47,866 nucleotides of DNA. Source: Bacillota bacterium. GTDB lineage: Bacteria; Bacillota; Limnochordia; DTU080. Below, piece by piece: positions 1 to 47,866 of this stretch (positions are counted from its first letter, which is position 1; each line of letters starts with the position of its first letter). The stretch spans positions 1 through 47,866 of the forward strand of contig DULU01000018.1 in NCBI GenBank assembly GCA_012840225.1, given 5' to 3'. The notes under the pieces were generated by a model. That model did no database searches. It saw nothing but the letters and a program-made list of their open reading frames with translations, and was not told where the DNA came from. A program made the position numbers and the translations under genes.

Positions 1-501
1 GGTGTTGAGCCAGCCGTTTTGCACCAGGTTTTGTATAGCCCGGCGCACGGTTTTGCTGCAACGACCCATATATGCGGCGAGGCTGCGGTAGGTGAACCCT
101 TCCTTCCAGTGACGGTGGTTTTTGTCCAACAGAAAGCCATACGTGACCACTTCTCTGGGCCGCATATTGCCGGCGAGCAGTTCAGCATGAATAGTTACCC
201 ATCTGTCTGTTTGGCGGGCTTTGTTGTAGTTGATGATGGCTTCGGGCAAACCTGCACCATTTTGGCGTCTAAACCACCCGGCAGCTTCCAGGCGCCTCAA
301 CGAATCGTAGATCAGGCTCCGGGAGAGGCCGGTACGGTCATCCAGGCGGGACGGGGAGCAAAGGTCTTTAGGAAGGATGGACTTATCCTTCCTATCGAGC
401 CGGATCACCATCCACACCAGCTTATCGCTGGTGGTAATCAGCGGCTCCCACAACAGAGCGACAGGAACTTCGATACTGTCGATCAATGGGCTCCCCTCCA
501 T
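1..501 (-). CDS. Winged-helix DNA-binding protein, partial at left edge
   Basis: The minus strand is open from an ATG at 501 to the window edge (167 codons, no stop), so the C-terminus is missing. The protein has two helix-turn-helix-like stretches. One is around residues 55-75 (DRTGLSRSLIYDSLRRLE, followed by a wing-like AAGWFRR). The second is near the visible end (YRSLAAYMGRCSKTVRRAIQ, then NLVQNGWL). This tandem winged-helix pattern is seen in replication-initiator-like and phage/plasmid regulators, but I cannot name a family. A strong GGAGGGGAG lies between the ATG and a TTG at 486, so translation may really begin at that TTG. A palindrome lies just upstream. Confidence 0.6.
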   Translation of the reverse strand, partial: MEGSPLIDSIEVPVALLWEPLITTSDKLVWMVIRLDRKDKSILPKDLCSPSRLDDRTGLSRSLIYDSLRRLEAAGWFRRQNGAGLPEAIINYNKARQTDRWVTIHAELLAGNMRPREVVTYGFLLDKNHRHWKEGFTYRSLAAYMGRCSKTVRRAIQNLVQNGWLNT

Positions 502-512
502 TCACCAATAAC

Positions 513-553
513 GATAGTATTACTATCATAACAGATTCCTCCTCATCTGCAAA
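513..553 (-). promoter_or_regulatory. Promoter with palindromic operator for the winged-helix gene
   Basis: Read on the minus strand, TTTGCA (548-553) and TATGAT (525-530) are separated by 17 bp, a fair sigma-A promoter. A perfect 15-bp palindrome, GATAGT-N3-ACTATC, at 513-527 overlaps the -10 box and the probable start of transcription. A repressor bound there would block RNA polymerase, so autoregulation by the winged-helix protein is a reasonable inference. Confidence 0.45.
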
Positions 554-608
554 CATGTGTTTCAATTTCCCACACATTACTTTCGGCATATTTTTCGGGG
601 AAATGCGG

Positions 609-662
609 ATGGATGATCATGTGCAGATGGACGATCATGTGCAGATGGATGATCGCATAATG
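609..662. repeat. Three 18-bp direct repeats
   Basis: Units at 609-626, 627-644 and 645-662 share ATGGATGATCATGTGCAG. The second differs by one base and the third diverges in its last 7 bases. The array lies in a stretch without a convincing gene (502-712). A plus-strand frame through it reads MDDHVQ repeated, but it has no family resemblance. Confidence 0.8.
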
Positions 663-712
663 TATAGGTTGGTTACATGCATAGATCGGTTACATCATGA
701 ATGGCTGCATTT

Positions 713-961
713 TTAACTCCGCTGCAGACCCGACCGGTAGTTCGGGAGCTGGTAGCCACCCCACAGGTTTACCATGGCCGGGGCATAACTCATGCGCCCA
801 GGTGTTGTTTGTTCTTGCATCTCTTTCATCCCCTTCCTGATCTGTTGCCTGGCATCATATAACCGCCGCTTGATGGTGCCCTCCGGTACGGCCAAACTGC
901 GCCATGATTTCCCGGCTGATTTGATGATTATGTTGCGCCGACACTTGTGTTGTGGTAGCAT
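713..961 (-). pseudogene. Remnant of an ECF-type sigma factor (region 4 tail only)
   Basis: The frame encodes the second half of a sigma region 4 helix-turn-helix (VPEGTIKRRLYDARQQIR) and a C-terminal extension with APAMVNLWGGYQLPNYRS, of the type I associate with some Firmicutes ECF sigma factors. Region 2 and the first helix of region 4 are absent: upstream of the ATG at 961 the sequence passes directly into a 15-bp tandem repeat array. I therefore read it as a 5'-truncated relic next to the ABC exporter that such a sigma factor may once have controlled. The family match is by eye. Confidence 0.5.
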
Positions 962-963
962 TT

Positions 964-1068
964 ATTCAACAGGCGTTGAATTTACAGGTGTGACTAATAT
1001 AGGTGTGGCTTTTATAGGTGTGGTCTTTATAGGCATGGCCTTTACGGGAGAGGCATTTACAGGAGGGG
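964..1068. repeat. Seven 15-bp tandem repeats leading into the ABC exporter RBS
   Basis: Seven 15-bp units run from 964 to 1068 around a core such as TTTATAGGTGTGG. The last unit (1054-1068) has become AGGAGGGG and serves as the ribosome binding site of the ATPase starting at 1073. The plus-strand frame reads as pentapeptides of the form xxFxG, but this is probably only the consequence of a 15-bp period. Confidence 0.85.
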
Positions 1069-1072
1069 CAGC

Positions 1073-1816
1073 ATGGAGAGATCTGTTGAGAGACCTATTG
1101 AGAGGTCTATAGAAATAAAGGACCTGGTGGTCGAGCGTGGCGGAAAGGAAGTGCTGCACGGGATCACGACCTATGTGGAAAAAGGCACAGTCACCGGTCT
1201 CCTCGGTCCAAGTGGGAGCGGCAAGACTACATTGCTTCGCTCTATTGTTGGGGTACAGATCGTGAAATCGGGAAGTGTGGTGGTGTGCGGCCTGCCGGCG
1301 GGTGCCAAAGAGCTGAGATACAAAGTGGGTTATGTTACCCAGACGCCGAGCGTATATGCCGACCTGACGGTGCGGGAGAATGTCTGCTATTTCGCCTCCC
1401 TCTATGGCCTGGGCACGGCGGCGGCAGACGAGACCATCCGCAGGGTGGGCCTGGCCGGAGAGGCTAACCAAATGGTGGCTACTCTTTCCGGCGGGCAGCG
1501 CAGCCGGGCATCCCTGGCTTGCGCCTTGGTGTGCCGGCCGGAGATCCTGATTCTTGATGAGCCGACGGTCGGTCAGGATCCGGTATTGCGTGATGAACTC
1601 TGGGGACATTTCCATGATCTGGCTGCTCAAGGCGCCACTCTGCTCATCTCCAGTCACGTTATGGATGAAGCGAACCGGTGCGACCGTCTCATCCTGATCC
1701 GTGAGGGAGTGATCATTGCCGACGGCACGCCTGCAGAGATCAAAGCCACCACGGGCACCGCAGACCTCGATCAGGCCTTTCTCAAACTGATACGCTCCCG
1801 GATGGAGGTGGGCTAA
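1073..1816 (+). CDS. ABC transporter ATP-binding protein (ABC-2 exporter)
   Basis: This is the cytoplasmic ATPase of an ABC-2 type exporter, 247 residues, the usual length. Visible motifs are Walker A GPSGSGKT (about residue 44), the signature LSGGQ (about 138), Walker B ILILDEP (about 158) and the switch His in SSHVMDEA. The start at 1073 has AGGAGGGG 5 bases upstream. The first 14 residues are a low-complexity repeat (MERSVERPIERS) made by a 12-bp tandem duplication, so part of the N-terminus looks recently added. The permease gene begins 1 base after its stop codon, and the two are surely co-translated. Substrate unknown; the neighbouring TetR gene suggests a drug or toxic lipid. Confidence 0.93.
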   Translation: MERSVERPIERSIEIKDLVVERGGKEVLHGITTYVEKGTVTGLLGPSGSGKTTLLRSIVGVQIVKSGSVVVCGLPAGAKELRYKVGYVTQTPSVYADLTVRENVCYFASLYGLGTAAADETIRRVGLAGEANQMVATLSGGQRSRASLACALVCRPEILILDEPTVGQDPVLRDELWGHFHDLAAQGATLLISSHVMDEANRCDRLILIREGVIIADGTPAEIKATTGTADLDQAFLKLIRSRMEVG

Positions 1817-1817
1817 T

Positions 1818-2555
1818 ATGTCGCTTCGTATTCTCTTCAGCACGACGGCACTAATCCTGCGACAACTGCGCCACGACAGACGCACCATCGCTATCATGAT
1901 GGGCGTGCCGATCATCCTCCTCACTCTTCTTCACTACATTCTGGAAGACAACGAACTGCTTTTTGACGGCATCTCCCTTCTTATGCTGGGCATCTTTCCA
2001 TTTACCATCATGTTCCTCGTGACGAGTATCGCTATGTTACGGGAACGGACCTCCGGCACGCTTGAGCGGCTCTTCACCACACCGGTGGGGAAACTGGACC
2101 TGCTCTTCGGCTATGGATTCGCTTTCGGGATGGCGGCAGCCGCGCAGGCTTCACTGGTGACAGCCATCGCCTACTGGTTTCTCGACCTGGACACCCTCGG
2201 CAGTCCGGCGCTCGTCGTCATGATCGCCGTGATCAATGCTTTGCTTGGGGTGGCTTTGGGACTCTTTTTCAGCGCTTTCGCCAGGACGGAATTCCAGGCG
2301 GTGCAGTTTTTGCCTCTGGTGGTCTTTCCTCAGTTTCTCCTGTGTGGTCTTTTTGTTCCCCGGGAGCAGATGGCTTCCTGGCTGAACACCATTAGCGACT
2401 TCTTGCCGCTCACATATGCCGTTGAAGCCCTCCAGGAGGTAGGAATGCATGCCGACCCGACAGCCACCATGTGGCATGATATATGGATACTGGTCGGGGT
2501 GATATTGGCGGCGCTTATATTGGGAGCGGTGACGCTGCGCCGCCGTACTCCATAG
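1818..2555 (+). CDS. ABC-2 type transporter permease
   Basis: This 245-residue membrane protein has about six hydrophobic segments and the layout of ABC2 membrane family permeases of the DrrB/YadH kind: an N-terminal helix, a cytoplasmic stretch MLRERTSGTLERLFTTPV (the conserved coupling region after helix 2), then paired helices. It partners the ATPase encoded immediately upstream. The ribosome site GGAGGTG lies inside the last codons of that gene. It would export a small hydrophobic substrate across the cytoplasmic membrane. Confidence 0.9.
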   Translation: MSLRILFSTTALILRQLRHDRRTIAIMMGVPIILLTLLHYILEDNELLFDGISLLMLGIFPFTIMFLVTSIAMLRERTSGTLERLFTTPVGKLDLLFGYGFAFGMAAAAQASLVTAIAYWFLDLDTLGSPALVVMIAVINALLGVALGLFFSAFARTEFQAVQFLPLVVFPQFLLCGLFVPREQMASWLNTISDFLPLTYAVEALQEVGMHADPTATMWHDIWILVGVILAALILGAVTLRRRTP

Positions 2556-2588
2556 TCTTACAGTCATCGAGTCGGAAAAGATCGGAAC

Positions 2589-2636
2589 AGATCGGTAGAT
2601 TGGTAGATCGGTAGATTGGTAGATCGGTAGATCGGT
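2589..2636. repeat. Six 8-bp tandem repeats abutting the TetR start codon
   Basis: Six head-to-tail copies of AGATYGGT occupy 2589-2636 exactly, with a degenerate copy before them, and end directly at the TTG/GTG start of the TetR gene. No ordinary Shine-Dalgarno sequence is present. The array could be an operator, could set translation efficiency by its length, or could be neutral slippage. Confidence 0.8.
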
Positions 2637-3413
2637 TTGGTGATAGCCTTGGCAGAAACCGGAAGGACTCGCCGCAGTGGCGCCGGCCGCAGGCCGGGCA
2701 AGCAGGACACCCGGGGTGCAATCCTCACCGCGGCCCGCAAGGTCTTTGCCGAACACGGGTTTGAAAAAGCATCTATCCGCATGATAGCGGCCAAGGCGGA
2801 GGTAGACCCCGCCTTGGTCTTGCACTATTTCAACTCGAAGGAAGAATTGTTTCTTGCCGTAGTCGAGTTGCCTTTTGACCCCGATAAAATGATAGCCAAG
2901 GTCTATGCGCAGGGTGAAGCCGGGTTGGCGGAACGACTGGTACGGTTGTTTCTATGTATATGGGATGGCCCGACAAGCGGTCCGGTGCTGATGGGCGTCC
3001 TGCGCAGTGCAGCTTCCAACCGGGTGGCGGCGAGGCTCATGCGGGAGCTCTTCGCTACCCAGATCGTGCGGAGGGTGCGGGAACACTTGAGTGGGCAGAT
3101 CCCACCTGAGGAAATCCCGCTCCGGGCCTCCTTCGTCGGGAGTCAGCTCTTCGGCCTGGCATTGTCCCGTTACATCATGAAGATCGAACCGCTCGCCTCC
3201 GCCGACCCGGAGACGATTGTCGCCGCCATAGCCCCCAACATCCACCGCTACCTTTTTGAGCCTCTGGGGTTGCCGGGGCGGCAGCGGCTGGTGAACCAGG
3301 AGTTGCCGGGACGGCAGCAGCGGCTGGGAAACCAGAGGTCGGCGGAGCTGGCGGAACCGCTCGGACCGGCGGGCCAGACAGTGCAGCCGGAACAGGGACA
3401 AGAGGAGAAGTAG
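2637..3413 (+). CDS. TetR/AcrR family transcriptional regulator
   Basis: The N-terminal TetR helix-turn-helix lies at residues about 25-71 (ILTAARKVFAEHGFEKASIR, then DPALVLHYFNSKEELF). It is followed by an all-helical ligand domain resembling the TetR_C group found with ABC exporters. It lies downstream of the ABC exporter in the same direction and is the likely local repressor. The start is uncertain: TTG 2637, GTG 2640 or TTG 2649 are all possible, and the region immediately upstream is a tandem repeat lacking a clear ribosome site. The last 40 residues are low complexity, with LPGRQ...NQ duplicated and Q/E-rich ends, and lie beyond the usual domain end. Confidence 0.88.
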   Translation: MVIALAETGRTRRSGAGRRPGKQDTRGAILTAARKVFAEHGFEKASIRMIAAKAEVDPALVLHYFNSKEELFLAVVELPFDPDKMIAKVYAQGEAGLAERLVRLFLCIWDGPTSGPVLMGVLRSAASNRVAARLMRELFATQIVRRVREHLSGQIPPEEIPLRASFVGSQLFGLALSRYIMKIEPLASADPETIVAAIAPNIHRYLFEPLGLPGRQRLVNQELPGRQQRLGNQRSAELAEPLGPAGQTVQPEQGQEEK

Positions 3414-3432
3414 GGACAAGAGACGATACATT

Positions 3433-3488
3433 GTATCAATCTACCTGTATCAACCTACCCGTATCAACCTACCCGTATCAACCTACCC
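3433..3488. repeat. Four 14-bp tandem repeats between convergent genes
   Basis: Four copies of GTATCAACCTACCC (the first with two changes) fill 3433-3488, between the ends of the convergent TetR and MerR genes. No hairpin terminator is visible here. Confidence 0.85.
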
Positions 3489-3491
3489 TGC

Positions 3492-4307
3492 CTATGACGC
3501 TTTTTCCACCGGCACCTGGATTTCCGTCACAAACTGTGCCGGATCCGTGGTGTCGCCGGGTGATATCAGGTAATTTTCGCGGCAGGGAGCGGCGATTTTG
3601 TATCCATTGGGCTCCAGCCAAGCCATCACGGCATTATAGGCAGCGCCGATGCCTTCATATGAACCTTGATAGACCACACAGGCGACCTGCACCTGAGGCA
3701 GTACTCTGTCGGCGAGAGGAGTGCCGGAAGGAACAGCGGTCGCCACCGGTATGGCCACCTCGACATCCACATCCTCATCACGGCATTCGGGATCATGCAT
3801 GATCAGTATGGTGGGACCGTCAGGTCGCACCTCCAACCGGTTCAGGTAGGCGAACAACTCTCCGAAAAGCTCTCCCACGCCGGCATATGTGGGGAGCACT
3901 CGCCTCAGGTAGGCTACTCTTTGCGCCGGAACGGTTTTCAGGACCACATCATACATTGGCTTTACACCTTCCTCTTCCAATTGTCGCAGCCGGGCTTCCA
4001 CGCGCTGGATTTGAGCCTGAAGCGCCTGCAGGTGGCTCTGTGCTTCTGCTTGCCGAAGGCGGAGCATACCGCGGATCTGCTCCACCGACAGGTCTTCTTG
4101 CAGCAAAATCCCGATTTCTTCCAGGGACAAGCCCAGGTCCTTCAGTGCCAGGATCCTGTTCAACCTGCCTAGTTGGGCTGCGGTGTAATAGCGGTAACCC
4201 GTAAAGTGATCGACAAATGCCGGTTTGAGCAGTCCCAACTCGTCGTAATGGCGCAGCGTTTTCACCGAAACCAGGCTGAGCTTGGAGAAATCGCCGATTT
4301 TCAGCAT
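3492..4307 (-). CDS. MerR family regulator with GyrI-like effector domain
   Basis: This 271-residue protein has the BmrR/BltR architecture. A MerR winged helix occupies residues 1-70 (FSKLSLVSVKTLRHYDELG, then the GYRYYTAAQL wing). A dimerising coiled coil follows at about 75-115 (RLRQAEAQSHLQALQAQI). The last 150 residues form a GyrI/AraC effector-like domain, which binds drug-like ligands in its relatives (VYQGSYEGIGAAYNAVMAW). I chose the ATG at 4307 because GGGAGG lies 8 bases upstream; the longer frame adds 21 residues without a ribosome site. Its own promoter carries the operator expected for this family, so autoregulation is likely. The LysE exporter gene lies upstream in the same direction and may be a second target. 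Confidence 0.93.
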   Translation of the reverse strand: MLKIGDFSKLSLVSVKTLRHYDELGLLKPAFVDHFTGYRYYTAAQLGRLNRILALKDLGLSLEEIGILLQEDLSVEQIRGMLRLRQAEAQSHLQALQAQIQRVEARLRQLEEEGVKPMYDVVLKTVPAQRVAYLRRVLPTYAGVGELFGELFAYLNRLEVRPDGPTILIMHDPECRDEDVDVEVAIPVATAVPSGTPLADRVLPQVQVACVVYQGSYEGIGAAYNAVMAWLEPNGYKIAAPCRENYLISPGDTTDPAQFVTEIQVPVEKAS

Positions 4308-4376
4308 AAATGAGCCTCCCTGATGATCCTGTACTTTTTGGCGCCGGCAGCGCAGTTGCCCGGCAGGCACACCCCC

Positions 4377-4407
4377 ATGCTACACTCTCCCGTCGCGGGA
4401 GAGTCAA
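4377..4407 (-). promoter_or_regulatory. MerR-type promoter with 19-bp spacer and perfect palindrome
   Basis: On the minus strand, TTGACT (4402-4407) and TAGCAT (4377-4382) are separated by 19 bp, the over-long spacing typical of MerR-activated promoters. A perfect inverted repeat, ACTCTCCCG-N3-CGGGAGAGT, at 4384-4404 fills the spacer. The start codon of the merR-like gene is 70 bases downstream. The effector-bound regulator is expected to bind here and untwist the DNA, as known for BmrR. Confidence 0.85.
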
Positions 4408-4514
4408 GGCCGGCTTTGCAAAAAAATGCCCAAGTAGGGGGGGCGAGGGCGTGCAGATGAGATGCGGTGCGGGTGTTTCGGATGTGGCGGGAAAGCTGTA
4501 ATAACTTTGGCGCT

Positions 4515-5129
4515 CTATCGCTCGGTCAAAGCGAGCTCTGCCGCCAATCCGGCGAAGACGACGGCAAAGGACCGCTGCATCCAGCGCATGGCTCGTGGCA
4601 TGGCTTCAAAGAGGGTGCGGATGCTTCCGGCAATGAGACCATATATGCAGAATATGATCAAGGTCATGAGCATGAACACAGCACTCAGGCCGACGAGCTG
4701 CTGCAAGGCAGACAGGTGACCTGTGGTGATAAACTGCGGCAGGAAAGCCAGAAAGAAGATGGTCAGCTTCGGATTCAGGATGTTGAGTAGGATCCCTTTC
4801 CAGGCTACCGTTACATAATTGGTGGCGGCGGGTTCCCGGCCGATCGCCACCTGGCCTGTATCCTTCCACATCTGCCAAGCCAGGTAAAGCAAATAGGCCG
4901 ATCCGGCGTATTTGATAATCGAAAAAACCGTAGCACTCATGTGCATCAGTGCAGACAATCCCAAAGCGCAGGCGAGAAGATGCGGCACAATCCCGAGCGT
5001 ACAGCCAACAGCTGCAGCTATACCGGCACGCCAATTCCGGGCCAACCCTGTCGAGACAGTATATATAGTACCAGTGCCCGGTATCAATACGACCACCAAC
5101 GATGTGAGCAAAAAGTGGACAGTGAACAT
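4515..5129 (-). CDS. LysE/RhtB family amino-acid exporter
   Basis: This 204-residue integral membrane protein is of LysE family length, with five to six hydrophobic segments. The N-terminal MFTVHFLLTSLVVVLIPGTG contains the conserved IPGP-like turn of the family. Further family features are the GIVPHL stretch and the NPKLTIFFLAFLPQF motif in the second half. It probably exports amino acids or related metabolites. The ATG at 5129 is preceded by GGAGGT at good spacing; the longer frame to 5246 has a non-membrane, low-complexity N-terminus and is rejected. It lies upstream of the MerR regulator in the same direction. Confidence 0.9.
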   Translation of the reverse strand: MFTVHFLLTSLVVVLIPGTGTIYTVSTGLARNWRAGIAAAVGCTLGIVPHLLACALGLSALMHMSATVFSIIKYAGSAYLLYLAWQMWKDTGQVAIGREPAATNYVTVAWKGILLNILNPKLTIFFLAFLPQFITTGHLSALQQLVGLSAVFMLMTLIIFCIYGLIAGSIRTLFEAMPRAMRWMQRSFAVVFAGLAAELALTER

Positions 5130-5217
5130 ACACGCTACCTCCGGTTTCTTTCCCCGAGTCCCGAGATTGGAACAAAGCCGGTCTGTTTCGCTGTCTGGTG
5201 GGTCAGTTTTATCCGTA

Positions 5218-5293
5218 ATGACGGCAATAATGACGGCAACGGTCAAAGCAATGATGATAGCTGTGATGATAGCTGTGATGATGGCAGTGGGGT
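5218..5293. repeat. Short degenerate repeats upstream of the LysE gene
   Basis: The stretch contains ATGACGGCA twice, then GCTGTGATGATA and related copies. It lies in the 385-base gap (5130-5514) between the divergent LysE and solute-binding genes. I saw no convincing promoter pair in the gap. It also holds a small GCCGTATGGC palindrome near 5362. Confidence 0.6.
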
Positions 5294-5514
5294 GTCATAT
5301 GCGAAAGAAACCGGTGCCAAGAATATTATCATATAAAATGCAGGTTTGGAAGTATTATAACGCCGTATGGCGGCGGCAGCTTTGAGCGGTTCGCTACTAT
5401 GCAGGAATCACCATAGCAGTGAAAGAACTCCAATTACATACCGGTCAGGCGGAGCAGATTTGTCGAACTACGCCGGTTTCACAGCCGAATTTTCCGGGCA
5501 AAGGGAGGATACAT

Positions 5515-6768
5515 ATGCGCAAAGCAGCTAGATTCGGTCTATTTGTCATGGTACTTGTCATGGTCTTGAGCAGCGCAGTGGTAGCAGAAAAAACCAAGTT
5601 GGTATGGGCGACCTGTTGCAGCCAGACGGAGCGGCATACGCTATTTAAAGAACTGGCCAAGCAGTATATGGATCAGCATCCGGATATCGAGATCGAGTGG
5701 ATTTATCCCACCGGCAATTATACGAACAACATCATGACATGGATTGTCGCCGGCACCGCTCCGGACGTGTTCTGGATCGGGGCGAGCGTGTACTCGTTCT
5801 ATAACCTGCTCATGCCCCTTAACGACCTGGTGGCCAAGGACCCCGACATTGCCCTGATCAACCCCATGGTGCTGGCCCAGGGAGCTTTTGCCGGTCGGCA
5901 AATATGCCTTCCCTTCGGCGCCAATGCCCATACGATGTTCTACAACAAGGACCTGCTGGGCACGGCGGGACTCGGTAATCCCGGTTGGAACTGGACTTTT
6001 GACGACATGGTAACTATGGCTCGCCGGTTGCAGAGAGACCTGAACGGCGACGGTGAACCTGACCAGTATGGCATCGATTTCAACACCATTGAATGGTCCG
6101 CCATTCTCTGGGGCGGTAATTACTATACCGACGACGGAAGGAAAGCCCAATTTGCCAATCCGGTGAGCATTGCCTCCACCCAGCTTTTTGTCGACCTGCG
6201 CAACGGCGTCATCCCGGGATATGTGCCGCCGACCAAGCGCCAAGCCAACGGCTCCCTCACCGGGCAGGTGGCGATGCGCAATGTGGGCATATTCGATCTC
6301 CCAGCTCACCGTCAAGCCACGTTCAACTGGGATATCCAGAGGCTGCCGGCCTTTGTTTATGACGGAAAGGAATACCGCTTCACTTACAACACCATCGAAG
6401 GTTGGTCGATCCCCGGCAACACCAAGCATCCCGAAGAAGCCAAGGCTTTCCTGGCTTGGCTCTTCAGCAAGGAAGTGCGTCAGCAGATAGCCGCCTCCCG
6501 CATCGTGATCCCCACGCAGCGGGATGTGGTCGACAGATTTATAAACGCTCCTGCTCCGCCCAGCAACTGGAACGCCTTCATCGATGCTCTGAACTGGGGC
6601 AATCAGTTGTCTCTGAATCATCCCGACGGGACAAGCATTCATAACTGGATGACGTCTCAGAAGCTCTGGAAGGATATGTGGGCCAATGCGGTGCCGGCTG
6701 CCGTGGCCTTGCCGGAAATCCAAACCGGTGTCAACCAGCTTCTGGATGAGTTCTGGGCCCGCAATTAA
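5515..6768 (+). CDS. ABC transporter family 1 solute-binding protein
   Basis: This is an extracytoplasmic sugar-binding protein, 417 residues. A Sec signal peptide (MRKAARFGLFVMVLVMVLSS, predicted cleavage near AVVA-EK) is followed by the family 1 fold: AGTAPDVFWIG in the first lobe, MFYNKDLLGTAG at the hinge, and GWSIPGNTKHPEEAKAFLAWL in the last third. No lipobox is visible. A loop at RDLNGDGEPDQYG resembles an EF-hand calcium site. The ATG at 5515 has AGGGAGG 8 bases upstream; the longer frame is rejected. No permease genes adjoin it, so it must use permeases encoded elsewhere or act as a scavenger. Confidence 0.93.
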   Translation: MRKAARFGLFVMVLVMVLSSAVVAEKTKLVWATCCSQTERHTLFKELAKQYMDQHPDIEIEWIYPTGNYTNNIMTWIVAGTAPDVFWIGASVYSFYNLLMPLNDLVAKDPDIALINPMVLAQGAFAGRQICLPFGANAHTMFYNKDLLGTAGLGNPGWNWTFDDMVTMARRLQRDLNGDGEPDQYGIDFNTIEWSAILWGGNYYTDDGRKAQFANPVSIASTQLFVDLRNGVIPGYVPPTKRQANGSLTGQVAMRNVGIFDLPAHRQATFNWDIQRLPAFVYDGKEYRFTYNTIEGWSIPGNTKHPEEAKAFLAWLFSKEVRQQIAASRIVIPTQRDVVDRFINAPAPPSNWNAFIDALNWGNQLSLNHPDGTSIHNWMTSQKLWKDMWANAVPAAVALPEIQTGVNQLLDEFWARN

Positions 6769-6936
6769 GCCGATTGAGTCGTCTCAGGCGGCGGCCGTCT
6801 CAGGCGACGTGCTGCTGAGCGGCTGGGCTGTGCAGCTTGTGGCTTGCAGCCAGGCGGGCCCGGCCTCCAGCCTGCGGTAGCCGGCAGGATTGGTTGGGTT
6901 GACTTGGCTTGGCTACTGAGATGGAAATATACCACC

Positions 6937-6969
6937 GCCCCGGTTCTTTCACGCCGGGGCATTATCTTT
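6937..6969 (+). terminator. Hairpin terminator after the solute-binding gene
   Basis: GCCCCGG (6937-6943) pairs with CCGGGGC (6954-6960) across a 10-base loop and is followed by ATTATCTTT. It lies 170 bases after the stop codon. The DNA before it (6769-6936) contains the duplicated GTCTCAGGCG and no gene that I recognise. Confidence 0.65.
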
Positions 6970-6989
6970 AGACAAGGCAGGATATAAGG

Positions 6990-8738
6990 ATGCACATGAG
7001 CGCGGACAAAAGTGTAAATGAGAACATAAGCGACAGCCGGAACGACAGCCTAAATAAGATATATAGGAGATTTGAGCGGATGCCGCCATATGAGGAGCTG
7101 ACGTCCGCCTTGCAGAGTGCCGTGGCTCAAGCACCGCATCTGGCGAAGATGTGGTCCCTGGTAAAGAGCGAGGGCGGGCGGGACGTCTGGTGTGTGGAAG
7201 TGGCGGCCAATAAAGAGCTCCTGCCGCCGGCGCAGAGGCCGGCGCTCCTGGTGACGGGCAACATGCATGCCGCCGAGATCACCGGATCCATGATCGGCCT
7301 ATACCTTCTGGAATACCTGACGCAGAAATATCCCGCCGATGCCAGGGTGGCTGACGTGCTCGAGCAGATGGTGATCTATATCGTGCCGCGCCTTGCTGTG
7401 GACGGTGCTGAACTGGTGATCACCAAATCGGCGCCCGGCAGCGTGGCCCGCAGCAAGCCTCTATTTATAAAGCAGAAAAACGTCCCCTTCCCGGAAGATC
7501 TGGACGGCGACGGCCTCATCTTGACCATGAGGTGGCCGGACGAAAAATACGGCACCATGCGCCTCTCCGGTAAAGATAGCCGCCTCCTGGTGCCCAAGGA
7601 CACGCCCGGTGCCACCGGTCCCTGTTATGCCACTTGTCCTGAAGGCTTGATACATGACTGGGATGGGGGCCGTGTCGAGAATTCCCGCACGGTAAACGAT
7701 TTCAACCGCAACTTCCCGGCCAACTGGAGACCGGCCGTCGGCTGCCTCGGCGCCGGGCCTTATCCCTTGTCGGAGCCGGAGACCAGGGCGCTGGCCGACT
7801 TCGTCCTCGCCCACAGCAACCTGGTGGGAGTCATAGACTTTCACACGGGCAACCCGGCCATCTTCTACCCCAGTGCCGCCATAAAAGAGATATGCAAATA
7901 CCCGGAAGACAGCCGGCTGATTGAGAAGATCGGCCGCATAGGCGAAAGGCTAACCGGCTTCCCCCTCTTGAGCGGCTATCAGGAAGCCATAACCGGCGAA
8001 AAGACGGAGCGTCTCCCCGGCTGCTTCCGGGACTGGGTATATGAACATATCGGCCTCCCGGGCTTTATCGTGGAGACGGGCCTTTGCTATAACTATTTCG
8101 GCATTGCTACAGGGCAGAAGTTTGAGAGCCCGGCGATAAAAGAAGAAACGATCGGGCTGGTCCTGTTGCAATGTCATGACAGCTACCCCGAATATGGCCT
8201 CTTCCACGACTGGCGACCTTTTGATCATCCGCAACTGGGCCGGGTGGAGATCGGCGGCTGGCATCGGGCTATCTGGAGCTGCGCTCCCTTGTTCGCCACC
8301 GGGGAAATCTGCAGCCGGTGCGTCGACTTCGTGATGGAGTGTGCCGCCTACCGTCCGGAAATAGAGGTGACGGCAGAGGTTCAGGCTCTCGCCCCCGTCC
8401 CTGCCTCCGCCCCCACCTCTACCCGCACCTCCGCCCCTGCCTCCGCCCCTGCCTCCGCCCTCTATAAGATTACCGTCACCTTGCACAACAGCGGTCCGGT
8501 ATCCACCAGCATCACCCGCCAGGGAGCAGCCATGTATCCCCACGCCCTGCCGGTGATAAAGCTGCAGGGAGCTGATGAGATGATCATCGGGCGGGCGTGG
8601 CAGAAAATTGCCCACCTGAATCCGGGAGAGACGCACACCCTGGAATGGGTGGTGCGGGCTGAAGCCGCCGCCCTGAAGCTCGAGCTTTCCGCCGAGCGAG
8701 GCGGGATATATAAGCAGGTCGTCATTCCCTTGCGTTGA
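6990..8738 (+). CDS. M14 family zinc carboxypeptidase
   Basis: This 582-residue metallopeptidase has the M14 zinc site visible as His93 and Glu96 (NMHAAE) and His285 (DFHTGNP). It has the substrate-binding DFNRNFP motif (Asn239-Arg240) and a candidate catalytic Glu362 (FIVETG). It would release C-terminal residues from peptides or cleave amide bonds. No signal peptide is visible, so it is probably cytoplasmic. Residues about 468-490 are a proline/alanine/serine/threonine linker from a degenerate 6- to 12-bp repeat, joining a beta-rich C-terminal domain of about 95 residues. ATG 6990 or ATG 6996 may be the start; AAGGA fits the second slightly better. An M55 peptidase follows 55 bases later, suggesting joint peptide recycling. 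Confidence 0.88.
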   Translation: MHMSADKSVNENISDSRNDSLNKIYRRFERMPPYEELTSALQSAVAQAPHLAKMWSLVKSEGGRDVWCVEVAANKELLPPAQRPALLVTGNMHAAEITGSMIGLYLLEYLTQKYPADARVADVLEQMVIYIVPRLAVDGAELVITKSAPGSVARSKPLFIKQKNVPFPEDLDGDGLILTMRWPDEKYGTMRLSGKDSRLLVPKDTPGATGPCYATCPEGLIHDWDGGRVENSRTVNDFNRNFPANWRPAVGCLGAGPYPLSEPETRALADFVLAHSNLVGVIDFHTGNPAIFYPSAAIKEICKYPEDSRLIEKIGRIGERLTGFPLLSGYQEAITGEKTERLPGCFRDWVYEHIGLPGFIVETGLCYNYFGIATGQKFESPAIKEETIGLVLLQCHDSYPEYGLFHDWRPFDHPQLGRVEIGGWHRAIWSCAPLFATGEICSRCVDFVMECAAYRPEIEVTAEVQALAPVPASAPTSTRTSAPASAPASALYKITVTLHNSGPVSTSITRQGAAMYPHALPVIKLQGADEMIIGRAWQKIAHLNPGETHTLEWVVRAEAAALKLELSAERGGIYKQVVIPLR

Positions 8739-8793
8739 ATTTTTGACTATAGACTAAAAAGCAAATTTTAAAGCAGATATGCTGGGAGGTATC

Positions 8794-9615
8794 ATGCATA
8801 TGAAAGTGTACATCATGACCGATCAGGAAGGTGTAGCCGGCGTCATCAATTCGGTAGATTTCGCCTCACCCGGAGCCAGATATTACGAAGTAGCCCGAGA
8901 GCTCCTCACCCTGGAGGTGAATGCCGCCGTTGAGGGAGTTTTGGAGGAAGGTGCCACCGACATACTCGTCGTCGACGGTCACGGCCACGGTTCCATCAAC
9001 CCGCTGCTTTTGCATCCGCAAGCCCGCCTGCTTGCCGGCCGGCCAATGGGGTACCCCTTCTGCTGCGACTCCAGTTTCGATTGTGCCATCATGATCGGCC
9101 AGCATTCCAAAGCCAATACCGACGGCGGCCACCTGGCGCACACCGGGTCGTTCACTGTCGAGGAACTCACCATTAACGGCATTTCCCTGGGAGAAGCCGG
9201 CTGCAACATGCTCTTCTGCGGCTATTTCAATGTGCCGATGGTTATGCTTTCAGGCGATCTGGCGGCTTGTATGGAAGTAAAAGCTCTCGTCCCCGAAATG
9301 GAAGTGGCCCCGGTCAAAGAGGGGATCAAGCGCGGCACAGGTGCCGGCATGACGGCAGAAACCGCCGTGGGGTATAATGGCGCAGCTATCCACCTCCATC
9401 CGATCAAAGCCCGCGAGCTCATCAAAGAAACAGCGAAAAGAGCCGTGAGGCGCCGGGCAGAGATTAAACCTTTCCGGCTGGATCCGCCTTATGAACTGGT
9501 GAGCATCACCCGCCGCAAACAAGACGGCACTCCGCAGATGAAAGCCGTTGTTCACTCCAATGATATGATTGATCTACTCAACAAACCGCGCCGCTACCAG
9601 CCCATATCCGGCTAG
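8794..9615 (+). CDS. dppA: M55 family D-aminopeptidase (DppA-like)
   Basis: This 273-residue peptidase is close to the length of Bacillus DppA, which forms a ring-shaped zinc-dependent D-aminopeptidase that cuts D-Ala peptides. The family metal site is recognisable: Asp10 and Glu12 (MTDQEG), His63 (DGHGHG), His104 (GQHSKA) and Glu134 (SLGEAG). The probable catalytic His is in GGHLAHT. ATG 8794 follows GGGAGGT at good spacing; ATG 8800 is an alternative. It follows the M14 carboxypeptidase in the same direction, and together they suggest degradation of cell-wall-type peptides. It is cytoplasmic, with no signal peptide. The symbol is given by family likeness. Confidence 0.92.
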   Translation: MHMKVYIMTDQEGVAGVINSVDFASPGARYYEVARELLTLEVNAAVEGVLEEGATDILVVDGHGHGSINPLLLHPQARLLAGRPMGYPFCCDSSFDCAIMIGQHSKANTDGGHLAHTGSFTVEELTINGISLGEAGCNMLFCGYFNVPMVMLSGDLAACMEVKALVPEMEVAPVKEGIKRGTGAGMTAETAVGYNGAAIHLHPIKARELIKETAKRAVRRRAEIKPFRLDPPYELVSITRRKQDGTPQMKAVVHSNDMIDLLNKPRRYQPISG

Positions 9616-9681
9616 CTAGATAGATGAAGCCGGACCAGGACTATGATCTGATTCTTATATGAAGAGAGGTCATCTTTATCT

Positions 9682-11646
9682 ATGTCTACGGGAAAGGGAA
9701 CAATACTCTTTCTGCTGCTTTTTTCGCTGTTATGTCTGCCGTTTTCGCCGGCTATGGGCGCCTCGCCCACCGGCAGCCCGTCCCCTGCTTACGGCCATGA
9801 GGCCAATGACACCGGCGATCCCGTCGGCGGCGGCCCCGGCTACAGCCGCATCTTCAGCGGCGGCACCTTTGAGGTGTCGAGTTTGCCGGAGCTCCTGGCG
9901 GCCCTGAATGCCGCTACCCCAGGCAGTGTGGTGTATATCACATCCGGTACGGTGATCGATGTCAACGCAGACAATCCTCAGGCCAAAGTGACCATCTTCA
10001 TTCCTCCCGGTGTCACCTTAGCCGGAGACAGAGGTTTAAACGGCAGTCCCGGACCCTTAATCAAATGCAGCAACTACGACACCGCTCCCCTCATCGAGCT
10101 CTCGGCCGGGGCCAGGCTCACCGGGCTGAGAATAGAGGGACCGGACGGCGAAGCCGGCGAATCGGCTACCTGGCGTCCCAATTCCCGGGGCGTGGATATC
10201 AGCGGTGATGCGGCGGAGGTGGATAACTGCGAAATATATAACTGGAGCCATGCCGGGGTGAATGTCAAAGCCGGAGAGGCCTACATTCACCACAACAGCA
10301 TCCATCACGTGCGCCGCACAGGTTTGGGTTACGGCGTTCTCATCTCCCGAGGTACAGCCCTGATCGAAGCCAATGTCTTCGACTGGTTCCGCTGCGCCGT
10401 CGCCGGCACGGGATTCTACGGCACCGGTTATGAAGCCCGCTACAACCTGACGCTGGACAATGCCGCCGCCACCACCTTCGATATGCACGGCGGCACCAAC
10501 TTTTGCCCTTCCCGTTCCGCTACCTCCCCCTGCACCGAGGAGGAAATCCGCATCGCCGGCGATTACGTGCGCATCCATCACAACACCATCATGGCCGTTT
10601 ATACCAGGCCTATCGGTATCAAAGGCGTGCCCACGCAGGAACTTTCGGTCTACGGCAACCGCTTCGCCACCTCCGATCCATCTTTTGCCTTCAAACAGTT
10701 CTATTTCGACGGCGGCAACACCAAGGTATACGACAATATGTACGGGATGAAGGGTATAGTAGTTCCGGAGCAATACAGCCCCAGCCCGTTCATCCGCCAA
10801 TGCCCGCAGACCACCTGCAACGGCAAAGGACCCATTGTCGCTCTGGCGCCCTCAGCCACGGACAGGCATCTGAAATTCATCAATCCCCCCGAAGATGCTG
10901 CCGGACAGAGCACCTTCACCGGCCTGTTACCGGTGGAGTTGAGCATCAATGTAGGTGAGGATTTCAGGGCCAACTCATATACGCTGATGGTGGATGATGA
11001 CGGCGGGGTGATATATCAAAAGGAACGTCCGCCCATACCGGGCGAGGTGACGATCGACACCACAAGCCTCGCTGATGGCCGGCACAAGCTGGAGATAGTG
11101 ATCGGCAATGCGACAGGCGACAGCATCAGGCGGCATGTCTATTTTTTGGTAGACAATAAATGGGAAATCGTCGACAACTTCGATGCTCCCATCTACAGCC
11201 CCTGGTTCGGCTGGATTGGTGCAGAAAAGACCCTGCAGGCCTCCTCAGGTTGGACCTATGCCGAAGACAGCGAGAAAGAATTCTGGGGTGATACCGGCCG
11301 CCGGGTAATCAAGGCTGAGGACAGCGCTGCTGATGCTGAATACCTGATCTGGCAGGATGATGGGTTGTCGGAATATCGGGTGGTGCTATATGTCGCCCGG
11401 ACGGAGTTGGCAGGGAACGTCACCATGGCTGTTTCCGCAGATAACGCCACATGGACGACTCTTCCCATAGAAATGACAGTGGAAGCGCCTTCGTCCCCGG
11501 CAGGCAACAGATGGCACAAGGTGGAACTGTTCGGCAGCGTACCGACCGGGGTGGAAACCGGGTATGTGCGCCTGCAACTTCTCCCCCCGGCCTCCGCGGA
11601 CGAGCTGCAGCTGGGCGCCGTGATCCTCAGCGGCAAACAGAAATAA
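9682..11646 (+). CDS. Secreted right-handed beta-helix protein (pectate-lyase-like)
   Basis: This 654-residue protein has a signal peptide (residues 1-26, ending AMGA) and a parallel beta-helix at about 60-355. The helix is recognisable by repeated coils such as DNCEIYNWSHAGVNV, HHNSIHHVRRTG and EANVFDWFRCAVAGTG. A lyase or glycosidase acting on an acidic polysaccharide is likely, but I cannot fix the catalytic residues. Residues about 415-652 form a separate C-terminal region, an Ig-like domain (TTSLADGRHKLEI) followed by a terminal module (SGWTYAEDSEKEFWGD). The same region closes the PL6-like lyase at 14887. A ribosome site AGAGAGG stands 12 bases before the ATG. Confidence 0.85.
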   Translation: MSTGKGTILFLLLFSLLCLPFSPAMGASPTGSPSPAYGHEANDTGDPVGGGPGYSRIFSGGTFEVSSLPELLAALNAATPGSVVYITSGTVIDVNADNPQAKVTIFIPPGVTLAGDRGLNGSPGPLIKCSNYDTAPLIELSAGARLTGLRIEGPDGEAGESATWRPNSRGVDISGDAAEVDNCEIYNWSHAGVNVKAGEAYIHHNSIHHVRRTGLGYGVLISRGTALIEANVFDWFRCAVAGTGFYGTGYEARYNLTLDNAAATTFDMHGGTNFCPSRSATSPCTEEEIRIAGDYVRIHHNTIMAVYTRPIGIKGVPTQELSVYGNRFATSDPSFAFKQFYFDGGNTKVYDNMYGMKGIVVPEQYSPSPFIRQCPQTTCNGKGPIVALAPSATDRHLKFINPPEDAAGQSTFTGLLPVELSINVGEDFRANSYTLMVDDDGGVIYQKERPPIPGEVTIDTTSLADGRHKLEIVIGNATGDSIRRHVYFLVDNKWEIVDNFDAPIYSPWFGWIGAEKTLQASSGWTYAEDSEKEFWGDTGRRVIKAEDSAADAEYLIWQDDGLSEYRVVLYVARTELAGNVTMAVSADNATWTTLPIEMTVEAPSSPAGNRWHKVELFGSVPTGVETGYVRLQLLPPASADELQLGAVILSGKQK

Positions 11647-11722
11647 CGGACGGATGACCGATGATAACACGGCAAAATAACAGACCCCAGATATAACAAC
11701 AGATATAACAATCGAAAATGCG

Positions 11723-11750
11723 CTGGGGCGGCTTTCTACAGCCGCCCCAG
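11723..11750. terminator. Bidirectional terminator between convergent genes
   Basis: A perfect 11-bp stem, CTGGGGCGGCT (11723-11733) with AGCCGCCCCAG (11740-11750), has a 6-base loop. T-rich DNA follows on the plus side (AGTTTATAT), and ATTTTCGAT follows on the minus side. It lies between the beta-helix gene and the minus-strand binding-protein gene and should end both transcripts. Confidence 0.85.
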
Positions 11751-11813
11751 AGTTTATATCAATGCGCTCATGTCCATGCATAGACCATGCTTATGCTTAA
11801 GCTTCTATCACTA

Positions 11814-13082
11814 TCACCAGGTGAAGGGCGCTTCCTTCAGCAAGGTGTTGATGGTGGTTTCGATCTCCCCCATGGCCTGGGCTGTGCTCTTTTCGCCTTT
11901 AGCCACAGCAGTCAAGGCGGCGATGAAGGGGCCTTGTATCTGCGTCCAGTTCGGAGAGATCAAGAGCGGCACATCCCAGAAGTAGTTGCTCCCTTCCAGC
12001 ATGGAATAGACATCCTCCAGTGTGAGGGAATAGCGGGTCTGGAATTGTTCGGTCCACTGCCGGTAGTACCGGCGATTCACTACCGGAGCGTTCCCGGAAC
12101 GGTAGTCGGCCCAGTACATCACCCCGTCGTCGGCGGTAAAGAATTTTATAAACTCCCAGGCGGCTTCGGGATCTTGAGCCGTCTTGCTCATGGCCCAGCC
12201 GTTGATGCCGCCCTGCATGGCCGACTGAGTCCCCCAAGGCATCGGCGCCACGGCCAGTTCGTACGCCTGGGTATTGGCGGCAAAGGCCGGCGGCGGCGTC
12301 TGCCCTATTCTCATGGAATACTGTACCCCGCTGTGCGCTCCCCACCGCGGCGTCACCATATAGGTGAGCGAGAGATCCATCCATTTGTTGATGGCGTCGA
12401 TCAGCGGCGGGGTAGCCCCGAGGAAGCGGTTGTTATATGGATCAACCCATTGCTGACCCCATATGCCGACATAGAGCCAGCCGAATTGGGTGGGAAACTC
12501 CAGACCCCAGCGATCGATCTTACCGTCGCCGTCGAGATCCCGCGTCAGCTTGCGGGCCGTCTCGACAAAGCTGTCCCACTGCAAAGCGCTGTGGCCCCAC
12601 CTGGTCGGCAGCCGCTCCAAACCGGCCTCCTTAAAGTGAGCGGCGCTGTACCACAGCACGGTGGAGGACACCTCATAGGGGATGAAAAAGTGCTGGCCTG
12701 TCGGCTTGAAAGCCCAATAGTTGATCACCGGATCGGGGAAATCCGACTTATCAAAGCGATCCCGCTCCATATATTTGTCAAGCGGTACGATGAAGTCCAA
12801 CGCCTTGGACTGGTAAGCCCTGGCCTGGTCCACCCGCACCACGTCGAACGGCAAACCGGCGGCAATCATGGAACGCACCCTGGTCTCATACTGAGTCCAG
12901 GTAGTGGCGATGCACTCGACTTCAATACCGGTCCTTTTGGTAAATTCGGCAGCTGCTTGCTCTGTACCCTTGATGTTTCCCGTAGCATCTATTACGACGA
13001 TCTTCCTGGCAGCAAAAGCTTCTCCGGCCATGAGCACAGCCAGAAGCATTATTGCCGCCAATACTTTAGCAACAGCCTTCAT
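11814..13082 (-). CDS. ABC transporter family 1 solute-binding protein
   Basis: This is a 422-residue extracytoplasmic sugar-binding protein with signal peptide MKAVAKVLAAIMLLAVLMAG (cleavage near AFA-AR). Family 1 traits are FDVVRVDQARAY in lobe 1, TVLWYSAAHFKEAGLERLP near the hinge, and INGWAMSKTAQDPEAAWEFI. The loop RDLDGDGKIDRWG looks like a calcium-binding EF-hand loop. ATG 13082 is preferred; a GTG at 13094 is in frame but overlaps the AAGGAG site. It is divergently arranged with another binding-protein gene at 13440, with no permease nearby. Confidence 0.92.
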   Translation of the reverse strand: MKAVAKVLAAIMLLAVLMAGEAFAARKIVVIDATGNIKGTEQAAAEFTKRTGIEVECIATTWTQYETRVRSMIAAGLPFDVVRVDQARAYQSKALDFIVPLDKYMERDRFDKSDFPDPVINYWAFKPTGQHFFIPYEVSSTVLWYSAAHFKEAGLERLPTRWGHSALQWDSFVETARKLTRDLDGDGKIDRWGLEFPTQFGWLYVGIWGQQWVDPYNNRFLGATPPLIDAINKWMDLSLTYMVTPRWGAHSGVQYSMRIGQTPPPAFAANTQAYELAVAPMPWGTQSAMQGGINGWAMSKTAQDPEAAWEFIKFFTADDGVMYWADYRSGNAPVVNRRYYRQWTEQFQTRYSLTLEDVYSMLEGSNYFWDVPLLISPNWTQIQGPFIAALTAVAKGEKSTAQAMGEIETTINTLLKEAPFTW

Positions 13083-13439
13083 TGATAAAACCACTCCTTA
13101 AAACTGATTCTCTTTCCGGCAACGCCTTTTCTCTGCCCGCCCAATTTCTGCGTCTGCGGCATGGACTTTGACCGCCGGCGGCCGGTGGCGGTATTAATTA
13201 CGCCTCACATAATAATTCACTGGTCCCAAAGTAATATCCCTCCAGCCGTCCTGAATACTAAAATCACAATATTTGTTCTCTATGTGGCTATATAAACTTA
13301 AAATATTTATGTTATTTGGTATTCCTGCCTTTTCCTGGTGTATATGCTGCTGATGTGGTATTATGATTTATGTAGGTTAGCACAATTTGGATTCGGCCTC
13401 ATCGTATCACCACAAATATTAAAAGTATGGAGGGTTTGC
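13083..13439. other. AT-rich divergent control region between two binding-protein genes
   Basis: This 357-base gap separates two divergently read binding-protein genes and must contain both promoters. The half from about 13195 to 13330 is distinctly AT-rich. I could not find an unambiguous -35/-10 pair on either strand. The plus-strand frame from 13338 into the second gene lacks a ribosome site and is not counted as coding. Confidence 0.5.
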
Positions 13440-14735
13440 ATGTCAAAGTTACAACAGTCGGTATTGGCAATAGTGTTTATTGTTTGTTTGTCGCTCGTGT
13501 CGCCGTCGGCTACCTGTGCAAAGGAGAAAACTGTGGTCGATTTTTGGTGGGGCGGCATCGCCAACTACACTGAGAATATGATGCAGCTGGTGCAGGATTT
13601 TAACGAGCAGAATACCTCCGTGGAAGTGCGCATGACTGTGCAGCCGCATATCGGTATGTCGGGAGTGGGTATCGAGACGCTGAAAACGGCCATTGCCGGC
13701 GGCGCACAGCCTGATGTGGTCGTTCTGGACGGTACCATCCTCATCGGCCTGGCCATTGAGGACGGCCTTTTTATGGATCTGAGGGAGATTATAGACCCTT
13801 CGTTTCTGTATGCCATCCCATATGCCGCCAACATAAAAAACTACGTGATGTTTAGGGACAGCGTTTATGGCATACATTTTCAGACCGATGCCCGCGGTCT
13901 CTACTTCAACCAGACGCATTTCGCCGAGGTGGGGTTGGACCCGAGAAAAGGCCCGAAAAGCATAGATGAGCTGGATCAATATGCCGCCAAACTCACCCGC
14001 AGAGATGCTCAGGGCCGGATAGAAAGGCAAGGTTATTCCCCCAGGGGCGGCAATTTCGGCTTGGAGCTTGGATGGTTTTGGGTGTTCGGCGGTAATGTTT
14101 TCGACTATAACACCATGCTGCCGACCTTTACAAATAATGAAGCTCACCTCGCGGCGTTAAGATGGATTGAATCGTATGCCGATAAATACTCGACTGCGGC
14201 AATCACCAGCGCCGGCAATAACTTCATGGCCGGCAAAGTATCCATGAGCGTACAAAGCACGAGCCTCCTCGGGACGCTGCCGGTTCAGGCTCCGGATATG
14301 GAATGGTGGGTAAGCACCATCCCCTACCCGCCTGAGGGCAGGCTGATAACCATGTCGTCCGGTTACTCGGCGGTGGTTCCCAAAGGGGCCAAAAACGCTG
14401 TGGCTGCGGCGGAATTCATCCGCTATCTGATCGACAAAAACACCCAGATGAACTGGTATCGCATGACGAAGACCGTCCCCACCAGAGTTGATGCCATACT
14501 CGAGTTGGTACAAAAGCGGGAGATCACCGATCCGAGAGCCATCTGTATGATAGAGTTGATGCCCACTGCAGCCGAAATTTACCCACCGCTATTCGTAAAT
14601 TATGTACTTCCTCAGTTGAGCAATTACATAAACCAGATGTGGAATAAGCAAATTCCGCCGGCCGAAGTGCTTGAAAAGGTACAGTTCGCTGTCGAACCGG
14701 AATACAGGCGTATTTTCCATGGGAAAGCCTTTTAG
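13440..14735 (+). CDS. ABC transporter family 1 solute-binding protein
   Basis: This 431-residue sugar-binding protein has signal peptide MSKLQQSVLAIVFIVCLSLV (cleavage near TCA-KE). Family traits are AGGAQPDVVVLDG in lobe 1, the hinge-side GLYFNQTHFAEVGLDP, and VVPKGAKNAVAAAEFIRYL. Where two neighbours have a calcium-type loop, this one has the degenerate LTRRDAQGRIERQG, which keeps the loop position but not the ligands. The ATG at 13440 is preceded by GGAGGG at 6 bases. It precedes the PL6-like lyase gene by 150 bases in the same direction, so it may capture lyase products. Confidence 0.92.
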   Translation: MSKLQQSVLAIVFIVCLSLVSPSATCAKEKTVVDFWWGGIANYTENMMQLVQDFNEQNTSVEVRMTVQPHIGMSGVGIETLKTAIAGGAQPDVVVLDGTILIGLAIEDGLFMDLREIIDPSFLYAIPYAANIKNYVMFRDSVYGIHFQTDARGLYFNQTHFAEVGLDPRKGPKSIDELDQYAAKLTRRDAQGRIERQGYSPRGGNFGLELGWFWVFGGNVFDYNTMLPTFTNNEAHLAALRWIESYADKYSTAAITSAGNNFMAGKVSMSVQSTSLLGTLPVQAPDMEWWVSTIPYPPEGRLITMSSGYSAVVPKGAKNAVAAAEFIRYLIDKNTQMNWYRMTKTVPTRVDAILELVQKREITDPRAICMIELMPTAAEIYPPLFVNYVLPQLSNYINQMWNKQIPPAEVLEKVQFAVEPEYRRIFHGKAF

Positions 14736-14736
14736 A

Positions 14737-14845
14737 CGGTCAGCCGACCGATCGTCGGCCACCTGGTCGGCCCCAAGTCGGCCAACCTAGTCGACTACCT
14801 CACCATCCCCCTAGCCGGCCACCTCGCCTGCTAGGGGGAGCGGCA
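14737..14845 (+). terminator. Repeat-rich spacer with hairpin after the binding-protein gene
   Basis: Several imperfect copies of GGTCGGCC lie at about 14740-14800. CCCCCTAGC and GCTAGGGGG (about 14808-14838) can form a 9-bp stem with a 14-base loop, followed by AGCGGCATTTTAAAA. This may attenuate or end transcription before the lyase gene. Confidence 0.5.
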
Positions 14846-14886
14846 TTTTAAAATATCAGAACAACAGAAAGGAGCAAAGGCAGAAT

Positions 14887-17800
14887 ATGAACATCTCGCT
14901 TCCGCTCCAGTTCCCGCATCCTTACCCGTTCCTCATCTCGCTCCCGCTCCCACACCAGCTCCCGCTTTCGGTGGCGAGACGCCTTATCCAGCTTTGTGGC
15001 CTCGTCGCCATTCTGGTCATGGCTTTCGCACCGGTCCTGCTGACGAGCCAGGCTCAGGCTGCGGCGGCCGCCGCCGGCGCGGAGGCACCGGTCGACTCCG
15101 GCGAAGCCAACCTTTTGACCAATCCCGGATTTGAAGATGTAGTCAATAACGATTTTCCGGGATGGACGCGCTATGTACCGATGGGCAATAGAAATGGTCT
15201 GCAGATATCCACCGACGCCAGGAGCGGCAAATATTCCGCCCTGGTAGACGTGGCCGCCGCCCTGAAAGACTCCGACAGCAGCGTAGCCAGGCTTGATTGG
15301 TCGCAACGGTTGCGGTATAACATGGACCTGCAAGTGAAACCGGTTCCCGGAGAAAAATACCGCTTTTCCGTATATTACAAGACGGAAGGCAATCCCAAAG
15401 GCAGACTGGGCGTGGAGCGGCGTCCGCACATGACTAACGTCTATCTCAATCTGGCGCCCTCGCCGGATTGGCAGTATGCGGCCGTAGAATTCGAATGGCC
15501 GGATGCCGCCGACTGGAATTTGGTGTTCGGCCTGTGGGCCTGGGAAGCCCGGGAAGGCAAAATCTGGTTCGACGATGCTCGCCTGGAACAGGTGCTGCCG
15601 GAAACGGAGAAGGCGCCTGTGGAAAGAGTCCGGTGGCAGGATCCGGCGGCCGTCTTCTCCCTCCCATACACCGATGCTTCCGGCCTCTCCCGGCCATATA
15701 TCAATCAGGCCAAGCGTTTGACGTTCGTGCAATCGCTGTCCGAGCTTACGGCGGCCATTGCCGCCGCTATGCCGGGCGACACCATCATCCTGGAAGACGG
15801 CGAATATTACGGATATACATCGGTCATCATCGAAGGCAAACATGGGACGGAAGAACGGCCGATCGTCATTGCAGCGAAGAACATCGGCCAAGCCGTCATG
15901 CGCGGCTCGGCCCAATTTATAATTAAAAACTCCAGTTACATAGTGGTGGAAGGCCTGGATTTCCGCCTTTCATCCGGCGGAGCCCCCGGATATTCGGGAC
16001 GCAGGGAGAATAGCGCCGTTATCTTGCATGATGCTCTGGGCGCCAGGATCACCCGCAACCGCTTTGCCCTGGAAGAAGAATATGGCGGCACCTCGCTGCG
16101 GGACTGGATAAACGTTGACGGCAGCCGGGGTGGATATAACCGCATTGATCACAACCTATTCGAAAACAAAGTGCACAACGGCAGCTATATTGCCGTCAAT
16201 GCCGATCTGGGGCGAAATCAGGGCATCGACACCACGCCCAGGCACACCCGGATTGATCACAATCACTTTCGCCACATGGCTCCACTGGGTATCAACGGCA
16301 TGGAAGTGATCCGGCTCGGCTCGTCCGGCTATCGCGATATGGCCCATATCGAGGCGCACACCATCGTTGAATACAACTTGTTCGAACAGGCCGACGGCGA
16401 AAAATCGGAGATCATCTCCATCAAAGACAGCGGCAATATCATCCGTTACAACACCTTTCTGGAAACAGCCGGCAGTGTAGTTCTGCGGTTCGGCCACCAC
16501 AACTCCATCTATGGAAATTATTTCCTGGGCAAGGGCAAACCTGGTACCGGCGGCGTCCGCATATATGGCTTCAGGCAGCAGATCTTCAATAATTACTTTG
16601 CCGATTTAGCCGGGCCGGCTATTATCTTCGGTCGGGGAAGCATTGAGGATCCGTATGCTTTGCCTAAAGGCGAGCTTTATTATTCAGGAGCCGAATATGT
16701 GCAGATGGATGAGGTGGAGGTGGTGATGAACACCTTCATCAACAATAATGCCAACTTCGACCTGCGGGGCGATTGGCCGCTGGAACCAAGGCGCACCACC
16801 GTGGCCCACAATTTGCTGGTGGCCGGCAACAACTACAACCACATCATCGGCAGCAGCTACCGGAATCTGTTGTCTCACGACGGCATCAGGTGGGTGGGTA
16901 ACATGGTCAGCGGTCCGGTCAACACTTTGCTGGGTCTGTCTTCCTCCTCCGAAGGCAGTTTTATACCGGTCGACCTGGAGCTTATGAGAAGCCTCGACGA
17001 TATTTATTACCCCGTTGCCGGGAGTCCTACGATCGATGCAATAGAGGTCGGAGATGCTTATGGTTATGTAACCCGCGACATCGAAGGCAAGCTCCGGGAC
17101 GAACATCCTGATGTGGGCGCCTTTGAATACCAGGGATTTCCCCTGGTGCAAGGTCCGCTCTCCCCTGCCGAGGTCGGTCCTTTTTGTCCGGATGAACGCC
17201 GGGAGTTGACCTTTGCCGAGCCGCTGGTGACCATCACTTCCCTCCAGTTTACCCCGCACACATCCGGAACACCCGTGGTGCTCTCCGGTACCAGCCTGCT
17301 CCAACTGGCCGGTGTCGTCCTGGGGGCAGGTGAAGCAGACGAGAAGACAAGTCTATCTGTTGATGTCACTGTCAGTATCGATGGAGCCGAGTTCTTCTCT
17401 GAGCGGGTGGCTGTGGCCGGCTTGACCGCCGACACCTTTGCCGCCGATGCCGGCTTTGCTGATGGCGGTTTTGCGGGTCCCGGCTTTTCCTTGGAGATAC
17501 CCATAAACACCACCAACCTGGACGAAGGCGAGCACAGCCTGCGCCTTGTGGCAGAAGTGAACGGTAGGCGCACCCTGCGTGAGCTCATGTTCAGCGTGCA
17601 AAATATAGAGATTATGACGCCTGGAGCCCGGAACGTGGTGACCGGTAAGGGCATTATCACGATCAAATCGCTTTTGCCGGCTGCCGAAATACGCCGGGTG
17701 CATATCTCCATCGACGACCAGCTGATATTCCAAGGCGAGGTCATCCCGGATAAGCTGGAGTTCGACTCCCTTTCTTTCAGCGACGGTCGCCGGCAACTGA

Positions 17801-18330
17801 CGGTGGAAGTGGAACGGCATAGCGGCGGGATCTCCCGAATCAGCGGGAACTTTAAGGTGGAAAACCTCTGGCAGACGGTCGACGAACTCCTGCCCCCGAT
17901 GCAGTTTTTCGGTCAGCTGCTGGATAGAGCCCAAACCTCAAGCCGCTCGGACGGCTGGGTTTATGCCACGGAAGCAGCCGACGATTTTCTGGGCGACGAC
18001 AGTCGCCTGACTGTGGGTGACGGGAGCACACCGCAATTTCTGGAGTGGGAAGCTCCTAATTTGCTTAAGGCGGCAGTCACGGTCTATTCTCAGGAACCAT
18101 TAATCAGTCCGCAAGCCATCGAGTTCGCACTGTCGCCGGATGGAGTGACATATAAAACCATCGAATTCTCTATTTCATCCGTCGGTCGCTCGAGTGCCGG
18201 CTGGAACAAATACCTGCTAACCGCCGAGACTCAAGGACAGGGACAGGACAGCAAACTCTTCCGCCTCACCATAAATCCCCACGGCGGCGAGATACAAATT
18301 GGCCTCGTGGAGTTGACCGGCCTTAGATAA
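14887..18330 (+). CDS. PL6-like polysaccharide lyase, multidomain, secreted
   Basis: This 1147-residue protein has an export signal at about residues 29-58 (LVAILVMAFAPVLL...AQA) behind an odd proline/leucine-rich start (LPLPHQLPL). Next come a carbohydrate-binding-like beta-sandwich (75-235, beginning LLTNPGFED) and a parallel beta-helix of the chondroitinase B/alginate lyase family (about 280-745). Lys513 (SIKDS) and Arg534 (LRFGHHN) are 21 residues apart, exactly as the catalytic Lys and Arg of known PL6 enzymes. Two Ig-like domains and a terminal module follow, and the end matches the 9682 protein. It should eliminate within uronate polymers such as alginate or chondroitin/dermatan. AAGGAG and AAAGG lie upstream of the ATG. 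Confidence 0.85.
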   Translation: MNISLPLQFPHPYPFLISLPLPHQLPLSVARRLIQLCGLVAILVMAFAPVLLTSQAQAAAAAAGAEAPVDSGEANLLTNPGFEDVVNNDFPGWTRYVPMGNRNGLQISTDARSGKYSALVDVAAALKDSDSSVARLDWSQRLRYNMDLQVKPVPGEKYRFSVYYKTEGNPKGRLGVERRPHMTNVYLNLAPSPDWQYAAVEFEWPDAADWNLVFGLWAWEAREGKIWFDDARLEQVLPETEKAPVERVRWQDPAAVFSLPYTDASGLSRPYINQAKRLTFVQSLSELTAAIAAAMPGDTIILEDGEYYGYTSVIIEGKHGTEERPIVIAAKNIGQAVMRGSAQFIIKNSSYIVVEGLDFRLSSGGAPGYSGRRENSAVILHDALGARITRNRFALEEEYGGTSLRDWINVDGSRGGYNRIDHNLFENKVHNGSYIAVNADLGRNQGIDTTPRHTRIDHNHFRHMAPLGINGMEVIRLGSSGYRDMAHIEAHTIVEYNLFEQADGEKSEIISIKDSGNIIRYNTFLETAGSVVLRFGHHNSIYGNYFLGKGKPGTGGVRIYGFRQQIFNNYFADLAGPAIIFGRGSIEDPYALPKGELYYSGAEYVQMDEVEVVMNTFINNNANFDLRGDWPLEPRRTTVAHNLLVAGNNYNHIIGSSYRNLLSHDGIRWVGNMVSGPVNTLLGLSSSSEGSFIPVDLELMRSLDDIYYPVAGSPTIDAIEVGDAYGYVTRDIEGKLRDEHPDVGAFEYQGFPLVQGPLSPAEVGPFCPDERRELTFAEPLVTITSLQFTPHTSGTPVVLSGTSLLQLAGVVLGAGEADEKTSLSVDVTVSIDGAEFFSERVAVAGLTADTFAADAGFADGGFAGPGFSLEIPINTTNLDEGEHSLRLVAEVNGRRTLRELMFSVQNIEIMTPGARNVVTGKGIITIKSLLPAAEIRRVHISIDDQLIFQGEVIPDKLEFDSLSFSDGRRQLTVEVERHSGGISRISGNFKVENLWQTVDELLPPMQFFGQLLDRAQTSSRSDGWVYATEAADDFLGDDSRLTVGDGSTPQFLEWEAPNLLKAAVTVYSQEPLISPQAIEFALSPDGVTYKTIEFSISSVGRSSAGWNKYLLTAETQGQGQDSKLFRLTINPHGGEIQIGLVELTGLR

Positions 18331-18386
18331 TGGCTGGATGGCTTTCACCAGGCCGCCAACATCGAGTTCTCCGTCGGATAACAGCG

Positions 18387-18428
18387 CGTATGGCGCTGCA
18401 GCTAGAGTCTAGCCTGCAGCGCCATACG
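18387..18428. terminator. Strong inverted repeat between convergent genes
   Basis: A perfect 15-bp stem, CGTATGGCGCTGCAG (18387-18401), pairs with 18414-18428. The 12-base loop itself holds CTAG-AGT-CTAG. It separates the lyase gene from the minus-strand binding-protein gene, so transcription termination in both directions is likely, although no long T tract follows. The rest of the gap (18429-18504) holds degenerate GCCGTTATCGCC-like repeats. Confidence 0.7.
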
Positions 18429-18504
18429 GGGCATACGGGGCGGTGATAGGCCCAGCGTTATCGCCGTTTACGCCGGTGTTGCCGTTAATTACCGATAATT
18501 GCCG

Positions 18505-19551
18505 TTATCGCCCTTCTGCCAGCAGAGCGGCAATCTGGTCTTCGATACTGGCCATGGCCTGTTGCGGTGCCATCTGCCCGGCGCATACTTTGTTGACCAT
18601 GGAGAAAATGGTATTGGAGATGGTGGTGAAGTTCTGCAGATGGTTCGGGATGGGAGTGGCATAATTTAGCGCATCCAGGACGGCTTTGGCATTCGCCACC
18701 CCGAGCCCTTGCCGGAAGGCGGGACTGGTGACCACCGAACGCCTGGGCTGGATGATGATGCCGGCAGCCGACTGCCGCTGGGACATTTCCTTGCTGAACA
18801 TGAATTTAAAGAACTCGGCCGCTTCTTCCTTATGGGGGCTGGTGGCAATCAGGGCATATGGCACGGGCTGCAGCGACGTCGCCGGGCCGGCCGGTCCCTG
18901 CGGCAGAGCCGCCACTTCCCAGCCATAAGCCATTTTGGCATCACGGAGCAGTTGAATGACCGCCGGAGTCTCGTTGAGCATGGCTGTTTTCCCGGAGGCA
19001 AAATCGTTCCACGGTCCCCAGCGGAAAGCACCGTGCGAAAAGCCGTCCGCCAGATAGCGCAGTGTCTCAATACCTTGGCTGCTGCCGAGGTTCAGCCTGG
19101 TATAATCCGGATCGAAGAGCCCTGTGCCGCCTTGCGCAAACCAGTAAACCAGGTGGCCGATCACCTGGCCGAAGGTACCACCGGCCCTGTCGATTACCCC
19201 GTCGCCGTCTTGATCGATGCTCAGCTTGCGGGCGGCTTGTAAATAGGCCTCCCAGTTCCAGCTCCTGTCGAGCCAGTCGGCGGCCGGAGGATGCAGGCCG
19301 GCAGCACCGAAAAAGTCCGCATTATAATATAGATGGTAATAGGATATTCTCTGCGGAATCCCGTACAGTTTGCCTTTCACGGTCAAGGCATCCAACACCG
19401 GTTTATAAAAGTCGTTCAGATCAAAGGCGGGATCATTGCCCAACAGCTCACTCAGGTCAAGCAGGATGCCGTCCCTGGCCATGCCGTAGAAGTAGTTGGG
19501 GTGAAAATCGACGATATCCGGTGGTGTTCCCGCCGCCACCCTGATGCGCAC
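18505..19551 (-). pseudogene. Family 1 solute-binding protein lacking its N-terminus
   Basis: The 348-residue frame begins at RIRVAAGTPPDIVDF, which corresponds to about residue 70-85 of a normal family 1 binding protein. It then continues normally (YYNADFFGAAGLHPP, SIDQDGDGVIDRAGG, TSPHKEEAAEFFKFMFSKEMS) to the end. No signal peptide and no ribosome site are present, and the frame upstream is closed by TGA after a few codons. The missing part is replaced at about 19555-19575 by sequence reading as a toxin-antitoxin remnant on the plus strand. I judge it a 5'-deleted, non-exported relic. Confidence 0.75.
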
Positions 19552-19560
19552 GGCCTGCGC

Positions 19561-19669
19561 CTCGGTACAGATAACGGAAAATCAGGTTGTTAAACTGCGT
19601 GCCGAACAGGTGAATGTGCAGACACAATCCATTCTTGATGCATTAAGGCAAACTGAATCCGACGAATAG
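19561..19669 (+). pseudogene. Possible antitoxin C-terminal remnant (VapB-like)
   Basis: A plus-strand frame ends with TENQVVKLRAEQVNVQTQSI and LDALRQTESDE, then TAG at 19667-19669. The composition is typical of a small acidic antitoxin tail. It is followed after 26 bases by a PIN-type toxin start with an AAGGGAG ribosome site. The N-terminus is missing; its frame runs into the truncated binding-protein gene. Function is inferred only from the PIN neighbour. Confidence 0.35.
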
Positions 19670-19695
19670 ATACCATTGTTAAGGGAGAATAGTTC

Positions 19696-19812
19696 TTGAA
19701 AGCGGTTGTCGATGCCTCGATACTCATTTGCGCCATTTTGTCTGATCTCAATAACGCCCGCGCTTATGGTTATAATGTTAGGCATCCTATTGAAGCGCTC
19801 TCAAGCACCTGA
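19696..19812 (+). pseudogene. Truncated PIN-domain toxin (VapC-like)
   Basis: A TTG start at 19696, with AAGGGAG 10 bases upstream, opens a 38-codon frame beginning MKAVVDASILICAILSD. This is the first beta strand and catalytic Asp (Asp6) of a PIN ribonuclease domain. Full-length VapC has about 130 residues, so this copy is cut short: after NNARAYGYNVRH the frame stops at TGA (19810-19812), immediately before the end of the peptide-transport operon. It is inactive as seen. Confidence 0.5.
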
Positions 19813-19832
19813 CCACGGCCGATACCCTGTGT

Positions 19833-20558
19833 TTATACCAACCGCCCGTTTTCCAGCCGCCCTTGGCGGTGGGACATAAAGTTGATGACCGCCTGGTTGT
19901 GAGAGATGAGCAGGTAGCCGATATGCAATCGTTGCTGCAGGTCTTTCAGCAAGTGCAGGGTCTGTGCCTGCACGGAAACATCCAAGGCTGATGTGGGTTC
20001 GTCCAGAATCACAAAAGATGGTTGCCGAAGCATGATCCTGGCCAGGGAGATCCTCTGGTTCTGGCCGCCGGACAATTGCTGAGGGAAACGTTCCAGAACC
20101 TCTTCCGATAACCCTACCATCTGAAGAGCCTTTTTAATAACGGCCGGCCTCTGCCGGCGCGCCACCCCTTGGCGCCAGAGCACATCCTCCAGGGAGCGGC
20201 GGATGGTCTTGCGGGGATTCAAAGCGCTCTCCGGATCCTGAAAAAGCATGGGGATAGAGCCTTTCCGCTGATAACGTGGGGTGGCTATCACCTCACCTCT
20301 CAGGCGGATCTCCCCGTCGGTGGGCGACTCAATTCCGGCGATGATCAATCCCAGAGTGGTTTTTCCGGCACCGGAGGCTCCCATCAGCCCGAATGTCTCA
20401 CCACGGGCTATGCTGAAAGATATATTGGATAAAACATCGATCCGGCGCCTGCGGTTTATATAAAAAGTCTTGCTGATATCCACTACCTCTAGCAAAAACG
20501 CCAACACCTCACCAGGCGCCGCCCCACCTCTTGGCCCGGCGGCTCTGCTGTTTGACAT
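19833..20558 (-). CDS. Peptide/nickel ABC transporter ATPase (DppF-like)
   Basis: This is the second ATPase of the peptide/nickel-type importer, 241 residues. Motifs are Walker A GASGAGKT, signature LSGGQNQR, Walker B FVILDEPTSALD and the switch His in LLISHNQAV. It ends soon after the NBD (GRLENGRLV) and lacks the oligopeptide/dipeptide C-terminal extension that OppF/DppF usually carry. The start is unsure: the ATG at 20558 overlaps the upstream ATPase gene by 70 bases, while a TTG close to that gene's stop (about 20494), preceded by GGTGAGGTG, would give the usual small overlap. It is the last gene of the operon. Confidence 0.9.
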   Translation of the reverse strand: MSNSRAAGPRGGAAPGEVLAFLLEVVDISKTFYINRRRRIDVLSNISFSIARGETFGLMGASGAGKTTLGLIIAGIESPTDGEIRLRGEVIATPRYQRKGSIPMLFQDPESALNPRKTIRRSLEDVLWRQGVARRQRPAVIKKALQMVGLSEEVLERFPQQLSGGQNQRISLARIMLRQPSFVILDEPTSALDVSVQAQTLHLLKDLQQRLHIGYLLISHNQAVINFMSHRQGRLENGRLV

Positions 20559-21436
20559 ATAGGAGCGGCATACTTACAGCGGGGGTGAAATCTGCAGCCG
20601 GATGGGGGATCGGTGGCGGCCGGTGGAGAACCGGGCAGCGGCTGGAAGCCGTTCTCCGGCAGCCCGGCGAGCAAGCCTTGCGTGTAGGGGTGGTGGGGAG
20701 CGGCGATAAGCTCCGCTGTGGGGGCTACCTCCACTATCTGCCCGGCATACATCACGGCCGTCTTTTCCGCCAGATATGAGGCGACATGAAAATCGTGAGT
20801 GATCAAAAACAAAGCGGAGCCCGTCTCTTCCTGCACCTTCTTGATCTCCGCCGCCACATTGGCGACCAGTGCCGTATCCAATCCCTTTGTCGGCTCGTCG
20901 GCGATCAGCAAAGAAGCCCCGTAGAAGAGAGCCGTGGCGTTCAATACCCGCTGGTTCATGCCGCCGGAGAGTTGAAAGGGATAGGAGCAATAGACCGTTT
21001 CCGGATCGGCCAGCCCCAACCGTTGAAAAGACTGCTTGACCATACCGGCGGCAAGAGACGGCGATACGTCACGGAAACGGCACAGCCAGGCGGTGAGCTG
21101 GCGACCAACGGTGCTGACCGGATTGAGAGCCAGGGCGGCATTCTGCCAGATGCTGCAGATCTCATTGGCTCTGATATCGTCCATTTCTTTCTCGGAAAGC
21201 TCCAGAAGATCCCGGCCTTTCCAGATGATGCGGCCTATAACCAGCGCATAAGGCGGCAAAAGGCGCAGCAGCGCCGTGGCCACCACGGATTTACCCGAAC
21301 CGGTCTCCCCTACCACCGCCAGCGTTTCGCCGTAATTGAGGGATAGGGACATATCATGCACAGCCTCCACCCGCCCTTGTCTGGTCGGGAAAGTGACCGA
21401 TAAGTTTTCGATGGATAGCAGTGTCCGCGGCTGCAA
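20489..21436 (-). CDS. Peptide/nickel ABC transporter ATPase (DppD-like)
   Basis: This is the first ATPase of the importer, 315 residues. Motifs are Walker A GETGSGKS, signature LSGGMNQR and Walker B LLIADEPTKGLD. The C-terminal oligopeptide region with its conserved cysteines (GCRFHPRCKYAAPIC) is present, which places it firmly in the DppD/OppD group. It pairs with the ATPase encoded next and hydrolyses ATP for the two permeases encoded upstream. The gap to the preceding permease gene is 54 bases. Confidence 0.94.
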   Translation of the reverse strand: MQPRTLLSIENLSVTFPTRQGRVEAVHDMSLSLNYGETLAVVGETGSGKSVVATALLRLLPPYALVIGRIIWKGRDLLELSEKEMDDIRANEICSIWQNAALALNPVSTVGRQLTAWLCRFRDVSPSLAAGMVKQSFQRLGLADPETVYCSYPFQLSGGMNQRVLNATALFYGASLLIADEPTKGLDTALVANVAAEIKKVQEETGSALFLITHDFHVASYLAEKTAVMYAGQIVEVAPTAELIAAPHHPYTQGLLAGLPENGFQPLPGSPPAATDPPSGCRFHPRCKYAAPICQTAEPPGQEVGRRLVRCWRFC

Positions 21437-21490
21437 TTCCCACCCTGCCTTTTTGCCTTTAAGCCTCTAAGCCGGCTCCGGCCGGTTTTG

Positions 21491-22321
21491 CTACCGTACC
21501 TCTTCCACCGCCAGGCCGATCATCAGCACCACTCCGATAAAGAGGCTGATGCAGAAACCGGGCGGCAAATACCACCACCACATGTCGTTGACCACCCCGC
21601 CTCGGGAAAAAGCATGATTCAGCATCAAACCCCAGCTTTTGGCGCTCGGATCACCTATGCCCAGAAAGGAAAGGGAAGCTTCCGTGCCCACCGCAGCGGC
21701 TACGGACTGCATGAGGCGTGGCCAAACCACCCCGGAAATATTGGGTAAAATATCGGTAATGACGATGTACCAGCCGGGAAGGCCAAAATTGCGGGCGCTT
21801 TTGACATAATTGCTCTCGCGCACGCTCAAAGCGGCTGAACGAGCCACAAGAGCAGTAGCCGGCCACCACAGCAAGCCGATGACCAGGGCGACGGCTCGCG
21901 GCCCGGGGCGCAGGAAGGCCGACAGGATGATGATCAGCGGCAATTTTGGTATCAAGACAGCCACTTCCGTCAAGGACATCAGGATCTGATCGACTGTGCC
22001 GCGGCTATATGCTGCCGTCACACCCATAGTAACACCAATGCCGGTGGCACATAAACCGGCGAGAAAGCCTACTAAAAGGGTGGTTCTAGCACCGTAGATC
22101 AATTCCGAGAAGATATCGTGGCCGCGATCGTTGGTGCCCAGCCAATGCACCCGATCAGGCGGCTGGTAGGGGTCGAATCTTTCCCAGGGGTCGTATGGAG
22201 CCAGGTGAGGGGCTCCTGCCGCCACCACCACAAAAACGGCCAGCAAGACGGCACCCAGGATACCGGTGAGGGGCCATCTCTGTCTCAGTCTCAGTCTCAG
22301 CCTCAGCCTCATCCATGCCAC
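21491..22321 (-). CDS. Peptide/nickel ABC transporter permease (DppC-like)
   Basis: This is a 276-residue inner-membrane permease with the DppC layout. The N-terminal helix is followed by a periplasmic stretch (HLAPYDPWERFDPYQPPDRV, then HWLGTNDRGHDIFSELIYGA), which is the family hallmark. The ATPase-coupling EAA loop lies at VKSARNFGLPGWYIVITDIL. The N-terminus MAWMRLRLRLRLRQR comes from a 6-bp tandem repeat (22281-22315) that has lengthened the positively charged leader. It overlaps the DppB-like gene by 13 bases. Confidence 0.93.
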   Translation of the reverse strand: MAWMRLRLRLRLRQRWPLTGILGAVLLAVFVVVAAGAPHLAPYDPWERFDPYQPPDRVHWLGTNDRGHDIFSELIYGARTTLLVGFLAGLCATGIGVTMGVTAAYSRGTVDQILMSLTEVAVLIPKLPLIIILSAFLRPGPRAVALVIGLLWWPATALVARSAALSVRESNYVKSARNFGLPGWYIVITDILPNISGVVWPRLMQSVAAAVGTEASLSFLGIGDPSAKSWGLMLNHAFSRGGVVNDMWWWYLPPGFCISLFIGVVLMIGLAVEEVR

Positions 22322-23244
22322 CTCGTCCTGGGATCAAGAATATTATACAACTTTTCTGCCAGGTAGTTGGCCAGGATGACGGCCAGGGATATGGTGAGCA
22401 GAGCTCCTTGCAGAAGGGGGTAGTCGCGGGCCATGGCCGCCTCGTAGATCAATGTGCCCATACCGTTTAAGGAAAAGATGATTTCTATAAACAATGCTCC
22501 ACTGAAGGCAAAGCCGAAATCCAGAGCGATCAGTGGGATAGCCGGGAGCAAAGCGTTCCGGAACACATGCGACCATAAAGTTGCTGCCTGTGAATAGCCC
22601 CGCGACCGGGCATAGGTGACATATAGTTTGTTTTTCTCCTGCCTGACGCTGCCACGCATGATCATAAAGTTGCGCGCCGCCAAAAAGATGGTCAGCACAC
22701 CGACCGGCAGCACCAGGTGATGGAGCAGATCGAGCAAGCCACCCGTGCTGTAGAAACCTTTGAGCGGGAATAAGTTGAGCCTGAAGGCAAAAACGTACAG
22801 TATGATCAAGGCCAGGAAATAAGCGGGCATACTGTAAACCGATATAATGAGAAAGGTGAGCGTTTTGGCCACCCGTGTCTCCCGCCAGCCGGCGAGCGCC
22901 CCGGCGGTGACGCCGAGCACCCCACCTAATATAATGGCAGGTAGCGCCAAAAGCAAAGTCCAAAGGCTCCGCTCCACGATCAATTGCCGCACGGGCAGGT
23001 GCAAATGATATGAATAACCGAGGTCGAAGCGGAAGAGAGAGCACCAGTAATTAAGGTATTGCCGGAAGAGCGGCAGGTCCAGTCCCAATTCCCGGCGCAG
23101 TTCGGCGAGGGACGCCTCGCTGAGGTAATATTCTTCCCCCAACAGGTTGGCCAGAGGATCACCCGGCATCAGCCGCGGAATGAGGAAATTCAGGCTGGCG
23201 ATGACCAGGAAAGCTCCACCATACCGCAACAGGTTCCTCTTCAT
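22309..23244 (-). CDS. Peptide/nickel ABC transporter permease (DppB-like)
   Basis: This is a 311-residue permease with the DppB pattern: an N-terminal helix, then IPRLMPGDPLANLLG and LSEASLAELRRELGLDLPL, the conserved periplasmic segment, then five further helices. The EAA loop is RSRGYSQAATLWSHVFRNAL. The ATG at 23244 shares an ATGA overlap with the methyltransferase stop codon, which indicates translational coupling; the frame extending to 23292 is rejected. It forms the membrane channel with the DppC-like partner. Confidence 0.93.
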   Translation of the reverse strand: MKRNLLRYGGAFLVIASLNFLIPRLMPGDPLANLLGEEYYLSEASLAELRRELGLDLPLFRQYLNYWCSLFRFDLGYSYHLHLPVRQLIVERSLWTLLLALPAIILGGVLGVTAGALAGWRETRVAKTLTFLIISVYSMPAYFLALIILYVFAFRLNLFPLKGFYSTGGLLDLLHHLVLPVGVLTIFLAARNFMIMRGSVRQEKNKLYVTYARSRGYSQAATLWSHVFRNALLPAIPLIALDFGFAFSGALFIEIIFSLNGMGTLIYEAAMARDYPLLQGALLTISLAVILANYLAEKLYNILDPRTRWHG

Positions 23245-24032
23245 ACCGACCTTTTCCAATATAGCAGCGCATCCAAAACCCGGTGGCGGCAATGCTGCTC
23301 CCCGTCTTTATCCACCAGGCGACCGTTTTCCCGCAAGAAGTATTCGATCTCTGCCGGCGTGCGGTGAGAGAAACGGTATTGTTCTATCACCAGCGAGAGG
23401 GGGATCATATATTGCCGCTCCACTATATGCACATCGCATAAATAGCCCAAATCGTGGAGGATGTTATATAAGCACAAATAATCGACGGCAAAAGCCGGTC
23501 CATAACAAAAAGTGCGCAGAGGATCGACCGGCCCGGCACGAAATACAATAAAGAAGCCGCGCCGTGCCGTCTCGGCCAGGCGGGAAAGAAAAGCCCTTAT
23601 ATCGTCCGTGAACATGCTATATGAAGCCAGGCAATAATCCACCGGCTCGACAAGGGCGGCGGCCGCTTCAGGCCAGGAAGCCTGCTGCAAAACAATGTTG
23701 TCGATACTTTGGGCTTGGGCTTGCTCGGCAAGGAGGTTTAGTTGGTGCCGGCTGGGATCGAGGGCGATGATCTGCCGACAGGTAGCGGCGAGAGGCAAGG
23801 CAAAGGCTCCGGTGCCGGCACCGATATCCAAGAGCGTGCTGCCCGGTTCCATGTTGGCCTGCACCAGATCCACCAGCTTGCCGGGATACCCACCCAATTT
23901 GACCACTTGGGCATAGGCCGTCCATTCCCGCCAGAAGCGGTCGTTGCTCCAACCCTTCTCATCGATGATGCGGCGGCATGAAGAGCTGTGGAGCGAGCGC
24001 CGCCAATCATCTTCCCAGGTCTTGTTCATCAT
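23241..24032 (-). CDS. Class I SAM-dependent methyltransferase in transporter operon
   Basis: This 263-residue enzyme has SAM-binding motif I LLDIGAGTGAFALPLA (about residues 70-85), the acidic residue at the end of strand 2 (IIALDPSRHQ), and a typical post-II segment (IVLQQASWPEAAAALV). The substrate is unknown. It sits inside the peptide/nickel-type ABC operon between the binding-protein gene (12 bases upstream) and the first permease gene (ATGA overlap), so its product is made in step with the transporter. One inference is that it modifies the imported compound, or makes or modifies a metal carrier. Confidence 0.88.
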   Translation of the reverse strand: MMNKTWEDDWRRSLHSSSCRRIIDEKGWSNDRFWREWTAYAQVVKLGGYPGKLVDLVQANMEPGSTLLDIGAGTGAFALPLAATCRQIIALDPSRHQLNLLAEQAQAQSIDNIVLQQASWPEAAAALVEPVDYCLASYSMFTDDIRAFLSRLAETARRGFFIVFRAGPVDPLRTFCYGPAFAVDYLCLYNILHDLGYLCDVHIVERQYMIPLSLVIEQYRFSHRTPAEIEYFLRENGRLVDKDGEQHCRHRVLDALLYWKRSV

Positions 24033-24044
24033 AGACTGCCTACC

Positions 24045-25619
24045 TCACCGACTGCCTACCTTGCGCAAGTTAACCATGGTAGCTACGTTATATATGCCGA
24101 AGAGCGGATCGGGCTCCCAACCTTGCCAACTGCGGGAAACCGGCGTCACGATCTCCGGCCAGACCAAAGCCAAGCCGGGTAAATTGGCCGCATAGTATTC
24201 CTGCACCTCCCGGGCCAGCTTTTGCTTGAGAGCTGCATCGGTGGTGTGCAGGAGTTTATCGCACAAGGCCAGGTAGGTCGGATCGGCGACAGTATGCAAC
24301 ACACCGGCCCCGGTTCTGCGGCTGTCGTAATAGCCTGTGCCCCAACCGGCATGCATCAGCATACCCCACGGCGTGGTCCTGGTGATGGTCAGGTCATAGG
24401 CATAACGATCCTTCAGGCTGACCCAGGTGGTCTGATCGACCAGGCGCACCTGCACGGCAATACCCACTTTGGCCAGATAATCCTGAAGCAGTTCCACCAC
24501 CCGGCTATATTCGGAGCGGGCCGCCAGCACCAAAGTCATCTTCTTGCCGCCCGGATCTTCCCGCCAGCCGTCTCGATTAATATCTACATATCCGGCCGCA
24601 GCCAGGAGCCGGGCGGCTTCTTCCCGGTCGAAAGTGAGCGGGCCGAGATCCACATAGCCGTCCATCGCCGGGGAGACGAAGCCGCGTCCCGGCACCCGCC
24701 CATAACCCAGCGCATCGATTTTCAATATCTCGCCGTAATCAATGGCATACGACAGGGCCCGGCGCAGGTTTATGTCGGTCAGGTAGCCCGCCTGTACATT
24801 GAAACCCAGGAAAAGAAGGCCGGTGTTCATCTGGTGCAGGATGTCGAAGCGACCGGTTTTCTCCAAACGGCCGACATTATGATAAGGATATGAGCCGGCA
24901 TATTTGTAATAGGTGTCGATATGGCCCCGTTCGAGGGCCAGGGCAATCACATCTTCGTTTTGGTAAAGGTGAATTTCGATTTTGTCCACCTGGGGAGCCT
25001 GCCGTCGCCAATAAGGGTTCTTTTTGAAAGTCAGGACACCGGCATTAAGATCAACGCCGGCCAGATAAAACGGGCCACTGCCGACATAGGCACCGGTATT
25101 CCGGTATTGCAGCGGCGCCTCTATCCTGGACCAGATATGGCTAGGGAGAATATTGAAGCTGGTGAATTCCAGATCAAGGTTATTGTATGGTTTATTAAAC
25201 TTTAAGGTGGCTTCGTTCCCCCGGCAATGGGTTTCCACCAGGGTTTCCTTCAGCCATCCCGCCTGGGGATCATGGCGGGCATAATATTCCATGGAAAAAC
25301 AGACATCGGCGGCGGTGAGCGGCGTGCCGTCGCTCCAGACCAGATCGTCGGCAATTTCAAAGTGCCAGGTGGTATTATCCGCCGATACCTGGTATCCGGT
25401 CACAAGCTGCCCTACCAGCTCTCCTCGAGCGTTCATACGGAAAAGCGTCAGGTTGGAAATTTTGGTAAATATCGTCAGGTAATAGTCACCAAAGGCATTG
25501 GCGCTCTGCACCATATTGGTGGTGCCGATGCGCAGTACGGTCTCCTCCCCGAAGGCTACCGTGCCGAGCAGCACAAGCCAGAGTAAAAGGTACACAAACG
25601 GCTTATATATAGATTTCAT
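24045..25619 (-). CDS. Peptide/nickel ABC transporter binding protein (family 5)
   Basis: This is a 524-residue family 5 extracytoplasmic binding protein, the first gene of the operon. A signal peptide (SIYKPFVYLLLWLVLLGTVA, ending FG-EE) is followed by the family pattern: ADDLVWSDGTPLTAADVCFS, GSGPFYLAGVD, NPYWRRQAPQVDKIEIHLY and RRALSYAIDYGEIL. A loop VDINRDGWREDPGG, common in this family, resembles a calcium site. Whether the ligand is a peptide, nickel chelate or something else cannot be told from sequence. The ATG at 25619 is preceded by CGGAGTG. A perfect sigma-A promoter lies about 70 bases upstream. Confidence 0.93.
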   Translation of the reverse strand: MKSIYKPFVYLLLWLVLLGTVAFGEETVLRIGTTNMVQSANAFGDYYLTIFTKISNLTLFRMNARGELVGQLVTGYQVSADNTTWHFEIADDLVWSDGTPLTAADVCFSMEYYARHDPQAGWLKETLVETHCRGNEATLKFNKPYNNLDLEFTSFNILPSHIWSRIEAPLQYRNTGAYVGSGPFYLAGVDLNAGVLTFKKNPYWRRQAPQVDKIEIHLYQNEDVIALALERGHIDTYYKYAGSYPYHNVGRLEKTGRFDILHQMNTGLLFLGFNVQAGYLTDINLRRALSYAIDYGEILKIDALGYGRVPGRGFVSPAMDGYVDLGPLTFDREEAARLLAAAGYVDINRDGWREDPGGKKMTLVLAARSEYSRVVELLQDYLAKVGIAVQVRLVDQTTWVSLKDRYAYDLTITRTTPWGMLMHAGWGTGYYDSRRTGAGVLHTVADPTYLALCDKLLHTTDAALKQKLAREVQEYYAANLPGLALVWPEIVTPVSRSWQGWEPDPLFGIYNVATMVNLRKVGSR

Positions 25620-25687
25620 TAATTGAGCACTCCGATCGTTGAGCGATATGCCTTGCCTGCCGCGTTTACAAAATGCATGCTACCGGA

Positions 25688-25717
25688 ATTATAGACAAGT
25701 AAAGGAATAAATGTCAA
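25688..25717 (-). promoter_or_regulatory. Consensus sigma-A promoter of the peptide/nickel ABC operon
   Basis: On the minus strand, a perfect TTGACA (25712-25717) is separated by 18 bp from a perfect TATAAT (25688-25693). The binding-protein start codon is about 68 bases beyond the -10 box. No operator palindrome is evident, so a high basal expression level is likely. Confidence 0.88.
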
Positions 25718-25815
25718 ATCAAGATGGAGTGCATACCCGGTTTCCGTCAAAAATGTTTGTGCCTCGCCAACTCCCGGGCAAGGTCACTGAGGAAATGCCA
25801 TACATCTGCACCACT

Positions 25816-26505
25816 TCACCCAGTGACATTTCGCAATGGTTGATCATCCGCAATAAGGCCGTCGCAGAGCCGGATCAGCCTCTGGCCCCGCCGGCCGATA
25901 GCTGGATCATGTGTGACGAGGACAATGGTCATGCCGTCGTCGTTCAGGCGATTGAAGATAGAGAGCACCTCTTCGCCCTGCTGGGAGGGCAGGTTGCCTG
26001 TCGGCTCATCGGCCAGGAGCAAAGTGGGGTCGTTGGCCAGAGCGCGGGCAATGGCCACCCTCTGCTGCTCACCGCCCGACATCTGCGCCGGAAAGTGATG
26101 TAACCGGTGTTCCATGTCCACGGCGGCGAGCAACTCCATAGCTTTAGCCCGCCGTTCCTTTGGCGGCACGCCGGCATACACTAGCGGCATGGCCACATTT
26201 TCCCAGGCCGTCATTTCGGGAAACAGGTTGAAACTTTGGAAGACAAAGCCGAAATGCCGATTGCGAATGGCAGCCAGCTCTCTTTCGCTCAAGGTGGTGA
26301 TGTCGGTTCCTTCCAGCAGGTACTGTCCGGAGGTCGGCACATCAAGACAGCCCAATATGTGCAGCAAGGTGGATTTGCCCGAACCTGAAGGACCCATCAC
26401 CGTGACAAATTCGCCGCGGGTCAAATGAAAATCCACCCCGGCCAAAGCTGGCACATCCTGCTCACCCATCCGGTATATTTTCGTTACACGGCGCAGCTCA
26501 ATCAT
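25816..26505 (-). CDS. ABC transporter ATPase, MacB/LolD type
   Basis: This 229-residue ATPase of the MacB/LolD/YknY group has Walker A GPSGSGKST, a Q-loop in FGFVFQSFNLFPEMTAWENV, signature MSGGEQQR, Walker B LLLADEPTGNL and switch His in VTHDPAIG. The QxFNLxPxxTaxENV wording is characteristic of the group. It energises a mechanotransmission-type exporter formed with the two FtsX-like permeases and the HlyD-like adaptor encoded upstream. It is the last gene of the seven-gene sigma-headed operon; I saw no terminator in the 100 bases after it. Confidence 0.94.
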   Translation of the reverse strand: MIELRRVTKIYRMGEQDVPALAGVDFHLTRGEFVTVMGPSGSGKSTLLHILGCLDVPTSGQYLLEGTDITTLSERELAAIRNRHFGFVFQSFNLFPEMTAWENVAMPLVYAGVPPKERRAKAMELLAAVDMEHRLHHFPAQMSGGEQQRVAIARALANDPTLLLADEPTGNLPSQQGEEVLSIFNRLNDDGMTIVLVTHDPAIGRRGQRLIRLCDGLIADDQPLRNVTG

Positions 26506-26539
26506 ATCCTCATCACCTTACTCCTTGTTCACCCGGCAC

Positions 26540-28033
26540 TCACCTGGCCTGTTGCTGTTGCAGCCGTACCGTTTCGTAATCTTTAAACCCATCATAGGTA
26601 CTGCTGATGATGCGCTCTCCGGGAGCCAAGCCGGACCTGATTTCAAAGAAGTGGCCGTCGATGTCGCCATACTGCACTTCCCGCCGCACCGCCCGATCTC
26701 CCTCGATTACATAGACATACTTGGCCTCTCCGCTGGTAAAATAGGCGCCGCGCGGCAGGCAAAGCACCTGGTCGCGCCGGCCGACCTCGATTTCCACCGT
26801 CACCGGGGCATTGAGAATGGCACCTTCTGTCTCTTCGGTAAACTCCAGCCAGACGGGGACCACCATGCCGGTGGCGCCGTTGACGGCCTGCGGGGCTACG
26901 GTCGTCACGTGAGCTGGATAGGTGTTCTGACCGGTGGTTACGGAAGCAGGTAAGCCCGGTGTGACCTGGGCAGCCTGATGCGCCGGCACCTCGGCCCGGA
27001 TGCGCAACGGCTTCACGGCAGCGACTTCGGCTATTGGCGACTGGACGGCCACAGGACTGTGCAAACGGGCTTTCAGGCTCGTCACCCGGCCGGAAAGCGG
27101 CGAGCGCACCACCAGGGCTTCCATCTCCTCTCGGGCTAAAGCCAGATCTTCTTCGCAGGACTTCAGGGAGGCCCGGGCGGCCTCCAGGCGCAAGGTATCC
27201 TTTCGGGCCATGATCTGCTGCTCGAAATGCAGATCGGTCACTTTTTGCCGGACTTTGGCCAAAGCTGTCCTTTTCAGAGCCAACTCCTGGGGATCAACGC
27301 CTCCCATGGCCGCCAGTTCTGTGAGCAAGGCCAGTTCGGCTGCGAGTGCCTCCTCTTCCATCACTGCCTCTGCCAGGGCACTTTCCGCTCTTTTCTTATT
27401 GAGCTCCATGTCGAGCTCAGCAAGCTGCAGTTCCAGCTTGGCTTTTTCCAACGCCTGCTCGGCCCGGGCCAGTTTCTCTTCCACCTGAGAAGAAGCGAGC
27501 TGGAGCAGCGGTTCACCGGCTTCTATATAGTCTCCTTCGGCAGCGAAGAGCCGGGCGACTACGCCAGCGACGGGTGCCATGACTTCGGCCCGCTCGGCCG
27601 CCTCTATCTGCCCTCCGGCACCGATCAGCTTGCGGAAGGTGCGCCATTCCGCCGTGGTGACGGAGTATTGGGAGAGCACCGGGATGGTATCCTTGGGCCA
27701 CAAATAATAGGCAGGTGCGCCGATTAAGGCGGCCAGTACCACTAGGACGAAGAGGGCGAGGCGCATCTGGCGGCTGTTTTGCCCGAGCACCCACCAGCGC
27801 CGCAGCAGGCTGGTGCGGCTGGCGCCGTCGCCTTCCCTTTCCCCTATCCCTTTCCCTACCCCTGACCGGACAGCAGTGGAGGCCGGAGTGCGTCTTTTGG
27901 CCCGGACATCATCCAGAATGGATTGGTGGTGCCGTCCGGAGGCTTGGCTGATGGTTCTCTGCCGGGCGGAAGCCGATGCAGATGCCGATACTGATGCTGA
28001 TACCGATGCCGATTCTTCACCACCACTGCTCAT
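26540..28033 (-). CDS. HlyD/MacA-type membrane adaptor protein
   Basis: This 497-residue periplasmic adaptor is of the MacA/YknX group. A single membrane helix at about 92-112 (ALFVLVVLAALIGAPAYYLW) is followed by a biotinyl-like half motif (EVMAPVAGVVARLFAAEGDYIEAG), a long coiled-coil hairpin (about 175-300), the second half motif (VVRSPLSGRVTSLKARLHSPV) and beta-barrel domains. The first 25 residues are serine/alanine repeats (SASVSASVSASASASA) from a 6-bp tandem repeat at 27975-28015. A second low-complexity run (VGKGIGEREGDG) also precedes the helix. The start overlaps the permease stop codon as ATGA. Confidence 0.9.
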   Translation of the reverse strand: MSSGGEESASVSASVSASASASARQRTISQASGRHHQSILDDVRAKRRTPASTAVRSGVGKGIGEREGDGASRTSLLRRWWVLGQNSRQMRLALFVLVVLAALIGAPAYYLWPKDTIPVLSQYSVTTAEWRTFRKLIGAGGQIEAAERAEVMAPVAGVVARLFAAEGDYIEAGEPLLQLASSQVEEKLARAEQALEKAKLELQLAELDMELNKKRAESALAEAVMEEEALAAELALLTELAAMGGVDPQELALKRTALAKVRQKVTDLHFEQQIMARKDTLRLEAARASLKSCEEDLALAREEMEALVVRSPLSGRVTSLKARLHSPVAVQSPIAEVAAVKPLRIRAEVPAHQAAQVTPGLPASVTTGQNTYPAHVTTVAPQAVNGATGMVVPVWLEFTEETEGAILNAPVTVEIEVGRRDQVLCLPRGAYFTSGEAKYVYVIEGDRAVRREVQYGDIDGHFFEIRSGLAPGERIISSTYDGFKDYETVRLQQQQAR

Positions 28034-29373
28034 ATGATTCCCTCCCTAATCCCTTCCGCTGGGGGAATGGCTGCTGCCTGCCAGGCCGGATAAAGACCGA
28101 ACAACCCACCGACCAGGATGGCCAGAGCAAGGGCCGACAATGCCGCCGGAGGAGGCAGGCCGCCGGTGAAAGATCCGGCTGCTCCCCAGTTGCTGGAGAG
28201 AGCCTGCATGATGCCTGTGCCCGTAAAGGCTGCCGCCACCACCCCTACCAAGCCGCCGGCCAAGGAGAGCAGCATGGCTTCCATCACCACCTGACGCACG
28301 ACGGCGCCACGGGTGGCACCCAAAGCCCGCCGCAGGGCCATCTCCCTCGTCCGCTCCACCACCGAGATCAACATAGTGGTGAATATTCCTATGGAGCCGA
28401 CAACCAAAGCAGTCAGTACCAGCGCTCCCAGGATCAAAAGGGGCCCGGTCATCTCACCGGCGATGTCGTCTGCCGGACCGCCCGTCCCTCTGATGATCTC
28501 TATCGGCACGTCTTCCCCATGCAGCTGCCGCAGGATCAGATCCATATCAGCCATGGCTTCGGCGGTTTTTCCGGGCTTGGCTTTGGCATAAAGCCTATAG
28601 CTCAAGGTGATAAAGGTGGTGCCGACACCTGCACCGACCCCGGAGGTAGCGCCCATACCGGCACCTTCTCCGGCACTGGAACCGCTCCCCTTCCCCTGAT
28701 CGGCAACTGCCGTCCTGTAGGATATATAAGGTATAAGATAGTGCACCTGGTTATAACTGATGCGCTTCATGGCGTCGGGAGTGCGGAATATGCCCACCAC
28801 GGTAAATGTGTCGCCAAAGTCGCGGTTTTGAGAATGATAGAAGGTGATTTCCCTACCAAGAGCCTCGCCGTCGGGAAAAAGGATGGCGGCCGCCTGATCC
28901 GAGATCAGAACGACCCGGTTGCCCTGCACCACATCTTCTGTGGTAAAGAAGGAGCCCTGCAGCATATCCAGGCCGGCGATTTCCCCATATCCGGCGCTCA
29001 CCATCTCCACCCCGTTCACCTGCCACCAATTCTCAGCCACTTTGGCCACATCATACAAGGCATAATTCGCTATGGCAACAGAGCTGAGATGGTCGCTTCC
29101 GCCAAGCAAAGCGTCCACTTCAGAGCCGTCGAAGACGGGCAGGGTGCGATAGCCTGCCCGCTGCCCCGATGCATCGTACAGCGGTTCTATCACCCGGCAA
29201 AACAACACGTCGGTATACTGCCGGTCGTCCAGGCGGCCCTGCAACAGGAAGAGGGCGCCGAGAATGGTGGTCACCGCCCATACTCCCAAGGCCACCTGCA
29301 ACAGGATGAGCCCGGTGCGCACAGGCCGTTTATTCGCCTGGCGCCAGGTGTGCCTGATAGTCTCCACCCACAT
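28030..29373 (-). CDS. FtsX/MacB-like ABC permease (first of pair by position)
   Basis: This 447-residue permease has the MacB/FtsX layout: an N-terminal helix (GLILLQVALGVWAVTTILGA), a large extracytoplasmic domain (about 50-275), then three C-terminal helices. A coupling segment RTREMALRRALGATRGAVVRQ is present, the hallmark of the family. In the outer domain lies a glycine/serine/alanine insertion (about 219-250, GSGSSAGEGAGMGATSGVGA) encoded by short tandem repeats, probably a surface loop. It works with the MacB-type ATPase and HlyD adaptor. Confidence 0.9.
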   Translation of the reverse strand: MWVETIRHTWRQANKRPVRTGLILLQVALGVWAVTTILGALFLLQGRLDDRQYTDVLFCRVIEPLYDASGQRAGYRTLPVFDGSEVDALLGGSDHLSSVAIANYALYDVAKVAENWWQVNGVEMVSAGYGEIAGLDMLQGSFFTTEDVVQGNRVVLISDQAAAILFPDGEALGREITFYHSQNRDFGDTFTVVGIFRTPDAMKRISYNQVHYLIPYISYRTAVADQGKGSGSSAGEGAGMGATSGVGAGVGTTFITLSYRLYAKAKPGKTAEAMADMDLILRQLHGEDVPIEIIRGTGGPADDIAGEMTGPLLILGALVLTALVVGSIGIFTTMLISVVERTREMALRRALGATRGAVVRQVVMEAMLLSLAGGLVGVVAAAFTGTGIMQALSSNWGAAGSFTGGLPPPAALSALALAILVGGLFGLYPAWQAAAIPPAEGIREGII

Positions 29374-29388
29374 GATCCGCCACTCCTT

Positions 29389-30702
29389 TCACTCCAGGCG
29401 CAAGGCTGCCGCAGGCTGCACCCGCGCCGCCTGCATGGCCGGGTATATGCCGAACAGCAGGCCGACAACAAGAGCCGTCGCAAAAGCACCGGAAAACGTC
29501 CAGGGCAGCGCCTGCAGCGCGCCTTGAGTCATGGCTGTAAACAGCGCTACCACTCCGGCAGACAAAGCCACGCCCAACACCCCGCCGGCTCCTCCCAACA
29601 GCAGAGCTTCCGCCAGCGACTGCCGGAAGAGAATACGGCGGGTGGCGCCCAGGGCTAGGGCTAAACCAAGGGTACGGGAGCGGCGCAATACCCGCGCCAG
29701 CATCAGGTTCAGGATGTTGATGGCCGCGATCCACAAAGCCATGGAGCTGAAAATCCCGAAAATAAGAGCCACTTTCAGGGCTTCCGCCCACTGGAAACGG
29801 AATTGTTCATAGTTGGACCATACCGCCACAGCCGCGCCCCAGCGGGTCTGGACATAAGCCCGCAAGGCGGCAGTCACTTTGGCGATATCGGCATGGGCCG
29901 CAGGCAGCAACTGGAAAGAATCCACCCGCCCGTCCCCAATGGCTGTTAAAGGCACCAGCACAAATTCATCGGCGCTGAACGGCCCTCTTTGTATTTGGGT
30001 TACCGAACGGGGATCTTTGGCCATGACGCCTATCACTTGCAAGGTGAGGTTGTTCTGCAGCTTTATTTCCTTGCCGAGCGGGTCGGCTTCCCCAAAGAGC
30101 CTGGCTGCCAGCTTCTCCCCGATCACGGCCACCGGCCGGGCGGCCCTTACATCATCATCGGTAATGGGGCTGCCGTGCTGCAAAGCCAGATCATAGGCGG
30201 CCATATAATCGGCAGTGGTCAACACCACCCAGACCATATATTGTTCCTGCAGGAGCATTCGCTCCCGCAAAGCGGCTGCACTTCCACCACCGCTGCTGCC
30301 GACAGCCGGGGGTGACGGCAGTGGAGCATCCTCCAGGTAATAGCCCCGCTCTTCCTCGACATAAGCCTGACTGATGCCGGATATGGCTTCTTTGGCCGCC
30401 AGGATATCGTTCCAGCTGAATGCCGGAGTCTCGGCGGTGGCTGCCGCCGTGGAGAGGGGTACGGCCGGTCTATCGTCGTTGAACATGGTGCCGGCAGCAA
30501 CGGCCGGTCGCACCTCCAGGCTCCGGAATTGAGGCTTTTCGTAAATGCCGGCCACCTGCAGGTAGGCGGTGAGCGCCAGGCTAATCACGCCGCCCAACAC
30601 TCCGGCTCCTACTCCCACCGCCAATACGATGAGCAAAGACTCAAACCAGCGCATCCGGATATTGCGCCAAGCCACAAAAACGATGTCCTGCATGCGCATC
30701 AC
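29389..30702 (-). CDS. FtsX/MacB-like ABC permease (second of pair)
   Basis: This 437-residue paralogue of the next permease has an N-terminal helix (LLIVLAVGVGAGVLGGVISL), a MacB-type outer domain with the family sequence AVIGEKLAARLFGEADPLGK and QVIGVMAKDP, and three terminal helices. The coupling segment RRSRTLGLALALGATRRILFRQ precedes the last helices. Its start codon overlaps the stop of the bactofilin-like gene as ATGA, and it ends 15 bases before the next permease. Two distinct permeases imply a heterodimeric exporter. Confidence 0.9.
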   Translation of the reverse strand: MMRMQDIVFVAWRNIRMRWFESLLIVLAVGVGAGVLGGVISLALTAYLQVAGIYEKPQFRSLEVRPAVAAGTMFNDDRPAVPLSTAAATAETPAFSWNDILAAKEAISGISQAYVEEERGYYLEDAPLPSPPAVGSSGGGSAAALRERMLLQEQYMVWVVLTTADYMAAYDLALQHGSPITDDDVRAARPVAVIGEKLAARLFGEADPLGKEIKLQNNLTLQVIGVMAKDPRSVTQIQRGPFSADEFVLVPLTAIGDGRVDSFQLLPAAHADIAKVTAALRAYVQTRWGAAVAVWSNYEQFRFQWAEALKVALIFGIFSSMALWIAAINILNLMLARVLRRSRTLGLALALGATRRILFRQSLAEALLLGGAGGVLGVALSAGVVALFTAMTQGALQALPWTFSGAFATALVVGLLFGIYPAMQAARVQPAAALRLE

Positions 30703-31964
30703 TGTTCACCACCAGCGCTACCGGCATCACCACTGCCACCGCTACTGTCGGCATCTGCCGCCGTTCGGGCGCCGCGCCGGCGCAGGCGGGCTTGCCAGAT
30801 GGGATACCACCAGATCAGCACGGCGCCGTAGCCCATCAAAGCCAGGAGAATGATGATCGCCCAGCCTACCACTGGGACAAAGACCAGATGCAGCATGATA
30901 AATAGACCCAGCAAGCCGGTCAGAAAATCGTTTTCGCTCCAGCCGGCCGCCAGCAGCCGCCCTATATTTCTCCCCAGGAACACTCCCTCGCCGATGAACC
31001 CCACCGTCACAGCCAGGATAAAAGTGACGACCATCACCGGCAGCAGGGGGATGCCCACAATGGTGACCGCCGCCAGCACCATGATCACCGGAAGCAGGAT
31101 CAAACCGAGGAAGCCGACCAAAAGAGCCCGCACCGGCTCTCTTTCCGAGAGGCCGACTGTTTCGCCGACAGTTTGGCGGAAGAAGACCAAAGCCAACACC
31201 GCCAGGCAAGCGCTGCCCAATAAAAATCCCAGCCAAAGCAAGAACAGCGCCAGATAATTCGGCTCTTCCCTGACAGCTCTCTGCGGCACCCGCATCTGGA
31301 TGGATGGTATCGATATCACCGGATAAGTACCGATGGCCAGCTCACTGCCGTCATTTAGGTAGTACGACAATATCCGTCCCAGCTCGTCGGCGGAGAAATA
31401 GCCCATGCCCGACCGGGGACCGGCCTCAGGATCCTTTGTACTGCCGCCGGCAGTGCTGATGGCATTATACCTGGCTGCGGGACTGATGGAAAGCGAACCT
31501 CCCAGATGAATGATGGTGCCGCCGACAATGGCTTCAGGGCCGAGAGTGATGTTCCTGGCGATCACATTCCCCACTACCCGCCCGTAGATTTCTGCCGTGC
31601 CGTCGGGTGATACATCGATATTTCCGCCGACATAGCCGCCCTCCAGCAACTCCACATTGGCCGCCCGCACCGGACCGCTGACGGTGCCAAAGATCACCAG
31701 ATCGATCTCCGGCTGGTTGAAGGAGGTGATCCGCCGTCCCGCTTCAATCACCAGCGACTGTCCGGAGCCGGGAGCCTCTTCTGCCGTCACCTCCGCCGCC
31801 TCTGCCACCTTCTCCGCTGCTTCCCCGGCGGCCGGCGCCCACGCCCTGCCTCCGCCGGCTACCGCCCAAGCAGTCACCGCCCAGGCGGTCACCAGCGCCA
31901 CCAGCCACCTCACCGTTTTTTCCGCCATTCTTCCAACCCCACTGCCATTACGCATTGGATTCAT
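30699..31964 (-). CDS. Bactofilin-like polymer-forming membrane protein
   Basis: This protein of about 421 residues has an N-terminal hydrophobic signal or anchor (about 18-38), an alanine/glutamate-rich linker, a polymer-forming bactofilin-like beta-helix at about 70-170 (VIFGTVSGPVRAANVELLEG, then GGNIDVSPDGTAEIYGRVVG), then about four to five membrane helices (237-385). Such proteins occur in Firmicutes with ECF sigma/anti-sigma pairs and may act as envelope scaffolds or stress sensors. The last 30 residues are a glycine/serine/alanine tail. The ATG at 31955, 10 bases after GGAGG, may be the true start. The start overlaps the end of the anti-sigma-like gene. Confidence 0.82.
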   Translation of the reverse strand: MNPMRNGSGVGRMAEKTVRWLVALVTAWAVTAWAVAGGGRAWAPAAGEAAEKVAEAAEVTAEEAPGSGQSLVIEAGRRITSFNQPEIDLVIFGTVSGPVRAANVELLEGGYVGGNIDVSPDGTAEIYGRVVGNVIARNITLGPEAIVGGTIIHLGGSLSISPAARYNAISTAGGSTKDPEAGPRSGMGYFSADELGRILSYYLNDGSELAIGTYPVISIPSIQMRVPQRAVREEPNYLALFLLWLGFLLGSACLAVLALVFFRQTVGETVGLSEREPVRALLVGFLGLILLPVIMVLAAVTIVGIPLLPVMVVTFILAVTVGFIGEGVFLGRNIGRLLAAGWSENDFLTGLLGLFIMLHLVFVPVVGWAIIILLALMGYGAVLIWWYPIWQARLRRRGARTAADADSSGGSGDAGSAGGEQ

Positions 31965-32511
31965 TCCTCCTCATCGCCAAGCGATCCAGCAGGCACAGCA
32001 ATAACGCTGTAGCCAGGAGACCGGAGACCGTCATTGCCCCTACCCAGACCAGATTTTCTCTCCACCAGTGCCACCAGTTGGTAATATGAAAAGCCGAGCG
32101 CTGCCACAGATCCAGCCCGGTTTGCGTCCACCGCCAGAGGATCAAGCTGCCGGCCTCCTGCCAATAGGCGGTTTTTTCGGCGGCATATTCCATCAAAGCT
32201 TTCCCGCCTCTTTCCCATATCCACACCAGCGGTGCGATACCCAGGCGTCGGCTGTAAAAGTAAAAACCGGCACACCCAAGGAGCGAAATCAACGCCAAGC
32301 TCAGGGCGCATATTTTATAGAGCGCGGTCAAGGGCATGCGCAGCAACAGGTTGGTCGCCGGCGGCGCATTGAATTGGCTTATGGCCTGCATCACCCGGCT
32401 GTGCAAATCTACCGGCGCTTTTTCCTTTGGGAGGTGGCGCAGCGCTTCTTCCACCCAGTCAACCAGCTCATCGCCGCCAGGTGCCGGCGGCCTGCGGTAT
32501 TCATCGCCCAT
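31948..32511 (-). CDS. Membrane anti-sigma-factor-like protein
   Basis: This 187-residue protein is encoded 4 bases after the ECF sigma gene. It has a short acidic/helical cytoplasmic start (ELVDWVEEALRHLPKEKAP) and membrane helices at about 66-86 and 155-176, with a tryptophan-rich stretch between (ILWRWTQTGLDLWQ, ITNWWHWWRE). Position and topology are those of an anti-sigma factor that holds the sigma at the membrane, but no zinc (HxxxCxxC) motif is present, so identity rests on context. It would release the sigma upon an envelope signal. Confidence 0.7.
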   Translation of the reverse strand: MGDEYRRPPAPGGDELVDWVEEALRHLPKEKAPVDLHSRVMQAISQFNAPPATNLLLRMPLTALYKICALSLALISLLGCAGFYFYSRRLGIAPLVWIWERGGKALMEYAAEKTAYWQEAGSLILWRWTQTGLDLWQRSAFHITNWWHWWRENLVWVGAMTVSGLLATALLLCLLDRLAMRRNESNA

Positions 32512-32515
32512 CTTT

Positions 32516-33133
32516 CTACCAACTCCTCATATCTTCACAGCTCTGCCGCAGTATTTGCCTGGCCCGGTATAGGCGGGTTTCCACCGTGCGGCAAGGTATC
32601 TGGAGCACTTCGGCGATCTGCTCATAACTCAGCCCGGCCACATAGCGCAGCAAAACCGGTTCTTTATATATAGGAGGCAGGTCGGAAACCGCCTTGGTGA
32701 TGCACCTATACCTTTCCTGTTTTTCCACCACTGCTTCCACACTTTCCCCGGTCTCTGTCAGCCCCAGCGCTCCCGCTTGGCTGGTAATCTGCGCCACCGG
32801 CATCACGGCATCCAGTTCGACAGTGGAGAGGCGGCGGCGGCGGCGCCAGGCCGTGCGGGCCAGGTTGGCGGCGATGCGAAACAGCCAGGTGGCAAAAGCC
32901 CCGTTGTCGCGCAGGCGCGGCAGCGCCTGGTAGGCGCGGACAAACGTTTCCTGGGCGATGTCGGCAGCATCGTCGCGGTGGCCTACCAGGCGCAATATGA
33001 AGTTATACAGCTTATCCTGATATCGCTCCACCAGTAGACCGTACGCTTCCATCTCGCCCCGGCGCGCCCGCTCTACCAGCACTTCTTCTGCCATCTGCAC
33101 CGCCAGCGTCAACTCCCGTCCTGTCACACACAT
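32516..33133 (-). CDS. ECF RNA polymerase sigma factor
   Basis: This 205-residue ECF sigma has region 2 at about residues 25-92 (LLVERYQDKLYNFILRLVG, DIAQETFVRAYQAL, ATWLFRIAANLARTAWRR). Region 4 is at about 145-200 (LPPIYKEPVLLRYVAGLSYE, then EVLQIPCRTVETRLYRARQ). It heads a seven-gene minus-strand operon with gaps of at most 34 bases and several ATGA overlaps, ending with the MacB-type exporter, so it likely controls its own operon. The ATG at 33133 or the ATG at 33094 could be used; neither has a strong ribosome site. Confidence 0.93.
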   Translation of the reverse strand: MCVTGRELTLAVQMAEEVLVERARRGEMEAYGLLVERYQDKLYNFILRLVGHRDDAADIAQETFVRAYQALPRLRDNGAFATWLFRIAANLARTAWRRRRRLSTVELDAVMPVAQITSQAGALGLTETGESVEAVVEKQERYRCITKAVSDLPPIYKEPVLLRYVAGLSYEQIAEVLQIPCRTVETRLYRARQILRQSCEDMRSW

Positions 33134-33140
33134 TTATATA

Positions 33141-33165
33141 GACGGTTATCTCTGCCAAAACCCTT
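33141..33165 (-). promoter_or_regulatory. Possible ECF-type promoter of the sigma operon
   Basis: On the minus strand, AAGGG (33161-33165) is followed after 16 bases by CGTC (33141-33144) and TATATAA. CGTC is the classic -10 of ECF promoters, but the -35 lacks the usual AAC. If real, the transcript would start almost at the ATG at 33133, so the downstream ATG at 33094 would be favoured. The 188-base gap 33134-33321 holds no gene. Confidence 0.3.
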
Positions 33166-33321
33166 CACGATTTTTATAGAGAAAAGCAGCGACCGCTGCG
33201 CTCTTACCCTTTGGGAATCGGAGAGTCACAGCGGCCGCCGAGAGCAGTATCTCACCGGTGACGCCTGGTCCGGCGAAAGACCAAACTTGGTTTTGTCGTC
33301 AGTAGCAACAGTGCGGCGAGA

Positions 33322-34374
33322 TCACAAACTTGCTGCTATTTCCTCCAGATACGGCTGCATGTCGATGGTCGTCTCCAGCTGGGCGGATTTATGGATGGCC
33401 TCGACAATAGCGGTGTTTATGACGGCATCATATAAATCGGCGGAGAAGCTTTTTTTCTCCCGCAATTTGGTGAGGAAATGCTCGAACATCCACACGGGAT
33501 GCCCTTCCAGCTTGCCATCTACCTCGGTTAACAGGACGCCCGGCCATTCATATCGTTTCCCCGCCACTGTGGTCAGCTGCCGCTGCAAGTCGATTTCTAT
33601 ACTTCCTTTGCTGCCGTGCAGCGACACCTTGAAATCGAATATAGAAGGTATATTCTCCGGCAGCACCCAGTTGGTCTCCACTACAGCCGTGGCTCCATTA
33701 TCCCAGACGATTAAGGCTTGTATGCTGTCGATGGTGTCAATCCCCATGGAGACAAGGTGCTTCTTTACCGCCCGGGCGGTGACGGTCTTCACCTCTCGCC
33801 CCGTCAGCCAACGCAGGATATCCATGACATGCGGCAGCAAAAACCAACCCGGAGTGGACTTTGCCGCCCAGCTCAACATTTTGGTCGGTACATAGATGCT
33901 GTCGTTTAGCTTCACGTTGGCCACCAGCAATTCGCCCAGCTCCTCCTGGCCAATGCGCGCCTTGGCCACCTGGAAGGGGGGATTCCAGCGGTTTTCGAAA
34001 GCCACCATCAACGGCACCGCGTGGCTTTTTATTATTTTTGCCATGGCCAAAGCGTCGGAAAAGGTGGTGGCGAACGGCTTCTCCACCATCATGGGAATGC
34101 CTTGCTTACCTAAACAGCACACCAGCTCTTTGTGCAGGTGATCAGGAGTGGTCACAATGACGGCATCCATTCCGGCAGCGAGCAGCTCATCCAGGTTGTC
34201 AAAGGTTTTGATGCCATACTTTTTGGCTAATCCCTCCCGCTTCTCCGCCACCGGCTCCACCATACCGGCATGCTCGGCAAAGGGCGACTGCAAAACGGCT
34301 CTGGTGAACAACTCGCCGCGTATACCTCCACCCACTATTCCGATTCTCAATTTATTCAAAGGCAAAACCTCCAT
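33322..34374 (-). CDS. Gfo/Idh/MocA family oxidoreductase
   Basis: This NAD(P)-dependent sugar or inositol dehydrogenase-like enzyme has up to 350 residues. A Rossmann fold carries the nucleotide motif GIVGGGIRG near the start. VTTPDHLHKEL is typical of the family, and the catalytic-loop Lys is in MVEKPFATT. The C-terminal alpha/beta domain has STPGWFLLPHVMDILRWLTG with the usual His. Exact substrate unknown; it probably modifies a monosaccharide released by the nearby hydrolases. GGAGG within the first codons suggests that a TTG at 34359 may be the real start. It follows the macrodomain gene by 20 bases. Confidence 0.92.
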   Translation of the reverse strand: MEVLPLNKLRIGIVGGGIRGELFTRAVLQSPFAEHAGMVEPVAEKREGLAKKYGIKTFDNLDELLAAGMDAVIVTTPDHLHKELVCCLGKQGIPMMVEKPFATTFSDALAMAKIIKSHAVPLMVAFENRWNPPFQVAKARIGQEELGELLVANVKLNDSIYVPTKMLSWAAKSTPGWFLLPHVMDILRWLTGREVKTVTARAVKKHLVSMGIDTIDSIQALIVWDNGATAVVETNWVLPENIPSIFDFKVSLHGSKGSIEIDLQRQLTTVAGKRYEWPGVLLTEVDGKLEGHPVWMFEHFLTKLREKKSFSADLYDAVINTAIVEAIHKSAQLETTIDMQPYLEEIAASL

Positions 34375-34394
34375 TCCGACTGGAAATCAAGATG

Positions 34395-34904
34395 CTACTT
34401 TATGTAAGGTGCGGCAACTTCAGTTGCCAGGGCGTAAGTCTCCTTGTCGAATATCACCAGGTTTACGGTCATCTCTTCTTTTTTCAGGAAATCGGCGATG
34501 GTGGAGATGGCCACCTGAAGTGCCTCGGCTTTTGGATAGCCGTAGATGCCGCTGGAAATCAATGGAAAGGCGATGGAGCCGCACCCTGCGTTTTTAGCCA
34601 GAGCCAGGGCGTTTTTATAACAGGAACGCAGAAGCTCTTCCTCTCCTTGCCGACCATCTTTATACACCGGTCCGGCCGTATGAATGATGTATATGGCCGG
34701 CAATTTGAAAGCCGGCGTGATCACGGCCTCTCCGGTCTTTATGGGTGCGAGTTTGTCGCAGGCTGCCTGCAGCTCCACCTCTCCGGCGGCTCTGAAGATG
34801 GCGCCGCACACCCCGCCGCCCATTTGGAGTGCGGTGTTCGCCGCATTGACGATGGCGTCAACTCTCATCTTGGTGATATCGCCGCATATAATTTCCAACG
34901 GCAT
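34395..34904 (-). CDS. Macrodomain protein (ADP-ribose/O-acetyl-ADP-ribose binding)
   Basis: This 169-residue single macrodomain resembles YmdB. The ADP-ribose pocket is visible: [32 protein letters not shown] and [12 protein letters not shown]. Relatives remove O-acetyl from ADP-ribose or ADP-ribose from proteins. It is cytoplasmic, the usual length and complete. AGAGGT lies 8 bases before the ATG. It probably shares an mRNA with the oxidoreductase gene downstream; a terminator hairpin separates it from the glycoside hydrolase operon upstream. Confidence 0.94.
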
Positions 34905-34973
34905 GGCTTTTACCTCTTTTCTTCGGAAGGACTCTGGCTTTTTTCAACCTCGTCTGTATTTTTCCTTCATAAA

Positions 34974-35004
34974 AAAGGGTGCGACCCGACGGCCGTCACC
35001 CTTT
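34974..35004 (-). terminator. Rho-independent terminator of the glycoside hydrolase operon
   Basis: Read on the minus strand, AAAGGGTG pairs with CACCCTTT (34997-35004 with 34974-34981) and is followed by further T residues (CCCTTTTTTAT). It lies about 40 bases after the stop of the small secreted protein gene and ends that operon. Confidence 0.8.
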
Positions 35005-35045
35005 CTCTTCTCTTTCATATATAACTATGAGTATATGACCAGCTT

Positions 35046-35726
35046 CTAATCCAGAGCCAGCACCCGGAAATAGTCAAATTCGGCATCGGCTTTGTAGGCA
35101 TAAAGTCCTATGCGGGTGGCATCTTTCAGGATGCCGAAATGACGCGCCCCAATAAATTCATCGTTGACGAAGAAGACCACTTCACTGCCGCTCTCGGTGG
35201 CGTTCATTTCCAGGCGCACATCGACCATCTTCCCTACTTCGGGTTGAAAGTCAAACGGCATAGAAAGCGACACTTCCAGATCAGGTTCGGTGCGGCCGAA
35301 AGAATAGAAACCTCTCAGCCTGTGCATGAAGATGACGCGCTCAGAGAATCCCGTCCAGAGCACCACGCCGATATGGGCATTGCGCTGGTCGGTCACCTCT
35401 TTGAAGGCCATACGCGTCTCAACGGCGAAATTCCGCACCTCGCCGCTGATCGCGGCTTCCCCGGTCAAGATCACGGAAGCCCATTCTTCCGCCTCGGGGG
35501 CTTTGAGAGTCAGCTTCCCGTCCGCTATCTCTACCATTTCGCTGAAAAAATTCTCGCCAGTGGCCGTCAAGCCGGCACCTTTGCGGGCGCTCCACCAGGC
35601 CGAGCTCTTTTCAGCATCGGAAAAATCGTCGGCAAAGAGCTCTTTTTCCGCGCCGAGCGCCGGCAACGCCATTCCCAGCAAGAGCACCATCAATCCCGTC
35701 ATCGCCAAAAGCAGATACTTTTTCAC
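35046..35726 (-). CDS. Small secreted jelly-roll-like protein, paralogue of AraC C-domain
   Basis: This 226-residue exported protein has signal peptide KKYLLLAMTGLMVLLLGMAL (cleavage near ALG-AE), then a beta-rich domain of about 195 residues beginning LFADDFSDAEKSSAWWS. The pattern (DDF..WW, internal GVVLWTGF, VFFVNDEFIGARHFG and terminal FDYFRVLALD) recalls concanavalin-like/laminin-G jelly rolls that bind or cut glycans. I cannot identify a catalytic pair. The whole domain aligns with the C-terminal half of the AraC-type protein at 39924. It is the third gene of the operon, 5 bases after the glycoside hydrolase stop. Confidence 0.8.
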   Translation of the reverse strand: MKKYLLLAMTGLMVLLLGMALPALGAEKELFADDFSDAEKSSAWWSARKGAGLTATGENFFSEMVEIADGKLTLKAPEAEEWASVILTGEAAISGEVRNFAVETRMAFKEVTDQRNAHIGVVLWTGFSERVIFMHRLRGFYSFGRTEPDLEVSLSMPFDFQPEVGKMVDVRLEMNATESGSEVVFFVNDEFIGARHFGILKDATRIGLYAYKADAEFDYFRVLALD

Positions 35727-35731
35727 CTATA

Positions 35732-38392
35732 TCACCTCTCCAGTAATTCGATGCTGTTGATCTGGTACGACACGACATCTGCAGTCGGATTGCACCCGAA
35801 ATAAATGCGTTTGATGCTGCTCAGATCCAGAGGACCGCGCACATCCAGCCAGTTGGGCTGGAACAAATCGGCGAACAGGAAGACCATCTCCTGTGGTCCG
35901 TCTAACAGTTTATACGGCTGAGGCGGAAAATAGCGCCGGTTCCCGCCGTCAAGCACGGAAAACTGGCAGGTGGCGCCGCCTGTGGTTTCTCCGGTGATCC
36001 GGAACCTGATGCCGGCAAAGCCCGACAGATCTACCGGTACCCTGAACTGCATGTAAGGATAGGCCCAGCGGTCGCCCTGACCGGAGAAACGGTGCTCGAA
36101 CGTGGCCAGGCCTTTGGTATAATCCTCACGCGTCTGGCGGATACGGGTGGTGCCGTGGGAGGCAATGTAGGGGGTCCAGCTGGGCATGTTCATCTTTAGA
36201 GCGTCGGTTATGGCTATATATTTGCCCCTTTGGCTCCAGTCGACTACAAACCGGGAGACCGATGTGGAGGCCAGGCTGCCGTCGGCGTTATAACCATTGA
36301 TGGTGATATAATAATCCTCCGCTAAAAGTCCTGTCGGGACCTGCATATGGAAGGAGAGCACAGCCTTGCTCATCGGCGCCACTTCCACCGGCGCTTCTGA
36401 CGGAGCAAAGGCAAACCCCGGCGTAAATTCCGGTTTGATCAGGCCGCGCCATGTTTCCTCGCTGAAATTATACACCTCAAGCTGGAAATCCGTGCCGATC
36501 AGCGGAAGGTTATAGCCGAGCGGCGGGCTTTCCAGCTCTCCGGCCGGCAGCAAATTCCGGTCCCAGCGGGGGAACAAGACAATCGGGGACAAGGTGGCCG
36601 CATCGCCGGCGCTACCGTTACCGCTACCGCTATCGCCGCTACCCGCCACCGCCTGCGTCCGGACGGTATCCCTTTTGATCAGGTTGGCCGGGCGCATTAT
36701 GTCGTCTGCCGGCCAAGCAACCCCGGTGATATATACCGGCCAGTTCCCTACTTGGATGGTGTAGACGTCGTTGACCAGAGATATTGCCTCCGCACTCGTC
36801 CGGCCCATCACGTCGGTAACCAGCGGCCGGCCAAGCTTTTCCGGCACCCGCAGTGTAACCGGGCTGCCCTCGGTCCAGGCCACAGCCACCTGCCCGGCAC
36901 CTGAATCAAAGACATGCACCAGGCCGCCTTCCAGCTTGATCTCGCCCAGATAGCGTCCTTCGCCCAGCATCCTGGTGATGGTGGCCAAGGCGACATATGC
37001 CGGGTGCGGCGTCAGATCGGCCCGCAATATACCCGACTGGCGGCCGCCGATATTTTCCGGACGCATAAAATGAGGCAGGACAAACCAGAAAAAACGGTCG
37101 ATCCCTGCTGCCGCCGACTTGGTGAAGGCGCGCACCAGGTAGTGCACCTGCGCCTCCGCCGCCGGCATATACGGCGAGCCCGGAGAGGGGATAAAATGGC
37201 GCCCCGACTCCGTAATCCAGACTTCCCGATCCCAGATCTGCCACTTCTCAATGAACCGGACATGCTCATCGAGGAACTGCTCATAGGTGGATTTGGTGGC
37301 ATCGGCATAGGTATGGAAGGTATATATGTCCATATATGGCGCCACGCCGTTGCGCATGACCAAGTCGGCATAGAGCCCGGGCGTGTGCGCCAGGGGCCCG
37401 AAGGCCACCTGCACTCCGCTCCCGCCCCCGTCACCGCCCCCGTCACCGCCCCCGGCCTTGAAGCCTAAGGCGGCGGCCTTAAAGGCGGCGGCATAATGAT
37501 CGCCGGGTTCAAGGCTGAAGGTATGATCATGCTCGTTCCAAAACTCCCAGGCCTGTACCTCTCCAGCAAACCGCTCCGCTACCGCTTTGGAGAAGTTATA
37601 GACAGCGATGAGATCATCCGGCACTTTCATCTCACTGCGGCTCTTCGCCCAGTTCGGGGCATTATGATAAACCTGCAACACATTGATGCCGGCTTCGTGC
37701 TGGGCGGCGGCACTTTGGGCATATATGCCCCACTCGAATTTTCCCTGCTTCCCTTCCACAGCCGTCCAGCTCATCCGGTCCCGCACCCAACTCACTCCGG
37801 AAAGGCGCACCAAATCCGCCAGTCCCCCGAACTTGTCGCTGCCGACCAGCCAACTCATGGCGGCGTCGACGGCGAAAAGCGTCTGCCGGAAGGATCCGCT
37901 TTGGCTTTCCGGCATTTCCGGCATGGCCGGCAGGACGGCAAAAGTGATGAATGGTTCCTGATCATAGGTGCGATCGGTGCCGGGACGATAGGTGAAAGGC
38001 ACCGGTTGCCCAGCATTGCTTAACTCCAGCTGCAGGCGGTACCAGCCCGGCTCGAGCGCCACTGAAGGAGTGTAGGTGATCCGCCCCATGGTGCCCGTCA
38101 TGCGCGGCACCAGAGTGCCCTCATCCACCACCTGGTTCCAAAAGTTGGTAACTATATAGGCGGCGGCCGGCTCTCTCATCCTGCCGCCGGTCACCGTCAC
38201 CAATAGGTCGATAACCAGTGGCTTGTCTACAGTGAATACATTGTGCCCGAACGGATTGGTCTCCGCTGCCGGAATGGTCTGCAACACCGCGGTCATGAAA
38301 TTCCCGGTACTCCCTTCGGCAGACGGCGCTAGTGTCAATGCGGCCAAAAGCGCCAATAATGCCCAGATGCTTTTCTGCGTACGGTTTTTCAT
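35732..38392 (-). CDS. Secreted clan-A glycoside hydrolase (GH39-like), multidomain
   Basis: This 886-residue enzyme has a signal peptide (about 1-27), an N-terminal beta-sandwich (about 35-155), a (beta/alpha)8 barrel (about 170-500), an all-beta accessory part, and a terminal carbohydrate-binding-like domain (about 740-885). The retaining clan-A pair is visible: acid/base Glu287 in WEFWNEHDH and nucleophile Glu395 in VWITESG. The exact family is uncertain. A GGGDGGGDGGG insert (314-324) sits between barrel elements, and GSGDSGSGNGSAGDA forms a linker near 610; both come from short tandem repeats. The ATGA overlap with the binding-protein gene shows coupling. Confidence 0.85.
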   Translation of the reverse strand: MKNRTQKSIWALLALLAALTLAPSAEGSTGNFMTAVLQTIPAAETNPFGHNVFTVDKPLVIDLLVTVTGGRMREPAAAYIVTNFWNQVVDEGTLVPRMTGTMGRITYTPSVALEPGWYRLQLELSNAGQPVPFTYRPGTDRTYDQEPFITFAVLPAMPEMPESQSGSFRQTLFAVDAAMSWLVGSDKFGGLADLVRLSGVSWVRDRMSWTAVEGKQGKFEWGIYAQSAAAQHEAGINVLQVYHNAPNWAKSRSEMKVPDDLIAVYNFSKAVAERFAGEVQAWEFWNEHDHTFSLEPGDHYAAAFKAAALGFKAGGGDGGGDGGGSGVQVAFGPLAHTPGLYADLVMRNGVAPYMDIYTFHTYADATKSTYEQFLDEHVRFIEKWQIWDREVWITESGRHFIPSPGSPYMPAAEAQVHYLVRAFTKSAAAGIDRFFWFVLPHFMRPENIGGRQSGILRADLTPHPAYVALATITRMLGEGRYLGEIKLEGGLVHVFDSGAGQVAVAWTEGSPVTLRVPEKLGRPLVTDVMGRTSAEAISLVNDVYTIQVGNWPVYITGVAWPADDIMRPANLIKRDTVRTQAVAGSGDSGSGNGSAGDAATLSPIVLFPRWDRNLLPAGELESPPLGYNLPLIGTDFQLEVYNFSEETWRGLIKPEFTPGFAFAPSEAPVEVAPMSKAVLSFHMQVPTGLLAEDYYITINGYNADGSLASTSVSRFVVDWSQRGKYIAITDALKMNMPSWTPYIASHGTTRIRQTREDYTKGLATFEHRFSGQGDRWAYPYMQFRVPVDLSGFAGIRFRITGETTGGATCQFSVLDGGNRRYFPPQPYKLLDGPQEMVFLFADLFQPNWLDVRGPLDLSSIKRIYFGCNPTADVVSYQINSIELLER

Positions 38393-39699
38393 TTGTAGTA
38401 AGCCTCAACTTCTGCATCCATGCGTTCCTGTATAGTCTCCAAAGCCACCGCCGGGCTCATCCTGCCCTGGTAGACCTGTTGCAGGAGGCTGGTCGTAGTG
38501 GAGGTGAGCACCGAGTAACCCGGCACGCTCGGCAACGGCCCCTGGGCAAAGGCGGTATACTCCACAAAAGTGCCGTAATGCTCCCTGTTTTCCAGCATGA
38601 CTCTCATGTAGGGATTGTTTCGCTTGATGGTGAGCTCGCCCATATCCACGCCCCAGATCATGGCCACCTCATCGGACTGGATCCAGAATTTGATGAATTC
38701 CCAGGCCGCTTCAGGATATTTGGTGGCTGCCGACATGGTGAGACCGAAGCCGCCGCTCACCCTGATGCCGTCGGTCTTGTTGATGCTGGGATGATAGGGC
38801 AGCCACACTACCCGGTAATTTACCGGCCGCTCATAATTGGTCATACCCTGGTTGTAACCGTTGAGCCACAACACCATAGCCGACGCTCCGTAGGCCAGCT
38901 GCGCCGAGGTGTTGTTGCGCATGCGGTAGACGTCGGTGCTTTGGTAGTTGCCATGTCCTACATTTTGATACCAATTGTTCAACCAGTTCAGGGCCGCCCG
39001 GGTCTCCGGGGTATTGATGTTCCAGCGTGGACCGTTGGGGGTCTCCACCGCGAACACCGCGCCGAAACGCGCCGCCCACTGGTTGAAGGCGTTCCATTCG
39101 CCATAGATGGAAAACGGGAACATCCCCACCCGCTTGATCTTACCGCTGTCGTCAATAATCGTCAGCTTGCGGTTGGCCGTTTCCAGATCATAGACCGTCT
39201 CCGGCGGCTGGTTGGCATCCAGACCGGCTTCGCTGAACATATCTATGTTGATGGCCATCATCTGGGTGGTGAGCTCCAACGAGACGGGAGGCGCCCATTG
39301 ATCGCCGTTATAGCTCATCGCTTCCCAGGTGCCGGGGAAAAAGTAGTTTTTGTCCAGACCGTCACGCTTGAAGAAAGAAGTGAGCGGCTGAATCAGGCCA
39401 TTTTCAATCCACTCGAGATCCAGGCCGCCCAGAATAGCCACATCGGGCGGCACCCCGGCTGCCGCCGCCACCATGTATTTCTGCCGGGCTTCGGCCGAAT
39501 TGGCCCCTGTATTCGGTACCACGTCGACTTTAATGTCCGGATGCGCCTTTTCAAAGGCTTCCACTATGGTACGGACCACTTTATCTCTCTGCGTCCCCGC
39601 ACCCCAAGTGTGCCACATGGTAATTGTCGTGCGCGCCTCGGCCAATCCTAAACCCAATACCAAGACCAAGACTATCACGCTTACCAACCACTTGCGCAT
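38389..39699 (-). CDS. ABC transporter family 1 solute-binding protein
   Basis: This is a 436-residue sugar-binding protein, the first gene of the glycoside hydrolase operon. The signal peptide is MRKWLVSVIVLVLVLGLG (cleavage near AEA-RT), followed by TITMWHTWGAGTQRD, the usual first strand. Further family traits are AGVPPDVAILGG, MMAINIDMFSEAGLDA and SAATKYPEAAWEFIKFWI. The loop IDDSGKIKRVG replaces the calcium-type loop of other copies. The ATG at 39699 has AAAGGTGGG upstream; the frame to 39750 is rejected. No permease genes follow; instead a hydrolase gene does, which is unusual. Confidence 0.93.
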   Translation of the reverse strand: MRKWLVSVIVLVLVLGLGLAEARTTITMWHTWGAGTQRDKVVRTIVEAFEKAHPDIKVDVVPNTGANSAEARQKYMVAAAAGVPPDVAILGGLDLEWIENGLIQPLTSFFKRDGLDKNYFFPGTWEAMSYNGDQWAPPVSLELTTQMMAINIDMFSEAGLDANQPPETVYDLETANRKLTIIDDSGKIKRVGMFPFSIYGEWNAFNQWAARFGAVFAVETPNGPRWNINTPETRAALNWLNNWYQNVGHGNYQSTDVYRMRNNTSAQLAYGASAMVLWLNGYNQGMTNYERPVNYRVVWLPYHPSINKTDGIRVSGGFGLTMSAATKYPEAAWEFIKFWIQSDEVAMIWGVDMGELTIKRNNPYMRVMLENREHYGTFVEYTAFAQGPLPSVPGYSVLTSTTTSLLQQVYQGRMSPAVALETIQERMDAEVEAYYK

Positions 39700-39732
39700 C
39701 TGTAACCCACCTTTCTTTTTTGAAATGCTCTC

Positions 39733-39749
39733 TGCCAAGCATATTGGCA
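39733..39749. promoter_or_regulatory. Inverted repeat in the operon control region
   Basis: TGCCAA-N5-TTGGCA (39733-39749) lies 34 bases upstream of the binding-protein start codon, in the 224-base gap after the AraC-type gene. It is a candidate operator. I saw no sure -10/-35 pair. The far side of the gap (39880-39920) contains GGGATAGCC repeats. Confidence 0.4.
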
Positions 39750-39923
39750 AACATTTGCATTTCTAATACTTTTTGATAATAATTTTCTTTCTGTGCCGGA
39801 GCGATGTTTCCTTTGCAAGAAACGCGTGATTCGGTGTACAAAACGCAAGTGCTGTTTTAGCAGCGTGATTGCTGATCGGGTCTGGCCGGGGATAGCCAGG
39901 GATAGCCGGGATAGCCAGGAAGG

Positions 39924-41363
39924 TCAATAAAGATTCGTCACCCGGAAATAATCAAACACCCCTTCCGCCAGGTGGACATATAGGCCAATTTGCTGCGCCC
40001 CCTGAAGCAAGGAGAACCTGCGGGCGCCGACAAACTCGTTGTTTATATAAAAGCTGACATGGCTGCCGACATGCTCGCCTCTCACCTCCAGGCGCACCTC
40101 GATCATCTGCCCTTCCGCCGGGACAAAGCCCACCGGATGTGCCAGGGTCACTTCCCGTTCAGGATCGACCCGGCTGAAGGAGGCAAATCCTTGCAGGCGG
40201 TAAACAAACAAAATGCGATCAAAAAAGCCCGTTCTCAGCACGATGCCGATTTTTTCGTTGATAGGATCCTGCACATTTTGCAAGGTCAGCCGGCATTCGA
40301 CCACGTAATTTTTCAGCGCCTCGCCGTTCAGGGCGTCGGGCTTTAAAATCAGCGAACCCCATTCCTTTTCGCCGGGCGCCTTCATGACTAGGCAGCTGTC
40401 ACGCATGGTCAACAGATCATTATAAAAAGGCATATGGCTCGGCGTATTGAGGCCGGCGCCATGCCTCACGCTCCACCATTTTTCCGTCTGTGCCGCATCG
40501 GTGAAATGATCCTCGAACAACAGCCTTTCCGCCCCGGTGGCCATACTGCGGAAGACAGAGGGCGGCACCCCTTCGACTTTGGTAAAAGTCCTGCTGAAAT
40601 GGTGCACATCGTTGAAGCCTGTGCGGATGGCTATCTCGCCGATGGCGAGATCGGAACCGAGTAAAAGAGTCTTGGCCTGGGAAATGCGCATATTCTGCAG
40701 GGCAGTCCTAAACGAGACGCCCATTTCGCTCTTGAACAGAGCCCGCAGGTGGCCCTCGCTGACGTTTACCTCTCTGGCGACCTCCGCCATAGTGATGGAC
40801 TTATGGAAGTGGGAGCGCATATATTGCAGCGCCTGCTGTAGCCGGCTGTCTATCTTCGCCAGCCCCGTCTGGAGATCAATGCCTGTAAACCGGCAGAATT
40901 CCGCCAGCCACATGCGGGCTTTGCCCGACAGGTACAGCCGGTCGAGAGCATCCATCTGTTCGGCATACCGCTCGCTATATTCGGCCATCTCGATCCACAG
41001 ATTGGTTACCGCCGGCGGAAGACTCTGCTGCTTAATGTGCAGCTCCCGGCCGGCAAAAAGATCGGTGCCGTCCAGTTCCATCTCACAACCTAGAGTGAGG
41101 TAAACTGCTTCTTCATAGGCAGAAGCATTCCAGATCTCCGTAGAGACAAAGGCAGGGATGATCATCAGCTCGCCGGAGTGCAGAGTATATTCGCAGGCAC
41201 TTTGGCGCACACCGACGGCGCCCCTCAGCACATAGCATATCTCCGTAAAGGGCTGTTGAGCGGCTCCCGCTCTGCGCCAGGCCGGCGACAGGCGCACCTG
41301 CCCGACATGGCGCAGGCGCAGCTGCAGGTGGTCAATCGCCTGTGGATGTTGGTAGCCAGCCAT
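39924..41363 (-). CDS. AraC family regulator with C-terminal jelly-roll-like domain
   Basis: This 479-residue protein is much longer than the roughly 300 usual for the family. An N-terminal cupin lies at about 15-110 (FTEICYVLRGAVGV, HSGELMIIPAFVSTEIW), and an AraC double helix-turn-helix at about 170-272 (MAEVAREVNVSEGHLRALFK, AIRTGFNDVHHFSRTFTKVE). A further domain of 200 residues (279-479, LLFEDHFTDAAQTEKWWSVR ... GVFDYFRVTNLY) is homologous over its full length to the small secreted protein at 35046. No signal peptide or membrane helix is visible, so this extra domain is cytoplasmic. It probably activates the binding-protein/hydrolase operon downstream. GGAGGAGG precedes the ATG. Confidence 0.92.
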   Translation of the reverse strand: MAGYQHPQAIDHLQLRLRHVGQVRLSPAWRRAGAAQQPFTEICYVLRGAVGVRQSACEYTLHSGELMIIPAFVSTEIWNASAYEEAVYLTLGCEMELDGTDLFAGRELHIKQQSLPPAVTNLWIEMAEYSERYAEQMDALDRLYLSGKARMWLAEFCRFTGIDLQTGLAKIDSRLQQALQYMRSHFHKSITMAEVAREVNVSEGHLRALFKSEMGVSFRTALQNMRISQAKTLLLGSDLAIGEIAIRTGFNDVHHFSRTFTKVEGVPPSVFRSMATGAERLLFEDHFTDAAQTEKWWSVRHGAGLNTPSHMPFYNDLLTMRDSCLVMKAPGEKEWGSLILKPDALNGEALKNYVVECRLTLQNVQDPINEKIGIVLRTGFFDRILFVYRLQGFASFSRVDPEREVTLAHPVGFVPAEGQMIEVRLEVRGEHVGSHVSFYINNEFVGARRFSLLQGAQQIGLYVHLAEGVFDYFRVTNLY

Positions 41364-41610
41364 ACGTCGGCTCCTCCTCCGGCAAATTTACCTGCCTTTA
41401 TCCTTTTATCTCTTACTTCTTCCATTTCTTCTCGGTGGGCAGCCGACAAACCTTTCAGTGGTATGAGCACGATGATGGAGGCGACCGCTTTTATGCAGGG
41501 AGTTTTCAATTGGCTGAGGCAAATCAGCAGCTCAAGGCGTGTCTATATGCATTCTCTTATCGTCCAGCGCTTCTCCCCGCCCGCCACCACACGTCGCTAA
41601 CCACAGTGAG

Positions 41611-41889
41611 GGGGTGTCCAATTAATTCCACTATCTGACCGGACAGGGTGGGGTGGTGTCCAAATTATGCCGCAACAGGCGGGCATCGGGTCGGTGGAGG
41701 CCTGGTGGAGGGGAGTTTTTTCCAGTTTATGGCATTTTTTCGGTATTTCCTTCCATTTCTTTCCTGAAATCGCTCATCATGGCCTATACCGAAATCTTGA
41801 GGGAATAATTTGGACACCCCGGCGAGTTTGTGTCCCAATTTGGACACCCCCGCGCCCTCCCCCCACGGATGGGGCAAAAAATGGACACT
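41611..41889. mobile_element. IS21-like end element, copy 1
   Basis: The left side has GGTGTCCAATTAATTCC (41613-41629) and GGTGTCCAAATTATGCCGC (41655-41673). The right side has GGAATAATTTGGACACC (41802-41818), CCAATTTGGACACC (about 41835-41848) and ATGGACACT (41881-41889), in inverted orientation. The length of 279 bp is too short for a transposase. Assignment to IS21 is by the multiple-terminal-repeat pattern only. Confidence 0.55.
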
Positions 41890-42270
41890 ATTTAGTGTGG
41901 AAGGTTCTTCTCAGAGAGTTGCTAGGTCACTTTTGAAAGTTGAGGGTTCTCAATCAATGGATTGACCGAAAGCATTTCATCCGGGAGGTGGGCCAAAGAA
42001 ATCCATCGTACTCACCTCTCCCCTTTCTTCTCTCCCGGAGGGTCTGGATGTTCGGGAGGATCCGGTTGGTCTACACGGGCAAGGCGCAATCGATAAACCA
42101 TCATGCACGGGAATGGAAAACGACCGCCTTTACGCAGGGATTTTGCAATTGTCCGAGGCATATCAGCAGCTCAAGGCGTGTCTATATGCATTCTCTAATT
42201 GTACAATGAATCTTACCGCCAGCTGCCGCCCACAACCGTCTGTCACCATATGCCGCCGGCCACGGCAAGG

Positions 42271-42535
42271 GGTGTCCAAATCATGCCGCTATCTGACCGC
42301 ATGGTGGGGAGGTGTCCAAATCATGCCGCAATAGGCGGGTATCAGGTCGGTGGAGGGGAGTTATTTCCAGTTTATGGCATTTTTTACGGTATCTCCTTCC
42401 ATTTCTTTCCTGAAATCGCTCATCATGGCCTATACCGAAATCTTGAGGGAATAATTTGGACACCTTGGCGAGTTTGTGTCCCAATTTGGACACCCCCGCG
42501 CCCTCCCCCCACGGATGGGGCAAAAAATGGACACT
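42271..42535. mobile_element. IS21-like end element, copy 2
   Basis: Copies of GGTGTCCAAATCATGCCGC at 42271 and 42311 face the inverted GGAATAATTTGGACACC at 42448-42464, then CCAATTTGGACACC and ATGGACACT ending at 42535. The inner part is almost identical to copy 1 (including CTATACCGAAATCTTGA). Confidence 0.55.
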
Positions 42536-42832
42536 CCAACGGGTGGGGTAATTCTTCACAGAGGTTTCTTTTGAGATTAGGTTCTCAATCGAGAGTTTGG
42601 CCAAGAGCATTTCCTCTGGAAGGTGGACCAAAGAGATCCTTCTCAAGGGTGCCTACACGGCGAGGGAGTAATCGATGCTTCGCCAGGCACGATAATGGAG
42701 GATGACCGCTTTTATACAGGGAATTTGCGTTTAATAAAGCATATCAGCAGCTCAATACGTGTCCATATACATTCTCTTATTGTACAACGCATTACTTCAC
42801 ACGACACAACACACCGCCAGCCACGGCAAAGG

Positions 42833-43110
42833 GGTGTCCAAATAATGCCGCTATCTGACCGGTCATGGTGGGGAGGTGTCCAAATCATGCCGCAACAATC
42901 GGGCATCGGGTCGGTAGAGGTCTGGTGGAGGGGAGTTATTTCCAGTTTATGGCATTTTTTCGGTGTCTCCTTCCATTTCTTTCCTGTAATCGCCCCCCAT
43001 GCCCCCAACCGAAATCTTGAGGGAATAATTTGGACACCCCGGCGAGTTTGTGGCCCAATTTGGACACCCCCGCACTCCTCCCTCCACGGTTGGGGCAAAA
43101 AATGGACACT
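42833..43110. mobile_element. IS21-like end element, copy 3
   Basis: GGTGTCCAAATAATGCCGC at 42833 and GGTGTCCAAATCATGCCGC near 42875 face the inverted GGAATAATTTGGACACC at 43022-43038, a second inverted copy, and ATGGACACT ending at 43110. The inner part is more diverged than in copies 1 and 2 (for example CCCCCAACCGAAATCTTGA). Confidence 0.55.
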
Positions 43111-43298
43111 CCGATGGGTGGGAAGTAGTGCGCGAGGCTCTCCACAGAGACAGAGAGCCGCTGGGTCTCTTTGAGAGTTAAGGGATCTCTTTCGAGAGTT
43201 ATGGGGTCTCAATCGCTGGATTGACCGAGAGCATTTCCTCCAGAAGGTAGAAGGTGGGCCAGGGAGATCCATCCCACTCCACTCCCTACCCACCTCCA

Positions 43299-43556
43299 TC
43301 AGAAGTAAAACCGATAAACACAGCCTAGGCGATCCCGAACGCCAATAGCTATCGATTTGCCGTCGGGCGCATATGCTACACAGCAAGGCTCACAGCTGAT
43401 GCCGATAACCCCTACTGAATCGGCATCATGGAAAAACAGCCTGCCGTGAATGGTTACCCCTCTCTTTTCGTCGTATGTAAATACCACGCCAAGATCCGAC
43501 GGATCACCGGCAACCCCTACGGCACGGCTTTTATCCGGCTTGGCTGCCAAATCCAC
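43299..43556 (-). pseudogene. Fragment of a protein with a beta-propeller-like repeat
   Basis: This frame of about 85 codons has no ribosome site and is open a little further upstream. It ends with VAYAPDGKSIAIGVRDRLG and CVYRFYF, close to the wording of a WD40-type blade. The rest (VGVAGDPSDLGVVFTYDEKR) also reads like real protein. It abuts the repeat array and looks like the C-terminal remnant of a larger gene. Family unknown. Confidence 0.4.
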
Positions 43557-43681
43557 ACTTGTTTGATAAGTAAAACAGCCGACATGTTGATTAAAAAAAT
43601 GAACAGCGCCCGATTATCGCCATTTTTCTGCGGGCGCCGCTCACAAACCTTTTTGTTTGCAGGGAGGAGCATATCCAACAT

Positions 43682-43842
43682 TTAAATATCGACGGCACCT
43701 GCTGTGCGCAGGGCGTTGAGCAGGGGTTCACTCAAGGTAAGATCGATATATCTCTGCCGGAACTTGTTGTACCAATCCTTTTCCTCTGAGGTCAGCAGCA
43801 GCGGCTGCTATCTGACTAAGATATCTTCGACGGTGAACAAAG
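43682..43842 (-). pseudogene. Fragment of an unidentified gene with in-frame stop
   Basis: The minus frame ending at 43682 reads LLLTSEEKDWYNKFRQRYID, then LTLSEPLLNALRTAGAVDI and TAA. Just upstream, FTVEDILVR is cut off by an in-frame TAG. The phrase LTSEEKDWYNKFRQRY faintly recalls the C-terminal segment of M24 aminopeptidases, but I would not name it. The 43557-43681 stretch between the two fragments has no gene. Confidence 0.35.
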
Positions 43843-43875
43843 AATTAGTGCTTTTTAGCGGTAGGATAGGGATTT

Positions 43876-44541
43876 TTAGCGGCAGGTGCGATACCCGAAC
43901 AGTCCCAAGAACATTGTATAGATCACGATGCTGTAAACACTGAAGCGTTCAAACACGCCGAAAAGCTCTTTAGGCGCCACCCCTGTGCCGATGGCTCCAA
44001 TAAACATCAAGAGGAGCGCAATGAGCCCGAGGATGGCTAGAGGTTTGGTTTCCTCATCTCGGCGCCCGCCGGTGAATATCAACAGCAGCGAGATGATGGA
44101 AAGAAGCACTACAGCCGGCGTCACCACATAAAAATGCATGATGTCCTGAAAAGTGCCCTGAAATCCTTGGCTGGTGAGCGGAAACAGAGTGTAGCCAACA
44201 GCCGATACCCAGATCATGACGGTGTAAAGATAGAGGCCCAGCCGGAAGTGGCGGTTCAGACGGTTGGCGACGACCAGGCTGACCGCCGTGCAGCAAAGCA
44301 CGGAAAAGAGCGCGTAGAGAAAGGAAAACCTGGAAGCGACAATAAAGGAAGGGGCATCTGTAGCGGTAAGGTCGCTAACGGCCTGTCGCAGGCTGCTGTA
44401 GCCGGGATAGTTCCGGATGCCCAAGTAGACGTGAAGAAAATAGAACAAGGCCGCCGCCACACCTGAAAGGCAGAGCAGGCGCAGGAGCTTCGTCTCCCGG
44501 CAGATTTCACTGCCGGCTGCCGCTTCCCGACGATCCGTCAT
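43876..44541 (-). CDS. DUF998-like integral membrane protein
   Basis: This 221-residue membrane protein has six hydrophobic segments. It has the DUF998 pattern: a first loop with NYPGYSSLRQAVSDLTATDAP, then FPLTSQGFQGTFQDIMHFYV between helices 3 and 4, where the F...HxxxH-like stretch is conserved in the family. Function is unknown. AAGGAG precedes the ATG. It is the last gene of a three-gene operon, 20 bases after the nucleotidyltransferase gene. Confidence 0.85.
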   Translation of the reverse strand: MTDRREAAAGSEICRETKLLRLLCLSGVAAALFYFLHVYLGIRNYPGYSSLRQAVSDLTATDAPSFIVASRFSFLYALFSVLCCTAVSLVVANRLNRHFRLGLYLYTVMIWVSAVGYTLFPLTSQGFQGTFQDIMHFYVVTPAVVLLSIISLLLIFTGGRRDEETKPLAILGLIALLLMFIGAIGTGVAPKELFGVFERFSVYSIVIYTMFLGLFGYRTCR

Positions 44542-44561
44542 ATTATCACTCCTTTACTCCA

Positions 44562-45809
44562 TTAAACGAGAGATTGCCTGAACTTCTCGATGCTTTCATA
44601 TACCTCGAGATTGACTGAGTGTTCTTTCAACCACTGCCGGCATATCCGGTCCACTAGTTCCGTTTCCCGGGCGAGCTTATGAGTCTCATGCGGATCACAG
44701 GCCAAAAGGTTCGGCCAGTCCAGTTCGGCGTAATAGGAACCGAATTCGCGATAAAGATTAAACTTCGCCTGCCGGCCGATGAGGCGATGCAGCTCCGCCA
44801 CCATGCCGCTCAGCTCTTCCTGCTGTCTCCAGGCGGCGATGGCCGCTTCCACACTCCGCTGTGCTTCACAGCAGTTCAGTATTTTCCGCCAGCCGTCTTT
44901 AAGTTCGGGATAGGCGCCGGCAAACACCTCCGGTACCGTTCTGGTGGTAGCGCCAGTGGCGGTTGTGGCGGCAGCAGCGGTGGTGGCACCAACAGCGGTG
45001 GTGGAGGTGGTAGCACCAACAGCGGTGGTGGAGGTGGTAGCACCAACAGCGGTGGTGGAGGTGGTAGCACCAGCGGCGGTGGACTGCTGAAATTGCCAGA
45101 GGATCTGCCTGGTGCCCAAGGCCAGTTCTTCACCGGCAGAGAGGATATCCCGAGGTTGCATGGAAGTGCAGATGGTCTGCACCAGCGTCTCAAATCCTGC
45201 CGGTTTGACAGGCATCTTGGCGGCCTGGGTGACCACGCTGAAATAACCTTCATCAAAGAGCACCTGATTGGCGAGCGCCAAGCATTCCCAGGCAGCAAAT
45301 AGCAAATTAAAGCCGGCATACCTCACATCCACCACATCACCGCCGGCCGCGGCCAGGCGCAGATTGCCGAGGTGGGCCAATACCGCCGGGAAGGCCGTGA
45401 GCGCCCGCCTGATCATCACGGGGCGGGCTTCCGGTTGCTGCAGGGCGACTATCTTCTGCTTGAGTTCCTCCAGGCGCTCCTCTGCGGCTCCGGACTTTAC
45501 ATATACCGGCCTGGCATGAAAAACCAAAGCCGGAGCCAGCGACCAGCCGCGCCATCTGCCTGTGGCCAAACTCTCCAGCCTGTCCCAGCTGAGCGGCCAG
45601 AAGTCAAAGAGGACTCCGGAGATGATCACGGAGCGGGCCACCGGGGGATTTTTCCCTTCCGAGGGTACATAGAACATGTCCAGATCCGAATGGGCGGTGG
45701 CCGTTCCCTTGGCATATGAACCATAATAAGCTACCAGATCGATCTGGTCGGCATAATGTGCGGCGATATAAGCTAAAAAGAGGTTGAGCACCTGAAAAAC
45801 ATCGGGCAT
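44562..45809 (-). CDS. Nucleotidyltransferase-domain protein with tandem-repeat insert
   Basis: This 415-residue protein has an N-terminal nucleotidyltransferase domain. The motif GSYAKGTATAHSDLD (residues 30-44) gives the GS signature and the two metal-binding Asp residues (42 and 44 region). Relatives transfer nucleotides to antibiotics or proteins, and the true substrate here is unknown. The middle and C-terminal parts are helical, in the manner of aminoglycoside/streptomycin-type transferases. Residues about 240-291 are a threonine/alanine-rich insert with three exact TTSTTAVGA units from a 27-bp repeat. It starts 4 bases after the HAD gene stop. Confidence 0.85.
   Translation of the reverse strand: MPDVFQVLNLFLAYIAAHYADQIDLVAYYGSYAKGTATAHSDLDMFYVPSEGKNPPVARSVIISGVLFDFWPLSWDRLESLATGRWRGWSLAPALVFHARPVYVKSGAAEERLEELKQKIVALQQPEARPVMIRRALTAFPAVLAHLGNLRLAAAGGDVVDVRYAGFNLLFAAWECLALANQVLFDEGYFSVVTQAAKMPVKPAGFETLVQTICTSMQPRDILSAGEELALGTRQILWQFQQSTAAGATTSTTAVGATTSTTAVGATTSTTAVGATTAAAATTATGATTRTVPEVFAGAYPELKDGWRKILNCCEAQRSVEAAIAAWRQQEELSGMVAELHRLIGRQAKFNLYREFGSYYAELDWPNLLACDPHETHKLARETELVDRICRQWLKEHSVNLEVYESIEKFRQSLV
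44986..45085. repeat. 27-bp tandem repeats inside the nucleotidyltransferase gene
   Basis: Three to four copies with period 27 bp (units starting near 44986, 45013, 45040 and 45067) contain CACCAACAGCGGTGGTGGAG. They are in frame and encode TTSTTAVGA. The flanks (44940-44985) hold decayed GTGGCGGTTG-like copies. Confidence 0.9.
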
Positions 45810-45813
45810 GGTT

Positions 45814-46515
45814 TCAACCCGCCTTTGTGCCGCCCATCATCCACTGGCCCAGGAGGCTCCGCAGTTCGGCCACATCCCTGGCATCCGCTACCTCATACCG
45901 TCCTTGCGGGTCAAAATGGATGGCCTGCATGCCGAGGCTCTTCGCCGGCTCTATGTCGCATACGGGATTGTCGCCGATATAAATGCATTCCTCGGCCGCT
46001 ACCCCAAGCTTTCTCAGCGCCCAAAGGAATATGCTGGTATCAGGCTTGTTTACACCGAGTTCGCCTGAACCGGCAATGACTTGAAAATAGGAAGCCAACC
46101 GGTGATGCTGCAGGATCCTCCGCAAGGAAGGCGGCCAGTTGGATACTACACCCTGCACGATTCCCGCCTCCCTAAGCTCGGCTAAAAGCGCCGGGATGCC
46201 GGGCACTACGGACCAAATGTCGTAATAGTACGAGAGGCAGGCAGCAAAACGGCGTATCTGCTCTTCCGAGGCCTCAGTCCCTCCGAGCAAGATGGTGGCA
46301 AAATGATAAAACCCTTCCTTTTCCTCATGCAAGGTGCGCCACATCGGCTCATTTTCCCTGCGAAACTGCTCGGCTTTCTGAAAGGTGGCGCTGTCAATCC
46401 AGGCTAGAGGAATGCTGTTGACTTCCAGGCATTGGTAGATGAACTGCTGCACCGGCACCACCGATTTCATGAGCGTGCTGCCCACATCCCACAGCACAGT
46501 CGAGATGGCACTCAT
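45814..46515 (-). CDS. HAD superfamily hydrolase
   Basis: This 233-residue phosphatase-like protein has the HAD motifs visible: motif I LWDVGSTL (Asp10), motif II VVSNWP (Ser125), motif III Lys157 (GVNKPD), and motif IV IGDNPVCDIEPA (Asp182, Asp187). A helical cap lies between motifs I and II. The usual second Asp of motif I (DxD) is Gly12, a variant known in some HAD branches of the DVGxTL kind. GGAAGGA stands 8 bases before the ATG. It is the first gene of the HAD, nucleotidyltransferase and DUF998 operon. Confidence 0.9.
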   Translation of the reverse strand: MSAISTVLWDVGSTLMKSVVPVQQFIYQCLEVNSIPLAWIDSATFQKAEQFRRENEPMWRTLHEEKEGFYHFATILLGGTEASEEQIRRFAACLSYYYDIWSVVPGIPALLAELREAGIVQGVVSNWPPSLRRILQHHRLASYFQVIAGSGELGVNKPDTSIFLWALRKLGVAAEECIYIGDNPVCDIEPAKSLGMQAIHFDPQGRYEVADARDVAELRSLLGQWMMGGTKAG

Positions 46516-46540
46516 AGGCGGATCCTTCCGGATGATAACC

Positions 46541-46570
46541 TCAATTTAAATATACGTTCTTAGCCATCAT
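46541..46570 (-). CDS. Possible 9-residue leader peptide
   Basis: AAGGAGG followed 4 bases later by ATG opens a frame reading MMAKNVYLN and TGA, ending 25 bases before the HAD gene start. The ribosome site is one of the best in the window, which is odd for a chance frame. It could be a leader that couples translation, or the remnant of a lost gene start. Confidence 0.3.
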   Translation of the reverse strand: MMAKNVYLN

Positions 46571-46626
46571 TATGCCTCCTTAAAATTTATAACGATGATT
46601 TAGTTTTATTAATGTTATATATTCAT

Positions 46627-46648
46627 ATAGTGGAAATAATTGGACGCC
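46627..46648. mobile_element. Single IS21-like end remnant
   Basis: ATAGTGGAAATAATTGGACG (extending to 46648) differs at only two positions from the reverse complement of the first end sequence of array copy 1 (41613-41634). This suggests that the same element once ended here, about 3.5 kb from the array. Confidence 0.4.
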
Positions 46649-46671
46649 AAGATCGAGGAAGGAGCGAACTT

Positions 46672-46806
46672 GTGAACCCCGCAGCTTATAATCGTCAACC
46701 TGAAAATATATGGGGAGTGAGACAGATCGGACCGGGGAACCGCTCAACTGGTTCAAACTGGTCTTCCGGGAGTATGCACCGCCGTGGCCGCCGTCCGCCT
46801 AGTTGA
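46672..46806 (+). CDS. Short ORF of unknown nature
   Basis: A GTG at 46672 with AAGGAG 7 bases upstream opens a 44-codon frame beginning MNPAAYNRQPENIWGVRQIG and ending in an Arg/Pro-rich stretch. I recognise no family. The good ribosome site argues for translation; the low-complexity end and the adjacent element remnant argue for a decayed gene. Confidence 0.25.
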   Translation: MNPAAYNRQPENIWGVRQIGPGNRSTGSNWSSGSMHRRGRRPPS

Positions 46807-46814
46807 GAAAAGTT

Positions 46815-46853
46815 CCGGGCATCCATCGTTCCTTCCATACTGTGGATGCCCGG
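46815..46853 (-). terminator. Terminator of the right-edge binding-protein gene
   Basis: A perfect 11-bp stem, CCGGGCATCCA (46815-46825) with TGGATGCCCGG (46843-46853), has a 17-base loop. On the minus strand it is followed by AACTTTTCTC. It lies 15 bases past the stop codon. Confidence 0.8.
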
Positions 46854-46867
46854 ATGGTGTTAGTAAA

Positions 46868-47866
46868 TTATTCGGCAGACAGAAGTGCATTAAGCTCAAC
46901 ATCTATATACTCAAGAGCATTGCTTAGCGATATTTCGCGTTTGCTGACTTTCTCCCACCAGGTTCTAAACACCTGGTTAGTACTTTCTGTAGTAACTCCT
47001 TTGGGGAGCCGATCCATATCAAGCGCTGTAGGTAACACATCAATCCACAAATGTTTGTTATATGGCCGACTTGACGAAGGAGCAAACATTTCTGCAGCTA
47101 ATTGTCTATCCCCAGGTGGGTAAACAGCTATATCCGCATCAATGGATCTTGCCAGCCTTTGAGCCTCAGGGCTGACGATGAATTTTGCTAACTTATATGC
47201 CTCCTCGGGATGCTGGGTTGTAGGGCTAAGTGCCATTGTGGTCACGATGACACCTGTAGTAGAATTTTTCGGACCTACAGGCACAGTCGCCACTTCAAAT
47301 GTCGTACCATAAGTTTCGTTCGGTAAAGAGTAGTATATGTTACCGAGTAACATACCAACCCTACCTTGAGAATAGGTATTAACCGGGTCAGGTCCCTCAA
47401 CTCCCCAACCCATATGAGATCGGTCCTCAACCTCCAGTTGATACATGAATCGCCATGCTTCATGTGCCTCAGGTGTGTTGACGGTCGATCTTCCTGTGTT
47501 GAAGTTATACATATCGGTTCCTGCCGACCATAGCCAAGTGCGAATTCTGTGTTTCCACTGACTATATGTTGCTGTGCCCCAGATGTTTGGTATTCCGTCG
47601 CCATCTGTATCCTTGGTCATACGACGAGCTGCGATGCGGAAGTCTTCCCAGGTCCAATTATAAGCAGGAGGTTGTAGCGCAGCTTCCTGCCAGAGGTCGA
47701 CATTGTAGCATGTATTATAGGTCCACCAATAAAGTGGTATAGCTAATATCCGTCCATTATGAGAAGTAGCTTCGAACAAAGGTAATGGTATCCTCTTATA
47801 CGGGGAATTTGGGTCAGGATCGTTCTTCACCAGATCGGTTATATCTCTAATGAAGTTGCGATAATA
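46868..47866 (-). CDS. ABC transporter family 1 solute-binding protein, partial
   Basis: The frame is open to the right edge; 332 residues are visible and the N-terminal lobe with the signal peptide lies outside. Family traits are IPLYWWTYNTCYNVDLWQEA at the hinge, YNWTWEDFRIAARRM, and TTMALSPTTQHPEEAYKLAK. The loop KDTDGDGIPNIWG resembles a calcium-binding EF-hand loop as in two other binding proteins here. The base composition is more AT-rich than in its neighbours, which may point to separate origin. A terminator follows directly. Confidence 0.9.
   Translation of the reverse strand, partial: YYRNFIRDITDLVKNDPDPNSPYKRIPLPLFEATSHNGRILAIPLYWWTYNTCYNVDLWQEAALQPPAYNWTWEDFRIAARRMTKDTDGDGIPNIWGTATYSQWKHRIRTWLWSAGTDMYNFNTGRSTVNTPEAHEAWRFMYQLEVEDRSHMGWGVEGPDPVNTYSQGRVGMLLGNIYYSLPNETYGTTFEVATVPVGPKNSTTGVIVTTMALSPTTQHPEEAYKLAKFIVSPEAQRLARSIDADIAVYPPGDRQLAAEMFAPSSSRPYNKHLWIDVLPTALDMDRLPKGVTTESTNQVFRTWWEKVSKREISLSNALEYIDVELNALLSAE

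Follow-up and report, generated by a model that had tools for sequence, protein, structure and literature searches.

A two-domain Ig-like and jelly-roll tail at the C terminus of diverse, putatively exported enzymes in Bacillota

Two different tail-bearing proteins at one locus

We analysed a stretch of 47,866 nucleotides (hereafter the window; contig DULU01000018.1, positions 1 to 47,866, assembly GCA_012840225.1) from a Bacillota bacterium of the Limnochordia (DTU080). Here, genes for a putatively secreted β-helix protein and a polysaccharide lyase of the PL6 type stand among three genes for solute-binding proteins:

9,682–11,646, + strand: putatively secreted right-handed β-helix protein with tail, 654 amino acids (PF13229 Beta_helix, E = 1.8e-6; hydrophobic N terminus)
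10,912–11,145, + strand: tail Ig-like domain of the β-helix protein, residues 411–488 (HMM; homologues match Big_13/Big_7; strands in the model)
11,146–11,643, + strand: predicted terminal jelly-roll sandwich of the β-helix protein, residues 489–654 (AlphaFold2, Foldseek/VIA, 96 homologues)
11,814–13,094, − strand: sugar-type SBP_bac_1 solute-binding protein between both genes, without tail (PF01547, E = 1.8e-22)
13,338–14,735, + strand: SBP_bac_1 solute-binding protein immediately before the lyase gene, without tail (PF01547, E = 4.7e-29)
14,887–18,330, + strand: PL6-like lyase with tail, 1,147 amino acids (PF14592 Chondroitinas_B, E = 5.5e-48; PDB alginate lyases, E = 1.9e-40)
15,727–16,761, + strand: PL6 catalytic β-helix of the lyase, residues 281–625 (PF14592 and PDB matches)
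17,470–17,616, + strand: extra upstream Ig-like unit of the lyase, recognizable part, residues 862–910 (HMM; weak pairwise)
17,638–17,853, + strand: tail Ig-like domain of the lyase, residues 918–989 (HMM)
17,854–18,327, + strand: predicted terminal jelly-roll sandwich of the lyase, residues 990–1,147 (HMM, alignments)
18,505–19,551, − strand: SBP_bac_1 solute-binding protein downstream of the lyase, without tail (PF01547, E = 2.5e-24)

The lyase has the Chondroitinase-B-like β-helix and the conserved catalytic stretch of PL6, and its EIIS.K and RFGHHN segments align with solved PL6 alginate lyases. Its likeness to AlyGC, BcAlyPL6 and the other solved entries lies in the catalytic domain; they matched the lyase up to residue 713 only, and the tail was unmatched by all of them. 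Two paralogues of the β-helix protein, 51% and 42% identical to it over nearly the full length, are encoded in the genome.

The first-pass annotation had proposed that these two proteins share their C-terminal modules, a homology that blastp and Smith–Waterman alignment bear out over about 240 residues. By blastp, residues 411–651 of the β-helix protein align at 26% identity with residues 919–1,145 of the lyase (E = 1e-16), and the pair of tails scores 183, against a mean of 35.4 for shuffled sequences (s.d. 5.1, maximum 59, n = 500). Alone, the sandwiches score 109 (shuffle maximum 62) and the tail Ig-like domains 58 (shuffle maximum 41). Together with the 19 proteins found by HMM to carry the same tail in this genome, these scores rule out a chance resemblance between two copies. 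The motif SxGWxYAxxxxxxFxGDxxR, proposed for both proteins, matches each exactly (SSGWTYAEDSEKEFWGDTGR and SDGWVYATEAADDFLGDDSR), and EYLxW/FLEW is present as EYLIW and QFLEW, but (S/T)LxDGxHxLxxxV proved looser than claimed: the lyase reads SFSDGRRQL, with F for L and R for H. The second Ig-like copy suggested for the lyase is real but recognizable in its C-terminal half only (residues 862–910; HMM i-E = 3e-6). In pairwise alignment it scores 53 with the Ig-like domain of the β-helix protein (shuffle maximum 58) and 30, at shuffle level, with the next Ig-like domain of the lyase.

A predicted jelly-roll sandwich without a match in Pfam, NCBIfam or PDB sequences

Structure prediction of the terminal module, suggested by the first-pass annotation, yielded a jelly-roll β-sandwich (AlphaFold2). 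The tail is thus modelled as an Ig-like domain followed by a sandwich of about 160 residues (pLDDT 88–89); for the sandwich of the β-helix protein the pLDDT is 88.4 and the pTM 0.83. Four residues of the tail are near-constant whatever the partner enzyme (W in 96/96 tails, R in 94/96, W in 93/96 and W in 92/96), and the conserved W, R and D residues may have a structural role.

As the first-pass annotation had supposed of the terminal module, HMMER searches gave no significant sandwich match in Pfam, NCBIfam or PDB sequences. When the 19 tails were scanned, the sole named carbohydrate-binding module (CBM) in Pfam to appear was F5_F8_type_C (2/19, best E = 0.11), and nothing in NCBIfam rose above the cut-off (best tail E = 0.0048, for PorU, in 3/19). 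With E values up to 10, hmmsearch of PDB sequences, including 8zqf, returned no sandwich match; the five distinct sequences that it did return all aligned to the Ig part, none beyond position 85 of the 235 in the profile. The Ig half is ordinary and akin to Big_13/Big_7, with matches in 6/19 and 4/19 members (best E = 1.6e-4) that lie under the Pfam curated cut-off wherever a score was shown, except Big_7 in one protein (L017). We therefore reject a named-family identity at the HMMER level (Pfam, NCBIfam, PHROGs and PDB sequences), and by sequence the two-domain tail appears to be an unnamed family relative to Pfam, NCBIfam and PDB sequences. In the literature on Limnochordia/DTU080, diderm envelopes and surface anchoring, alginate CBM96 and type IX secretion, a description of the tail was absent among the matches listed.

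In structural comparison of the sandwich model, the top matches were the gingipain K1–K3 cleaved-adhesin domains (Z = 10.3–10.5, 3.0–3.3 Å over 134–137 residues), which are domains of one protease with 10–13% identity to the tail, and their Z scores are tied with those of CBMs and others. CBM27 (VIA Z = 10.2, 4.5 Å over 139 residues), CBM61 (9.5), CBM32 (9.5) and CBM4 span Z scores of 8.9–10.2, CBM29 was matched by Foldseek (E = 6.8e-4), and the alginate-binding CBM 8zqf gave a single Foldseek row (E = 3.5e-3) with no sequence match. These jelly-roll CBMs share the predicted fold and size of the sandwich and are likewise attached to carbohydrate-active enzymes, but have no significant sequence match to the tail in Pfam or PDB sequences; unlike them, the tail is always terminal and single, on partners with very mixed substrates. 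The model has the jelly-roll fold of CBMs, a fold that is not specific to them, and is predicted to resemble many CBMs and the gingipain cleaved-adhesin domains equally. Fold did not single out one family: adhesin, CBM27, reelin, Eph, MAM-type and insecticidal-protein domains all lie within one Z unit of the top. The earlier guess of a carbohydrate-binding or attachment module fits the predicted fold and the placement.

Distribution, position and partners of the tail

A profile search of genomes, another check proposed at the outset, recovered 19 tail proteins in the window's genome and 96 tails from seven genomes of one class, the window's included. Of 72 genomes examined in this class, 7 encode the full tail and a further 7 only its Ig part; in a 398-genome sample of the phylum, the window's own genome was the only one with the full tail. 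The three richest genomes carry 19–30 tail-bearing enzymes each. A scan of genome contigs for EYL[IV]WETP, a single peptide pattern that is insensitive to divergent tails and perhaps misses the window's own genome, found 16 stretches, of which 10 were confirmed, all in two metagenome-assembled genomes; one tail queried against plasmids by tblastn gave no match. So far, within the searched genomes, the tail is lineage-restricted, to a few families of one class, probably Limnochordia.

Every jelly-roll among the 96 near-full tails ends 1–15 residues before the stop codon (median 4; 3 by HMM in the β-helix protein), and none is internal or doubled. Accessory domains in general are not confined to the protein end: extra Ig units precede the tail in 32/96 proteins, and PKD domains occur internally.

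The partners include PL6, PL10, heparinase II/III-like, rhamnogalacturonan-lyase-like, GH43, GH16 and GH127-like enzymes, esterase, phosphoesterase and, contributed by the window's genome, amidohydrolase. In the other genomes, the N-terminal parts of 69 of 77 proteins match 63 Pfam families, with pectin, arabinan, uronic-acid polymers, β-glucan and phosphoesters as targets. The initial description of two polysaccharide enzymes sharing a module was too narrow, given 19 such proteins here and 96 in all, some of which (amidohydrolase, metallophosphoesterase and DUF4886 partners) are not obviously polysaccharide enzymes. Some enzymes of these kinds have no sandwich: one paralogue of the β-helix protein (G002_L097) stops after the Ig domain, and a PL6 enzyme (a 505-amino-acid frame at G002:C87) is not among the tail-bearing places.

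On the tail tree, 17 enzyme groups require 31 changes, against 53.2 in shuffles (minimum 47–48, n = 500); tails are largely inherited with their own enzyme. With enzyme group fixed, clustering by genome was modest (29 against 33.1 in shuffles, 7 of 500 as low), which offers no strong evidence for a genome-specific partner and does not clearly support a receptor driving all tails of one genome together. Of the 91 loci retrieved, 31 have sugar-type binding proteins next to the tail gene; in the short, mostly upstream flanks no receptor gene was found, such binding proteins being the only neighbours that recur widely.

Discussion

The homology, terminal position, partner diversity and predicted fold of the tail, and its lineage restriction within the searched set, are computational results; export and one common ligand on the cell surface are what we infer. 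The tail's probable role is to keep its enzymes at the cell surface or on the substrate. Our preferred reading, held tentatively and at somewhat less than an even chance, is that it is a general-purpose C-terminal attachment device on enzymes exported by Bacillota with an outer membrane. A signal peptide would take the enzyme out of the cytoplasm (74 of 80 testable tail proteins have a hydrophobic N-terminal stretch), the Ig domain, sometimes two, would act as a spacer, and the jelly-roll would dock non-covalently on a surface glycan, an S-layer or an outer-membrane protein. The enzyme would thereby be kept near the cell, whose own ABC importers would take up the products. Other anchors are scarce: LPXTG-like and transmembrane-like C termini occur in 1/96 proteins each, in different proteins, contrary to sortase cargo; a lipobox-like motif, called with a crude pattern and of questionable significance, occurs in 2/96; and SLH domains are absent from the 19 tail proteins of the window's genome and from the 25 families listed for 69 others, and are rare in that genome, with four matches elsewhere. 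Omp85, present in 70/72 genomes of the class, and published electron microscopy of Limnochordia (PMC11456536) argue for an outer membrane in the hosts. A link of the tails to secretins was rejected: 62/72 genomes have one, yet genome G001 (91% complete) has none and carries 30 tails.

Several points count against attachment. Many CBMs have the fold predicted for the sandwich, and CBMs can be C-terminal; tails mostly travel with their enzyme; and some enzymes of the same kind do without the sandwich. The main alternative, a real possibility if a somewhat doubtful one, is that the terminal sandwich is a new CBM family that keeps enzymes bound to insoluble polysaccharide of plant or microbial origin, with the Ig domain as linker; its structural neighbours include CBM27, CBM61, CBM32 and CBM29, its partners are mostly polysaccharide enzymes, and the tails are mostly inherited with them. 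However, none of the 96 tails is internal or tandem, and the same near-invariant residues recur on enzymes for unrelated substrates, on an amidohydrolase and on phosphoesterases; with partner substrates so mixed, a single glycan ligand for all is hard to see. The common fold gives no function, since Eph receptor, reelin and MAM domains score alike. That the tail only stabilizes or oligomerizes enzymes, without a ligand, is very improbable: β-sandwich domains that accompany large secreted enzymes often have a structural role, and the tail is missing from some enzymes of the same type, but one tail, its loop residues near-invariant, is found on partners of unrelated fold, and a mere stabilizer need not be terminal.

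Type IX C-terminal domains of Bacteroidota offer a precedent, in that many exported enzymes of one diderm genome carry one extreme C-terminal β-sandwich tail, as here; the present tail differs in being an Ig domain plus jelly-roll in another lineage. It is improbable that the tail, cleaved or kept, is an export signal for some outer-membrane secretion route of this sort. Strict terminal placement, indifference to partner, many copies per genome and a diderm host would suit it, and the weak PorU matches most likely arise via Ig-like sheets. Yet most genomes of the class encode Omp85 without any tail, and about 160 residues plus an Ig domain exceed known type IX tails in size. SprA_N matched none of the seven tail genomes, the control genomes likewise giving no match. 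A combined sorting and attachment signal for an unrecognized outer-membrane route of diderm Bacillota, an independent counterpart of type IX with one receptor serving 19–30 enzymes per genome, is unlikely, if a shade less so.

Little work, to our knowledge, has addressed the placement of large enzymes beyond the outer membrane in diderm Bacillota, Limnochordia among them. If the tail is instead a CBM, it would define a new family carried by enzymes that act on many plant and uronic polymers. As an attachment tail, present on so many enzymes in the three richest genomes, it could serve as bait for its receptor or glycan, and as a marker it may predict surface-held proteins in uncultured biogas bacteria.

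A terminal unit shared by two secreted enzymes

When the secreted beta-helix protein (654 aa) and the PL6-like lyase (1147 aa) were translated from the window and compared, residues 411–651 of the former and 919–1145 of the latter proved homologous (26% identity). The first-pass annotation's proposal of a common terminal region in the two enzymes is upheld by an E of 1e-16 and a similarity well outside the range of 500 shuffles; the first motif as it was written is looser in the sequences. The two halves of this unit, which we call the tail (an Ig-like domain and a jelly-roll sandwich of about 160 residues), each score above every shuffle. A second Ig-like copy, also proposed for the lyase, was recovered upstream by HMM (i-E 3e-6) and is weak in pairwise tests.

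The genes around the two enzymes are as follows.

5419–6768: SBP_bac_1 sugar-type solute-binding gene
6990–9615: zinc carboxypeptidase (Peptidase_M14) and D-aminopeptidase (Peptidase_M55) genes, adjacent, directly upstream of the beta-helix gene
9682–11646 (+): beta-helix protein with tail
11814–13094: SBP_bac_1 sugar-type solute-binding gene
13338–14735: SBP_bac_1 sugar-type solute-binding gene
14887–18330 (+): PL6-like lyase with tail
18505–19551: SBP_bac_1 sugar-type solute-binding gene

The tail is joined to diverse enzymes

The beta-helix protein has 22 matches in the window's own genome, G000 (3.55 Mb; the window is contig 12): one is the protein itself, two are full-length paralogues and the other 19 are stretches in its C-terminal part. 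An iterated HMM placed the full tail on 19 proteins of this genome. Six of these, including the window lyase, have a Chondroitinase B/PL6 partner, the weakest (L014:11886) at only E 7.5e-6; other partners named by Pfam are two heparinase II/III-like proteins, a PcRGLX-type lyase, an amidohydrolase and Pel9A/beta-helix proteins with PKD, and the N-terminal part of several has no firm Pfam name. All five PL6 matches in G000 with E <1e-20 carry the tail. Outside the set of tail places lie a 586-aa frame with a short PL6 match (G000, contig C66) and a strong 505-aa PL6 match in genome G002 (C87); another G002 PL6 match (C169:10696) is close to a contig end.

Among the 77 tail proteins from other genomes, the N-terminal parts of 69 (eight short or cut proteins were left out) matched 63 Pfam families, most commonly Beta_helix (13), Hepar_II_III_C (8), PKD (7), Pec_lyase (6) and Glyco_hydro_43 (5), followed by Chondroitinas_B and PcRGLX (4 each), GH127 (3), and SASA, Glyco_hydro_16, Metallophos and DUF4886 (2 each). 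Judged by simple hydropathy, 74 of 80 testable tail proteins have a hydrophobic stretch near the N-terminus, which roughly indicates a signal peptide.

The tail lies at the protein end

A refined HMM matched 106 proteins from fetched loci, 96 of which have a near-full tail (30 each in G001 and G002, 19 in G000, 8 in G018, 6 in G003, 2 in G005 and 1 in G059). In all 96 the tail ends 1–15 residues (median 4) before the stop, and none has an internal tail or doubled sandwich. Because selection required a match reaching the end of the model and not the end of the protein, internal copies would have entered this count. The ten proteins left out are five contig-edge or fragment cases (G018_L090, G002_L051, G000_L022:7391, G018_L084:570 and G001_L096), three Ig-only cases (in G028, G049 and G002_L097) and those of G149 and G417. 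Two of the fragments, L022:7391–7705 (104 aa) and L084:570–860 (96 aa), are short ORFs holding the tail end and nothing else, perhaps remnants of broken tail genes.

Fold and distribution

AlphaFold2 modelled the Ig domain plus sandwich (window 10888–11643; 14 rows) with pLDDT 89.3 and pTM 0.77, and the sandwich alone (11146–11643) with pLDDT 88.4 and pTM 0.83. The top VIA-align matches were gingipain K1 (Z 10.5, 3.0 Å, 137), K2 (10.4) and K3 (10.3), then CBM27 (10.2, 4.5 Å, 139), reelin (10.0), Eph receptors and the carbohydrate-binding domain of a putative pectate lyase (both 9.8), and CBM61 and CBM32 (both 9.5), a spread of at most one Z unit; the top CBM in Foldseek was CBM29 (E 6.8e-4). 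As modelled, the sandwich has a common fold that gives neither a family name nor a function. Near-invariant in the 96 tails are the W of SxGW (96), a G (95), the R of GDxxR (94), the W of SxDxxxxW (93), the W of EYLxW (92) and a D (88), several of them in a loop at model residues 111 to 138.

A profile built from 19 tail rows matched 3/3 genomes of the family and 14/72 of the class, seven with the terminal sandwich (G000, G001, G002, G003, G005, G018 and G059) and seven with the Ig part only (G024, G026, G027, G028, G046, G048 and G049). In the phylum sample, 6 of 398 genomes matched, the full tail occurring in the window's own genome only; the remaining five are three Ig-only genomes of the class plus G149 and G417 from outside it, which match through the Ig region alone, internally, 124 and 244 residues before the end. 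In G417 (L095:1595–4267) this internal Ig domain is followed by one that, by motif, we take to resemble NPCBM, another jelly-roll. One peptide pattern found two genomes in a GTDB-based collection, Clostridia bacterium DTU080 (unclassified Clostridia in NCBI taxonomy) and Bacillota bacterium AS08sgBPME_369, both presumably from biogas digesters.

Two proteins from other families within the class, at L098:459–1763 (G028) and L099:1410–3317 (G049), have the Ig domain alone as their extreme C-terminus. The G028 protein, of PL10 type (Pec_lyase), and G002_L097 (636–2072), an intact paralogue of the beta-helix protein with no sandwich remnant found in the downstream sequence, both end at the Ig domain, which therefore occurs as a tail without the sandwich. 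The ends of the G028 and G049 proteins suggest either that the Ig tail came first and the sandwich was added to it, or that these proteins lost the sandwich.

Setting and possible role of the tail

SBP_bac_1 is the sole family recurring widely beside tail genes, as it does in the window: 31 of the 91 loci have it, with 32 ORFs in all, and the assignment was checked for those of L010 and L091. These two and the four window genes are of ordinary length, and no such neighbour in the fetched loci is among the tail matches. Within the class, Omp85 occurs in 70/72 genomes, SLH in 71/72 (only four matches in G000) and secretins in 62/72 (none in G001). The Omp85 count, along with GTDB taxonomy, suggests that the class is GTDB's Limnochordia. 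PMC11456536 describes Limnochordia as diderm, with an outer membrane, from electron microscopy and outer-membrane marker genes, and PMC10628300 mentions their OmpM.

We tentatively read the tail as an attachment device, somewhat short of an even chance. A carbohydrate-binding module is a close second and quite conceivable, given the fold and the enzyme partners; attachment or sorting is likelier than substrate-specific binding because the tail is strictly terminal, single and partner-blind, with a constant core. An export signal seems unlikely. A structural role is more improbable still.

By its branching, a quick tree of the 96 tails favours neither attachment nor carbohydrate binding strongly. 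Support is weak for 43 of its 93 inner branches. When 73 of the proteins are sorted into 17 groups by their N-terminal parts, the tree requires 31 group changes (shuffles 53.2, minimum 48, n = 500) and genome labels 37 (53.0, minimum 45); with genome labels shuffled within groups, 29 were observed versus 33.1 (7/500 as low). Some exchange across enzyme types has occurred within a genome, as for G001_L063 with G001_L066:2. The counts indicate that the tails, which we provisionally regard as attachment devices, are old and have mostly been passed down together with their own enzymes.

Follow-up and report, generated by a model that had tools for sequence, protein, structure and literature searches.

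An AraC-type regulator encoded in a 47,866-nucleotide stretch of DNA from a Bacillota bacterium (the window, meaning the whole stretch that was analysed) carries, behind its DNA-binding helices, a C-terminal domain that is also found in a secreted protein encoded nearby. The domain was apparently joined to the regulator by a gene fusion, apparently specific to this lineage, and the pairing suggests, as far as sequence can be read, that the cell may read a sugar inside with the same module that it uses outside. This could be the first AraC-family regulator to use a lectin-type (ConA/CBM-like) domain for glycan sensing, the domain having been captured from the secreted protein of its own cluster, so that one specificity would serve capture outside and gene control inside, a proposal to which we give somewhat less than an even chance. 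The features of the regulator and its secreted counterpart are as follows.

39924..41363, minus strand: araC-type gene, 479 aa, with a cupin arm, an AraC helix-turn-helix (HTH) and a C-terminal lectin-like domain
40869..41363, minus strand: cupin-like N-terminal arm, about residues 1-165, with weak Pfam cupin/AraC_binding matches, aligning over its full length with three ordinary AraC paralogs
40545..40841, minus strand: AraC double helix-turn-helix, residues 175-273 (PF12833, 78.3 bits)
40524..40544, minus strand: short linker around SMATGAE, residues 274-280, similar to the stretch of the secreted 226-aa protein where the signal peptide is cleaved
39927..40523, minus strand: fused ConA/LamG-type jelly-roll domain, residues 281-479, assigned from alignment, profiles and a model
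35046..35726, minus strand: secreted 226-aa protein P0002, a signal peptide followed by the same ConA/LamG-type domain

The double HTH places the regulator in the AraC/XylS family (PF12833, 78.3 bits against a curated cut-off of 33.6), with HTH_18 at residues 196-273 (E 5.5e-22), while the cupin matches are weak and confined to the first 100 residues. A GGAGGAGGAG ribosome-binding site precedes the ATG of the open reading frame, and from its position the protein is a putative DNA-binding regulator of nearby genes. Paralogs that match the whole AraC half and are themselves of ordinary length occur in the same genome (C34, 37% identity; C58, 34%) and in a related genome (31%), and in alignment they end within a few residues of the start of the extra domain. 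The tail after the HTH is at most 27 residues long in 29 of the 30 AraC-type proteins of the genome that were examined and 203 residues long in the regulator, where about 7 residues join the extra domain to the HTH. The regulator has neither a signal peptide nor a membrane segment (its 19-residue hydropathy peaks at 1.15, that of the secreted protein at 2.24). It is very improbable that an assembly or sequencing artefact joined two genes here: the genome is a draft of 154 contigs with an estimated contamination of about 4%, but the frame is uninterrupted across the junction, the fused copy is only 45% identical to the nearby one and so did not arise as a duplicate in assembly, the two sides resemble each other in composition (GC3 0.70 and 0.66 in the two halves, and 0.68 in P0002), and the genome holds no third copy as the source of a mis-join. 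A check for a missed stop codon or an assembly error near 40525, which the earlier note had proposed, likewise found an intact frame, with no frameshift, stop or join visible at about 40529.

The fused domain is homologous to the mature part of the secreted protein. Regulator residues 275-478 align in BLASTP with residues 23-225 of P0002 at 45% identity and 67% similarity with one 1-residue gap (203 aligned residues, 195 bits, E 2e-64), and the local alignment score against P0002 is 465, where the maximum of 500 shuffles was 61. The earlier note had described, from the letters, a full-length alignment of residues 279-479 with the mature secreted protein, a set of shared motifs, a regulator copy located after the DNA-binding helices and an exported copy three genes downstream. 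All four descriptions were borne out: the quoted motifs occur in both copies, the domain (281-479) follows the HTH (175-273) and P0002 is the third gene after araC. The homology claimed from residue 279 stands, but its exact start does not, as similarity is already present from residue 275, through the ATGAE linker. The pair is set apart by a WWS.R.GAGL.T segment close to the N-terminus and by an RL.GF.SF.R stretch; with only two sequences to compare, the conserved residues do not single out a binding site.

The similarity precedes the domain proper (SM-ATGAE-RLLFEDHF in the regulator, LP-ALGAE-KELFADDF in the secreted protein), and the ALGAE of the secreted protein spans the likely signal-peptidase site. 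Because the ATGAE linker resembles this cleavage region, the junction suggests, through four identical residues only, that the regulator may have taken up its extra domain from a copy of the secreted gene that had been cut inside the signal-peptide sequence. The two copies differ at 0.365, 0.310 and 0.586 of the three codon positions and use a different codon at 48 of their 92 identical residues, a pattern that indicates a long divergence of the pair under protein-level constraint and points to purifying selection on both domain copies. These data also bear on a passenger fusion, in which a local duplication and the loss of a stop codon would have joined the domain to the regulator, with little or no function there. 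The occurrence of the fusion in one genome only and the short linker with signal-peptide-like residues are in keeping with such an origin, but the intact frame, the single gap at 45% identity and the codon pattern of purifying selection argue against free decay, and we regard it as improbable; the codon pattern, being common to both copies, is weaker evidence for either one.

A whole-genome search found the domain in two copies only, the regulator and P0002. No relatives of the domain were found in 151 related genomes or among plasmids, nor with a two-row profile in 399 phylum and 73 class genomes, where the weak matches look like chance on re-examination, nor in GTDB contigs or IMG/VR, for which the scans were insensitive and needed near-exact short peptides. 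With an eight-row profile and 300 phylum genomes, an AraC HTH was present at none of the 30 best loci with related domains; several frames among these 30, at about 470 aa, have a length that would suit such a fusion, but they encode secreted proteins in which a lectin-type part is joined to other domains. At three loci (L137, L139 and L140), all in one family of the phylum (f23), related jelly-roll domains are fused, in secreted proteins, to glycerophosphodiester phosphodiesterase-like domains recognised by eye.

Neither copy of the domain has a Pfam or NCBIfam match (Pfam at E up to 10), and no convincing PDB sequence match was found, the two-row profile included. Against a reference profile of PF06439/LamG-type domains gathered from genomes of the same class, the pair matches over residues 7-204 with a probability of 95 (E 3.9e-8), compared with 0.4 for the reversed profile, 6.4 for the best of 100 column shuffles and at most 1.0 for eight unrelated window proteins, and the single copies reach 91.2 (P0002) and 61.4 (regulator domain). 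A second profile of 12 phylum sequences, which is only partly independent because these were found with a profile containing the pair, gives 91.9. AlphaFold on the two-row alignment produced an all-beta model (pTM 0.61, pLDDT 54.6; the whole regulator folded from a single sequence reached a pLDDT of only 31.7), and its Foldseek matches in the PDB are ConA-like jelly rolls, namely GH43 C-terminal domains, CBM66, GH16 glucanases and PL7 lyases, with E to 1e-7 and moderate TM-scores of about 0.4-0.6, as expected from a modest model. Whole-domain profile similarity and the all-beta jelly roll of this modest model place the pair in the ConA-like/LamG superfamily, and both routes, profiles and Foldseek, agree with the common fold that had been proposed for the two copies, a type that is often glycan-binding.

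Within this superfamily, intermediate sequences link strongly to the CBM66 of levanase (98.6; 4.5e-20), but the pair gives a direct probability of 0.6 against the levanase module and does not connect directly with typical PF06439 members. For this reason the domain is best placed, on profiles and a model, close to CBM66 as a putative divergent branch of the ConA/LamG jelly-roll superfamily, and is filed as neither CBM66 nor a 3-keto-disaccharide hydrolase. Three more specific assignments were rejected: the PF06439 3-keto-disaccharide hydrolases (no Pfam match for either copy; typical members at a probability of 0.4), DUF1961 (no match to the pair over the full length, probability 5) and the clostridial neurotoxins, whose lectin-like subdomains share the general ConA-like jelly roll at 6-15% identity, a likeness that implies no kinship with toxins. 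CBM66/ConA/LamG modules (levanase 4azz/4b1m; a xanthanase module, PMC11002231) are of the same fold class as the pair but, unlike the regulator's domain, belong to secreted enzymes. Fructan ends or xanthan can be bound by modules of CBM66 type (PMC11002231).

Between the regulator and P0002 lie the following features.

39700..39923, minus strand: intergenic region, presumed promoter or regulator-binding region of the downstream genes
39885-39919: direct repeat of 9-10 bp directly after the araC stop, GGGATAGCCAGG, about 3.6 copies, with three GGGATAGCC(A/G)GG repeats at 39889-39919
38389..39699, minus strand: ABC solute-binding protein (SBP) of UgpB/MalE type with a signal peptide (PF01547, 6.9e-24; likely ATG start at 39699)
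35732..38392, minus strand: 886-aa secreted glycoside-hydrolase-like protein, PslG-related (PDB 4zn2, E 1.5e-7, residues 174-477)

The NCBIfam UgpB/MalE match of the SBP is below the cut-off. The start of the hydrolase gene overlaps the SBP stop and P0002 follows the hydrolase after 5 bp. The secreted protein had been said to belong to the regulator's own operon, a description that goes further than the layout supports: araC is co-directional, but about 225 bp (39700-39923) set it before the tightly packed SBP-hydrolase-lectin unit. Promoter and terminator scans returned little beyond chance. Because the neighbours are a sugar-type SBP and a PslG-related secreted hydrolase, a glycan-use cluster is likely. 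PslG acts on an exopolysaccharide, and an exopolysaccharide or a plant glycan as the ligand is a reasonable guess, no more. Related hydrolases have comparable neighbours in two other genomes, one (G016) with an SBP gene directly upstream of the hydrolase and a GntR gene before it, the other (G028) with an SBP gene, an intervening gene, the hydrolase and then an AraC gene (SBP, GntR and AraC by eye), such that these hydrolases occur elsewhere with an SBP and a local regulator and without the lectin fusion.

Several other elements of the window were recorded. There are six sugar-type SBP genes (5419-6768, 11814-13094, 13338-14735, 18505-19551, 38389-39699 and 46868-47830; five by eye), with no permease gene seen beside them, and two large secreted polysaccharide-lyase-like proteins, one of chondroitinase-B type and one a beta-helix protein (14887-18330 and 9682-11646). 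Just upstream of araC, three head-to-tail repeats of about 580-640 bp (41482-43122, plus a partial copy at 43188-43276) belong to a dispersed tandem repeat family without a clear gene and with paired GGGGTGTCCAAAT-type motifs, whose 31 matches are spread over at least a dozen of the genome's contigs, with rows of up to five on one contig. A 27-bp tandem repeat (44943-45082; 3.9 copies, 96% match) in a nucleotidyltransferase-like gene encodes an Ala/Thr/Ser-rich linker.

The reading that we favour, at about even confidence, is that the C-terminal domain would act as a second input, binding an imported glycan or its fragments, and would be coupled to the adjoining HTH by the linker of about 7 residues. 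P0002 would bind a polysaccharide outside the cell, the PslG-related hydrolase would cut it and the SBP would carry the fragments to an importer; inside, the regulator's C-terminal domain would bind these fragments or a terminal sugar on them, and the ligand-bound regulator would bind DNA, or activate, differently in the promoter region at 39700-39923. The cluster genes would in this way be switched on once their own ligand is taken up, with a logic as in Bacillus Btr. Sensing is favoured by the 45% identity with one gap, the signs of purifying selection and the fold of a glycan-binding superfamily; by the lack of a signal peptide or membrane segment and the closeness of the domain to the HTH; and by the sugar-type SBP and PslG-like hydrolase, the SBP-hydrolase-regulator neighbourhoods of two other genomes and the Btr/FeuA precedent. 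Against it, no permease gene is adjacent to the SBP gene at 38389-39699, the ConA-like fold is also used for structural or enzymatic roles, and relatives of the hydrolase occur elsewhere with ordinary regulators.

The ordinary cupin arm has also been retained and could be the sole sensor. Intact and aligning with ordinary regulators, this arm is consistent with a fused domain that serves dimerisation or stability only, as dimers are common among ConA-like lectins; such a role leaves the identity with the secreted protein's domain in the same cluster unexplained and is unlikely. Production of two copies of one domain in the same cell by one cluster would also allow homotypic feedback, with the regulator's domain binding not-yet-exported P0002 or competing with it for ligand and expression thereby tied to export of the lectin, but Sec precursors are normally kept from folding, and this arrangement is improbable, to about the same degree as the passenger fusion. 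Should the domain sense a glycan, as in the favoured reading, the inheritance of sensing specificity from an extracellular binding protein would become directly testable, and lectin-type domains would join the known inputs of the AraC family and point to a way of designing glycan biosensors.

The arrangement has counterparts in several known systems. In the LacI/GalR repressors and the periplasmic sugar-binding proteins, a cytoplasmic regulator and an exported binder use the same ligand-binding fold; that relation is ancient and family-wide and involves the substrate-binding-protein fold and another HTH, whereas the fusion here is a single one and apparently lineage-specific. Rob of E. coli, also of the AraC family, has an additional ligand-type domain behind its HTH, but this domain is GyrI-like, and Rob has neither an N-terminal cupin nor an exported sister domain. 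The closest likeness is to Bacillus YbbB/Btr, an AraC regulator that by its annotation carries a FeuA-like substrate-binding domain and is encoded upstream of feuA (PMC3896406). In both cases the C-terminal domain of an AraC regulator duplicates an exported binding protein whose gene lies beside its own, and the order of parts is the same (NCBIfam model NF049932, HTH at 160-262 of 531). Btr reportedly responds to its siderophore, a finding ascribed to Gaballa and Helmann in 2007. In Btr a siderophore substrate-binding protein, with another class of ligand, takes the place of the lectin-type jelly roll, and the present regulator scores 46.7 bits against a Btr cut-off of 900 with only the HTH aligning, so that the two are compared in how they would work and not as members of one type. 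No AraC protein with a ConA/LamG domain was found in the open-access literature, and the statement of the earlier note that no AraC protein was known to have been described with this architecture therefore stands for this domain but not for the principle, which Btr/YbbB already embodies (PMC3896406). A lectin-type module at the C-terminus of an AraC regulator appears to be new within a general design known from Btr, and offers a clear case of a regulator with a module acquired from the very system that is probably under its control, in which a trace of the signal-peptide junction may survive.
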